From positions 6,744,035-6,808,034 of the forward strand of contig OZ025878.1 of NCBI GenBank assembly GCA_964019415.1: DNA of 64,000 nucleotides. Direction: 5' to 3'. Below the pieces are notes generated by a model, which ran no database searches, was not told the DNA's origin, and saw nothing but the letters and a program-made list of their open reading frames with translations. The translations under genes and the position numbers were made by a program. This DNA is from Ianthella basta. Lineage: Eukaryota; Porifera; Demospongiae; Verongiida; Ianthellidae. Below are positions 1 through 64,000 of the stretch, piece by piece (position 1 is the stretch's first letter; each line of letters begins with the position of its first letter).

Positions 1-166
1 TAATGACTTCAATATAATATTGTGCATGCATTCATGACATTGAGGATTGAACTAGATGTAATTAATACTGTCTTGTTTGTTGTTCACACTGCAGCTGTGT
101 GCATGTATTACACAAACATTGTGCTGATTTGTGTAAAACACTTATTATTGTACACATTTTGCGCAG

Positions 167-226
167 GTGATAGTGAGACCTGTAGTGGAAAAGTCTAAGA
201 GAAGAAAGAGGTCAAAGAGCGTGTGA
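167..226 (+). CDS. Terminal exon of an upstream paralogue of the CARD/coiled-coil gene (partial)
   Basis: An acceptor ending at 166 (GCGCAG) is followed by 19 codons in phase 0 and TGA at 224-226. The short tail is rich in Lys, Arg and Ser (it ends KRSKSV). The sequence just past the stop shares blocks such as ATCAAGTTCTGGA with the sequence past the stop at 23587-23589, and both exons start in phase 0 after a 3' splice site. I therefore read this as the last exon of a tandem copy of the CARD gene at 6554-23589, most of which lies left of the window. The remaining exons and function of this copy cannot be seen. Confidence 0.6.
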   Translation: MIVRPVVEKSKRRKRSKSV

Positions 227-864
227 CGTCGGTGTAGTGATTTCGATCAAGTTCTGGACCAATGAAGATAGTGTCCCAGTGTAACTTAAGCAACGTTATC
301 ATTAGATATTTATTAAATTTTTCTATGTTAACTGGCTATATATGTATTACAAAGAAATGCACACTACACAACTATGGGCTTTCATGGCTATGTAATTATG
401 CTGACCAGCTGAAGCAGAGCAGATGTTAAATTTAATTTTCTATACTTCAATGATGTACACTTAGTTGTGTAATATATATTATATGCTGCAAGCTAATATT
501 TTAGATTAAATATATACGTACACGCACGTGCAATTAAATTTAATACTCATGCATGTACAAAATGTAATAATTATAATTATATATAACTTATATAGCTATT
601 TTTCCAGTGCATATATTACAGCAGAATATTATATATTATACAGGCGGTCGTGCATATATTTTTTGCATGCTAATGTACATGTAATTATATAATTATAACA
701 CTGCTAATGTTATAATAACTGTTTGCTACACTTCATAATCATGCACCATGCGACGTACGTACGCGTACGTACTGACATGACACGGGGAAGGAGGGAAGGG
801 CAAGGAGAGGCCAGAGAGAGTGCATGATTATAGCAGGGGATTCCCCTAGTGCAACCTGCGCAAA
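227..864. other. Intergenic: 3' flank of the CARD paralogue and 5' flank of the EIF2B1 pseudogene
   Basis: AT-rich sequence with many ATATAT and TAATTA runs. The last 30 bases before 865 match the 5' flank of the intact EIF2B1 (shared AGGGGATTCCCC block at about 836-847 and 24915-24928), so the original promoter-proximal region is included in the duplication. No other gene is seen. Confidence 0.6.
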
Positions 865-2129
865 ATGGCTGTCGAGTCTGGAAGGGCAGGTATGCGATGC
901 GGTCACTAGTTCTGTGCGTACTAAAGGTCATGCTCGCAATAATTGTCTATGTCGCACTGGAGCATGAATGTAGGCATGTTCATGAGTCGAATTTCTCGTA
1001 AACCTCTTAGTGGAATCTGTTAACAACTATACTTAGCTAGCTAAATAACTGGCTACCACTTTTTACAATTTGTGTAATGTGCCGTTATTATGATATGTCA
1101 GTATTATAGAAGTTCCCTCTGAAGTTGTAACTTATCAGTTACATGGTTAGTCTCCCAGCCCATTCTCCGAATGTCAGAGTTTGAAGTATATTTATAATAG
1201 AATAGATAGATATAATTATATAGAATGGATACAGTGTTCGCCAGCCTCAGCTACCTACATTCCATTTTATGCCCTTTACCCAACCACACAGCTAGTTTGT
1301 GCTTATGTGTCATTGGTGCAGACACTCTGCCCCTCGTGTTCACAAGCAACTTTTTCCTTCCCTCTGTGTTCCAGATGTGCTGTGTTGCTTCAAAGAATAC
1401 ACTTCTGATGGTTCTGTCTCCACTGCTGTTGCTGCCATACAGACACTGCTTGCACTCATTCAGAGGAGCTCAGGTATAAGGATGAGTAGTAGCCTCTTCT
1501 GACTCGTTGGGGTTACTGATGAATTCTTGCCTACACGTATAGTCAACTGACATCAACTTTGAAGCAGAATATAACTTAATGCATGGTATAAACACATTAA
1601 ATGTTGTAACAATTTAGTACTCATTTTCACATACGTACTTACCTAGTATGCAGGGCAGTCGTTGCCTAGGATACCAGACAGGCAGTACCTATGTAGGTTA
1701 AAGATGGGTGCAGTGCAAGTGTTCCTTGTCACCCTCTTTAATGTCCTAGGTAGTGAACGTTCACCAGACCCTGTACAATTTGTTGTGTATTTCTCCTTCC
1801 CCGCCCACACAGCTGGCACACTAATTGGACCTCGTGAAGAGATCACAGAAGCCATCAAGGCTCTCACTAACTCTGCGTCCTCTGTATCAGTGGCCTCGGG
1901 CTCAGAACTCTTCCTACGCTTCATCACCCTCACTTCTCTTGACAACCCAGTGAGCCAAGCAGATTGTTACGCAGTTGCTACTTGTTCTGTTGTTTTCACA
2001 CACACTCAGATAAATACTGTACACTGTTATACATATAGGCGTATACACACAACACCCACACATTCACAGCAAACACAACACATGCAAATGTGACACACAG
2101 TGACATATGTACATTCACATGCTGGACAT

Positions 2130-2131
<2 letters not shown>

Positions 2132-2212
<81 letters not shown>

Positions 2213-2220
2213 CACACACA
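2132..2220. repeat. (CA)n microsatellite
   Basis: An almost uninterrupted CA tract in the intron after pseudogene exon 3. The corresponding intron of the intact copy has shorter broken CA tracts at about 26208-26230 and 26310-26378, so length differs between the duplicates. Confidence 0.97.
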
Positions 2221-2879
2221 CTGAAACGAATGCTGGTTCACTCAATCATTCAATTCTCCAAGTAGAGTGCTGAACAGAGTTGGTAGACTTTGTAACAAAT
2301 ACCTACTTCATAAGACCAATGCACAAAGTCTGAGCTTATGTACACAATCAGTAATCTTTATGGCTCTCTCTCTCTCTTTCTTGTAGGATTTTGCTGAATG
2401 TAAAAAGAAACTCCTTGAAAGAGGTGAGAGCTATAAGTTGTTTTGATCTGCCTTGGTACAACACCGCCAATAGTTCTTAAGAGTTTATCACTGTATCATT
2501 TGAGGCCCATGTGCCATTGCTCTCTGCTCAGGTAATATCTACCTGGAGAGGGTAGGCAGTTCACGTCAAAAGATTGCAAAAATTGGGAACCCTTTCATCC
2601 GAGATGGAACAGTGAGTGGACCAACATGCACATCCATGACCACTGTGAGCTAATACACACATGACCTGGCACTTACCCACTGTCACTGAGGTCCTAGCAT
2701 CGTACATTGATAGAACACAATAGGTCCTGTATCAGTCACTCTATCAATCTGCATTCATACAGATGATGACCCTCTCTATCAGTGGATAGTATGTACATTA
2801 ATAGAGCCAATACGTCTCTCTCAATTGAAATAGATTCAGATTCAATTCAGATAGAACACAACGGGTCCGTCTATTAACA

Positions 2880-2890
2880 CACACACACAT

Positions 2891-2960
<70 letters not shown>
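2880..2960. repeat. (CA)n microsatellite at the point where pseudogene exon 6 is missing
   Basis: A CA tract directly follows the block that precedes exon 6 in the intact copy. It looks like the scar of the deletion that removed exon 6. Confidence 0.95.
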
Positions 2961-3444
2961 CACACACAACACAACATGTTCACACGCGACACAACACATG
3001 CAACAGAACACGTTCACACACAACACAACACTCACACACACAGTTCTGCCACGTACATCAGTATGTGCTTGCTATTCATACAACATACAGTAGCACACAC
3101 AATTACTCCCATTCACACAATCCTTTGTACAGTACCATATACCCAATGTATACAGTATGTGAATGCAACAAATGTGTGTATACAAACATACATATGCACA
3201 CAGACACACACTAACAAACACATCTCCATCTTGTGTCTTGCTTCAGGTGGAGAATGCAGGATGAACTGGAGAAGGCTGGCATTCCATCCAAAGTCATACT
3301 TGACTCAGCAGTTGGGTACGTGGACAGGCAGTAGCGTGTATACTGTAACCTGTGTGTGGTGGCTGCTTGATACAGTGACCACTATAGACAGGTTCCACTG
3401 TACATTGTACATACTGTACATTCAATGTTTGGGTTAGTCTAAAG

Positions 3445-4660
3445 CTGCCAGCCTTCCTGTCCACCCACCTGTCCACTCACCTGTTCCCCCCACCTGTCCC
3501 CCAACCTGTCCCCCTCACCTGTCCCCCCACCTGTCCCCCATGTCCCCCCACCTGTCCCCTCACCTGTCCCCCTGTCCCCCCTCCTGTCCCCCACTTGTCC
3601 CCCCTCCTGTCCCCCCACCTGTCCCCTCACCTGTCCCCCCACCTGTCCCCCATGTCCCCTCACGTGTCCCCTCACCTGTCCCCCCCTGTCCCCCCTCCTG
3701 TCCCCCACTTGTCCCCCCTCCTGTCCCCCCTCCTGTTCCCCCACCTGTCCCCCCACCTGTCCCCCCTCCTGTCCCCCCTCCTGTCTCCCCTCCTGTCCCC
3801 CCACCTGTCCCCCTACCTTTACCCCAGCCCGTCCCCCCTCCTGTCCCACCTCCTGTCCCACCCACCTGTCCCCTATTTGTCCCCCCACCTGTCCCCCTGT
3901 CCCCCTACCTGTCCCCCCGCCCGTCCCCTCACCTGTCCCCCTCACCTGTCCCCCCTGTCCCCCTACCTGTCCCCCGCCCGTCCCCTCACCTGTCCCACCC
4001 ACCTGTCCCCCCACCTGTCCCCCATGTCCCCCCACCTGTCCCCTCACCTGTCCCCCTTGTCCCCCCTCCTGTCCCCCCTCCTGTCCCCCCTCCTGTCCCC
4101 CCACTTGTCCCCCCTCCTGTCCCCCTCCTGTCCCCCCACCTGTCCCCCCACTTGCCCCCCCTCCTGTCTCCCCTCCTGTCCTCCCACTTGTCCCCCCACT
4201 TGTCCCCCCACTTGTCCCCCCACCTGTCCCCCCACTTGTCCCCCCACGTGTCCCCACTCCTGTCCCCCCACCTGTTTCCCTACCTGTCCCCCCACCTGCC
4301 CCCCCCTCCTGTCCCACCTCCTGTCTCACCCGCCTGTCCCCTATTTGTCCCCCCACCTGTCCCCCTGTCCCCCTACCTGTTTCCCCGCCCGTCCCCTCAC
4401 CTGTCCCCCTCACCTGTCCCCCCTATCCCCCTACCTGTCCCCTGCCCGTCCCCTCACCTGTCCCACCCACCTGTCCCCCCACCTGTCCCCCTCCTGTCCC
4501 CCCACGTGTCCCCTCACCTGTCCCCCCTCCTGTCTCCCCACCTGTCCCCCCACCTGTCCCCTATGTCCCCCCACCTGTCCCCTCACCTGTCCCCCCTCCT
4601 GTCCCCCCACGTGTCCCCCCTCCTGTCCCCCCACCTGTTCCCCTACCTGTCCCCCCTACG
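3445..4660. repeat. Minisatellite with CCTGTCCCC core, pseudogene copy
   Basis: About 1.2 kb of degenerate 11-13 bp units built on (C)ACCTGTCCCCC and (C)TCCTGTCCCCC. The strong strand bias (C+T on plus) gives long spurious open frames of SPHL, TCPP, VPPP or, on minus, GGTGGG type. It sits in the intron after exon 7, the same place as the larger array at 27715-29390 in the intact EIF2B1. Confidence 0.95.
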
Positions 4661-5188
4661 TTTTGCTCGACTGTATTTTCAGGAATTTCACGAGTTAACA
4701 GACATTGGCATAAATTTATACATAAAATTCCCCTACGGGTCCTTATAGGGATACAAGCGCAATATAATCACAGGATTCTTCAGCAAGGGGTATGCTATCA
4801 TGAAGTATACATCCCAAAATTGTTACACTTACTGTATTTTAAACACTCTATTGTTTCTTACTTATATTGAGTGCATTGTGGTATTTATTATACTACAGTG
4901 TGTGTGATCCTATGTGTGTGTATGCATATAAATATACAGTCCTTTGGTGTGACTTGTTCTCCAGATTATCAGATGGCAGTTGTTGCCAAGGCGATGAGTA
5001 AGCCATTCTATGTTGTGGCCTAGCATTTGAAGTTTGTTCGTGAGTATCCTCTCACTCAGTCAGACGCGAGGAACCCGGACAAGGTGAGGGCAATGTGTGT
5101 AGTGTCTGTCTCTGTCTACACCTTGTCTGTGTGTGGCTTATGGTTGGATTGTGTGGTGTTTGTGTTAATGTTTGTTCATGTGTGATGA

Positions 5189-5265
<77 letters not shown>

Positions 5266-5280
5266 GCGTGTGCGTGTGCG
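5189..5280. repeat. (GT)n microsatellite
   Basis: A GT tract with a GTGTGC tail in the intron between pseudogene exons 9 and 10. It is followed by two near-identical GAGAGCACTGTGACCTGTG blocks (about 5281 and 5359), one of which is also present at 30371. Confidence 0.95.
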
Positions 5281-5738
5281 AGAGCACTGTGACCTGTGTG
5301 TGTCTGTTAATGTCTATGTCTAGTGTGTGTGTGTGGCATGTTGTGTGTTGTGTGTATGAGAGCACTGTGACCTGTGTGTGTCTGTTAATGTCTATGTCTA
5401 GTGTATGTGTGTGTGGCATGTTGTGTGTTGTCTGTATCTGTACATTGTGTGTTATGTGCTGTGTGTTGTGTGCTGTGTGTAGTATGTGTCGTGTGCTGTG
5501 TTGTGTGTTGTGTGCTGTGTTGTGTGTCGTGTGCTGTGTTGTGCGTGTGTGGTGTGCTATACATGTACATTTCCCTATCCCCTTCCCTTCCACTTAGTAT
5601 GAAAGTACAGACACACCCAAGGACTCCCACCCCCTCTACGACTACACGCTGCCGTCCTACATCTCCCTCCTCTTCACAGACCTAGGAGTGCTGACACCCT
5701 CAGCTGTTAGTGATGAGCTCATTAAACTGTATCACTGA

Positions 5739-6553
5739 CAGTAACATGTACATATAACACAGTTACATTATTAATAACACTAATTCAATGCATGTAGTAT
5801 ACTATTACTGATAGCTAAATTTTGTACAATTCACTGTGTGGTATATAAACAACTGTTTTTGAGTTATTTTGAGTTATTTCAGCTATATATATATACACCA
5901 TGGAATGGACCATGGACAGTGATACTATATGTATGTATGTATTTTAGTGGACAACCTCGAGCTCAATGAATACAGAGCGAGCCCAATTGTGCTATGAACA
6001 CACTTGTAGTACGTCCCATGCATGCACATGCAGCGATACAGGCCTAGGCCTTGGTAGAGTGACAGCATTCACAGCCATGAAAGAAGACCAGAAAAGGGGT
6101 CTCCCTCACTGCCACATCCTCATCCTTCTTTGTGATGAGGATAAGACGCGCAAACCCAAAGACATCAATCGAATTGTTTCTGCTGAGATCCCAGCTGACA
6201 AAGAGGTGAACCCATGCACAGCTGTGTAGCTGTGACATTGTACATTTATATACTATACATTTCCAAATCACTAGTAGCTACGTAGATAATAGCTATTCAC
6301 AATCTATGGCCAGCATGTCAGATTAGCTGCATGTAATGCAATATTAATATAGATGGAATGGCTAGTGATCATGTATAGTACATATTTACTATGAAAAGGA
6401 ATGTGACCTTTCACCAGAGACATCCCCTTGTGGTCTCCCAAACAAACAATGCCCCAGAAATTACTACTGGGGGAGTGTCCACAGGTTTCCTACGAGAGGG
6501 CAAAAAGGGGTGTGTTTGGACTACCCCAAGGGAATAGGCAGACAAGACACAGC
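5739..6553. other. Intergenic: EIF2B1 pseudogene to CARD gene, holding a Helitron fragment
   Basis: A 3' flank of the pseudogene, then a Helitron-derived fragment (listed separately), then about 300 bp of unique sequence leading to the proposed start codon at 6554. No convincing TATA box or other gene is seen. Confidence 0.5.
6048..6210 (+). mobile_element. Helitron Rep (HUH) domain fragment
   Basis: The plus-strand frame reads through QKRGLPHCHILILL and, 17 residues on, DINRIVSAEIP. This is the hallmark N-terminal Helitron-like (HUH replication initiator) block, with HCH as the two-histidine motif. Only about 55 codons are recognisable. No helicase domain, upstream Rep sequence or terminal hairpin was found near it, so it is a small relic of a rolling-circle DNA transposon. 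Confidence 0.75.
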
Positions 6554-6557
6554 ATGG
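6554..6557 (+). other. Proposed 4-nt initiator coding exon (ATG+G) of the CARD gene
   Basis: ATGG is followed directly by a strong donor (GTGAGC, from 6558). The next acceptor ends at 6810 and the exon begins CTGAAGAAG, giving Met-Ala-Glu-Glu-Val in the CARD frame. No upstream in-frame ATG is available in exon 6811-7092 before the CARD starts, and the required phase (1) is met exactly. Transcript 5' ends would be needed to confirm it. Confidence 0.55.
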
Positions 6558-9500
6558 GTGAGCAAGCTAAGGCCTTTACCATTGAATAATCCATCTCACT
6601 TAGTATATAGGCCTACAGCTACTGTACAACTAGTTCAAGTCTTAGATAGCAGCAAAACAGCTAGCTAGCTAACTACATCACTAAAGTTGCACCAGTTAGA
6701 AACTACATGACTGTATACAGTCAGTGTACAGCCATGAAATAGTGTCCACTGCAGTGTATGGAGGGGTCCTTGGCAGGTGTGTGTGCTATGACTCTTCACT
6801 TTCCGTACAGCTGAAGAAGTGCTTGATCACTTTTGGGAAAGGTTCCTTGAAGAAATGGATGCAAATGCTGTCATAAGAGAACTTGAGCAGCAAGGCATCA
6901 TTCCACAAGGCGAGCAGGAGAAAGTAACAAAGACGTTTGAGCGAAAACAACAAAATGAGATTCTATTTGCATGTTTGAAGAGAACTTGCACCAAAGAAGC
7001 CTTGATGAGAGCATGCGGTATAATAATTGAAGTGAAGGGCAACCCTAAAATGAAATCATTGGGTGAAGATATGAAGAAGAGGCTGGAGACACGTCAGTGT
7101 TGTATGTGCATACATGCAGGTTTGAATACCATGAGCAAAATTAGCAACATATGTTAGCTACGTACATGCCTTTGCCTAATCTCTGAAATCATGCAGTTGT
7201 ATTTGACAGTGTAGAATTGGTTGTCCTGACATTGCTTAGCATATTTATGTAGTATCCATATGCACAGAATGTGTCATTTACATTGGAGGTTTGCGCAGGT
7301 TGGAGGTATGCACGTAACATATATATGGCAATAGCTTATATACCTGATATAGCATGCATGATTGTTTATGTTCCACTTAGGTCCTGACCCCACTAGTGGA
7401 GATCGATCTATCATCATACATGATATAAAGGAGAACTACATAGAACTCAAAGGAGTGTTCGTCAACTTGTGCACAACACAGGGGTCCCCTACTTTGGACG
7501 AATTGAAAGATCGTTGCATTGATCTGATAGAAGGAGCTCTCAGTAACATACCTCGAGTAGGTCGCCATGAAGATGACATCGAAAGGGCAAGGACACTGAG
7601 AGAACTGGCGCGTGTTGTGTGCTTCCGCTTAAGCAATTGGGTCAGTTACGAATTCTTCAAGAAGGTCATTGCCCATTTTCAGCCCGCCCTAAAAAGTGTC
7701 AAAGAGGGGCTGGTGCATTATGAGAAGCAGTTGAAACCTCTTTTGCTGCAAAAGCTAGAATACATTGCAGAACTCCAGCGACGGTAAGAAGTGGCAACAA
7801 TTAGTTACCGTATTGTCCCTAATTTTTCGGCTCCCTAATTGTTCGACACCCGCCAAAATAGTGTCGGATCATACTCGAACTTTTGACAAAAAATGGCTGT
7901 CCCTCATTGTTCGTCTCGACCTAATACGTCGTCTACTGCTGCGGAGTCTAGTCAATCGTTGGCTACTGTGACAATGATAACGATCGCCACGGATAGAGGT
8001 TCTACTTCGAACGTGAATTAGGTGAGCGTGACTTCAATGAAAAGCCAAAATGCCCAGCTACGTTGGTGGCGATTGTGTTTATGGTTAGCTATTTCGCTTA
8101 CATAGGCTATTCGTTGAAGTCGCGCACACCTAATTCACATTCGAAGTAGAGTGTTGTATCAACTGCAGCCTCCCACTGCTCCATGTAAGCATGATTATAC
8201 CCATACGCGAACAGCTGTCTCGACCATGAGCGAGAATTCAAGAATTCCTATCATTCCATCATTAGTCATCATAATTTCCTAATGTTTCGTCGCGCTTCCA
8301 GTCGCAACCCATATATTCCTAAGTACCGACTTGGATCTGTGTTTTACTCTGCTGAAAAATTAGGGACAATACGGTAGACGTTTTGTAAAGTGTAGTGTGC
8401 TTTGTTTTCACCCCATGCATTCATTGGTTTTTGTATTAAAGTAACAGTGCATGATTTGCTAATTACTTACAATATTAAGGAGACCAATATTGTGAGCAAA
8501 ATTAATGATGAAATGAATCAAATCTAATCTATAGAGAGGATGCTCCTAGGTGTATGGCAGAGCTTACTGTCAAGTACAGGCTGGATGCAGACGGCCTCCT
8601 ACTGAAAGACCTGATTGCCGAAAGGGACTTCCTGGCACAGCGACTGGGTATCCCTGAGCACCTCCTGCAAGTGCTTTCCTGGGGCGGTGGCTCAATAGTG
8701 ATCACATATTGGATATTGCGAGATGTGCTACCACTTGCTGAGCTGGCACTGTGCCGGGAGAATGTCCAAGCCGATCTCACCCAGCATGGTGTGGAAAATG
8801 TCTACCTAGACAGTCACCCTTCCGCACAACCTGGCTCCGTAAGCTCCAGTGAATGCATGCTCTAAGGCCATGGAGTTAGCATCGTGCTTGTGTAGCATTC
8901 CATGCATGGTCTCCCTTCCTCCATCAATGCAGGTGGATCTGTCTTTGCAGACTGTACATTGTAAGGAAACATATATTTGTTTGTCTCGTGTAAACTTTGT
9001 CTTCGTGACTATTTGCGTAGAAGTATTCATTCCTGCATACCAACTATCTGTAATAATTGTACTTTTCTCTGTGCATGTATTTGCCCTTTTTATACTTTCA
9101 TTTGTATATCTGTATTTGTAGTGCAACGACGTGCTATTGTCACTGTCCTCGATGCGCACCGTCAGGACATGGATATCACCACACTGACCTCTGACCTCCA
9201 GAGCAAGGGCATCATGACCACAGAGCAGTGCCAGAAACTATCCTCTCTGGATGACGAGGAGAGACGACATGAGGCTCTGCTGTACATCTTGCTGGCTCGT
9301 GATGGACCAGACACATACCACAAGCTTGTGGAATGTATGGGGAGGAGATATGCTTCCATAGCAGAAGATTTGCAAGGTGTGCTGATAAAATATTATATGT
9401 AATATGTTTACAGTTGCAATTTATGAAATGTGCTTGTGTAAATTGTCATCCGTGACTTAAGAATTACATACACACACATACTCTTGTTCAATTCAGCCAC

Positions 9501-12500
9501 CTTCAAAGCTCTGATGACATCTCATAGTGCTCTAACTGTCAGTAGCAGCTCTCAGTGTAAGTATACATCAGTGCCTTTTTAAAGTACACGCAGTGCAACC
9601 AAATTATTTCCCTGCTCCATGTGGGTGCATGATTGCAAGTGTATGGCTGTTACATGACCAATTCCATAGTTATTCATATAATTATGATAGCTGCTTGTAA
9701 CAGCATTCATTATCCGTACTACTCAGTATGTATGCCTTTAGTTCCTTTATTAGCATGAAATGGTATAGCCAATGTTTTGACAGAACACTGACTTTCGTGT
9801 GGTTCTTTTGCAAGTGCTTATACTGTAAGAGATTCAACCCATGCCAACCACAGTCTGCACTGTGACCTGCCAAGATAGAAACTGTATGTCATTTTTTTGT
9901 AGATGTTTCAAAGGGTCCTGAGGAGAGGGTGGCCAGCCAGGAGGTTGTGGAGACAATGAGAAGTGATGAACCTCTGCCAAGGGAGCAGACGAAAATAACA
10001 AGGCTCAACTTGATGGTGGAGAGGTGAGATGGGATGCATAGCTAATGTGTACATGCAGTATGTCCATTTCTTTGAAAGAGCTTTCAGTATACAGTCATGT
10101 ACACCATGATAAAGTAACCAGATGTATTTTTGCAAACCAAATGGATAGAAAATTTAGGGCATCCAAATTTGATGATTTGACTTGAAAGTTGGTGGATTTT
10201 GTGTTTGCAACTGAATTTAAACAAGTATGTAGTGATTCTGCATGCTGTGATATCATCAATTTAATGCAGTTGTCAAAAACAAAATTAGAGCTGCATGGGT
10301 CCAGCTGTCAAGGATAGCAAATTTGTGCTCGCGTGTCCCACCATCAGCATATCCATTATATCAATATTGGTACAATGAAAGCTTTTGGCAGATCATACTT
10401 ATTAAGGGGGCGGGTCTGCCTTAAAATAACATTTTTGGTACTTACAAAACCGTTCCTTCTGCCAGTCTTAAGTGGCATGCTGTCTTATTTGTGGTTCTGA
10501 TGGCAAGACAAAAGGCAATAATTCTACAAAGGAGCGTTAAAAACTTACAAACGCAAAAGATTGCAGTACAATTATTGATGGAGTTTGAGCAATTTTAACT
10601 ACGCATTATACGTTTTGTACTCGGAATGCTAGGAAATCGGTGGGTTTAAAGCTATAATACGATTAGGTTTGCACACACCTACAAAGTTACATATCTGCTA
10701 AGGAATTGAGTAAAGAGAATGCCAGTTAGAGTGCTTAGAATCGGCTCAAATGGCAAAATCCAGTCCTTCTACGCTTGTAGCGAGGCCATACTTCAAGTGA
10801 TCCACTATCCATTACGTAGATTTGTGCACATGCCTGTCAGCAGACCATAACAAAATTTTCATGGCGGCTGTCCAAAAGGTCACCTAAAGAGACATATAAT
10901 GGTAAAATGTCGAACAAAAATGTTATCAGCACATACTGGTCACATGCACAAGCATATAAATTGCACTATGTAATTGTATTCATAATACACATAATGATAT
11001 TCATGACATATATGAATATCATTAAAATAATTATAGGTTGCCATGGAGTGAGAGGTATAGCTGTTCAATATGCATATAAGCTAGGCATGGCAATATAGCG
11101 TAACCTGCCAATTATCAACCAGTACCTATTATTGACCAGTAGTATCCTGAAACATGCACAGATAGTTCGAAGATGTTTACAGAACTGTAAACAGAGTGAG
11201 GGGCCTTTGCGCGTTGATAGACGGCTTCCTGGAGACTCTGGTAAACATTAGCCGTCATCTTTAAGAGAGGGAAGGACTTCTTTACAAGAAGATCATAGCT
11301 GCACAACCCAGCAAAGAGTAAACGTGTACGCATCTTGTCTGAACGCATTATAACTCGCGAACGGTACCAGCTTTCCTCTTGAAATCTGCTATACAAACAT
11401 GGCACACCTTGCTCTGCAATCCTGGCCAATCCCAGATTGCTGGGGCGTTGCGAAGCGAAGTTACTGAACAATATCTGTGAAACGGTCGATAATTGGTATA
11501 GGCGTTTGTACATGTGGTCGATAATTGGTACGCTTGGTCGATAACTGGTCAATCACCGGGTCCACGGAAATGGCGAGCACTTAGGCAATGAATGTAGTTA
11601 TAGCTTCAAATGGCTGGACGGGACAACCGGTCGTTCAGCTATTTTTCGCCGCAAGAATCAAGCTTCAGCAACCTTCGGCGCCCAAGTTACACTTTAAGAT
11701 ACAAAAAACGGTCAATAATTGGCAGCTTACGCTAAATTGCCACAAGGCACATGATTGCCAAAACTTCAGATTAAATTTCTTCACCAAACTTTCCGACTTA
11801 TTATGCTACATGCATGTGTAAAACGTGTTCCATGCATCCCATATAAATATATAGGCTGCTTGAGAGTGCTACTGAAGAGCAGGATGGGGGAAGAGCAAGC
11901 GGTGACAAGGTTGTGGGTCACCTCCACCCAGAAGAAAGTGCATCTAAGATTGAAGCACTGGAAAGGGAGCTGTCTGAGACTAGGGAGGTAAAAGAGAGAC
12001 AGGAGGAGATAGTGAGGGAGCTCCAGGATGAACTGGAGAAGCAGTGCGTTTCTTACACTATACATCCTTATGGTATCATTGTGCAGTATAAATTACAGCA
12101 GAGTTCCCACTTTACATCTCTTTGCTTATGCACAGAATTGCTGATTCAGAATCAAATCTGAAGACCAGTGCTTTGCAGAGAGAGTGAGTTAAGCTTGCAT
12201 GCATGTGGTGCAGTGTCCCTTTTCAGCTAGTGAGTTCAAATACTACAGAAGTAAAACTAGAGTGACATTGATCAGCTGAAGGTATGACATATCGATATGA
12301 TTTTGGAAGGATTTGGGCTATGTTGAAGATGAAGCATTTACATATGGTGGTTGTGCTCACATTTATGTACATGTAGGTTAACAGAGTTAGACAGCATGTA
12401 CTCAGTGTTACAAAAGAAGCACTTTGAGTTAGAAGAGACGTACTTTGAGTTGAAAGCCAGTAACTCAGAGTTACAAGAGATACACTCTGAGTTAGAAGAG

Positions 12501-15500
12501 ACATACCATCAGTTACATGGGAGCAACATTGAGTTAAAAGTCAGTAACTCAGAGTTACAAGAGAGGTTCAGAAGTACAAAGGAGGAAGTGAGTTGTATAT
12601 GTGGTATCTCACCATTAGCACTGAATGATGTATTTGGAGGTATTACAATATTCCCTTTTGAGCAGTTCGAGCTCTTCAAGACAAAGCATGCTAGTTGCGA
12701 TGTCACAAAGGTAGGTGCAGGAGGCATATTTACAGGGGAGAGGGAAGTGAATTGTTATGTGCCATTGTAATGCATGCAATATTATATTATTATATGTGAC
12801 ATTTGAATGTTGCATACTTCAATACATGCAGACGGAGCATGAGGTAGGTACAACAAAATTGTAAGGAACTAATCCTGATGATCTTCAGATATGTACCTTT
12901 ACAACTTTCTTCTCTGCTTTCTGCATGGACAATGTGGATCCTTCAGGTAAACAAGTAACAGGAATGCCATTTTGCACTGTGATTATTGTATGTTTCTAAT
13001 AGCTTCATATCTCTGTTACTTCTTCCTCAGAGGGTGAGTCCCAATATTTCCCATGCTAGTGAATGTTCCCGATCAGTGCAGTAATATCTGCTAAATATAC
13101 CATCTCTCCAATCACATGCATTGGCAATTACCGTGAAGCCAGTGAGTGTCATTTCTTTTAGCCATTTCCACATGGCTGCACACATGCATGGGTGAACGTT
13201 CTTGTGATGTTAACTCATCCTAGAATATTACTATTTTCCTTCCACCTCAGTCGGTGAGTCTCAATCCCTGTGACATCTTCATTGTCACCTGTCTGTTCTT
13301 ATAACTACCTTTTCTCTCACTTTTGCATTGGATGGAATGGGATGCTAACAGGTCAGTAAATAGAACTGTCATTGAAAATCTGGTACAACTTGAACTTTCC
13401 ATTCATTATTTATACCCTGGATTATGTCAACAAACACTAAGTTTTGCTTAAAGGAGAATGCTAATTGAGATGGTCTATGTACCATGGTGACACCAATGAA
13501 AGACAACGTTCAGAACTACATGCACATGGTAAAGAAAATAGGGGAAGAAAAGAAAAATGGCAGTGACCCGGACCAGCACCAGCAACCTCCAGATCTTTAG
13601 CTGACCCTTTAGCAGCAGGGTCAATGGTCACTGCCAACAGCCACTGATCAATTCCCTCCTTATATAGAAGGGGGGAAAGGAAAATGGCAGTTTTTTTTCC
13701 TTCCCCCCTTCTTTCTTTACCATGTGTAGTTCTGCATTTTGTCTTTCATTTGTGTCACCATGGTAAATTGACCATCTTAATTAGCATTTCCGATAATGTC
13801 ACTGATTAGTCAGTGCCTGGTGTGCGAGTTTCAAAGGCGGCTCTGGATAGAGCTCGCCCACTTTGGTATATAAGGAGGGAATGGATCAGTGGCTGTTGGC
13901 GGTGACCAGTGACCCGGCTCCTAAAGGGTTGGCTAAAGATCTGAGGGTGCCGGTGCTGGTCCGGTTCACTGCCAATTTCCCCTTCCCTACTTCTTTCTTT
14001 ACCACATGTAGTTTTGAATGTTGTCTTTCATTAAAGGAGAATGTCTTTGAGTGAGATGCTCTATAGTACACTACAAATCTATAGCATAGCATGATGCATT
14101 GGAAAAGGTAGATAATGATAAGGGATAGTCTATCAAGCTAGACGGCTCTTCCACATTCTTGCATAACCAGCAGTAATGGGAGGGAAAGGCAATTTTATTT
14201 TTGGCTACTGAAAACACAAATGAGTGGATCTGTATAGCTTGATAGTCTAAGTCTAGATATGGATAAATTTGTGGTATACGTGGGCAATCACTGGAGTTAT
14301 TACACCTAACCAGCTTGCTACACTGACATATATCAGTGAGGCTGCATGGGAGCGGCAGCTTCGTCCTATCAATCATCAGCAACTGATTGGCTCCCAGGAC
14401 CACAGGACCTTTGTAGTTGATAATACGGTGAAACATGTCTAAGACAGCCACCTGTGGGCCATTCTAACATGACCTGTATAAAGAGTTGGCTGCTCTACAG
14501 AGGTAGTTTGTAATTTGTTAGTGCTATTTGGGACCAAGAAGGCTGGCTGTTTTAGAGAGGTGGCTGCCTATCATTCAGTGACCATCTTAGACAGGTTCCA
14601 CTGTGTTATTGCTGTGATATATGAGGATTATACATAGTAAAGCATGCATGCATGACCGCTATTAAGATTACCATTCTTACCTTCATTTAGTGTTGATGTA
14701 GCTTAGACTGTGGAAAACACTCTAGTGTGAAAAGAATTCGTTTACTAGTAATTAAAAGGTATTACATAGTGCATTAACCATTGCAGGCCTTGCTGCACAT
14801 GTATACATGTATGTACAATGAAATCCTTAATGTCTCTTACAGCTCCTTCACTATCAAGCATCAAAGCATTTCATAGAACCTACAAGCTTGTAACAAATGC
14901 TCTTATGCCCCCCGTGTTTTTCAGCAATGCCTTTGTTTTTAGCATCATTCCCTATCATCTGTGGTCTGCCATCTTTATTGCACATTGAATCTAATATTGT
15001 ATAAATGGGTAGCGAAACCAGATCCTGACGCTGCTCAGGGGATTAGTTCAAATCAGATTATTAGGTGGTCATGTTTATGGGTTTGACCTAATCATTAATG
15101 TGTCCACGTGAGGCAAAGGATATCAGATATCAGGATCCTGTGTCAGAGCAGGATCAGTTAACCCGGATTCAATCCAGAATGAAAACAGATCAGATCTATA
15201 TTTATGACGCTGGCCAGTCTTGTGAATGGATTAATCTGGATTAAGGTGCATGCACGGGAACAGAGGGGTAGACACACTGATGTATGTCAAGGCAGCATGC
15301 TGATTTGGTGTATTATAATAACTTTAGTCATTTTGTAGCTGCGTAAGTATCCCTCACAATGAGAAACTGTCTACCTCCCCTCCCTTGAATAATATTGCCG
15401 TATGGTAACCATGTGCAGGTGTATAGTACACATCAGAAGCATGCAACAATGAATCACTCTGTCAATCATCATTGCATGTTGATTCCTGTATGCTGTATAG

Positions 15501-18500
15501 TCGCACATGTGTAGGACTCCGTGTGTACGTAAAGAATGAAAGTTGTAGATTGTTAACATGTCCACTGTATATGTTTGTGCATCATTGTGATTTGGTTGCC
15601 ATCATGCTGCTCCTTGTTTGTTTCAGTGGGTGAGTTCCACTTCATATACCTTAATGGATATGCAATGTTCCTGAACTCCACTATACTGAATGTCTTGTTA
15701 TCTCTCATCCTGGCCTCATGTGATACATACATGACATGACAGGTGAGTGAGACCCTCTTGGTCCATTACATACATACTATAGTGATTATGTATTATCATT
15801 GTTTCTCCTTCTAACGCAGTGGGTAAGTACCAGTACTTACATACCACATCCAGTGTCACTTATTTGCAATATTAATTGCTTCATCATATTCTCCTGCAAT
15901 TTGGGACTACGTGAAACATGACAGGTCAGTTAATAGTAGTTCATTGGGGCATATATTTTACACAGTTCATCCTTCATTCCGTATTGTGAGACTTTAGTCA
16001 TGTTAACATTTTCTTTTGCCTTCCTCCCACCTCAGAGGGTGAGTCCTGTTCAGACTATAGATGTGCAGGTCAATCCTGTGTTGCACTAATACCTGTCTGC
16101 TTTTCTCTTCATTTCTGCATGGAACATAACAGCGAGTGAGTACATTATTTAACTCCATTTCATGAGTCAATTTGTGGTTTATGATTGTACCTATTTTTCT
16201 ATTCCCATCACAGCTTGTGAGTCCTGCACACATTGACGTATACCCTAATGATATGCATCTATACGTTGTCAGTGTTCTTGCTAAATGACTTTCATGTTTC
16301 TCTACCACTGTTGCAACCCAACTGAACATTCCAGGTGAGTATAGGTACAATATTTCCGTACATGAATGTCTCACTCATTGCAGTACATCAATGACTCTAG
16401 TTATTATGCACTATCTGCATTCTTCTTCTTTTTGTATCCCAACTCAGTTTGTGAGTTCTGCACATACTCTTGCCATCGTACTCATTGACCCGTATGCCAA
16501 TCATCCCCATGTCTCCTCTCCATGGCAAACTGATATTACGTATCTTACATGCAGGTGAGTGATTTAAGTTTCCCACTTTCTGGATTATGCATGTCATAGT
16601 TAACTGTATAATATTATGTACATTCTCTTCTTGCCCAACTCAGAGGGTGAGTCCAGCAACTATGCACCTACCTCAGTGAAATCTACTAATGTGATTATTG
16701 CTAATACCTCCTGTTTTTATATCATTGCAACACTGGGAAGGTGGCTACATCACAGGTGTGTTTGGTAGAAAATGCTGACAATTAACAGAAGCCTTGCACT
16801 TGGCATGGTTGTGCATGGCTTAGCTACGTTTATTACACTGCATGTGTTTTCGCCATTCAGAGACCTCAGAGAGTGAGTCCCACTCCTTTCACTTGCCCAG
16901 CGGGTCACTGATTATTGCTAATCATTGTGTTCTCTCCATCGCATGCTGATTGCATGTATTTAATAGGAAGTAAGTGACAATACATCACCACACCTAGCAG
17001 TGTATACAATATTATACAGTATACAACTGTATAATTGTGGTGTGCAATTGTTTTTCTCCAAACCTCAGGACGTGAGTCCCACCCTTCTCCAACTGACCCA
17101 ATCTTGTGTCAGTATTAGTGATTTTCCTCATCCCTACTATATGTGTGTTATCTCACTTCTTACCGGGAACACATGACAACAGCCAGTAAGTGGCACATCT
17201 CCACACTTTCTATATATTGTGCCAGTGTGTTCATTGTGATGTGGCTTTGGTTTACAGTAGTATTAAATTTTGTTATTGTTATGCTATGCGCATAGCAATC
17301 GTTTTGGTCTGTCTGTCTGTCAGTCTGTCAGAATTTTCAACATTTGCTGCTGGTGTGGTCAATCTAGAATCTAAATCTAAAAGGACCCCAAGCCTGAGAA
17401 AATTGGTAAATTGACATACATTCGATCATGTCTGTGCACCTGGATTCCATTGACATGGATGGTTTGCTGTGATAATTCACATTTTTATCGGCATTTCCTA
17501 GGGTATGCCATTTTGTTTGACTACTTTTAAGGTACAGTTCGTGAGCTGAGGCTATGTAGGATGGCAGCCGACTGTTGGCAACAGAGAAGACCCTAAAAGC
17601 TTTCCTACGCATTTGATGTGTAGTTACTATAGTTCCTTGCTTGTCTCCTATAATACTTTTCTTTATTTACTTGCTTCTATGAGCCAAATCTACCTCTTCC
17701 TCAATTGACTTAGATATTTAGAAGCAGCAGTCTCAGATACAAGTGGCTAACCTTCACTCTATTCAGCACTGGCCATGCATACAATCACAGCTCAAAACAT
17801 TCCCAATGACAGACCTAAGCACCAGCCACTAGTGTGCGTGTTTGTTCATGTGTAGCTGTGTGTGACTGCATGGATAATTATGTGTCTGTTGGAAGAGGAC
17901 TATGTATGCATGCAGTGGCATGCATGTGATTGTAATACAAGTGCCATGGGTCCATGTTGCTCTGTTATATGCATTAGTCTCGCGTACCAGCCCCTATTAT
18001 TGCACAATCTCGCTTGGAATAGAAGAAATATTACGCGCCAGGCCCTATTATTGCACAATCGAAATGAAATTGGAGACATATAGGGTCTGCAAGCAATACT
18101 AGTTTATGCATGACCAGTACCATGACCTGTGTGTATTAGTACTTAATGTGTGTGGAGAGACGTGTACACTTGCGTACATGCTTGGTGTAAGGAACATCAA
18201 AATGGACTGACTAGGGTATGTAGATGTGCAGTATTTATATGGTCTATTCTGAAAAGAGAGGAGGTGAGACTTTTACCATCATTGTGATGGGCTTGTGGTT
18301 TGTTTCATTATTTCTGTCTCATCCTTTCTAAAGTTGCACCGATAATCGAATTGGCAATCGGTATCGGCCGATATTGGGTCTCTGTAACCTTATCGGTAAT
18401 CGTTTTTTTCCTTCATCCCCTACCGATTATGTCACCTCGAGCACGTGACGTTTGCGAGTAAAGTGTTATGCGAGTGGTTACATTGTTGCAGCATTTGCCG

Positions 18501-21500
18501 TTGGTTTGTTCTGGGTCTGCAGCGCATAGAATCGCCAGGAAGAAAGATTCACCAGCATGGGACTGCTTCGCTGCCGACGAGGACCTCAACTTCGTAGTGT
18601 GCCAGGCCTGCAACAGGAAGGAATCCGCGCAGCGGTAGGAATTGCGTGCACGAGTTATATTATGGCTACGACTATACGAATTTGGTGCAGCAACTGAAGG
18701 ACAAGCACGCTCAACTACACAGAGAGTTTCAACAAAATAGTTGAGGTGCAGAATGCAGCGACTTTATCAAGTAGTCCAGCGCCTTTCTGGCAAATATCAC
18801 TTCGAGCCTGAAAGTGAAGATCGCATATGAATCTGTAGGCTAAGCTGTATTAGTGATGCGCGCACACAGCGTATTCACAGGAGAACTGGTGAGATGATTG
18901 CACTCAATTATTGTCAGCCGTTCTCTGTGGCTGAGGACCAGGACTTCAGGCAATGGATCAAAGAAACCAAGGTACACATTGTGAAGCAAAAATTGGAATA
19001 TCGGATCAGTATCGGCACTTAAAAATCGGAAATCGGATAATCAGTAAAAACCTATATCGGTGCAACTCTTAAAGGATTCCTTTCTCCCACCTCAGGAGGT
19101 GAGTCCCACTCCTTCCACCTATTCCAATGATGTGTGTGCCGTCAATTGTCTGATGTGTATAATACACTTTCCTCTTCAATTCTTGGAATGCATGGAATAT
19201 ACGTAACAGCAACTGAGTAACACATCCCCACACCTTCTACCGTCATTGTGATGTGTTTGTGGTTTGTTTTACTGTTGCTGTCTCATCCTTTCTCCCACCT
19301 CAGGTGGTGAGTCCCAATCCTTCCACCTGCTCCAATGATGTGTGTCACGTCAGTTGTCTGATGTATTTATATACTTTCCTCTTCAATTCTTGGAATGCAT
19401 GGAACGTAACAGTTTGTGAGTAGCACATCCCCACACCTTCTACCATCGTTATGATGGGCTTGTGGTTTGTTTCAGTTTTTCTATCTCATCCTTTCTCTCA
19501 CCTCAGGAGGTGAGTCCCAATCTTCCCACCTGTTCCAATGATGTGCGGGACGTCAGTTGTCTGATGTATTTATACTTTCCTCTTCACTTCTTGGAATGCA
19601 TGGAACATAACAGGGAGTGAGTAACACATCCCCACACCTTCTAACGTCATTGTGATGTGCTTGTGGTTTGTTTTATATTGCTGTCTCATCCTTTCTCCTG
19701 CGTCAGGCGGTGAGTCCCACTCCTTCCATCTGTCCCAATGATGTATGGGACGTCAGTTGTCTGATGTGTTTATACTTTCCTCTTCACTTCTTGGAATGCA
19801 TGGAACATAACAGATAGTGAGTAACACATCCCCACACCTTCTACTGTCATTGTGATGTGCTTGTGACTTGTTTTATATTGCTGTCTCATCCTTTCTCCTG
19901 CGTCAGGCGGTGAGTCCCACTCCTTCCATCTGTCCCAATGATGTATGGGACGTCAGTTGTCTGATGTATTTATACTTTCCTCTTCACTTCTTGGAATGCA
20001 TGGAACATAACAGGAAGTGAGTAACACATCCCCACACCTTCTACCGTCATTGTGATGTGCTTGTGATTTGTTTCATTGTTGCTGTCTAATCTTTTCTCCC
20101 ACCTCAGGTGGTGAGTCCCACTCCTTCCACCTGTTCCAATGATGTATGTGACGTCAGTTGTTTGATGTATTTATACTTTCCTCTTCACTTCTTGGAATGC
20201 ATGGAACATAACAGATAGTGAGTAACACATCCCCACACCTTCTACTGTCATTGTGATGTGCTTGTGACTTGTTTTATATTGCTGTCTCATCCTTTCTCCT
20301 GCGTCAGGCGGTGAGTCCCACTCCTTCCATCTGTCCCAATGATGTATGGGACGTCAGTTGTCTGATGTATTTATACTTTCCTCTTCACTTCTTGGAATGC
20401 ATGGAACATAACAGGAAGTGAGTAACACATCCCCACACCTTCTACCGTCATTGTGATGTGCTTGTGATTTGTTTCATTGTTGCTGTCTAATCTTTTCTCC
20501 CACCTCAGGTGGTGAGTCCCACTCCTTCCACCTGTTCCAATGATGTATGTGACGTCAGTTGTTTGATGTATTTATACTTTCCTCTTCACTTCTTGGAATG
20601 CATGGAACATAACAGGAAGTGAGTAACACATCCCCACACCTTCTAACGTCATTGTGATGTGCTTGTGGTTTGTTTTATATTGCTGTCTCATCCTTTCTCC
20701 CGAGTCAGCCGGTGAGTCCCATTCCTTCCCAATGATGTGTGTGACGTCAGTTGTCTGATGTATTTATACTTTCCTCTTCAATTCTTGGAATGCATGCATG
20801 GAACATAACAGACAGTGAGTAACACATCCCCACACCTTCTACCGTCATTGTGATGTGCTTGTGGTTTGTTTTATTGTTGCTGTCTCATCTTTTTTCCCAC
20901 CTCAGAGGGTGAGTCTCATTCCTTCCACCTGTCCCAATGATGTGTATGCCGTCAGTTGTCTGATGTGTTTATACTTTCCTCTTCACTTCTTGGAATGCAT
21001 GGAACATAATAGCTAGTGAGTAACACATCCCCACACCTTCTACCGTCATTGTGATGTGCTTGTGATTTGTTTCATTGTTGCTGTCTAATCTTTTCTCCCA
21101 CCTCAGGTGGTGAGTCCCACTCCTTCCACCTGTTCCAATGATGTATGTGACGTCAGTTGTTTGATGTATTTATACTTTCCTCTTCACTTCTTGGAATGCA
21201 TGGAACATAACAGGATGTGAGTAACACATCCCCACACCTTCTAACGTCATTGTGATGTGCTTGTGGTTTGTTTTATATTGCTGTCTCATCCTTTCTCCCG
21301 AGTCAGCTGGTGAGTCCCATTCCTTCCCAATGATGTGTGTGACGTCAGTTGTCTGATGTATTTATACTTTCCTCTTCAATTCTTGGAATGCATGCATGGA
21401 ACATAACAGACAGTGAGTAACACATCCCCACACCTTCTACCGTCATTGTGATGTGCTTGTGGTTTGTTTTATATTGCTGTCTCATCTTTTCTCTCGCATC

Positions 21501-23589
21501 AGACGGTGAGTCCCATTCCTTCCACGTGTCCCAATGATGTGTGTGCCGTCAATTGTCTGATGTGTATAATATGCTTTCCTCTTCAATTCTTGGAATGCAT
21601 GGAACATAATAGCTAGTGAGTAACACATCCCCACACCTTCTACCGTCATTGTGATGTGCTTGTGGTTTGTTTTATATTGCTGTCTCATCTTTTCTCTCGC
21701 ATCAGACGGTGAGTCCCATTCCTTCCACGTGTCCCAATGATGTGTGTGCCGTCAATTGTCTGATGTGTATAATATGCTTTCCTCTTCAATTCTTGGAATG
21801 CATGGAACATAACAGTTCGTGAGTAACACATCCCCACACCTTCTACCGTCATTGTGATGTGCTTGTGGTTTGTTTTATATTGCTGTCTCATCTTTTCTCT
21901 CGCATCAGACGGTGAGTCCCATTCCTTCCACGTGTCCCAATGATGTGTGTGCCGTCAATTGTCTGATGTGTATAATATGCTTTCCTCTTCAATTCTTGGA
22001 ATGCATGGAACATAACAGCCAGTGAGTAACGCATTCTCACACCTTCTACCATCATTGTTATGTGCTTGTGGTTTGTTTTTTATTGCTGCCTCATTACTTT
22101 GAATACATCGAACATGCTATATACTGTATACTGCTTGTCATTAAAACATTTCTACACTTCTTCTATCATTGTGTTATGCATTGTGTTGTTATTATGGTTT
22201 GTTTTATATTACTGTTTTCTCCTTTTCTCCTTTCTTCCATGCAACTCAGGATGTAAGTTGACACTCCTCCTTATCTATACCCATGCATGATGTGTCATGA
22301 CTGATATCTTTTTCTTCTCCATACTGGCATAACACATGGAACATGACAGCCAGTGAGTAACACATCCACACACCTTCTACGTCTTGTGATGCTGGTGTGA
22401 TCTGTTTTAAACTACCACTACCCCTCTCTCCTATTTAATGATTCCTCAGTGGCTTATTCCCACTCTATGCACACAACCTACTGAAAGTGCCAATTAGGCT
22501 TTGATTTTTATGCTTTAAATTGTACTCCTCATTTTGATTGGGCCACAATTACAGCCAATGAATTACAGTACTAGATTACCTATCTACTTCTATATAACTA
22601 TGTTGTGAAAGTGTTGTGTATGTTGCGGGTTGTTGTTTCACCTTCCATAGATTTTGTTACTATAGTAAAGTGCATCTATATATTCAATGTTTCTAAACAT
22701 CATAGACATCCCAGCTGCACTTTAGCATTGTGGTCAATATCATTCAGCCATTTCCTCGAATTTCATCACGCATTATTTGTATCTGTGCTCTAACTAAGGC
22801 ACGAACTTCACGGACTGTGGTCTATATAGCAGAGAAAGCGCAGCTGCATAGTAGCAACTAATTTATAATTTATGTGAAGCATCATTATAATGACAAATAA
22901 TGCACACTTATACATAGATAATTCCACTCAATTGCAAACACAAAAGTCATGATCAGCAGCAGTTATGATGCACAGTTTACCCAGCATATATACTTGCTTC
23001 ATTACGTAGCAGGATAGAGCAATTATCCAAATAGGAGCCAGCGCTAAATAGAAAACTGGTTATGAGCTACATGCCACATTCCACTGCCAGCCTGTAGAAA
23101 AGGTCTGTTGGATGACCAACCCATGCATGCTGACCAGAGTCACATGCCATTTTTCAGCCATAGTTGTGAGTAGCTAGCTACATCTGGAGGATGTGTGATG
23201 ATGCAAGGAAAAGCAGGTATGAACAAATTCACTGCCGATTCTTTGCTCATTCATTAGAGATGTATAACACTTAAATGCTGACCAGTTAGTGTCTATATAT
23301 GTAGACCACTCAGGATGTGATACAAGTATGCATGTGTTAACCACTGCAGTGATGTAGCTTCAAAAATTATGTGAATATGAAAAGGAAATTCCACATTAAC
23401 ATTACTGTCAAAAAAATCGTCTTTCACATTAGAGATATAGTGTGCATAATGATGCATATATTGACTACCATCATGCTGATCTGTGTAATGCATTTGTCAT
23501 TGTACGTGCACCTTCTGCAGTCTGAGAGGACTAGTTCCAAACTGAAACCAGAAAAGCAGAAGGGCGAAGAGCCTGAGGATGTGTCCTAA
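6554..23589 (+). CDS. CARD - helical modules - CARD - coiled-coil protein with a microexon-array linker
   Basis: Exons that keep one frame: 6554-6557 (ATGG), 6811-7092, 7381-7783, 8535-8838, 8933-8960, 9122-9376, 9497-9556, 9903-10023, 11867-12043, 12136-12183, 12377-12587 (or to 12710), then the triplet array, then 23521-23589 (TAA). The core is about 653 residues. Residues 3-92 and about 341-423 look like death-fold CARDs. Residues 96-229 are a helical module. Residues 230-331 (exon 8535-8838, with SIVITYWILRD) form another conserved-looking module; I recall similar stretches in sponge and cnidarian proteins but cannot name a family. Residues about 505-631 are coiled coil, with SELQE/ELEETY repeats. 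The tail is short and Lys/Glu-rich (SERTSSKLKPEK…). CARDs join by homotypic contact and coiled coils oligomerise, so an innate-immunity or cell-death adaptor is likely (inference). No NACHT, LRR or caspase domain is seen. The 28-nt exon 8933-8960 is supported mainly by phase. The tandem copy ends at 226. Confidence 0.7.
7806..8376. mobile_element. MITE-like element with 23-bp perfect terminal inverted repeats, TA target (Tc1/mariner-like ends)
   Basis: Left end TACCGTATTGTCCCTAATTT and right end AAATTAGGGACAATACGGTA are perfect inverted repeats, starting and ending at TA. A second inverted pair lies inside (CTACTTCGAACGTGAATTAG near 8005 and CTAATTCACATTCGAAGTAG near 8130). There is no transposase frame. 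It lies in the intron between exons 7381-7783 and 8535-8838. Confidence 0.8.
10024..11097 (+). other. Large intron of the CARD gene, first part
   Basis: Non-coding by phase and frame. AT-rich, with no recognisable element until the MITE at 11098. Confidence 0.45.
11098..11733. mobile_element. MITE-like element with imperfect ~25-bp terminal inverted repeats
   Basis: Left end GCGTAACCTGCCAATTATCA is matched by the reverse complement of the right end, GTCAATAATTGGCAGCTTAC. Several subterminal copies of GGTCGATAATTGGTA occur near the right side (about 11485-11545). The long minus-strand open frame inside shows no known domain. It lies in the intron before exon 11867. Confidence 0.65.
12588..12710 (+). 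other. Optional in-frame extension of the coiled-coil exon (41 codons)
   Basis: Exon 12377 can end at 12587 (GAGGAA|GTGAGT, strong donor) or run on without a stop to 12710 (ACAAAG|GTAGGT). Both ends are phase 0. The extra 41 codons include ALNDVFGGITIFPFEQFELF, which reads as plausible protein, not random sequence. Confidence 0.5.
12832..12843 (+). other. Candidate 12-nt microexon (Thr-Glu-His-Glu)
   Basis: An acceptor ACATGCAG ends at 12831, then ACGGAGCATGAG, then donor GTAGGT from 12844. Twelve nt in phase 0 keep the CARD-gene frame. It is the first member of the microexon series downstream of the coiled coil. Confidence 0.5.
12945..13354 (+). other. Microexon array, block 1 (diverged units)
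   Basis: Successive acceptor-triplet-donor sites: AG/GT with no base between at 12946/12947; AGG 13031-13033; CCA 13139-13141; TCG 13251-13253; zero-length junction at 13351/13352 (AACAG|GTCAGT). Type-A sites follow a pyrimidine tract ending CCTCAG and lead into GTGAGTC. Type-B sites follow ATAACAG-like acceptors. The A/B alternation is the same as in the later blocks, but the surrounding sequence has diverged further. Confidence 0.55.
13452..14060. mobile_element. Long foldback element (nested inverted repeats) inside the microexon array
   Basis: About 13497-13690 is an inverted copy of about 13850-14032. Shared blocks include ACCAGCACC, AGATCTTTAG and GGGAATTGATCAGTGGC-type sequence. A shorter inner pair (about 13452-13540 against 13706-13793, sharing ATGGTGACAC and AATGAAAGACAA) lies within it. 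No open transposase frame. It separates block 1 from block 2 of the array. Confidence 0.7.
14061..15600. other. Spacer between array blocks 1 and 2; holds a dispersed repeat
   Basis: About 14440-14605 matches 33565-33720 (shared GTGCTATTTGGG, AGGCTGGCTGTTT, GTGGCTGCCTA and ACCATCTTAGAC), so it is a dispersed, probably SINE- or MITE-like repeat. The rest shows no gene and no regular acceptor-triplet-donor site. It looks like inserted or diverged intron sequence. Confidence 0.5.
15627..17186 (+). other. Microexon array, block 2 (alternating triplets and zero-length junctions)
   Basis: Type-A triplets: TGG 15627-15629, TGG 15820-15822, AGG 16036-16038, CTT 16214-16216, TTT 16448-16450, AGG 16644-16646, AGA 16870-16872, GAC 17069-17071. 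Type-B sites: zero-length at 15742/15743, CGA 16133-16135, zero-length at 15924/15925, 16334/16335, 16554/16555 and 16755/16756, GAA 16967-16969, CCA 17183-17185. Each triplet sits between an AG and GTGAGT or GTAAGT. A and B alternate strictly with about 80-120 bp between sites, a plausible size for very short introns. Zero-length sites would act as recursive splice sites, if used. Confidence 0.6.
17255..18255. other. Array interruption, no feature recognised
   Basis: Array-like sequence fades after the type-B tail near 17250 and resumes near 18256 (ACTTTTACCATCATTGTGATG). In between are a few CTGTCTGT repeats (about 17309-17330) and a short direct repeat, CCCTATTATTGCACAATC (about 17992 and 18044). 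No gene is seen. Confidence 0.5.
18330..19077 (+). mobile_element. Non-autonomous hAT (ZBED-type) DNA transposon relic
   Basis: Ends share AGTTGCACCGAT in inverted orientation, and related ATCGG-rich subterminal sequence lies inside both ends. An 8-bp direct repeat, TCCTTTCT (18322-18329 and 19078-19085), fits a hAT target duplication and cuts a type-A acceptor region of the array. The plus strand encodes a BED-finger-like piece (WDCF…CQAC, about 18560-18615) and a hAT transposase-like piece (QPFSVAEDQDFRQWI, about 18915-18965), separated by stops. It is dead and internally deleted. Confidence 0.75.
19086..22021 (+). repeat. Microexon array, block 3: homogenised ~200-bp tandem units, each with two splice-flanked triplets
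   Basis: About fifteen units of 195-215 bp. Each has a type-A site (pyrimidine tract, CAG, NNN, GTGAGTCCC) and a type-B site (AACATAACAG, NNN, GTGAGTAAC) about 105 bp later. Type-A triplets start at 19096 GAG, 19314 GTG, 19507 GAG, 19707 GCG, 19907 GCG, 20108 GTG, 20308 GCG, 20509 GTG, 20709 CCG, 20906 AGG, 21107 GTG, 21307 CTG, 21503 ACG, 21706 ACG, 21909 ACG. Type-B: 19413 TTT, 19614 GGA, 19814 ATA, 20014 GAA, 20215 ATA, 20415 GAA, 20616 GAA, 20812 ACA, 21013 CTA, 21214 GAT, 21410 ACA, 21613 CTA, 21816 TTC, 22019 CCA. The first type-B site (CAA at 19210) has lost its donor (CTGAGT). All intact spacers are exactly three bases and none is a stop codon. Confidence 0.85.
22250..22352 (+). other. 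Microexon array, block 4 (last intact sites)
   Basis: Type-A GAT at 22250-22252 (acceptor CAACTCAG, donor GTAAGT) and type-B CCA at 22350-22352 (acceptor CATGACAG, donor GTGAGT). After this, similar sites near 22449 (CCTCAG TGG CTTATT) and 22555 (TTACAG CCA ATGAAT) lack a donor, so the array decays here. Confidence 0.5.
22353..23520 (+). other. Last intron of the CARD gene
   Basis: About 1.15 kb between the last intact microexon site and the acceptor CTTCTGCAG ending at 23520. Two decayed array sites lie at its start. Nothing else is recognised. Confidence 0.45.
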
Positions 23590-24945
23590 TCAAGTTCTGG
23601 AGTGATGAAGAGTGTCTCCATGTAACGCAAGCTATAAATATAACTTTAACACAAGATGCAATAACATACACATTACACTATCAACTAGCAGCTGTAGTTA
23701 AATATGACACACAAGACAGGTCTTTTGTAGCTGTATATATACCAATTAGAGCAGTCGTGCAATTCGCTACACTGGAGTACAATTCGGGCAATTGCAATGT
23801 GAATACCATATTTAGCTCTAATTTTTGTGGGCCGGATTGTACTTTCACATATTCCATGAGGCTGTCAGCATTCAAATTCATATGATTGTGGAAATGTATT
23901 TTCATGAAATTTTGTGCCTTGCACATTAATTCAGTATGTACATCTCTTGTGGTATTATTTTTATATAAATTTAATAATATGTAGCTATGTAGCTATAGCT
24001 AGATAGTGCAAGTATATTATATATAGAGAGCATTAATCATAGTTCACGTATGCCAGTAGATCATGATCAATGCACGCACGCGCTATACTTGCTGGCAGGA
24101 GTCCATGTGCCCAGCATGTACGTATACGTATAATATACTATCTATAATAATATGTAATAACAGATCGAGGCCCATGGGCCATAATATAATTATAATTATA
24201 TATATTATAGGCCCACAAGTGCCAGTAGATCGAGAGTGCATATACTGGTAGACAAAGACCAGCTGCAGTACATATATATATTATAGATTTAAAAGTTAAT
24301 TAAAGAGCTCAGGACCACATGGGCCAGTAAAGTATATAATGCACTATAGTCAGTGGTACAGTGGTTTGTGAAATGCTTGGAGTGAGCATCAATAATTGTT
24401 TCAATTTTAAGTTTAACTTTATATAATTATATTAATATAATTATACATTAAGCCTATAGCTAAGGAACCAATATAAGCTTGCTACTTTCCCTGGAGCTAT
24501 TAGCTAATTGATGAACTTTATTTCCCGAAATTGTTGTCATGTGACATCGAGTTTAGCAGCAGGTTGGCTAGCTAGCTAGCTACTCTTAGCTAACATATAC
24601 ATAGCTACATGTACGTAGCAGTTTTAAATTTGTATAGTTACACTTACTCAGAACCAGCTGCAGGAGGGTCGTCATCACCTAGGATAAGCTACATAGTATA
24701 TTACATGTAAATTTTACAGCTAGCTAGCTAGCTACATGCTTGCAGATCGAGGTCATTATTATTATGTAATCATTAATTGCAGTAGTAGTCTTGCTGTACG
24801 TTCGCATGCATGTGTGTATATGTATGCGTATAATTTATGTCAGAGAGACAACGTATTTTAGCTATAATATGATAGAGTAGCTAAGTCGATAGTTAGCTAG
24901 GCAGAATTTCAGACAGGGGATTCCCCCAGCTCACATGCTGCTAAA
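23590..24945. other. Intergenic: CARD gene 3' flank to EIF2B1
   Basis: AT-rich, with many GCTAGCTAGCTA and TATA runs. The sequence just after 23589 matches the flank after 226. The stretch 24905-24945 matches 830-864 upstream of the pseudogene. Both confirm the segmental duplication. A diffuse promoter for EIF2B1 must lie here, but no clear element can be picked out. Confidence 0.5.
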
Positions 24946-30685
<5,740 letters not shown>

Positions 30686-31326
30686 TGATAACATGTATAA
30701 CACAGAAACACACTTGCACTATTAATACAAACTCATTCTAATATTATTGTAGTATTATACCATTACTCGTAACTATATTTCCATTATTCAGTTTCTATAA
30801 ATAGCTGTTTTTGAGTTATAATGGTCATGCCATGAAATGGATCATGGCTGGGGACACAATATGCGAGTATATTGTGTATGTGGCCAGCCTTGAGCACAAT
30901 ACAGAGCCACAAACATGTAATTTATATTATATAATAGCCCCATGAATGCAGCTATACAGGTTTTATATGTTACAACACAATTAGTAGCCATGTACTGTTG
31001 TGTGAGGATTTTTCAGACCATGAAATTGTGTGCCCAATTGATATCACGTCTGCATGATGAGTATACGTATATTCCCAAGTAAACATGCTCTATGCAAGAA
31101 ATTATTGTAAAGTCATTCACTCTATATAAAATCAATAATACTATAAGCATATGGTTACATGCAGTACAATAAAGTGCAGTAAATGACTCATCTTTTCCAG
31201 TACACATACACAGCTATATTATAATGTAGTTACATATAATACAGTATACCCACAGGTGAACTGTATAATATGGAGCTAGCTCAGTGCATCACTCCAAGTA
31301 AACAGTCAAGACTAGAGTGTTGACTG
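30686..31326. other. Intergenic between convergent EIF2B1 and reductase gene A
   Basis: AT-rich tail-to-tail spacer. An ATTAATA-rich region follows the EIF2B1 stop. No gene, and no clear polyadenylation signal that I would assign. Confidence 0.45.
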
Positions 31327-32992
31327 TTACAGGATAGAACAGGAGGAGTTGTCTCCACAAGCAATCGTCTTGCCAAGGTACTGGTCATCCTTCAAACACT
31401 TCACCATCAGATCAGCAATGTGATGCTTTGAACACCTTCGGGTTGTCCGCTCGTTCTCCCGCACTGTATATTCACCAGTGAAGGAGCTGCCAGTGATGCG
31501 AGGGGGACACACAGCCACCCAGTCTACATCAGCCTCATTTTCACGCAGAACCTCAATCTGTTGCTTGTGGTCTTCAGTGATGGCTTCCGCACCCAACAAA
31601 CGGAAGAACAGGGGCAGTCTATAGAACAGAGAGGATAAACAGAATAGCTGTCAGTGAGTTCTCGATTATTGTTCGCAATCACATTAAAGTAGATGTGCTG
31701 TACGTGTACACAGCAGTCACCCAATGGGACAGCAAATAGTAGCAGCCACTCTCCCTATACAGCCTAAACGATCAGTCCACCCACATGCTATTAGCCCACA
31801 TCGTCACAGTACTACTCCAACCATTTCTCCTTCCTCCTCAGACTAGCTGTGTATCTTCACCTTAAGCTTTGTCTATACACTCCCATTGTATTGTCTCAGT
31901 GTCAATTGAAGTCCCACTCACACTTAGGCCACGCCCACACTCAAGGCCCACACTCTGACCACACCCAAAAGGCTTCATCTACATGACATCTACTAAATAC
32001 ATAATGTACACATACCAAATTCTCAATCTCACAATTTACAAATCTCTTTGTTTGAAACAGGAAGCACAACTGGTAAGTATTAAGGTATCTTGATACGTAA
32101 GCCATTTCAGTGATCATATCTACGTATTCACAGCTAGTGGCCTGGCCAGATGGGGTAGGGATTCAAACTGTTAGTTGCCATGTTTTCCATGGAAAATGTG
32201 TATATAGGCCAGGCAGACCAAGCAGTAGTCCGGATATGACGCCATCAGCCAACTTGCATTCCATTGCTTACAATACACGCAACTGTCTGTTGAATGGTGC
32301 TGCACTGCTAGCTGCATCTAAACCCACTGTAACATGTACATACATGTATGCCTCAGCACTTGGGCTAGATAATAGTAAGTCCTATTGAGAGTTAGACCAG
32401 TCCTACAATCCCACTGAAGACCATATATACAGGAAGTTAGTTGAGGTAATAGCTGTACCATGGAGATGATATCAGTTCTAACCTTTCATCCAAGACGAAT
32501 GCTGAGCTGCAGATGACAATACGCTTCACTCCATGCTCCTTCATCCCAGCAACTATGTTTCTTGTTCCCTCTGAGAACAGAGTGGTGGCAGAGAAACTCA
32601 TGCCTGTCCCCAAAGCAGCCAGGACACCTTCACAGCCCTGAATGGCCGAGGACACCTCCTCAGGGTTGTACACATCACCCTTCACCACAGTGACCTGTGG
32701 AAACAATTAATAAGAGAATGAAACACAAGACATTATGGTCAGTCCCTGAATTTCATGCCAAATTGTGATCAGACTAGGGACACGGCAAGGGAGTGGTAGA
32801 TTGACTGGCTACAGTGCACACGTACGTATATACGTAGCTCGTAGCTACCAAGTAACTTACTTTCTCTGCGAGGTGGTGTGGAAGGGGAGTGTTCCTAATG
32901 AAGGCAGTCACTTGGTATCCGTCTCTGAGGGCCGTTTCCACAAGCGAAACGCCCACCTGGCCTGCAGCACCGAACACGATGACTCGAGCCAT
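31327..32992 (-). CDS. Biliverdin reductase B-like / NmrA-type NAD(P)H reductase A, CaaX-terminated
   Basis: Three exons on minus: 32992-32861 (ATG at 32992), 32694-32483, 31618-31327; 211 residues, close to human BLVRB (206). An N-terminal Rossmann fold has the dinucleotide motif VFGAAGQVG (residues 6-14). GDVYNPEEVSSAI, LFSEGTRNIVAGMKEHGV and the catalytic-serine region VICSSAF follow the BLVRB pattern, as does CPPRITGSSFTGEYTV. BLVRB-type enzymes reduce biliverdin, flavins and related pigments with NADPH in the cytosol. The true substrate here is unknown. The human PPH histidine is Arg here. The protein ends C-S-I-L, a CaaX box with Leu last, the kind favoured by geranylgeranyltransferase I. 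Human BLVRB has no such tail. Exon phases (0, 2) are shared by all members of the cluster. Confidence 0.9.
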
Positions 32993-33214
32993 CTTGTGAT
33001 GGAACGCACGATCTTCATTCCACCGTTATAGAGGATTACATAATCGGAATGCTACAATCTTGTCCTTGACGGCGCGTTGCAGCATACGAAATACCTAGGG
33101 TGCGTGCGAGGCACTTATGACAAATAATATTATACCCATGCAACTGTACTCATAATAAAGTAAAATGGTTTGGTTCAGACTCAAAATGTGATTGCATGAT
33201 TTTGAAATCATAGA

Positions 33215-35633
33215 CTAGAGTATGGTGCAGCCTCGAGCATCTCCACAAGCAATTGTCTTGCCAAGGTACTGGTCATCTTTCAAACACTTCACCATCAGAT
33301 CAGCAATGTGGTGCTTTGAACATCTGTAGCGAGGCATCTCATTCTCTTTCACCTCATAGTTGCCAGTTAATGCTGAGCTGGTAATCTCAGGAGGACACAC
33401 TGCAACCCAATCCAGGTCAGCATCATTCTTGCGGAGAACATCAATCTGTCTCTTGTGGTCTTCAGTAATGGGACCAAAACCAAACATGCGGAAAAGCAGT
33501 GGAAGTCTGCAATAAGGAAGAAAAATAAACGATTGAACATTTTACAGCGCACATGGAACCTGTCTACGACAACCGTTTGTGGGCCAGCTGTAACTTGTCT
33601 GTACAGAGAGGTGGCTGCTTTACAGAGGTAGATTGCAATGCTTTCTAGTGCTATTTGGGGCTAGGGAGGCTGGCTGTTTCAGAGGTGGCTGCCTAGTGCA
33701 GCAACCATCTTAGACTGGAACTTAGGAAAGGGTTGACTACATGGCAAAGTTTGGTCTCAGACAGCTTTCTGGCTCTGGAACACTGCCAGACTGACTAGTT
33801 GCAGCATTTCTTCTATACCATGCCGCATGATGCGCGACTGCCACTTCCTAGTCGGCCAACAATAAATTAATTCTCGGACCCGTTAAAGTATTATGGTCAG
33901 TAATACAACTCCAACTGATAGGGGAAAGGCAGCCAAGCCAAATATGTAGCTTTAGTTTGTACAGTTTATATTAATAATATTTTGCGGATTTATCATTTTC
34001 ATGGATTTTGTGTTTTGTAAATTTGTGGATCACAGACAAAGGTTTTCGGATTGTCGCTGATCTGCAATAATCACAAACAATAAACCCGATATAATAAAGG
34101 ACACATAGTACCATGCAAAGGTCGCAAATCCATGAGTTGGGGCCTAAAAAGGTCAGGGATCAAAAGTAATAACTGCAAAATTCATGCTTAATAAAACAGT
34201 CAACCGGACAAAATCACGAGTTAAGTTGAAATTAAATGTCACTAGTAAATGACCCAACGTAAAGCACTATACTCTGGTGTTGATCAAAGCAACAATTCCT
34301 GCATATTCTCTGTAACATGAACACATAGCGCCCTGATCTGCAACCAGATGAGTAAGACCTACCCACCATTTGAGAGTGCCTTATGACCTTGAGTATCTGA
34401 GAATATGCAGCATCCGAGGATTGATCACTTCCTCTACGTGTGATTCATCACATCACGAATCACAAAGTACAAGACTTATATACATATCTGCACAGCACTT
34501 TTAATTCAGCCACAAATTGACTAAATATCTACTATCACAGAATGCTGCTCAGTGCATTCAGCTTTTAGCACACATTTGCTAGTGCATCATGTTTACAAAG
34601 GCTTTCAGCCGTCTGTCTGCTAAGGGGCACTCCTATTCGCTGTGGCTCATTTCTGCATGGTGAAGTTATGCATGCAAACTAATAGCACAGCAGTGCACTT
34701 TGCACACGTCCACGCCCATGTGTGCATTCTGTGTAGGGTAGCTGTCAACTCATATGCATGCACTCCAAACAACACAATAATTGTTTAGAACTGTCATGGA
34801 AAGTTTGGTCCAGCAAGAACTGGCCTTGCAGAACTAGCATCATCAGGCATAGGCAGCAGAAGGTATAGGGCTGAGGTAGTCTCGTGCGCCAGCCGTTCCT
34901 GTGTTTTCTTTGGGGGGGGGGGGGGGGGGGAGGAACTCCATGATTGTGCAATAGCCCCCCCCCCAATAATCTGGATCTAGAGAACAGTGGATATAGCCTG
35001 ACTGGCTTTGCCACCTGATAGCCCCCCCTCCCCCCCAAACCATGTCATGTTCCTCTGATCCTGTCATGTCATGCCAGTATATTTCCATTACATACACATA
35101 CGTACTTACAGAATTAGTCAAACAGTCAATTCTAACCTTTCGTATAATACAAAGCCAGAGTTGCAGATGACAATACGCCTCACTCCATGTTCCTTCATTC
35201 CACCAATAATGTTTCTTGTTCCCTCTGAGAACAGAGTGGTGGCACTCGCATTCGAGCCCGTTCCCAAAGCAGCCAAGACCCCATCATGTCCCTGAATGGC
35301 CGAGGACACCCCCTCAGGGTTGTACACATCACCCTTCACCACAGTGACCTACACAGACATAAAACAGCGCGAAGACAGCAGGTGATGCAGCGTACAATCA
35401 ACACCCAGACCTAAGAAAATTCATTTCTGTAGCTCTTTAGAGTCTTTAGCTAAACCACTATCTATGGTAAAATGCATGATCCAAGCAAAACTGCGGATTA
35501 CCTTGTCTGTGAGGTGTTCGGGAAGTGGGGTCTTCTTAATGAAGGCAGTCACTTGATATCCGTCTCTGAGGGCCGTTTCCACAAGCGAAACGCCTACCTG
35601 GCCAGCAGCACCGAACACGACGACTCGAGCCAT
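33215..35633 (-). CDS. Biliverdin reductase B-like reductase B, CaaX-terminated
   Basis: Exons 35633-35502, 35348-35137 and 33506-33215 give 211 residues with the same phases as gene A. It has the nucleotide-binding VFGAAGQVG, a GDVYNPEGVSSAIQGHDG block, TLFSEGTRNIIGGMKEHG, VICNSGF (Asn before the serine) and a C-terminal half with CSKHHIADLMVKCL. The last four residues are C-T-I-L, a geranylgeranylation-type CaaX box. The long second intron (33507-35136) holds a dispersed repeat and a G-run. It is transcribed away from gene C across a 344-bp spacer. It probably arose by tandem duplication with A, D and E. Confidence 0.9.
33507..35136. other. Second intron of reductase gene B: dispersed repeat and G/C homopolymer runs
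   Basis: About 33565-33720 is the second copy of the dispersed repeat at 14440-14605. A run of about 18 G (34913-34930), with nearby C runs (34956-34964 and about 35023-35036), may form unusual DNA structure. No gene is seen. Confidence 0.55.
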
Positions 35634-35977
35634 CTTGTGATGGAACGCTCGATCTTCATTCCACACAAGACAGTTATAGCTGATTACATAATAGGAATGG
35701 CTGCAATCTTGTCCTTGACGGCGCGTTGAAATAGGTAGGTGCGTGCAAGTCATTTATGGCAAGTAACATGCATGGACGCATCGATCGCAGCTGAAGCATG
35801 CATGCAGGCATGCATGCAAGAAGCGCGGAGAGGTTCGTTTCGGTGATTGTACCTGCACTGCAGTTACGCGCATAGAGTGATCTCCCGTTGACCACATGTG
35901 GTCACGAGATAGACAAGATTGTGTAATCCGCTGTAACTGTCCATGCATGTGGAATCAAAGGATCCCACCCTCACAAG
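35634..35977. promoter_or_regulatory. Shared bidirectional promoter region of reductase genes B (minus) and C (plus)
   Basis: Only 344 bp separate the two start codons (35633 and 35978), which face away from each other. The region carries GCATGCATGCAGGCATGCATGC-type repeats (about 35797-35816). Both starts are preceded by related sequence (TTCATTCCA or GGAATCAAAG and TCACAAGATGG), so this is likely an inverted duplication of one promoter. No TATA box is clear. Confidence 0.5.
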
Positions 35978-37630
35978 ATGGCGAGAGTCGTCGTGTTCGG
36001 CGCTGCAGGCGACGTTGGCGTTCCGCTTGTGGAAACGGCTCTCCGAGATGGCTATGAAGTGACTGCCTTCATTAGGAGCACTCCCCTGCCCGACCACCTC
36101 ACGGAAAAGGTAAGTTACCGTGTCGTAGCTACTCAATGTTAATGCATGGTAGCTACATAGCTAGCTAGCTACGTACTACGTATGTTTCATTGTGCCCTTA
36201 GCCAAATTCACTTAAACTATTCAAATGTCAAATTCAGTCAATTTTTCCATTCCAAAATATCTTTATACCCGCCTATAATGTGCGTTTACAATCGTTTGGC
36301 AAAGATGACTGCACACACAAGCGGCTCAAACAATGCTCGCTGTCATGGGCTGGCTGAGATGCCAGCTCTCCTTTTGCCACCCTCCGAATCACCATCATGT
36401 GCATTCATGGCAGCCAATCCTCTCGCCGTCATCCAATCTATATATAAAGCAGATATAGCCCTTGCAACATCAGAGGGGTCATGTAGCCTGTGCACAATTT
36501 GGCATGAGATTTAAAGCTGACTGATCAGTAGTGTAGTGTCCCGTGTTCATGCACTCACTCTATTGACTCTGTAGGTCACTGTGGTGAAGGGAGATGTGTA
36601 CAACCCTGAGGAGGTGTCCTTGGCCATTCAGGGCTGTGAAGGAGTCCTGGCTGCTTTAGGGAGAGGCACAAATTTATCTGCCACCACTCTGTTCTCAGAG
36701 GGAACAAGAAACATAGTTGCTGGGATGAAGGAACATGGAATGAAGCGTATTGTCATCTGCAGCTCAGCATTCGTCTTTGATGAAAGGTTAGATCTCCGTC
36801 ACTGATTTAACCAACATTTTATGGTCTGCAGATCATTTTTTCTACATGGCTGTGTACCACTTGAGGAATTGTAGGTATCATTAACCCAATTAAGGCTGAG
36901 TACATATCACGAGCATGTACTCTAGCCTATGTACAGTGGTCAAGGTCCCTTCTTCGATCTTCCTGCCCACGTGTGGACCATTTAAAATACATACTAATTC
37001 ACCAAACAATACAAGTATCGTGGGTGTGGCCTAAGTGTGGGCGTGGACTCAATCATCACCAGGTCAATGTGATACATTATGCATTGTATAAACACTAATA
37101 ACACCATATAAAGGAGGAGGAGGATCAGGCGGAAGATATAGCTGGAGAAAGAGTGTGACAACTGAAAGCTTGATGATGGCGTGATTGTTGAAGCTGTAGG
37201 GAGAGCAGGTTTTTATTTTGCTGTCATTCCATTGATTTGATGATAGCTGTGTACATCTACTTTGATGTGGAATCTAAACAATCTTTAACTGATCGATCTC
37301 TCAGCGTGTTTGTCCCCTCTGCTGTATAGACTGCCCCTGATCTTCCGTTTGCTGGGCGCGGAAGCCATCACTGAAGACCACAAGCGGCAGATTGAGGTTC
37401 TGCGTGAAAATGAGGCTGATGTAGACTGGGTGGCTGTTTGTCCCCCTCGCATCACTGGTCGCTCCTTCACCGGCGAATATACAGTGACAGAGAATGAAAG
37501 GCCAGCAGGCACCCGTGGGTGTTCAAAGCACCACATTGCTGATCTAATGGTGAAGTGTTTGAAGGATGACCAATACCTCGGCAAGACAATTTCTTGTGGA
37601 GATGACTCTTCCTCTTGTGTTATCCTGTAA
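35978..37630 (+). CDS. Biliverdin reductase B-like reductase C (only plus-strand member), CaaX-terminated
   Basis: Exons 35978-36109, 36575-36786 and 37330-37630 give 214 residues. It starts MARVVVFGAAGDVGVPLVE, so the dinucleotide loop reads GAAGDVG instead of GAAGQVG. The third exon is 9 nt longer than in its relatives, adding three residues in the NERPAGTRGC stretch. The C-terminus is C-V-I-L, again a CaaX box. The rest follows the family (GDVYNPEEVSLAI, LFSEGTRNIVAGMKEHGM, VICSSAF, CPPRITG). It is closest to gene A in exons 2 and 3. Its inverted position relative to B suggests an inversion in the cluster. Confidence 0.9.
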
Positions 37631-38523
37631 CGTGCATTCATCCCTGCATGTAGCAGAAACTGTTAATGATACACACCATTATGTTTCACCTGTGTACATA
37701 GAAATAGTATGTAGCTGCACATACAAATATACGTACAATCTCAGTAGAAGATTTTGCAAAGTGATTATCTGTATCAATAATTAAATCTACTTTGAATGAA
37801 GTGCAGCGTGTTTTCTGCATGCTGGGTACGTAGTGTTTCAATTTCACAAGTTTAAGCTAGATCTGAAGTTCTGACAAATTAGATCTGGTTTAGGTGCACT
37901 GTCTGGACCATGACCAGGTACCCACGTGTTATAGGGTTATAAGGTTGGGGTGTACAGTACATACATACCTGAAGGTTGACGTGCATTCGTTTCTGATACA
38001 TGTGGTTAGCTATAGTTCATCTGATGAACGTACAGATACTTAGTCCACAGCTGTAGTACAGGTATAGGGATAACAGTGTTTGTAGCCTGCCTGCAGTGCA
38101 AGATTGCTGAATGCAGTACTGCAAATGGATTGAGGAGAAAAGGTGAGCTAAGAGAATCGAAGGGCTGACGTGCATGCAGGGGTACCTGGTGTGATCGTCC
38201 AGATATTCCCCTGACACATACAACGAGTGGATGTCACCATCTTTTAAATTGGCCGGTCACTCTCTGAAACAGACATTCTCATGATCAGAGTTGATGCATT
38301 AGTTATAAATTTCTATATGGCAGCAGTGAAATGTGATAAACTGTCAGAAATGTGCATACATGGAATATGAAGTAAAAATACCAGCTCTAAAAATATGACA
38401 GCATAAAATAGGCAGATTGGCATACTACAATAATTTTATCTACTCAATTAACCACAGCTGTTGCATAATAAAATGAACTGCTTTCCTTCTGACTCAAAAT
38501 GTGATTGCACTTGAACTCGTAAA
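37631..38523. other. Intergenic between convergent reductase genes C and D; carries a duplicated block
   Basis: About 38180-38460 is repeated at about 40150-40440 (shared TTGGCCGGTCACTCTCTGAA and CATGATCAGAGTTGA). This is the 3' flank that was copied together with gene D or E. No gene is seen. Confidence 0.6.
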
Positions 38524-39582
38524 CTAGAGTATGGTGCAGCCCTGAGTGTCTCCACAAGCAATCGTCTTGCCAAGGTACTGGTCATCTTTCAAACACTTCA
38601 CCATCAGATCAGCAACGTGGTGCTTTGAACATCTGTAGCGTGGCTCCTCATTCTCCTTCACTTCATAGTCGCCGGTGAATGCAGAGCCGGTGATGAAAGG
38701 TGGACACACTGCAACCCAATCCAGGTCAGCATCATTCTCACGGAGAACATCAATCTGTCTCTTGCGGTCTTCATTAAGGGGACCTACACCCATTATGCGA
38801 AAAAATAGTGGAAGTCTGCAGGAAACAAGACATATGGAATAAAATGATATGGAATTCATTGCTTCACTACTAAAGTCATGTATTCAAATAGCTAACTGCA
38901 CGCCAGTGCACTTTATCACATGTTCAAATAAACGTGTACATTCTGTGTAGTCTAGAATGTCAGCTCTTTGGCATTCAGTCAAACAACTATAATGAAGGCT
39001 TAGAGCAGTCTTGTAGCACTAGCACCATGTCATGCTGGTCACTAAGACCACCACACGTCATACAAGATTAGTCAAATAGTCAGGCTCTAACCTTTCGTAG
39101 AATACCAAGCTAGAGCTGCAGACGACAATACGCCTCACTCCATGTTCCTTCATCCCACCAATAATGTTTCTTGTTCCCTCTGAGAACAGAGTGGTGGCAC
39201 TCATATTCGAGCCAGTTCCCAAAGCAGACAGGACTCCATCGTGTCCCTGAATGGCCGAGGATACCCCCTCAGGGTTGTACACATCACCCTTCACGACAGT
39301 GACCTACAGAGATGTATCAATTAAGAGAACAGGCGATTCAGCACACATAATCAACATCCAGACACAAAAAGGCATTTCTGCAGCACTCGTACACAATTCG
39401 AAAACTCCTTTAAAGTCTAAGACGGGCCCACACACGGTAGAAGGTATTACTTTGTCTGTGAGGTGTTCGGGGAGTGGGGTGTTCCTAATGAAGGCAGTCA
39501 CTTGGTATCCGCCTCTGAGGGCCGTTTCCACAAGAGAAACGCCAACCATGCCAGCGGGACCGAATATGATAACTTTCGCCAT
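38524..39582 (-). CDS. Biliverdin reductase B-like reductase D, CaaX-terminated
   Basis: Exons 39582-39451, 39303-39092 and 38815-38524; 211 residues. The nucleotide loop is IFGPAGMVG, with Pro and Met instead of the Ala and Gln of the others; the spacing GxxGxxG is kept. The middle exon has SALGTGSNMSATTLFSEG and VVCSSSLVF. The C-terminus is C-T-I-L. Introns are short (147 and 276 bp). Gene E is its close duplicate: flanks, exons and the 3' block repeat about 1.9 kb further on. Confidence 0.9.
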
Positions 39583-39718
39583 TTTGTCCTTGCGCAATCG
39601 TAACACTCGCGGGTTGCATTATTATTAAAGTTTGCTCGAGAGCGCAGTGCAATACTTACAAATTCTTCTTTCCAGCAAAACTATACAGCAGCATATGTAC
39701 AAAGTGATTGCAGATTAT

Positions 39719-39937
39719 GAGATAATGCAGCCTTCATTATCGCAACACCCCAAACACTTCTGGCAGTAGTCATCTCCAACTAGGCACTTCACCATCAGGT
39801 CTGCCACATGGAACTTGGAGCACTTGTTGGACTGGGAGAATTGTCCTTGACAACTTCATAAGCTTCAGTGAAGGAAGAACCAGTGATGCGCGGTGGGCAT
39901 ACTGCAATCCAATCCAGATCACCACCACTCTCACAAT
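39719..39937 (-). pseudogene. Fragment of reductase exon 3, duplicated from gene F
   Basis: The 220 bp closely match the 3' part of exon 3 of gene F (41953-42170), including the GCIIS end. It then breaks off into unrelated sequence near 39938. One base is lost near the NSPS stretch, shifting the frame. The whole stretch between gene D exon 1 and this fragment repeats between gene E exon 1 and gene F, so it came along as the edge of a tandem duplication. No exons 1 or 2 belong to it. Confidence 0.85.
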
Positions 39938-40491
39938 TTAAAGCACTGCAATCCTATACCAGCTGAGTGTGGCCTAAGTGGGAGATATAGCTGGAGAAGG
40001 AGAGTGACAACTGCAAGCTTGATAATAGCGTGATTGCTGAAGCTGTAGGGAGAGCAGTTTTCTATTTTGCTGTCGTTCCATTCATTTGGTGATAACTGTG
40101 TACATCTAACTGTACACAGTATCATCATCTGGGGAATATCTGGACAATCACACATAACTGGGTGTTTGTCCAGATATTCCCCAGACCCATACAACAAGTG
40201 CATGTCCCCATCTTTTAGATTGGCCGGTCACTCTCTGAAACAGACACTCTCATGATCAGAGTTGACACATTAGTCCCAAATGTCTATATGGCGGCAGTGA
40301 AATGTGGTAAATTGTCAGAAGTGTGCATACATGGAATATGCAGTAAAATACCAGCTCAAAATATATGACAGTATAAAATAGGCGGATTGGCATAATACAA
40401 TATGTCTACACTATCTACAATATATCTACTGTCACATAAAATGAACTGCTTTTGTTCTGACTTGAAATGTGATTGTGCTTGAAATCATAGA
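39938..40491. other. Intergenic between reductase fragment and gene E
   Basis: Contains the second copy of the 3' block described at 38180-38460. Also contains a block (about 39970-40090) resembling the second intron of gene C near 37120-37250 (shared GGAGATATAGCTGGAGAA-type sequence and GTGATTG…GAAGCTGTAGGGAGAGCAG). These are patchwork duplications within the cluster. Confidence 0.55.
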
Positions 40492-41822
40492 CTAGAGTAT
40501 GGTGCAGCCCTGAGTGTCTCCGCAAGCAATCGTCTTGCCAAGGTACTGGTCATCTTTCAAACACTTCACCATCAGATCAGCAATGTGGTGCTTGGAACAT
40601 CTGTAGCGAGGCATCTCATTCTCTTTCACTTCATAGTTGCCAGTAAAGGCAGAGCCAGTGATCTGGGGAGGACATACTGCAACCCAGTCCAGGTCAGCAT
40701 CGTTCTCGCGGAGAACAGCAATCTGTCTCTTGTGATCTTCAGTAAGGGGACCCATGCCCATCATGCGAAAAATTAGTGGAAGCCTGCAGGAAACAAGACA
40801 AAAAATAAAATGATATGGAATTCATTGCTTCACTACTAAAGTCATGTATTCAAATAGCTAACTGCACGCCAGTGCACTTTATCACATGTTCAAATATACG
40901 TGTACATTCTGTGTAGGCTAGAATGTCCGCTCTTTGGCATTCAGTCAAACAACTATAATGAAGGCTTAAAGCAGTCTTGTAACACTAGCACCATGTCATG
41001 CCGGTCACTAATACCACCACACGTCATACAAGATTAGTCAAACAGTACTGGGCAAATTCTTGAGCAATCACGTAGCAGTGATAAATTGAATGTAAAACGT
41101 TTCGAGCACGGAGGTCTTCATCAGTTACAATACAGTATTGTTACTGATGAAGACCTCCGTGGTCAAAACGTTTTACATTCATTTTATCACTGCTATGTGA
41201 TTGCTCAAGAATTTGTCCAGTCCCATCTATGCTGTAGCACTGAGCCTCTACCAAATTATTAGTCAAACACTCAACTCTATTATACTAACCTTTCGTATAA
41301 TACAAAGCCAGAGTTGCAGATGACAATACGCCTCACTCCATGTTCCTTCATCCCACCAATAATGTTTCTTGTTCCCTCTGAGAACAGAGTGGTGGCACTC
41401 AAACTCCAACCCGTTCCCAAAGCAGCCAAGACCCCATCGTGTCCCTGAATGGCTGAGGACACCTCCTCAGGGTTGTACACATCACCCTTCACCACAGTGA
41501 CCTACAGAGACATAAAACAGTGAAGGCAGCAGGTGACGCAGCATACAAATGAACACCCAGACACAAAAATAGCATTTCTGTAGCCCTTATACACAATTCG
41601 ACTACGCATAGCCTTTAAAGCTCGCTTTAAAGTCTAAGGAGGATACTAAGCTTAAGTAAAACGAAATACCCACGGAAAACTGCATATTACCTTGTCTGTG
41701 AGGTGTTCGGGGAGGGGGGTGTTCCTAATGAAGGCAGTCACTTGGTATCCGTCTCTGAGGGCCGTCTCCACAAGAGAAACACCCACCTGTCCTGCAGCAC
41801 CGAATACGATAACTTTCGCCAT
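40492..41822 (-). CDS. Biliverdin reductase B-like reductase E, CaaX-terminated
   Basis: Exons 41822-41691, 41501-41290 and 40783-40492; 211 residues. It starts MAKVIVFGAAGQVG. Exon 2 has LAALGTGWSLSATTLFSEG and VICNSGFVLYER, and exon 3 has RMMGMGPLTEDHKRQIAVL and CPPQITGSAFTGNYEV. It ends C-T-I-L. Very close to gene D in exon 3 and flanks, and to gene B in exon 2, which suggests gene conversion or mosaic duplication. Its second intron holds a foldback element (41047-41256). Confidence 0.9.
41047..41256. mobile_element. Foldback element, copy 1 (hairpin plus asymmetric tail)
   Basis: A nearly perfect hairpin: the left arm starts ACTGGGCAAATTCTTGAGCA and the right arm ends TGCTCAAGAATTTGTCCAGT, with a centre near 41143. 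About 35 bp past the hairpin (CTATGCTGTAGCACTGAGCC, then TCTACCAAAT) is also conserved in copy 2 at 62556-62758, so the unit is hairpin plus tail. No coding capacity. Confidence 0.85.
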
Positions 41823-41952
41823 TTTGTCCTTGCGCAATCATAACACTCGCGGGCTGCATTATTAAAGTTTGCTCGAGAGCGCAGTGCAATACTTACAAAT
41901 TCTTCTTTCTAGCAAAACTATACAGCAGCATATGTACAAAAGTGATTGCAGA

Positions 41953-43469
<1,517 letters not shown>

Positions 43470-43867
43470 AGTCGTAGCTGGCAGGTCTCTAACACGCGAC
43501 ACACCCGGAAAAGGGCAGTTTTGCATGCACGAGGAAGAGGCCAAAAAATCCCGCGAAATACTCCACGGGGTCGGGAGCCATCCACATTATTGCGTGCATG
43601 TTGCGTAATCGTTGAGCAGAGTCAGGGTCGTAGATATAATTTTGCTTGGGAGTACGTAGGTACTCGGAGAAGGAAGAGAGCGCTCTCCAAACGTATAAGA
43701 AGGGATCGTATAAAGAGAAATCACCTAGGTATGTGGCTGTGTCCATTTGTTGGGTCACTGGAACTTTCTTTGCGTGGGATAGACGATCAAACTTTGTTTT
43801 GGATCTTTGTGAATGAAGAAGTAAATCGAATGAGTCTCTCTCTTTCGTTCAGATTGTGCCAGGCAAG
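43470..43867. promoter_or_regulatory. Bidirectional promoter and 5' leader: reductase F (minus) and PPxY gene 1 (plus)
   Basis: 398 bp between opposed start codons. The block is duplicated at 44726-45119 (shared AATACTCCACGGGG, TTGCGTAATCGTTGAGCAGA and AGAGCGCTCTCCAAACGT). The plus-strand leader seems to contain an intron ending in a TCGTTCAG or CGTTACAG acceptor just upstream of ATTGTGCCAGG in both copies. Confidence 0.55.
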
Positions 43868-44173
43868 ATGACCCTCGCTAAAGTGTGGATTGCCTACCTT
43901 TCCGGATTCGCCTTCATCCTAATGATACTAACACCTGTTGTGCTTGTGTGTATATGTATGGGGTGCTACTTTTGGTGCTCCTCATACAAGCGCAGACGCC
44001 GTGGAAGATTGACTGCACCAGTTGTAAGCAGACATGAAGCAAATCTGGAGCTTTATCCGTCTTACAAACCTGAAAGGTCTCCTCCACTGTATTCAAGTGT
44101 ACAGCCACCCCAACCTCCTGCCCCTTCTGAGCTTTTTACACTCCCTCCTCCATCCTATGATGATGTGACTTGA
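43868..44173 (+). CDS. Small single-pass membrane protein with two PPxY motifs, copy 1
   Basis: 101 residues with no signal peptide. One hydrophobic segment (residues about 5-36, rich in Ile, Leu, Val and Cys) is followed by a basic stretch (KRRRRGR), which predicts a cytoplasmic C-terminal tail. The tail carries PPLY and PPSY motifs in proline-rich surroundings, typical ligands of WW domains in NEDD4-family ubiquitin ligases. General resemblance is to small PY-motif membrane adaptors of the WBP1/VOPP1 kind, but there is no extracellular cysteine domain and I do not assign a family. The start ATG follows a conserved splice acceptor; an upstream coding exon cannot be excluded. Paralogue at 45120-45413. 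Confidence 0.75.
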   Translation: MTLAKVWIAYLSGFAFILMILTPVVLVCICMGCYFWCSSYKRRRRGRLTAPVVSRHEANLELYPSYKPERSPPLYSSVQPPQPPAPSELFTLPPPSYDDVT

Positions 44174-44270
44174 ACTCATTGTGATTTTATTTCCATTTCC
44201 ATTTGGACGGTTATTAATGATTCATTGCATTATTGAATCGGTTTGTAATCATGTGTTGTGATGTGTCTGC

Positions 44271-44407
<137 letters not shown>

Positions 44408-44596
44408 GTCCGTCCGTATGCTATCTTTTGATTTGCTATATACTTCAAGTTGAATAAATGCATGTAACATAATATGCAATACTTTATTATTATTATTATT
44501 ACTTACTGAAGAATGCATGCAGGCAGTTTGCAAAACATCTTCCACATGTAATTTTCAATTTTGCTGCATTAATTGCTCAACGTTTAAGATCCGTAC

Positions 44597-44725
44597 CTTG
44601 TCCGTCAAGTGTTCAGGAAGGGGAGTCCGATGGATGAAAGCGGTCGCCTGGTGACCAGCCTGGAGTGCTGAGTCTACCACAGCAACGCCGACGTTTTCAG
44701 CTGCACCAAATACAAGGACTTTCAC
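44597..44725 (-). pseudogene. Orphan first exon of a reductase F-like gene (start codon lost)
   Basis: 129 nt match exon 1 of gene F (VKVLVFGAAENVGVAVVDSA, then PLPEHLTDK and a donor), but the initiator is GTG. The first glycine-loop residue after GAA is Glu, and no exons 2 or 3 lie downstream on minus before PPxY gene 1. It was carried along when the block [exon 1 - promoter - PPxY gene] was duplicated. Confidence 0.85.
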
Positions 44726-45119
44726 AGTCGTAGCTGGCAGGGCGCTGGCACGACACACAGAAGCCAGAAAAGGCAGCTTTGCGCTAGGAAGGGGCCAAAA
44801 GAATCCCGTGAAATACTCCACGGGGATCGGGAGCCATGCCAAAAATTATTGCGTGCGTGTTGCGTAATCGTTGAGCAGAGTCAGGCTCGGAGTCAGGATC
44901 TCGTCTCACGGTCTACCCAGGTGCTCGGGTGGGGAAGAGAGCGCTCTCCAAACGTTACAAGGGGTCTTATTAAGAGAAGACACCCAGGTACGAACTCGTG
45001 CCCATTCGTCAGGTTACTGGAACCTTCTTTGCATGTGATAGGTAATCTCTTTGTTTCGTGTGCTCTGAAGGGATATCGAATGAGTCTCTCTTTTATCGTT
45101 ACAGATTGTGCCAGGTACG

Positions 45120-45413
45120 ATGGCCTTCCCTGCTGTGGCAATTACCTATCTTTCGGCATTCGCCATCATAATGGTGGTGGTGACGCCTGTGATGCTTACG
45201 TGTGTGTGTATTGGGTGCTGCTCATACATGCGCAGACGCCGTGGAGAACTGAATGCACCAGTTGTAATCACACAGAAAGGAAAGCTGGAGCTTTATCCGT
45301 CTTACAAACCTGAAAGGCCTCCTCCACCGTATTCAAGCGTACAGCCAGCCCAACCTCCTGCCCCATCTGATCTTTTAACAACCCCTCCTCCTGCTTACGG
45401 TGATGTGGCTTGA
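45120..45413 (+). CDS. Small single-pass membrane protein with two PPxY motifs, copy 2
   Basis: 97 residues. Same layout as copy 1: a hydrophobic segment (residues about 7-34), MRRRRGE at the membrane edge, the shared LELYPSYKPERPPP stretch, then PPPY and PPAY motifs and an acidic end. The transmembrane part has diverged more than the tail, so the WW-binding tail seems to be the conserved part. It lies about 0.95 kb downstream of copy 1 in the second duplicated block. Likely a membrane adaptor for NEDD4-type ligases (inference). Confidence 0.75.
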   Translation: MAFPAVAITYLSAFAIIMVVVTPVMLTCVCIGCCSYMRRRRGELNAPVVITQKGKLELYPSYKPERPPPPYSSVQPAQPPAPSDLLTTPPPAYGDVA

Positions 45414-45521
45414 ATGTTGCAATTTTGCTTCCATTTTAACAGCTATTAACTTAATGATTCATTATTGAATCAGATTGTAATTGTGTGTTGTAACACATCT
45501 GCTCTGTATTTTTTTCTGTTT

Positions 45522-45525
<4 letters not shown>

Positions 45526-45584
<59 letters not shown>
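45526..45584. repeat. (GT)n microsatellite after PPxY gene 2
   Basis: About 58 bp of GT, the counterpart of 44273-44404. Confidence 0.95.
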
Positions 45585-45587
<3 letters not shown>

Positions 45588-46158
45588 ATGTGTATGTCGT
45601 ATTATGATTTTCTATTATTATGCTCCACTTAAGTTGGATAAGTGTAACGTAATATACCAATACTTACTGAATAATACAGACCGTTTACAAACATCTTACA
45701 CGATGTCATGTACTTTTCAATATTGCTACAACGGCTCAAGAGCAGCTACTACTAGTGAATGCATATCGTATTTCTAGCTAGTTCTACAGTGGGTGCGTTT
45801 CTCTGGTGAAACACCTGGACCGAATACATAATTTATGGATCGTGACCGCATCTATGTAGTGTGCGGTGGAGAATGTGTAGTTTGGTATGCTGCCAGACGG
45901 CTGCGGGTCGATTTGTTAGTGCACGCACAAGCAAACGTCCTGTGATCTTACGCATACCAGGCAACCACGACCGCTACCGTTGGATTCGGCGCTGTAAAGA
46001 GCAAGGCTGGACGCTTCTGAGGTGCCGCAGAAGAACAGGCGCAGTTATTCTACGCTGGAGTATTTGACTTAGCGGCAGCCGTTCCAAGTTCGTTTAGAAG
46101 AGTTTCAGACGCGTACAGCGCTGCTCCTAGCTCGCGTGAAGGAAGTGGCCGGTTGGGG
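45585..46158. other. Intergenic and 5' leader of the SRCR gene
   Basis: About 570 bp. The part from 45,840 on is richer in G+C and CpG than its surroundings and probably holds the SRCR gene promoter and 5' UTR. No TATA box is clear. Confidence 0.45.
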
Positions 46159-47905
46159 ATGAACCAGTTTCAAGAGCTGTTAGTTGTTGTCGTGGTTTGG
46201 CTGCTGCCACTGACTGAAGGTGAGGTTGTAGGGTGTACGTATCTAGCAGCTCATAGGAGCTACGTGCACGTGTTACACTCTCTATCAACAGCCAGTTTCG
46301 GAATTCCACTCTACCACGTGATGGTATATAGTGGATGTGTGGTGCACATGTGTAATCCTGGTGCATGCTTCTGTGCATTTGAAGGGTTGCTTGAGGGAAT
46401 TGGTACAATGTACTAACTGGGAATGTGTCAGTATTAGAGGCTATAGTAAACGAGTACGATGACCACGCACCTTTCGGCTGCCATGCGCTGGATGTGCCTA
46501 ACTTATGTACTAGGTACTAATTGGTACATGCGTACGTGTTGTTTCCCTATGGGCAGGGGAGCCTGAGGCTAGCTGCTACAGCATATACTGGAACTGTTAT
46601 TATCTACAGTCAATATATGTACGTACAAAAAATAGTTCTGTATGTATTTAGTCATATTTATGCTGTACAGTAGGAGTTATACAGAATGTTGTCTATATCT
46701 GTAGGTTATAGCGATGCACTGTCTCCTTAACAAATTACAGTCATCTAAAGTAAAGAGTAAACAAGAGTAAACATTTAATTATAGAGAAAGAGTAAAAATA
46801 GTAGTCCTGAGAAAATAGATAATTTGCTACTACCTCATAATGTGTAGTGTCATTTGCCCACATCAATAAAATCAGGCGTCTTTCTTGAAATCAAAGGAAA
46901 GTGAAAATATCTCTTTAAACATGCACATCACATTGGGATACACGTAGCTAGTCCTATTCCGGTTCCTTTCTTCTTGTCCGCTTGTGTCCAGACGTAGTGA
47001 CAATTGTTATTGATATCAGCTATGTGTGGGACGCAGCTCCATGTGTGCTGTTACGTTAATCTACACTATGGCACATTGAGACCTGCATTGCTCACTTTGT
47101 GTGACGTCTGTCAGCATACATGCCACACTGTGTGGGACGTGTCCACATCACGCACATACCAACACGTACATTATACATGTATGTGGTAGCATTCTATATA
47201 TAGTATCCCTCGTACATAGGGAATGTGCATGGTTGCCACGGGTTGTAATTGGAGAAATTTATCTACATATGTGCAATATATCATATGCAGTTGTGCCAAC
47301 TTTACCAGTAGACCGCTATATTGCATGCTATATGCAAATTATTACCGTATGTGTACAAAAGTTCACAGACTTTATGTAATTTTGTATAATAAATATTATG
47401 ACTGTTGTAAATAAGGTGCTCTTAGTTCCCATATCCAATGGCTGCTTGTCTGTTATATACGTATAGGCCAGGACACTGGAGATGTGCGCTTGGTGAACGG
47501 TGGAGCCACATTTCAGGGAAGAGTTGAGCTGTTCTTTGCCAACGAGTGGGGAACAGTCTGCCGTGACATATGGCAGATAAAGAACTCGGACGTTGTATGT
47601 AGACAGTTGGGGTACACCCACGCTGTTGGGTCTCAGAGCTTTGGGCCTGGAAGTGGGCAAATTGTATTGGATGATGTCAGTTGCCAAGGCGATGAGAATA
47701 ACTTGCTATTGTGCAATCACAACCCAGTTCTAAACACAAACTGTGACCACAGTGAAGATATAGGCGTCATCTGTGAGTTGATGTGCGCATACATATATGC
47801 ATGCATGTGCTTATGTGTCATGCAGTATATATCTTCTGTATGTATATTTTATATATGTATTCTTTGCTTGACAAACAAACACACACACACACAACACACA
47901 CACAT

Positions 47906-47939
<34 letters not shown>

Positions 47940-47946
47940 CACACAC

Positions 47947-48037
<91 letters not shown>

Positions 48038-48419
48038 TCATAAAGCCAGTGATCTTCAGTTGACAGGACACGAACACAATCCGCACGAAGGCAGAGTGGA
48101 AGTATTCACTGGACAGAGCTGGGCCACTGTGTGTGACGATGGCTGGGATAAAACGGACGCAGATGTTGCTTGCAGACAGCTAGGCTATCCTGAAGCTGCA
48201 AGAGCAGTCAGCTCACAGACCTTCAACACGATTTTAGAGTTAAACATGCCAATAGGGTTCTCAGATGTTCAGTGCCATGGCTCTGAGAAGACGCTTGATG
48301 ACTGTGTAAAGACAGTTGTGAATTCCTCATCAAGTGTGACCTGTAGTCATATGGAGGATGCAGGAGTTGTGTGTAAGTATATGTATGTATTGTAGCAAGC
48401 TTACATGTGTGTGTGTGTG

Positions 48420-48459
<40 letters not shown>

Positions 48460-49239
48460 TGTGCGTGTGCATGTGTACATGTCCATGTGTGCATGTGCAT
48501 GTGCATGCATGGCGTGTTGTGTGTGTGTATGTTGTGCGTGCCTGTGTGTATCTATATAAATTATGTGGCTGGACCATGCAGATCCACATTTATCGTATTA
48601 CATGCACATATTGTACAATAGATTATGTACCTATACGTAGTTACCGAGCTTCGTACGTCGAAAATGTCACTTTGTACATTCGATTTTTTCACGCCAAACA
48701 TAACAAGCCTATTACGTTACGTTTTACATTGTGCTAAACCTCTCTATTATGCTGTATACATGCAGTACATTAGAATGTATGCTTGTCCCACCCCCTACAC
48801 TACCACAGGCCAACAACAACAAGATGCTACCATGGCAACATCCTCGAACATGCCAAGCGCTGCGTTGGAGCTACCAGTAGTGGCTGGTGTTGTAGCCTCT
48901 GTAGTGTTCATTTCCCTTCTTATTCTTGTGGTATGTGTAGCAGTTATCGTCAGCACAATTCGAGGGAGAAGGGCGAAGAAAAGCAGTGAAGGAAACTCCA
49001 GTAGTGATGGCTCAACCGCTGGACTGGCAGGGAGAGAAGAGAATGGAGTAAAGTTGTCTGGGACAGAAGCACCATTGGATACAATGGGAGGTGAAGGCAA
49101 AAACACAGGTACTACACAGCATACGGTCAAAGTCGAAGTCTTCTCAAAGATGAAGGAACATGCCGAGGATAATCAAGAACTGGCAAGGACTGAAGCAAAG
49201 GAGGAAGAGAATGAGAAACAGGCTGTGACCGACTTGTGA
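46159..49239 (+). CDS. Two-domain SRCR (scavenger receptor cysteine-rich) type I membrane receptor
   Basis: Exons 46159-46219, 47467-47772, 48034-48372 and 48809-49239, all junctions phase 1, give 378 residues. Residues 1-20 are a signal peptide (MNQFQELLVVVVVWLLPLTEG). Two SRCR domains follow (about 24-123 and 130-235), each with six cysteines in the usual frame: RLVNGGATFQGRVELFF…GTVCRDIW…VVCRQLG…GVIC, and HEGRVEVFTGQSWATVCDDGW…ACRQLG…GVVC. One exon per SRCR domain with symmetric phase-1 introns is typical of the family. Exon 4 adds a short stalk, one membrane helix (about 258-284), a basic stop-transfer RGRRAKK and a cytoplasmic tail of about 90 residues rich in Glu, Ser and Thr. Such receptors bind microbial or extracellular ligands at the cell surface; the ligand here is unknown. 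CA/GT tracts fill introns 2 and 3. Confidence 0.9.
47878..48032. repeat. (CA)n microsatellite ending at the acceptor of SRCR exon 3
   Basis: About 150 bp of CA runs directly into the 3' splice site: the acceptor CACACAG is formed by the repeat itself, with no pyrimidine tract. Confidence 0.95.
48403..48480. repeat. (GT)n microsatellite, SRCR intron 3
   Basis: GT tract with GC and AT interruptions about 30 bp past the exon 3 donor. Confidence 0.9.
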
Positions 49240-50829
49240 GAGTGGCCATTGGATGAGCAGCTAAAGATAAGCAGTGATTACTGTATACTCTGCATCAAGT
49301 GTTGCAATAAGCTATGCATTGAATTTGTCTTCATTTATACATTAAAGAAATGACATGACACTTCTTGTTGGCAAGAATGCATGCATACTTCACTTAACAA
49401 TGTTTAATTTATTCTTAGAATATACTCACTCACTGTCTGCATGATTCTGCATTAATTTTCTTTTCATACCATTTCCTGCTACTATTGGCACTGAATTGTA
49501 ATATTAATATTGCAATGTATTATTTTGCAATCAAGATTTAATGGGAATAGTGTTTTGTATGCAGCGTGCATAGCTATATAGTCCATATTTAAGTACACCT
49601 TCTGCTGGCTTTGTACCCAGGCCATCTGTGGATAATTGGTAGGGGCGGGAGAATGGCCCCTATAGCTATATGGATGAAGCCAACCAGGTGCTAGCACACG
49701 TGCTTGAGGACTTACAACAAGTGCATGAGACTCTGTGACAGTGTTGGGTGAAGCATCCATGAGAAATTGAGATAGTTTCATCATGACCCTTTGAGATACG
49801 TGGCCATTTCATGCACATGCATGCAGTGATAGCTATTAGAGCTCAGTCTACAGGGGCAGGGAGATGTGAGAGTAGCTAGAGCACTGGCCATACACTGGTC
49901 ATGCACTGATTGTATCTTGCTGTACATGCATAGCACAATTCGAAGGAGAAGGGCGAAGTGGAACTTTAACTAACTTTAGCCATAGATAGAGGAGAGAAAT
50001 CTACGCTATATAACTGCTCCTGAAGTGCATGTTACGTACTCATTGAACTCTGCCCCATGAACACGACAGATGACGTCATAACATTGCACTTATAAAAGGT
50101 CCGATCCGGCACAGCTGTTGGTGTTTGGCTTCCATTATAAGCGTGCGAGGAGGTCGGCATCAAGTCGTCTCGTCTCCTGTTGCCGTGTGTCATTGACGCT
50201 ACCCTGCTGATGTGGCCGCGTGAATAGGAAGCATGGAGTGAGGCCCATTGTGAGTTAAACGAGACACTCGGACGAGAAAGTACTGTCCCTGGCTGAGGCT
50301 TGTGAGTGAGCTGTGTGTTTAAGCGTGCGGTGGCGGGATAGCGAGTGCCAGGCCTTACCCTGCTTGTACTGTCAGTGGCCCTTCATTCCTCTCCTCCTAC
50401 CCCAGATTGGACTGCCTTCAACTAGACCTGTTCCTCCAGCGGACCACGATGGGGCCCAGGCGGTGTACAGTGACATGAACTCCACTATCGTATCGGTACC
50501 GGCGTGACTGCCTCTGGACAAGGCGATGTGATAGCTTCAAGGGACTCCCAAGTGAAGCGTATGTGGTGATCGTGTTTCACTGACGTGTAGCCTCGCGTGT
50601 GTAGCTAACACCGTTGTACCAAGTAACTGACATCTGTCCCTTAGCTAGCTACGTACATGTTATGTACTTAACCCATAACTACCTAGCTATCTAATCACGC
50701 TCATAGACAGACTGCCATTGTTCTGACATGTAGTATCTGTGGTTCCAGTGGTCATTCTGGATCATTCTAAACTGCCTCCATGAAGTCTGGTGGGGATGTG
50801 GCCACACCGTACTTCCACTTACTCCTTGT
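49240..50829. other. Intergenic after the SRCR gene; promoter-like segment near 50.1 kb
   Basis: A TATAAAAG box at about 50092-50099 follows TGACGTCATAAC (a CRE-like TGACGTCA at 50071-50078) and leads into a G+C-richer stretch (50100-50520) without a recognisable gene. A short block near 49936 (GCACAATTCGA, GGAGAAGGGCGAAG) repeats part of SRCR exon 4 (about 48954-48979). Otherwise nothing is seen. Confidence 0.45.
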
Positions 50830-50992
50830 TACAGCAGATTTATGCAATCTTGCAACAGGTTCCAACCTTTGGGCAGTAGTTACCTAGACTACAAACTGTG
50901 TGACATCATAGTTGTGTACAGTTTTGGTTCGTAACCTAGGTAACACTACCCACTGTGAACCTGTTGTTGCAAGATTGCATAAATCTGCTGTA
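50830..50992. mobile_element. Short MITE-like element, TA-flanked
   Basis: Inverted ends of about 32 bp (left ACAGCAGATTTATGCAATCT, right AGATTGCATAAATCTGCTGT) at TA. Length 163 bp. No coding capacity. Confidence 0.8.
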
Positions 50993-51211
50993 CCACATCA
51001 GTTGTGAGAGGCCTGCCTGTCACCTTCCAATCAGTGACCTCAAACCCAAAGTATAAGGTGATGCAGTCCATATCTGCAGTCCTCTGTTATTGACAGTATA
51101 TGAATACTTCTCTGGATACCACAATCTCACATTCACACCAGCCCCTTTAGACTTGATCAGGCCAAGCGTGTCTTAGAGATAAGAGTATGCAACCCAGTAT
51201 CCTTGTGTGTA
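50993..51211. other. Short unassigned spacer between two MITE-like elements
   Basis: No feature seen. Confidence 0.4.
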
Positions 51212-51702
51212 TAACTACATTTTTCTGAAATGACGCAGTAAAACGTCACACGTAGGCATGGTTACACTAATAATACTCGTATTTAGGTGGCCACTCCAGC
51301 GTTGAATCCTACAGCACAGCTAACTGCTACGGCGCCACCTACGACACGTCACAAGAGGTTAACAGAACAGGCGATGGCAATCAAGCAGTGGCAATCAATG
51401 GAAGGCGATGTACCTTGCAAATTTTCCAAAGAGCTGACAAGAAGCTTCCAGCTGCAAAGTATGACAAACTCTCTCAACTGTGACATGTTCGTGGAGAACT
51501 TGCAGCACTGTAAGACGGCTTTAGGAGCATTTGGCATCTGGAAATTGTTGCAGCTCTCTTCTGTCAAGCACAGTCTCTGTGATGGTTCTGGCATGTGTGT
51601 TTAGTCCCAGTAATGATATTCATGCATTGCATAAGAATTTTAATGTTGTTACCATGCCTACCTGTGACATTCTACTGCGTCATTTCTGAAAAGTTGTAGT
51701 TA
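51212..51702. mobile_element. MITE-like element with ~45-bp terminal inverted repeats
   Basis: Left arm TAACTACATTTTTCTGAAAT and following TGACGCAGTAAAACGTCACA pair with the right arm (51630-51702). The 318-bp open frame inside shows no known domain and may be chance. Confidence 0.7.
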
Positions 51703-52744
51703 ACAGTGAGTAAACAAAGTTGTATCTTACCCTCTTAAGTCCTCTTGTTCTGGCAGAATCTGGATTAAAACATGTACTGTAGATCCCAATCCAATGTACG
51801 TGTAAGGTGGCTTGAACCGTATTTGTCCTGTTTAAAATGATGTCACATGAGCTAACGTATTTAGAACAGATGAAATAGTTTAGGGCTCATTTAATTTTGG
51901 CGTGCAGGTTGGACAAGTCCATTCAGTAGGAGCTACTTGCCGGGAGTATATGGAAAGTACACCATCAAAGGCAAGTTTGTGGGTGTGCCACGTTTGTCGT
52001 AGGCACCACGCATTAGCTCACTATGATTGCCACATTTTATGCTGCTGCCTGCTGTCCTCTACCTAGCCAGACCAAGTGTAATCCCTCAAGCATGGCAACA
52101 AAATGTTGTGCAATATTAGTTGTTGTAGATAGTCTAGCCCAAACTTCCCTGCGTCTGTTTGGGATTATATCATCAAAGAAGCTGTCAACATCTGTGTGTA
52201 GCCTACGCAACCACACACTGAATCAACTGGCCTGACAGTCCAATTTACACCCGCACATCATTCGATTCGAAAGTTAGAAGTAGTCTTGCTTCAGTCGGAA
52301 GAAAGTAGTTTTCTGCTCTGAACTATGTGTAGGGTCAATGTCTAGCAAGAGCAATAGTGCTCGGTCGCCATGATGTAACCTGTGAGCGTGTTATCCTGGC
52401 CAGAACACATCCTGCGTGCCCAAGCCAAGGAATCCTGGCGATTGTTTCAAGCTGGCCATATGAGGTGTAAATGGAATTGCAATGGACACTGGTCTAGCAT
52501 GTCCATGAGGCAGTTACGGTCATCAAGTCCTTAAATCAGTCGCTTTATGATTTAATTTGGCAGTGATGAACATGCTTGTTCCAGAAACAAACTTTTCAGT
52601 AGGTGGAAATGCAAGCCCTGGTTCTGTTCGATTGTGCTGGTCCAAATCTGACATACGTACATTGGATGCAGGCAAAAAACGTTGGGTGTTGTCTATGGCA
52701 TTGAAGGAGGCTAGATAAAAGGGGGGGGGGGGGGTGATTGCATC
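51703..52744. other. Unassigned repeat-region sequence
   Basis: No recognisable gene. A run of 13 G lies at about 52721-52733. Confidence 0.4.
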
Positions 52745-53530
52745 ATTGAGGAGGGTAGATAAAGTTGGATGATGGCATTCAAGGAGGCTGGATGAAGTAG
52801 TGTTGTCTGTGCATGGCTTTGGAGGAGGTCGGATGAAATGGGGTGGTGGTTGCATCATTGAATGAGAGTGGATGAAGTGGAGCAATGGCTGCAGCATGAA
52901 AGGAGACTGGATGAAGTGGGGCAGTGACTGCAGCATTGGATGAAGCCGGATGATGTGCGGCGGTGACTGCAGCATTAGAAGAGGGTGGATGATGTGTGGC
53001 GGTGACTGCAGCATTAGAAAAGGGTGGATGATGTGCGGCGGTGACTTCAGCATTAGAAAAGGGTGGATGATGTGCGGCGGTGACTTCAGCATTAGAAAAG
53101 GGTGGATGATGTGCAGCGGTGACTGCAGCATTAATTGAGGGTGGATGAAGTGGGGCGGGGACTGCAGCATTGGAGGAAGCCGGATGATGTGCGCCGGTGA
53201 CTGCAGCATTGGAAAAGGGTGGATGATGTGCGGCGGTGACTGCAGCATTGGAAAAGGGTGGATGATGTGCGGCGGTGACTGCAGCATTAGTTGAGGGTGG
53301 ATGAAGTGGGGCGGTGATTGCAGCATTAGATGAGGGTGGATGAAGTGGGGCGGTGACTGTAGCATGCATTAGATGAGGGTGGATGAAGTGGGGTGGTGAT
53401 TGCATTGGAGAAAGCCGGATGAAATGGGATGGTGGTTGTCATTGAAAGAGGATGGATGAAGTAGGGTGGTAACTGCAGCATTGGAGGAGACTGGATAAAG
53501 TGCGGTGGTTGCTGCAGCATTGGACCAGGA
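52745..53530. repeat. Minisatellite, 39-bp unit, about 19 copies
   Basis: The unit is GTGGATGATGTGCGGCGGTG + ACTGCAGCATTAGAAAAGG with variants. As 39 is a multiple of three, open frames persist on both strands (minus: 13-residue SNAAVTAAHHPPF-type repeats). No start, stop or splice context supports a gene. Confidence 0.9.
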
Positions 53531-54544
53531 TCATAATAGTCATAGAAGAGCTCCGCAGTTTGAGGCGATCTTCTCCTCTGCTGGTATCCTTCAGCTGGTA
53601 AGCCTCTGCAAACAGGGTGCAGCAGCCCTCCATTTCCCAGGAGGAAAGTAGGTAGAGGAAAGTAAATACATCGGTCAAGTGACATCACACATATCATTGG
53701 AACAGGTAGAAAGGAGTGGGACCGGTCAGAAAATGCGATGCAATGACCGTCCATTTCCATCTTCCAACTCCCCTCACCAAACTCCCTTCGCTCCTGCAAA
53801 TGAAACTGGTAGTACTGCTCCCCCTTAACAGGATTTGAGGCAACTTGATAGTTTTGAGCGCGATCTGCTGCTGCACTGGAGGAGGCTGGGTGAAGTGGGG
53901 TGGTAGCTGTTGCATTAATTAGAGGAGGCTTGATAATGGAACATAGAACAAACATAGAAAGAACGCAAACTGTCCGTTCCTGCACGTGTGTGTACATTGG
54001 TGCTTGGATACACTTTCGTAGTGCCTTACCTTGAATACTACTGCAAACAACGAGCTGTGGCCACTGATGTGATGAGTGCACACTACTGCTTCCCTGCGGA
54101 CATTCCTCCTTCTAACAGCTTAAACTGGTACATGCAACTCTCACACATGCAGCCATTCCTCTCCACACTCCTTGCCAAGATGGTATGCATTTCCTCTGGG
54201 AACTTGAATGGTAGGCCTAGGAATTTGACAAGGTCAATGTTGTTGAGCAGAGACTCCATCCTGTTGCCAAGTTTCTAAGTGTGCTATCGTAGCCACCCTC
54301 TGCAGCTACGTAGCTGTTGGTGTACGTCAGTGCAGCCTTTTTGCATTAAGAAGGAAGATGCAGCAATGGAACATATGTCCGATATACGTTTGAGTAGATG
54401 CGTGCTGCTTCATGCACAGCATGGATAATAGAAAGAGACTAGATTTGATTGCGTGATCAGAAGATCTGATACGTTGATGTAGAATGTAGAGTGAGTGGCT
54501 CTGCAGATTGGTGTCCATCTTCTCCATAACTAGCACTGGTAATG
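53531..54544. other. Unassigned sequence beside the minisatellite
   Basis: Open frames on minus extend from the 39-bp repeat, but no domain is recognisable. Left as non-coding. Confidence 0.35.
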
Positions 54545-54690
54545 GCATGTCACACCTCCCACCCTTCCCATCCCTCCTCCCTGTTTCACCAGTGGGAGAG
54601 GAACAGTTGAACTGGCTTTACAGAGTTGCTCTATCAGCGCTGAGGTAGACAACCACTGATTCTGGCTTGTATGTGTCCTGTGCATTCCTG
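54545..54690 (+). repeat. Left member of direct repeats flanking the satellite array
   Basis: Matches 58505-58640 in the same orientation (shared CCCTGTTTCACCA, GGGAGAGGA and CAACCACTGAT). The pair brackets the satellite. Confidence 0.65.
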
Positions 54691-54949
54691 AAAAACCTGG
54701 AATTCTTTAAATGCATCATTAAAGGCCAGGACCTGATGTGCTTGGGCAAATTGTGTAATCCAATGCCTTGAGATGCATGTACGTACTTTCCAGGGCAGGA
54801 GATTGGCCTAGGCTGCAACTACTCAATTTGTCCTCGCCAAGATAATTCGCTTCACTTGCCCCCCATACACAGCATGCTGCTCAACCGACAGGAATCCCTT
54901 GGTGAGTGTCATCATTACTCTGCCACCACTGTAACGTTTAGAAGTGCTA

Positions 54950-57900
54950 CAGCTGGTACGCCATCGGGAGGCTGATTGGCGGACAGGGTTCAATGAGTAG
55001 TCGCAGCTGTGTTATGGTAGACGGCCATTGAGCTTGGCTTGTGTATGCCAAGTTAGTCTGAGGACCATGTAATGTGCTGTTCTGCAATACCTGCATATTT
55101 CATTGCTTCAAGGATTACCTTTGGTTGGAGTTTGGCAGTGGTGGCCACGTCTATAACACTTAAACTTCATTCTGTTCATCCTGGGCTATTTGTTACAACT
55201 ATACTTACTGCATGCTACCAAGGTAAAGGAGATGGCAATACAGTGACATGCAGAGAGCATTAAAGCATAGCATCTAGACTGGGTACACTGAGTGGCCGCA
55301 GCCAGATGACCACTGAGCTTGGCTTGTGTCTGCCAAGTTAGTCTAAGGACCATGTAATGTGCTGTTCTGCAATTCCTGCATATTCCATTGCCTCCAGAAT
55401 TACCTTTGGTTGTAGTTTGGCAGTGGTGGCCACGTCTATAACACTTAAACTGCATTCTGTTCATCCTGGGCTACTTGTTACAACTATACTTACTGCATGC
55501 TACCAAGGTAAAGGAGACGGTGATACAGTGACATGCAGAGAGCATTGAAGCATAACATCTTAAACACACAAAGGCCGATGCTGGTACGCCATCGGGAGGC
55601 TGATTGGCAGACGGCGTTCATTGAGTAGTCGCAGCTGTGTTATGGTAGACGGCCATTGAGCTTGGCTTGTGTATGCCAAGTTAGTGCGAGGACCATGTAA
55701 TGTGCTGTTCTGCAATTCTTGCATATTCCATTGCCTTCAGAATTACCTTTGGTTGTAGTTTGGCAGTGGTGGCCACGTCTATAACACTTAAACTGCATTC
55801 TGTTCCTCCAGTGCTATGTGTTACTGCTATACCAAGGAAGATGCCACACTCACTAGTGATACGTAAAGGAGATGGCAATACAGTAACATGCAGAGAGCAT
55901 TGAAACATAGCATCTAAAACATTGACAAAGGCTGATTGACAGACTGGGTTCACTGAGTGGCCACAGCCAGATGACCACTGAGTTTGGCTTGTGTATGCCA
56001 AGTTAGTCTGAGGACCATGTAATGTGCTGTTCTGCAATTCCAGCATATTCCATTGCTTCAAGAATTAAATACCTTTGGTTGTAGTTTGTCAGTGGTGGCC
56101 ACGTCTTTAACACTTGAACTTTGATACATAAAGGAGATGGTGATACAGTGACATGCAGAGAGCATTAAAGCATAGCATCTCAAACACACAAAGGCTGATT
56201 GACAGATGGGGTTCATTGAGTAGTTGCAGCTGTGTTATGGTAGATGACCATTGAGCTTGGCTTGTGTATGCCAAGTTAGTCTTGCGACCATGTAATGTGC
56301 TGTTCTGCAATACCTGCATATTCCATTGCTTCCAAGAATTACCTTTGGTTGTAGTTTGGCAGTGGTGGCCACGTCTATAGCACTTAAACTTCATTCTGTT
56401 TATCCTGGGCTATTTGTTACAACTATACTTACTGCATGCTACCAAGGTAAAGGAGATGGTGATACAGTGACATGCAGAGAGCATTGAAGCATAACATCTT
56501 AAACACACAAAGGCCGATGCTGGTACGCCATCGGGAGGCTGATTGGCAGACGGCGTTCATTGAGTAGTCGCAGCTGTGTTATGGTAGACGGCCATTGAGC
56601 TTGGCTTGTGTATGCCAAGTTAGTGCGAGGACCATGTAATGTGCTGTTCTGCAATTCCTGCATATTCCATTGCCTCCAGAATTACCTTTGGTTGTAGTTT
56701 GGCAGTGGTGGCCACGTCTATAACACTTAAACTGCATTCTGTTCCTCCAGTGCTATTTGTTACTGCTACCATGGAAGGTGCCACACTAACTAGTGATAGG
56801 TAATGGAGATGGCAATACAGTGACATGCAGAGAGCATTACAACATAACATCTAAAACATTGACAAAGACTGATTGGCAGACGGGGTTCACTGAGTGGCCG
56901 CAGTCAGATGACCACTGAGCTTGGCTTGTGTATGCCAAGTTAGTCTGAGGACCATGTAATGTGCTGTTCTGCAATTCCAGCATATTCCATTGCTTCAAGA
57001 ATTACCTTTGGTTGTAGTTTGGCAGTGGTGGCCACGTCTATAACACTTAACTGCATTCTGTTCCTCAAGTTCTATGTGTTACTGCTATACCAAGGAAGGT
57101 GCCACACTCACTACTGATAAGTAGAGGAGATGGCAATACAGTAACATGCAGAGAGCATTACAACATAACATCTGAAACACTGACAAAGGCTGATTGACAG
57201 ACTGGGTTCACTGAGTGGCCACAGCCACACCACTGAGCTTGGCTTGTGTATGCCAAGTTAGTCTTGCGACCATGTAATGTGCTGTTCTGCAATGCCTGCA
57301 TATTCCATTGCTTCCAAAAATTACCTTTGGTTGGAGTTTGTCAGTGGTGGCCACGTCTATAGCACTTAAACTTTGATACGTAAAGGAGATGGTGATACAG
57401 TGACATGCAGAGAGCATTAAAGCATAGCATCTTAAGCACGCTATGGCTGATTGGCAGACTGGGTTCATTGAGTAGTCGCAGCTGTGTTATGGTAGATGAC
57501 CACTGAGCTTGGCTTGTGTATGCCAAGTTAGTCTGAGGACCATGTAATGTGCTGTTCTGCAATTCTTGCATATTCCATTGCCTCCAGAATTACCTTTGGT
57601 TGTAGTTTGGCAGTGGTGGCCACATCTATAACACTTAAACTCTATAACACTTAAACTGCATTCTGTTCATCAAGTTCTATTTCCTACAACTATACTTATT
57701 GCATGCTACCAAGAAAGGTGCCACACAGTCACAAGTGGTACAGTAAGTAAAGGAGATGGCAATACAGTGACATGCAGAGAGCATTAAAGCATAGCACAAA
57801 GACTGATTGGCAGACGGGGTTCGCTGAGTGGCTGCAGCCAGATGACCACTGAGCTTGGCTTGTGTATGCCAAGTTAGTCTAAGGACCATGTAATGTGCTG

Positions 57901-58440
57901 TACTCCAATTTCTGCATATTCCATTGCTTCCAAGAATTACCTTTGGTTGGAGTTTGTCAGTAGTGGCCACATCTATAGCACTTAAACTGCATTCTGTTCC
58001 TCCAGTGCTATTTGTTACTGCTATACCAAGGAAGGTGCCACACTAACTAGTGATAGGTAAAGGAGATGGCAATACAGTAACATGCAGAGAGCATTACAAC
58101 ATAACATCTAAAACATTGACAAAGGCTGATTGGCAGACTGGGTTCACTGAGTGGCCACAGCCAGATGACCACTGAGCTTGGCTTGTGTATGCCAAGTTAG
58201 TCTAAGGACCATGTAATGTGCTGTACTCCAATTCCTGCATATTCCATGGCTTCCAAGAATTACCTTTGGTTGTAGTTTGGCAGTGGTGGCCATGTCTATA
58301 ACATTTAAACTGCATTCTGTCCCTCCAGTTCTATGTGTTACTGCTATACCAAGGAAGGTGCTACACTCCCAAGTGATAAGTAAAGGAGATGGCAATACAG
58401 TGACATGCAGAGAGCATTACAACATAACATCTAGAACATT
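54950..58440. repeat. Satellite array, 11 units of about 270-350 bp
   Basis: Each unit contains GACCATGTAATGTGCTGT, ATTACCTTTGGTTG, GGCAGTGGTGGCCAC and ACATGCAGAGAGCATT. Each also has the imperfect palindrome CTTGGCTTGTGTATGCCAAG (near 55033, 55319, 55661, 55988, 56258, 56601, 56921, 57239, 57508, 57859 and 58179). Spacing is mainly about 270-290 or 320-350 bp, so there are two unit forms. Open frames on minus give CRNCRTAHYMVLRLTW-type peptides, but they are broken and shift between units. No gene is called. Confidence 0.9.
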
Positions 58441-58504
58441 GACAAAGACAAGATAGCAATTGATCTGATGCTGCCTTGGAAGATGGTAGCTGGTGCCCTT
58501 TGAT

Positions 58505-58640
58505 TCTCCATATAGCCCCTCCTCCCCACCCCTCCTCTTCCCTGTTTCACCATTGGGAGAGGATTAGTTAAACAGGTTTCACCGAGTTGACCTCGACACA
58601 TTGAGGTTGTCAACCACTGATCCTAGCTTGTAGCGTGTTG
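58505..58640 (+). repeat. Right member of direct repeats flanking the satellite array
   Basis: See 54545-54690. The same order of motifs lies about 3.95 kb downstream. Confidence 0.65.
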
Positions 58641-59627
58641 TACCAATTTGATCATGGAACCTGGAACACTTGCTACATTGCATTTGAACCTAATCGTCGT
58701 TTCACCTTTATAACTGATTCAGAGGCTATGATTGCAGTTTGGTGCAATGAAGGAGCCAGCAAATCCTAAACTAGTCTGCTACAACAGCATATTATTCGTA
58801 GATGTTTTCATTGTTAAGTCCCATTCCAAATACAGAGTGCAACACATCGACAATCAACGACAGCATTAGCAGCTATTACATATATATTTATGAACCGGAG
58901 TTCATTTTATCCCTCATCAAAAGCAAAAATTCTCCAAAACCTTTGGAATGCAAGACGAGCTGCAAGTGGTGTTTCTGTGTGACAGAGAAGATTCGCACCA
59001 CATCCAAAAGCGCATGTATTGATGAATGTATTATGCACCCCAAGGGTGATTGCAGTAAAAGAATGCTGTATGCCATATATAGTACTTTGTTTTAGTACTA
59101 TTTGTGTGCTTTAACTACAGTACAGATTAGTGTGTAGTAGTCTCTTGCCGCACTCTCAGTTTGCCTAAGTGTGGCTGCTCTTCTTATTTCCAAAGACTCA
59201 TTCTGAAATTTTGCAGTTGTAGGTTTTGATAGTGGTAAATGAGTCTTTCCTTTTTCTTCCTTTCAGGTTTCTGTGGCAAAGCAAGTCTTCTTTAGTATGT
59301 GTGTAGCTGAGTCAAACAAACCTGCATGGCTGTAGACTCTTCTTCATTATTCTGTCCATTTTCGACTGTGCGTGTGTGTGGTTTGCAGTAATCACCTTTG
59401 GGGGCTTTGAACGTGCGTCCTCTTCAGATCACTTGCATACACTGCAATTGATATGATCAGATTAAGACTTAGTATAGACATTGGAAGGAGCTGTTTAATT
59501 AGTGAAGTGGGTAAGGCCAGGTACGTGCATGCATGCTATGTGCCTATTTTTGATGTCGATGTAGAGTCTTGTATAATTGTATGAACCAGACTTAATTTGC
59601 AGTCGACCGCATAACTTCATACCGGCG
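58641..59627. other. Intergenic to tyrosinase; possible transposase zinc-ribbon tail at 58880-59095
   Basis: A 97-codon plus-strand open frame (58802-59095) ends with cysteine pairs and RTTSKSACIDEC…DC. This recalls the C-terminal zinc-ribbon tail of piggyBac-type transposases, but the match is weak and no DDE domain precedes it. The rest up to 59627 is the tyrosinase 5' flank. No TATA box is clear. Confidence 0.3.
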
Positions 59628-61244
59628 ATGGGACTTCATTCTACTTTGTGTGCTTTGTTCGTGTTGCCCTTGGCCTGTGCTCAGTTCCCTGCCGTCTGCA
59701 ACACGCAGGACAGTCTGAGCACCAAAACATGCTGTCCAGACAACTGTGGCACTCACGGAACGTGTGTGAGCATTCGTGAAGAAGTGGAGAGATCCTGGCA
59801 ATCAGCAAATGCTACCATTGTCGACACGCTGCGCGGCGTGCTGGGACAGCAGCAGGACGTCCGCTACCAGTGGCCTCTTAATGTATTTGAGAGAGTTTGT
59901 TCTTGCGACGAAGGATGGGGAGGCTATGGTTGCAACCGATGCGAATTTGGATTTGTTGCTGCCAACGCTGAGGAGTGTGTGCGGCGGAACGCCAGTCAGC
60001 TCCTGGTCCGACGGAACTTTGCGAACCTCGGTGAGCAAGATCGACTCGACCTTATCCGGCTTATGGAAGCAGCTAAGAACGAGGAGATAAAAGAATGGGC
60101 AGTTATAACTAGTGTACCGGAGGAGTCAAATGATCGCTGCATCTTACAAAACGTGTCCACCTACGATATGATGGTACTCACGCACTATCTCAGTGTCAGG
60201 GAGAAGGAGAGCACCTACTGTCCGCCCTTTGAGCTTCCCAATGACACTAATATAGAGATCATGTTTGCCCACTGGGGAACTCCTTTCCTTCCTTGGCACC
60301 GCTATTTCACGTTGCATTTTGAGAGCGAGCTACGGCGAATTGGAGAGAAACTGGGAATCAATAACTTTACTCTACCGTACTGGGATTGGACTCCTGCAAG
60401 CAATTGTCTCATCTTCACACACACACTGTTTGGAACACCCGAGCACAATGACAAGGCTGTGAATGTTAGTGGGACACTATTTGAGAATGGCAAGTGGCCC
60501 GTCGTTTGTGATCTGATGTACAGGGCCAGGGCTGCTGGAGAAGTAGTAACTTCGAATGATACCAAATGTGCTAAGGTGAGAACAGTCTGTGACATTGACA
60601 GTGATCGAAGTGCCAACCGACGACTGCAACGTGGAGCATGGTTGGAGTTAATTCGTAATCTTTGGCTGCCAGATTATAAATTGATTTCAATGACATTATC
60701 TCCCGACCAATTTGAAGGTACCTTTGGATTTTCCAACCGTTTAGAGGGTCTCTTAGAACAATGCGCAAGTGAAACTGTGAAGTGCATGTATGTACATTAT
60801 AAGAGCAACATGCACGGTAGTGTGAACGGACACGTTGGCGGGCACCTGTCCGTGAGAGCATCAGGAGCTAATGACCCTATCTTGTTTCTCCATCATGCGA
60901 ATGTGGATAGAATTTTTGAACGCTGGCTGCAGAAGTACAATGGAACCCCGCCTTCCTATCAGCCAATCAATGGTGGACCACCCGGCCACAACCTTAATGA
61001 CTACCTTGTGCCAATGTTCCCTCTGAAGAAGATTGCTGATTTCTACAAGGAGTCGCAAGAACTTGGATACATCTATGACGATTTGCCATGGAGCATTCCT
61101 TCAACTGACTATCAGGCGGGATGTCCCGGTGATCAGGAGCAGTGTGACAAGGGAGGCTACCCACCAACAGTACTAGCGAATACAAATTCAGCCTACTGCA
61201 CCCAAGTTGGAATGGTCCACCAGTCATTGGTTGGTGGAGAATAG
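59628..61244 (+). CDS. Secreted tyrosinase (type-3 copper enzyme), intronless
   Basis: 538 residues in one exon. ATG at 59628 gives a signal peptide (LCALFVLPLACAQ, cut near residue 19). A cysteine-rich EGF-like region follows (about 22-145: CCPDNCGTHGTC, CSCDEGWGGYGCNRC), as in vertebrate-type tyrosinases, then RRNFANLGEQDRLDLI. CuA ligands are His186 (LTHYLS), His215 (FAHWG) and His224 (PWHRYF), and the LPYWDW motif is present. CuB has His396 (NMHGSV) and His423 (LFLHHANVD). The position of the middle CuB histidine (His367 in human tyrosinase) is Asn400, with His402 two residues on. Tyrosinases hydroxylate monophenols and oxidise diphenols to quinones for pigment or cross-linking. The C-terminus lacks a membrane helix, so the product is probably secreted. 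No introns, unlike its neighbours, which may mean retroposition. Confidence 0.93.
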   Translation: MGLHSTLCALFVLPLACAQFPAVCNTQDSLSTKTCCPDNCGTHGTCVSIREEVERSWQSANATIVDTLRGVLGQQQDVRYQWPLNVFERVCSCDEGWGGYGCNRCEFGFVAANAEECVRRNASQLLVRRNFANLGEQDRLDLIRLMEAAKNEEIKEWAVITSVPEESNDRCILQNVSTYDMMVLTHYLSVREKESTYCPPFELPNDTNIEIMFAHWGTPFLPWHRYFTLHFESELRRIGEKLGINNFTLPYWDWTPASNCLIFTHTLFGTPEHNDKAVNVSGTLFENGKWPVVCDLMYRARAAGEVVTSNDTKCAKVRTVCDIDSDRSANRRLQRGAWLELIRNLWLPDYKLISMTLSPDQFEGTFGFSNRLEGLLEQCASETVKCMYVHYKSNMHGSVNGHVGGHLSVRASGANDPILFLHHANVDRIFERWLQKYNGTPPSYQPINGGPPGHNLNDYLVPMFPLKKIADFYKESQELGYIYDDLPWSIPSTDYQAGCPGDQEQCDKGGYPPTVLANTNSAYCTQVGMVHQSLVGGE

Positions 61245-61864
61245 TTTTTCTTTATGTTCGCACTATAGCACACTAGCGATATTAACGGTGCCAAACTATA
61301 ATAAAATTGTGGTGCAAATTTACCAAAACTTTATAGACAGTATAATTATATTATACTTTAGTAACATGTATCAACGGTGTTTAATAGGCTATAGATAAGT
61401 TTCTATTATATTCAAAAACATATATACTTATAGAAATCCAGTATGCATAAGGGTTACAAGCATTAATTATAGTTAGACGAATACACATGTGTATGCGCAT
61501 GTGCAGGATAAAGACACTGCATGTGAGATGTACGGTGACAGCTATGGTATGTAACTGTCACACTTGAGCTTGCATTGATCCCATGCGGATCGATATCCAT
61601 GCAGTAACAGGCTTAAGCATGCCCGCATGTGCAGGAAACCAATAGACCTATATGTATGTACATGTGTATATGCATGGTCAGGCATGATCGAGGTGTTAAT
61701 CACTCTTAACTTATAGTTGAACTAATTAATATTAAGCAAGCACAAAAAGTAACGCCAGAGTTAAATAATGGTTATAACCAAAGGGTACAAAAATTGGTGA
61801 ATAAATGAGGAGGAGGTAAATACCTGTTAAGTTAATAATATTGGATGTCACACAAGTCCTGATG
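61245..61864. other. Intergenic between convergent tyrosinase and the TRPC-like gene
   Basis: AT-rich. Nothing recognised. Confidence 0.45.
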
Positions 61865-63859
61865 CTATTCTACCTTCAACTTCCCCTTGTCAGCAGCTTG
61901 CTCCCTCGGGTTTGGAATCAAATCTGGAACACCACTATACATCCCAGTTGGACCATTTTCATCATCATCATCATCATCATCATCGGAGAGGTCAAATGAT
62001 GAGCCGCATGACGAGACATCCGAGAAGCTATCATTGACCAAGTCAGTTTTACGTGGTAGCGATCGCTTCTTCCACCACTTACGAATATGCTTGATGGCAA
62101 GGTAGCTGGGCCTATAACAGGGGCAGATGCAGAGGAGACACGCAAAGGCCATCCACTGCAAACAACGGTACACCAACAGCAGGAATGAACGCGCACAGTG
62201 GTACACCGGTTGTAGGAGCCAGTGCCCACAGCGGTACACCGGTTGTAGGAGCCAGTGCCCACAGCGGTACACCGGTTGTAGGAGCCAGTGCCCACAGCGG
62301 TACACCGGTTGTAGGAGCCAGTGCCCACAGCGGTACACTGGTTGTAGGAGCCAACATGCAGCCGAGTGGAACAGTCCCAAGGTGAAGCAGACGGCCATAT
62401 ACAGCCTTATGAGCAAACATCGGGTGCAGACATCTGCAGTAATGGAGAACGTGGCACATATTCACATACACATTGCATGCTATGTACAACAGTGTATGAC
62501 TTTTATAGCAGAAAGAAGTTGGAGATTAGGCTAAATACTTGTTAACATTGGGGGAGGACTGGGCAATTGTTGGGCAATCACGTAGCAGTGGGAACAGATT
62601 GAAATGTAAGACGTTTCGACCGCGAAGGTCTTCGGTAGTTACAATACGAAGACCTTCGCGGTTGAAACGTCTTACATTTCAATCTGTTCCCACTGCTACG
62701 TGATTGCCCAACAATTGCCCGGTCCTACCTATGCCGTAGCAATGAGCCTCTACCAAATCAACTGTAACATTGGGGGAGCTGCTCTATAGAGACTGGAGTG
62801 CATTCCTACTGTAGGAGAAAACTGCAGTGGGAAGTCCTGTGAGTGCTCAACTAATGTGGACATTGTGGAGCAGCCTTGGAACATGTACAGTAGATTGAAG
62901 ATGTCAATCTGCTAATCGAAATAACACAGAAGAGCGAGGGGCTACAACAAAATATCGTCATAAAAATAAGAATCTGCACGGCAAACGACATGTAGTCAAT
63001 CATGTACTTTCTACTGCACATGAGACTTCCAAAGTCTACAAGACAATTGCACTGAAGGAGGGACTCACATGGAAGGCAGACGAGCCACACAATCAGTCTG
63101 TACACAGGCAAGATGACCCAATCCATAACACGCTGCCTCCATCCTTTCTTGACGGGAGGCTGGTCCTGATGGATTGAAGGAGGGGAAGGTTAATGAAATG
63201 AGTGCATACTGTAGCTAGCACTGTAGCGTTCAACACAAAATAAAGCACTTCTACTGTCCTCAAAGCATGCTGTCTCTCAATCTCCCCACCATTACACACC
63301 TCAGAGCTTTGAGAAGGCTCATCACCACCTTCAATGGAATCCACAGCTGCCCGCACACAAACTGACACCTACATGGGGGTGGAAAGGGGAGGGGAGGGGA
63401 GGGGGAAGGGGAGGGGAGGGGAGGGGAGGAGACGAGAGGGGGAAGGGGGGGATGACAGAAGTCAGGTGACCTAACAAGACCAAACAAGATCAATATGTGC
63501 TGCATAGCACACCACAAAGTGCAGACACCGACTGGCAGTCTACTGGATGCAACAACACAATATACACACTTTCACTCTACTGTATACGTACGTATGTACG
63601 TATCTGTACAGTCAGCAAAGCACAGTATTCAATGTAGTGCAACAACAACACAGTACTCTTCTTAATGCAATCTCTATTCTAACATACGAACCTCCTCCAG
63701 CTTCCGAGCCACAGCCATGTAGCTACCCCCAGTTGCAGCAGTGGCCTTCACTTCAAGGACAATGCTGTTTGTGTGCTCCAAAACTTTCCTCAAAGCATCC
63801 TGGGTGCGCGCTCTCGTGCCATTGTCCTCGGTCACATGACACATCACATGACACCACTC
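61865..63859 (-). CDS. 3' part of a membrane-protein gene with TRPC-like first membrane helices (partial)
   Basis: Candidate exons on minus: 63859-63688, 63361-63248, 63165-63069 and 63035 to about 62971, and a terminal exon 62155-61865 with TAG. Phases fit if the donors are taken at ACA|GTAGAA (63248) and GCC|GTGCAG (near 62971), which are weak. The product has a helical segment (DALRKVLEHTNSIVLEVKA), then KKGWRQRVMDWVILPVYRLI and, over the next exon, CSRKYMIDYMSFA. The order resembles the pre-S1/S1 region of TRPC channels, where a hydrophobic segment is followed by KFxxHxxSY. The last exon adds a short hydrophobic stretch, KHIRKWWKKRS, an eight-Asp run and the end KGKLKVE. No pore region is visible, so it may be a truncated isoform or another family. 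The 5' end lies to the right of the window or beyond what I can see. Confidence 0.4.
62185..62355. repeat. Minisatellite, 33-bp unit, about 5 copies
   Basis: The unit is CACAGCGGTACACCGGTTGT + AGGAGCCAGTGCC. The central three copies are identical. It lies in the intron before the last exon of the minus-strand gene and keeps frames open by length. Confidence 0.9.
62556..62758. mobile_element. Foldback element, copy 2 (hairpin plus asymmetric tail)
   Basis: Hairpin arms GGGCAATTGTTGGGCAATCA … TGATTGCCCAACAATTGCCC with loop near 62640, then the same tail as copy 1 (CTATGCCGTAGCAATGAGCC, then TCTACCAAAT). GCAATCACGTAGCAGTG is shared with 41047-41256. The arms are even more perfect here, which suggests a younger insertion. 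Confidence 0.85.
63376..63455. repeat. GGGGA-rich simple repeat
   Basis: Repeats of GGGGAGGGGA on plus over about 80 bp, a potential G-quadruplex-forming tract on plus, within an intron of the minus-strand gene. Confidence 0.9.
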
Positions 63860-64000
63860 CTGGGGAGGGGAGGGGATAAGAGAATGCACATACAGTATTG
63901 GAGGCAAAGAGAGTTGAGCATTGTACACATATGCAAAATACACTGGCATGGCACACTTTGGTATGGCACCACGTGTAATTGCGTCCATTCACATGTATTG

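Follow-up and report, generated by a model that had tools for sequence, protein, structure and literature searches.

A row of splice-like points runs for about 9 kb through a CARD/coiled-coil gene of Ianthella basta. We consider it very probable that these are splicing ratchet points, each adding either no codon or one, which multiplied by tandem duplication and were kept both coding and diverse. The window, i.e. the whole stretch of DNA that was analysed, has 64,000 nucleotides. A direct motif count on its + strand gave 45 matches to the strict pattern YAG-NNN-GTRAGT, with 44 of them inside 12700-22400, which confirms the original prediction of about 45 single-codon candidates whose acceptor and donor are separated by exactly three bases. 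Every other spacing between 0 and 12 gave 0-3 matches on this strand, and the three-base motif has 4 matches on the - strand. The 49 matches on both strands compare with a mean of 2.84 and a maximum of 8 in 100 dinucleotide shuffles. No triplet of the window is a stop codon, as had also been claimed.

The strict sites of the array extend from 13028 to 22358 on the + strand. The first block has 2 of them, an older block 11, a young block 29 and the far end of the array the last 2 (table 1). The array had been thought to start at 12832, but this position opens a 12-nt exon and not a triplet. A strict alternation of two site types, 80-120 bp apart, had been described as well. Two types of points (A and B) do alternate and neighbours are mostly 77-121 bp apart, but two insertions interrupt the row (judged by eye, at roughly 13420-15330 and 17260-19060), which also includes zero-nt points. 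The latter, found in the older block, are of type B and have the AG joined straight to the GT donor, the arrangement by which ratchet points are recognised. The young block belongs to a tandem repeat (19078-22094, period 201 or 401) in which most of the 200-bp units hold one A and one B site; one unit near 19210 has a broken donor (CAA then CTGAGT, by eye). A typical A site has a pyrimidine tract upstream and reads CCCACCTCAG-NNN-GTGAGTCCC, while the B site reads GGAACATAACAG-NNN-GTGAGTAACAC.

Some candidates were not accepted as members. The triplet CTA at 12227-12229 is the one + strand site with three-base spacing outside the array. It sits in a phase-2 intron, some 40 nt downstream of a donor, and was excluded because its inclusion would create a stop. 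CTA sites also head the lists of all four C11 paralogues, and the one here, set between CAG and GTGAGT, is possibly a poison or decoy site. We also rejected TTC at 17538 (donor GTGAGC), which belongs to inserted DNA, and the zero-nt match with donor GTGTAT at 15416. The nested inverted repeats in the first interruption may be a transposable element inserted in the array. Four intron stretches showed no unusual RNA fold (z from -0.96 to 0.31), and a search of 9000-24000 at the Rfam gathering cut-offs returned no family.

Table 1. Exons of the gene model, blocks of the array and neighbouring features, in positions of the window.
Feature	Position	Strand	Remarks
CARD exon	9122..9376	+	AG/GT borders; phase fits the model; Pfam, AlphaFold and Foldseek
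Coding exon	9497..9556	+	AG/GT bounded; in phase within the joined 313-residue frame
Coding exon	9903..10023	+	conserved in three other C11 paralogues
Exon with coiled-coil-like sequence	11855..12043	+	coiled coil judged by eye
Coding exon	12136..12183	+	gene model
Coiled-coil-like exon with 21/42/63-bp repeats	12377..12587	+	ends in phase 0
78-nt mini-intron	12588..12665	+	GTGAGT...GAGCAG
45-nt symmetric exon, FELFKTKHASCDVTK	12666..12710	+	peptide identical in 4/4 C11 paralogues
12-nt symmetric exon, ACGGAGCATGAG (TEHE)	12832..12843	+	TEHE or KEHE in 4/4 C11 paralogues
First array block	13028..13259	+	AGG (13031), CCA (13139, weak AAG acceptor; outside the strict count and the 496 triplets), TCG (13251)
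Nested inverted repeats within the first array interruption	13457..14032	.	
Older, diverged array block	15624..17191	+	11 strict sites: TGG, TGG, AGG, CGA, CTT, TTT, AGG, AGA, GAA, GAC, CCA, in order; zero-nt ratchet-like sites at 15740, 16332, 16552 and 16753 (donor weaker at 16753)
Young array block	19093..22027	+	units of ~200 bp that combine an A with a B site; 29 of the strict 3-nt sites
Final two single-codon sites	22247..22358	+	GAT (22250-22252), CCA (22350-22352)
Last exon with stop, SERTSSKLKPEKQKGEEPEDVS	23521..23589	+	phase 0

Our gene model starts at the CARD exon and consists of eight exons between 9122 and 12843 and of the last exon. The eight exons are all bordered by AG and GT and join into one open frame of 313 residues. 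Positions 12587 and 12710 had been proposed as alternative exon ends; they are consecutive, with the 78-nt mini-intron between them followed by the 45-nt exon. The counterpart of this mini-intron in the paralogue C11b contains two stop codons, while the exons on either side remain open. A homologous 45-nt phase-0 exon is present in 3/3 C3 genes, and weak protein matches to it lie near both C12 arrays (E 0.38 and 0.39). The expectation that the final exon opens in phase 0 was correct, and it runs to its stop at 23589. It recurs behind the array C11a (95% over 21 residues) and was not seen behind the other arrays. A similarity search for C-terminal exons of the C3 and C7 genes gave nothing convincing, and none was identified for the C12 genes or for two C11 genes.

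The description of the host as a CARD gene is supported by fold. Pfam scores the exon at 9122-9376 as CARD with 18.8 bits (E 0.0017), under the family cut-off of 23.9 bits. The AlphaFold model of this exon has six helices (pLDDT 89.5). A Foldseek search of the PDB placed the Apaf-1 CARD at the top (best E 0.012, probability 1.00, with none at E ≤ 0.001), and the entries named Apaf-1 CARD among the first 17 matches have a TMq of 0.71-0.84. Further top matches were proteins designed on the Apaf-1 CARD template and other CARDs. These predictions support the view that the exon adopts a CARD fold, though its sequence match is under the Pfam cut-off. Judged by eye and by heptad-length repeats, much of the remaining protein looks like coiled coil. 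The repeats of 21, 42 and 63 bp at 12398-12564 correspond to whole heptads in the coiled-coil-like exon, and three C11 paralogues do not have much of this stretch. The gene is flanked by two minisatellites of the same 12-bp unit CCTGTCCCCCCA (3456-4656 and 27708-29293, about 103 and 132 copies). Elsewhere in the window, tandem repeats of 39 and 33 bp at 52819-53524 and 62194-62353 are multiples of three and perhaps coding.

One array unit served as query against the genome from which the window comes (209 Mb, 96 contigs), in a search that gives lower bounds. There are at least 12 arrays in four clusters (four in C11, three in C3, three in C7 and two in C12), and units of C12 and C7 used as queries found the further arrays again. 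Ten arrays were read completely, along with 4 kb of one C12 array. Under a donor rule that was loosened a little, these 11 arrays have 609 points, of which 496 are triplets (13-81 read per array), including the probable non-member TTC at 17538, and 113 have the AG directly on the GT. Forward matches in the regions read amount to 233, 45 and 134 for the three-base spacing in C11, C3 and C7, and to 8, 41 and 47 for zero spacing; the other spacings from 1 to 12 give at most 10 each. Between the four families, representative units share 64-73% identity and yet have the same layout.

Several exons are shared among the genes that carry the arrays. The CARD exon is common to the C11 genes (4/4), the exon ahead of the array to the C3 and C11 genes, and the coiled-coil-like and upstream exons to the C3 and C7 genes. 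One C7 and one C3 exon have CARD_2 as their best Pfam family (17.1 and 19.7 bits, under the cut-off of 28.2). The only link between C7 and C11 is the DNA of the arrays. A search with the exons (E ≤ 1) for intronless copies of the gene gave 7 places, all at known C11, C3 and C12 genes, with all but the two C12 places read. The two-site pattern occurs genome-wide 1254 times in forward and 671 times in reverse orientation, and the reversed pattern 526 and 567 times. There are many GT-rich repeats among the two-site matches listed, and hence we did not use this pattern to count arrays. One scan of viral and one of prokaryote genomes with array motifs gave 0 matches each, in collections that may lack records of this genome. 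Some loci show variants of the layout. The - strand of L028 has, at about 3087-3318, a further row of eight acceptor-donor joints without triplets, in which CAG or TAG abuts GTGAGG every 33 bp. In the C7 arrays (L033, L034, L036, L037, L038 and L040), the B points vary between AG joined directly to GTGAGT and AG-NNN-GTGAG. This switch shifts the usual distance to the next point by 1 bp (94 versus 93), as if three bases replaced four.

The 496 triplets contain 0 stops in phase 0, against 31 and 20 when the same strings are read at +1 and +2. Shuffling the columns within groups predicts 27.0 stops in 472 triplets, and there are none. Among 2000 shuffles, not one was free of stops for C11 A, C3 A or C7, while 644 were for C11 B and all 2000 for C12; the result thus says little about C11 B and C12 sites. 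These counts overstate independence, because the units are duplicates. We also considered the inferred replacement events only, counted as changes of triplet along minimum spanning trees that were built from flank distances: 12.6 stops are expected among 231 events and 0 were seen. The triplets comprise 39 of the 64 possible ones and none is a stop, which has a probability of 0.055 by chance. The residues of the C7 arrays are mostly E, A, L, R, Q, K, H, D, M and F, with few V, I and S and no G or P. Those of C11a are rich in S, A, P, I and L.

We tested the retention of splice signals on units found by their flanks alone, with the site masked and at most 30% mismatches per side, a limit that leaves very decayed units uncounted. 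Intact CAG and GTGAG are more frequent than the flank rate predicts in 7 of the 8 scorable site groups: C11 A (88/92, 47.7 expected), C11 B (88/95, 76.0), C3 A (41/42, 37.1), zero-nt C3 B (41/41, 32.9), C7 A (126/127, 99.7), zero-nt C7 B (41/42, 31.0) and C12 B (19/19, 14.1). The exception is C12 A, with 12/17 under an expectation of 14.3 and with AG and GT kept in 17/17. The probe for the 3-nt C7 B sites recovered zero-nt units only, and these sites are not among the eight groups.

The triplets themselves vary far more than the introns around them. We measured diversity as the mean pairwise difference per site in the 30 bp upstream, at the three triplet positions and in the 30 bp downstream. 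At the 42 C3 A sites the values are 0.023 upstream, 0.733, 0.734 and 0.693 in the triplet, and 0.030 downstream, i.e. the triplets are near the maximum (0.69-0.73 of 0.75 per site). The corresponding values are 0.153, then 0.686, 0.720 and 0.252, then 0.218 for C11 A (106 sites); 0.094, then 0.682, 0.689 and 0.187, then 0.092 for C11 B (99 sites); and 0.017, then 0.603, 0.667 and 0.000, then 0.088 for C12 A (13 sites). From these per-site values, the third codon position is nearly fixed in C12 and about at flank level in C11. The flank values of C7 (0.356 and 0.333) are not comparable, because A and B sites are pooled in this group. Individual columns of the flanks go up to 0.48-0.58 in the triplet groups of C11, C12 and C7, but no higher than 0.138 in C3 A. 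Together with the missing stops and the retained motifs, variable triplets between similar introns strongly support, in this comparison of paralogous arrays, the original reading of the triplets as single-codon exons.

Close duplicates indicate how the codons may have changed. Near-identical pairs, whose flanks differ at no more than one of 180 bp, carry different triplets in 20/26 cases for C3 A, 54/132 for C7, 3/16 for C11 B, 1/2 for C12 and 1/22 for C11 A. Some sites with identical 180-bp flanks carry different codons (CTG, GTG and TCC; AGA and CAA; GAG and TTG; GCG and TGG), and 145 of the 231 replacement events altered more than one of the three positions. The pair counts show that codons were replaced between untouched introns in C3 and C7, which is rare among the freshest C11 duplicates. 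Since most C11 pairs share their triplet (21/22 at A and 13/16 at B sites), rapid codon change is not general. The simplest cause of the codon diversity would be selection, together with exchange among the introns, while replacement aimed at the codon itself is possible.

Other explanations deserve consideration. Tandem repeats are common within introns, and the arrays might be intronic satellites with chance splice-like motifs, neither spliced nor translated, in which the triplets drift freely. Yet drift predicts stops in both of the tests given above, and it leaves unexplained the 3-nt differences amid 180 identical bp, the spacing of 0 or 3 nt and the splice motifs that outlast their flanks. 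We give this explanation very little credence. An invasion resembling that of introners, in which one intron was copied into successive codon borders, would make the triplets the remains of a formerly continuous coding exon. It accounts for identical introns around differing codons and for the protein-like composition in C7. But such insertion is expected to leave exons of many lengths and only 0 and 3 nt stand out, while the two alternating unit types and the periods of 201 and 401 point to tandem duplication, which makes this origin quite improbable. It is unlikely, in our view, that the sites serve to help remove a long intron or to slow its removal, with the 3-nt residue tolerated and not used. 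The 113 zero-nt points among 609 fit this role, as the juxtaposition of AG and GT is what defines ratchet points in the account of PMC8605326, but tolerated triplets need no diversity, let alone the near-maximal one of C3, and the length of the intron comes from the arrays themselves.

A different question is whether real exons would be used in combination. The codons may all be included in every transcript, so that duplication of intron-codon-intron units lengthened a fixed linker or helix. This constitutive use predicts zero stops in phase 0 just as variable use does, and it suits the three C7 arrays, whose residues are mostly helix formers (E, A, L, R, Q, K, H). However, the concatenated C7 peptides show no heptad or helix periodicity over shuffles in 15 tests, except for one weak value (C7c at 90 degrees, 17 of 2000 shuffles; the others ≥412). 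In addition, error-free inclusion of up to 81 very similar points would presumably be demanding. We give constitutive use a substantial chance, short of an even one.

The reading that we prefer is that of ratchet points that leave behind no codon or one. At each point, the acceptor (...CAG) would be followed after exactly 0 or 3 nt by the donor (GTGAGT...), and an intron of about 75-120 nt would separate most points from the next. An exon of 3 nt cannot bind U2AF/U2 in front and U1 behind simultaneously. It is too short for both splice complexes, and hence the introns would most likely be removed successively. Each splicing step would re-form a donor at the end of the growing exon and add no codon or one to the mRNA. 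Zero-nt points would then be ratchet points in the usual sense, and 3-nt points would be ratchet points that leave a codon. The modelled junctions from 12587 onward are all in phase 0, and therefore any number of points could be used or skipped without a shift of frame, as originally noted for any subset of triplets. Combinatorial use, residue by residue, as first suggested, would thus be possible. Some skipping is likely because the splice sites are very similar, and the stretch that links the coiled coil to the short C-terminal exon would then come in a mixture of forms. The arrays would grow by tandem duplication, duplication and exchange would keep the introns alike, and selection would keep the codons open and make them diverse.

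The proposed arrays resemble several known systems in part. Schistosoma MEGs contain several symmetric, very short exons in series, mostly multiples of three, and their splicing varies the protein. As described in PMC10526429, these exons are mostly of 15 bp (range 6-81, or 3-81 in its abstract), with 10-20 per gene, introns of 0.1-5 kb and secreted products. Symmetric micro-exons in series are likewise what the anatomy of our candidates suggests, but here all array exons have 3 nt, 13-81 of them were read per array, the introns are alike and of about 75-120 nt, and the gene encodes a CARD/coiled-coil protein. Recursive splicing also relies on juxtaposed acceptors and donors (PMC8605326, PMC5126111). 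Ratchet points of the known kind are features of long introns and are not known to add anything to the mRNA, whereas here they would form dense arrays in which most points leave one codon. Single 3-nt microexons, as in Ncam and troponin T, gain or lose one codon per exon (PMC8042270, PMC4674806). These sources describe them as single exons, while we observe arrays with diversified codons. Our candidates would contribute one residue per exon, and we saw no exclusion mechanism. Dscam exons, in contrast, are much longer and mutually exclusive. Dscam-type clusters of alternative exons are a source of many isoforms, according to the account in PMC10803435. No array of single-codon exons was among the open-access PMC papers listed by our searches, a scope outside which preprints and most subscription papers fall.

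The array is placed behind the coiled coil and ahead of a short C-terminal tail. In general, CARDs build signalling complexes, and coiled coils mediate oligomerisation; our guess is that the array tunes or diversifies assembly or recognition. We tentatively entertain a further possibility, which we would not bet on: transcripts or cells may each use a different subset of up to 81 single-codon exons, and in the germ line entire codons may be exchanged en bloc within introns that remain identical, which together would form a linker repertoire on a CARD protein. If true, an enormous set of linkers would exist on a CARD signalling protein, with diversity generated codon by codon through splicing. 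We know of no described immune or adhesion repertoire that resembles this. Exons of this size will probably escape standard annotation, and similar arrays may thus hide in other genomes. The arrays lend themselves naturally to studying how exons of 0-3 nt are dealt with by the spliceosome. They would mean that an exon can shrink to a single codon and go on to multiply into long rows, and that splicing, working as a ratchet, can write a peptide one residue at a time. If inclusion varies, this would be a new route to protein diversity in an animal CARD gene.
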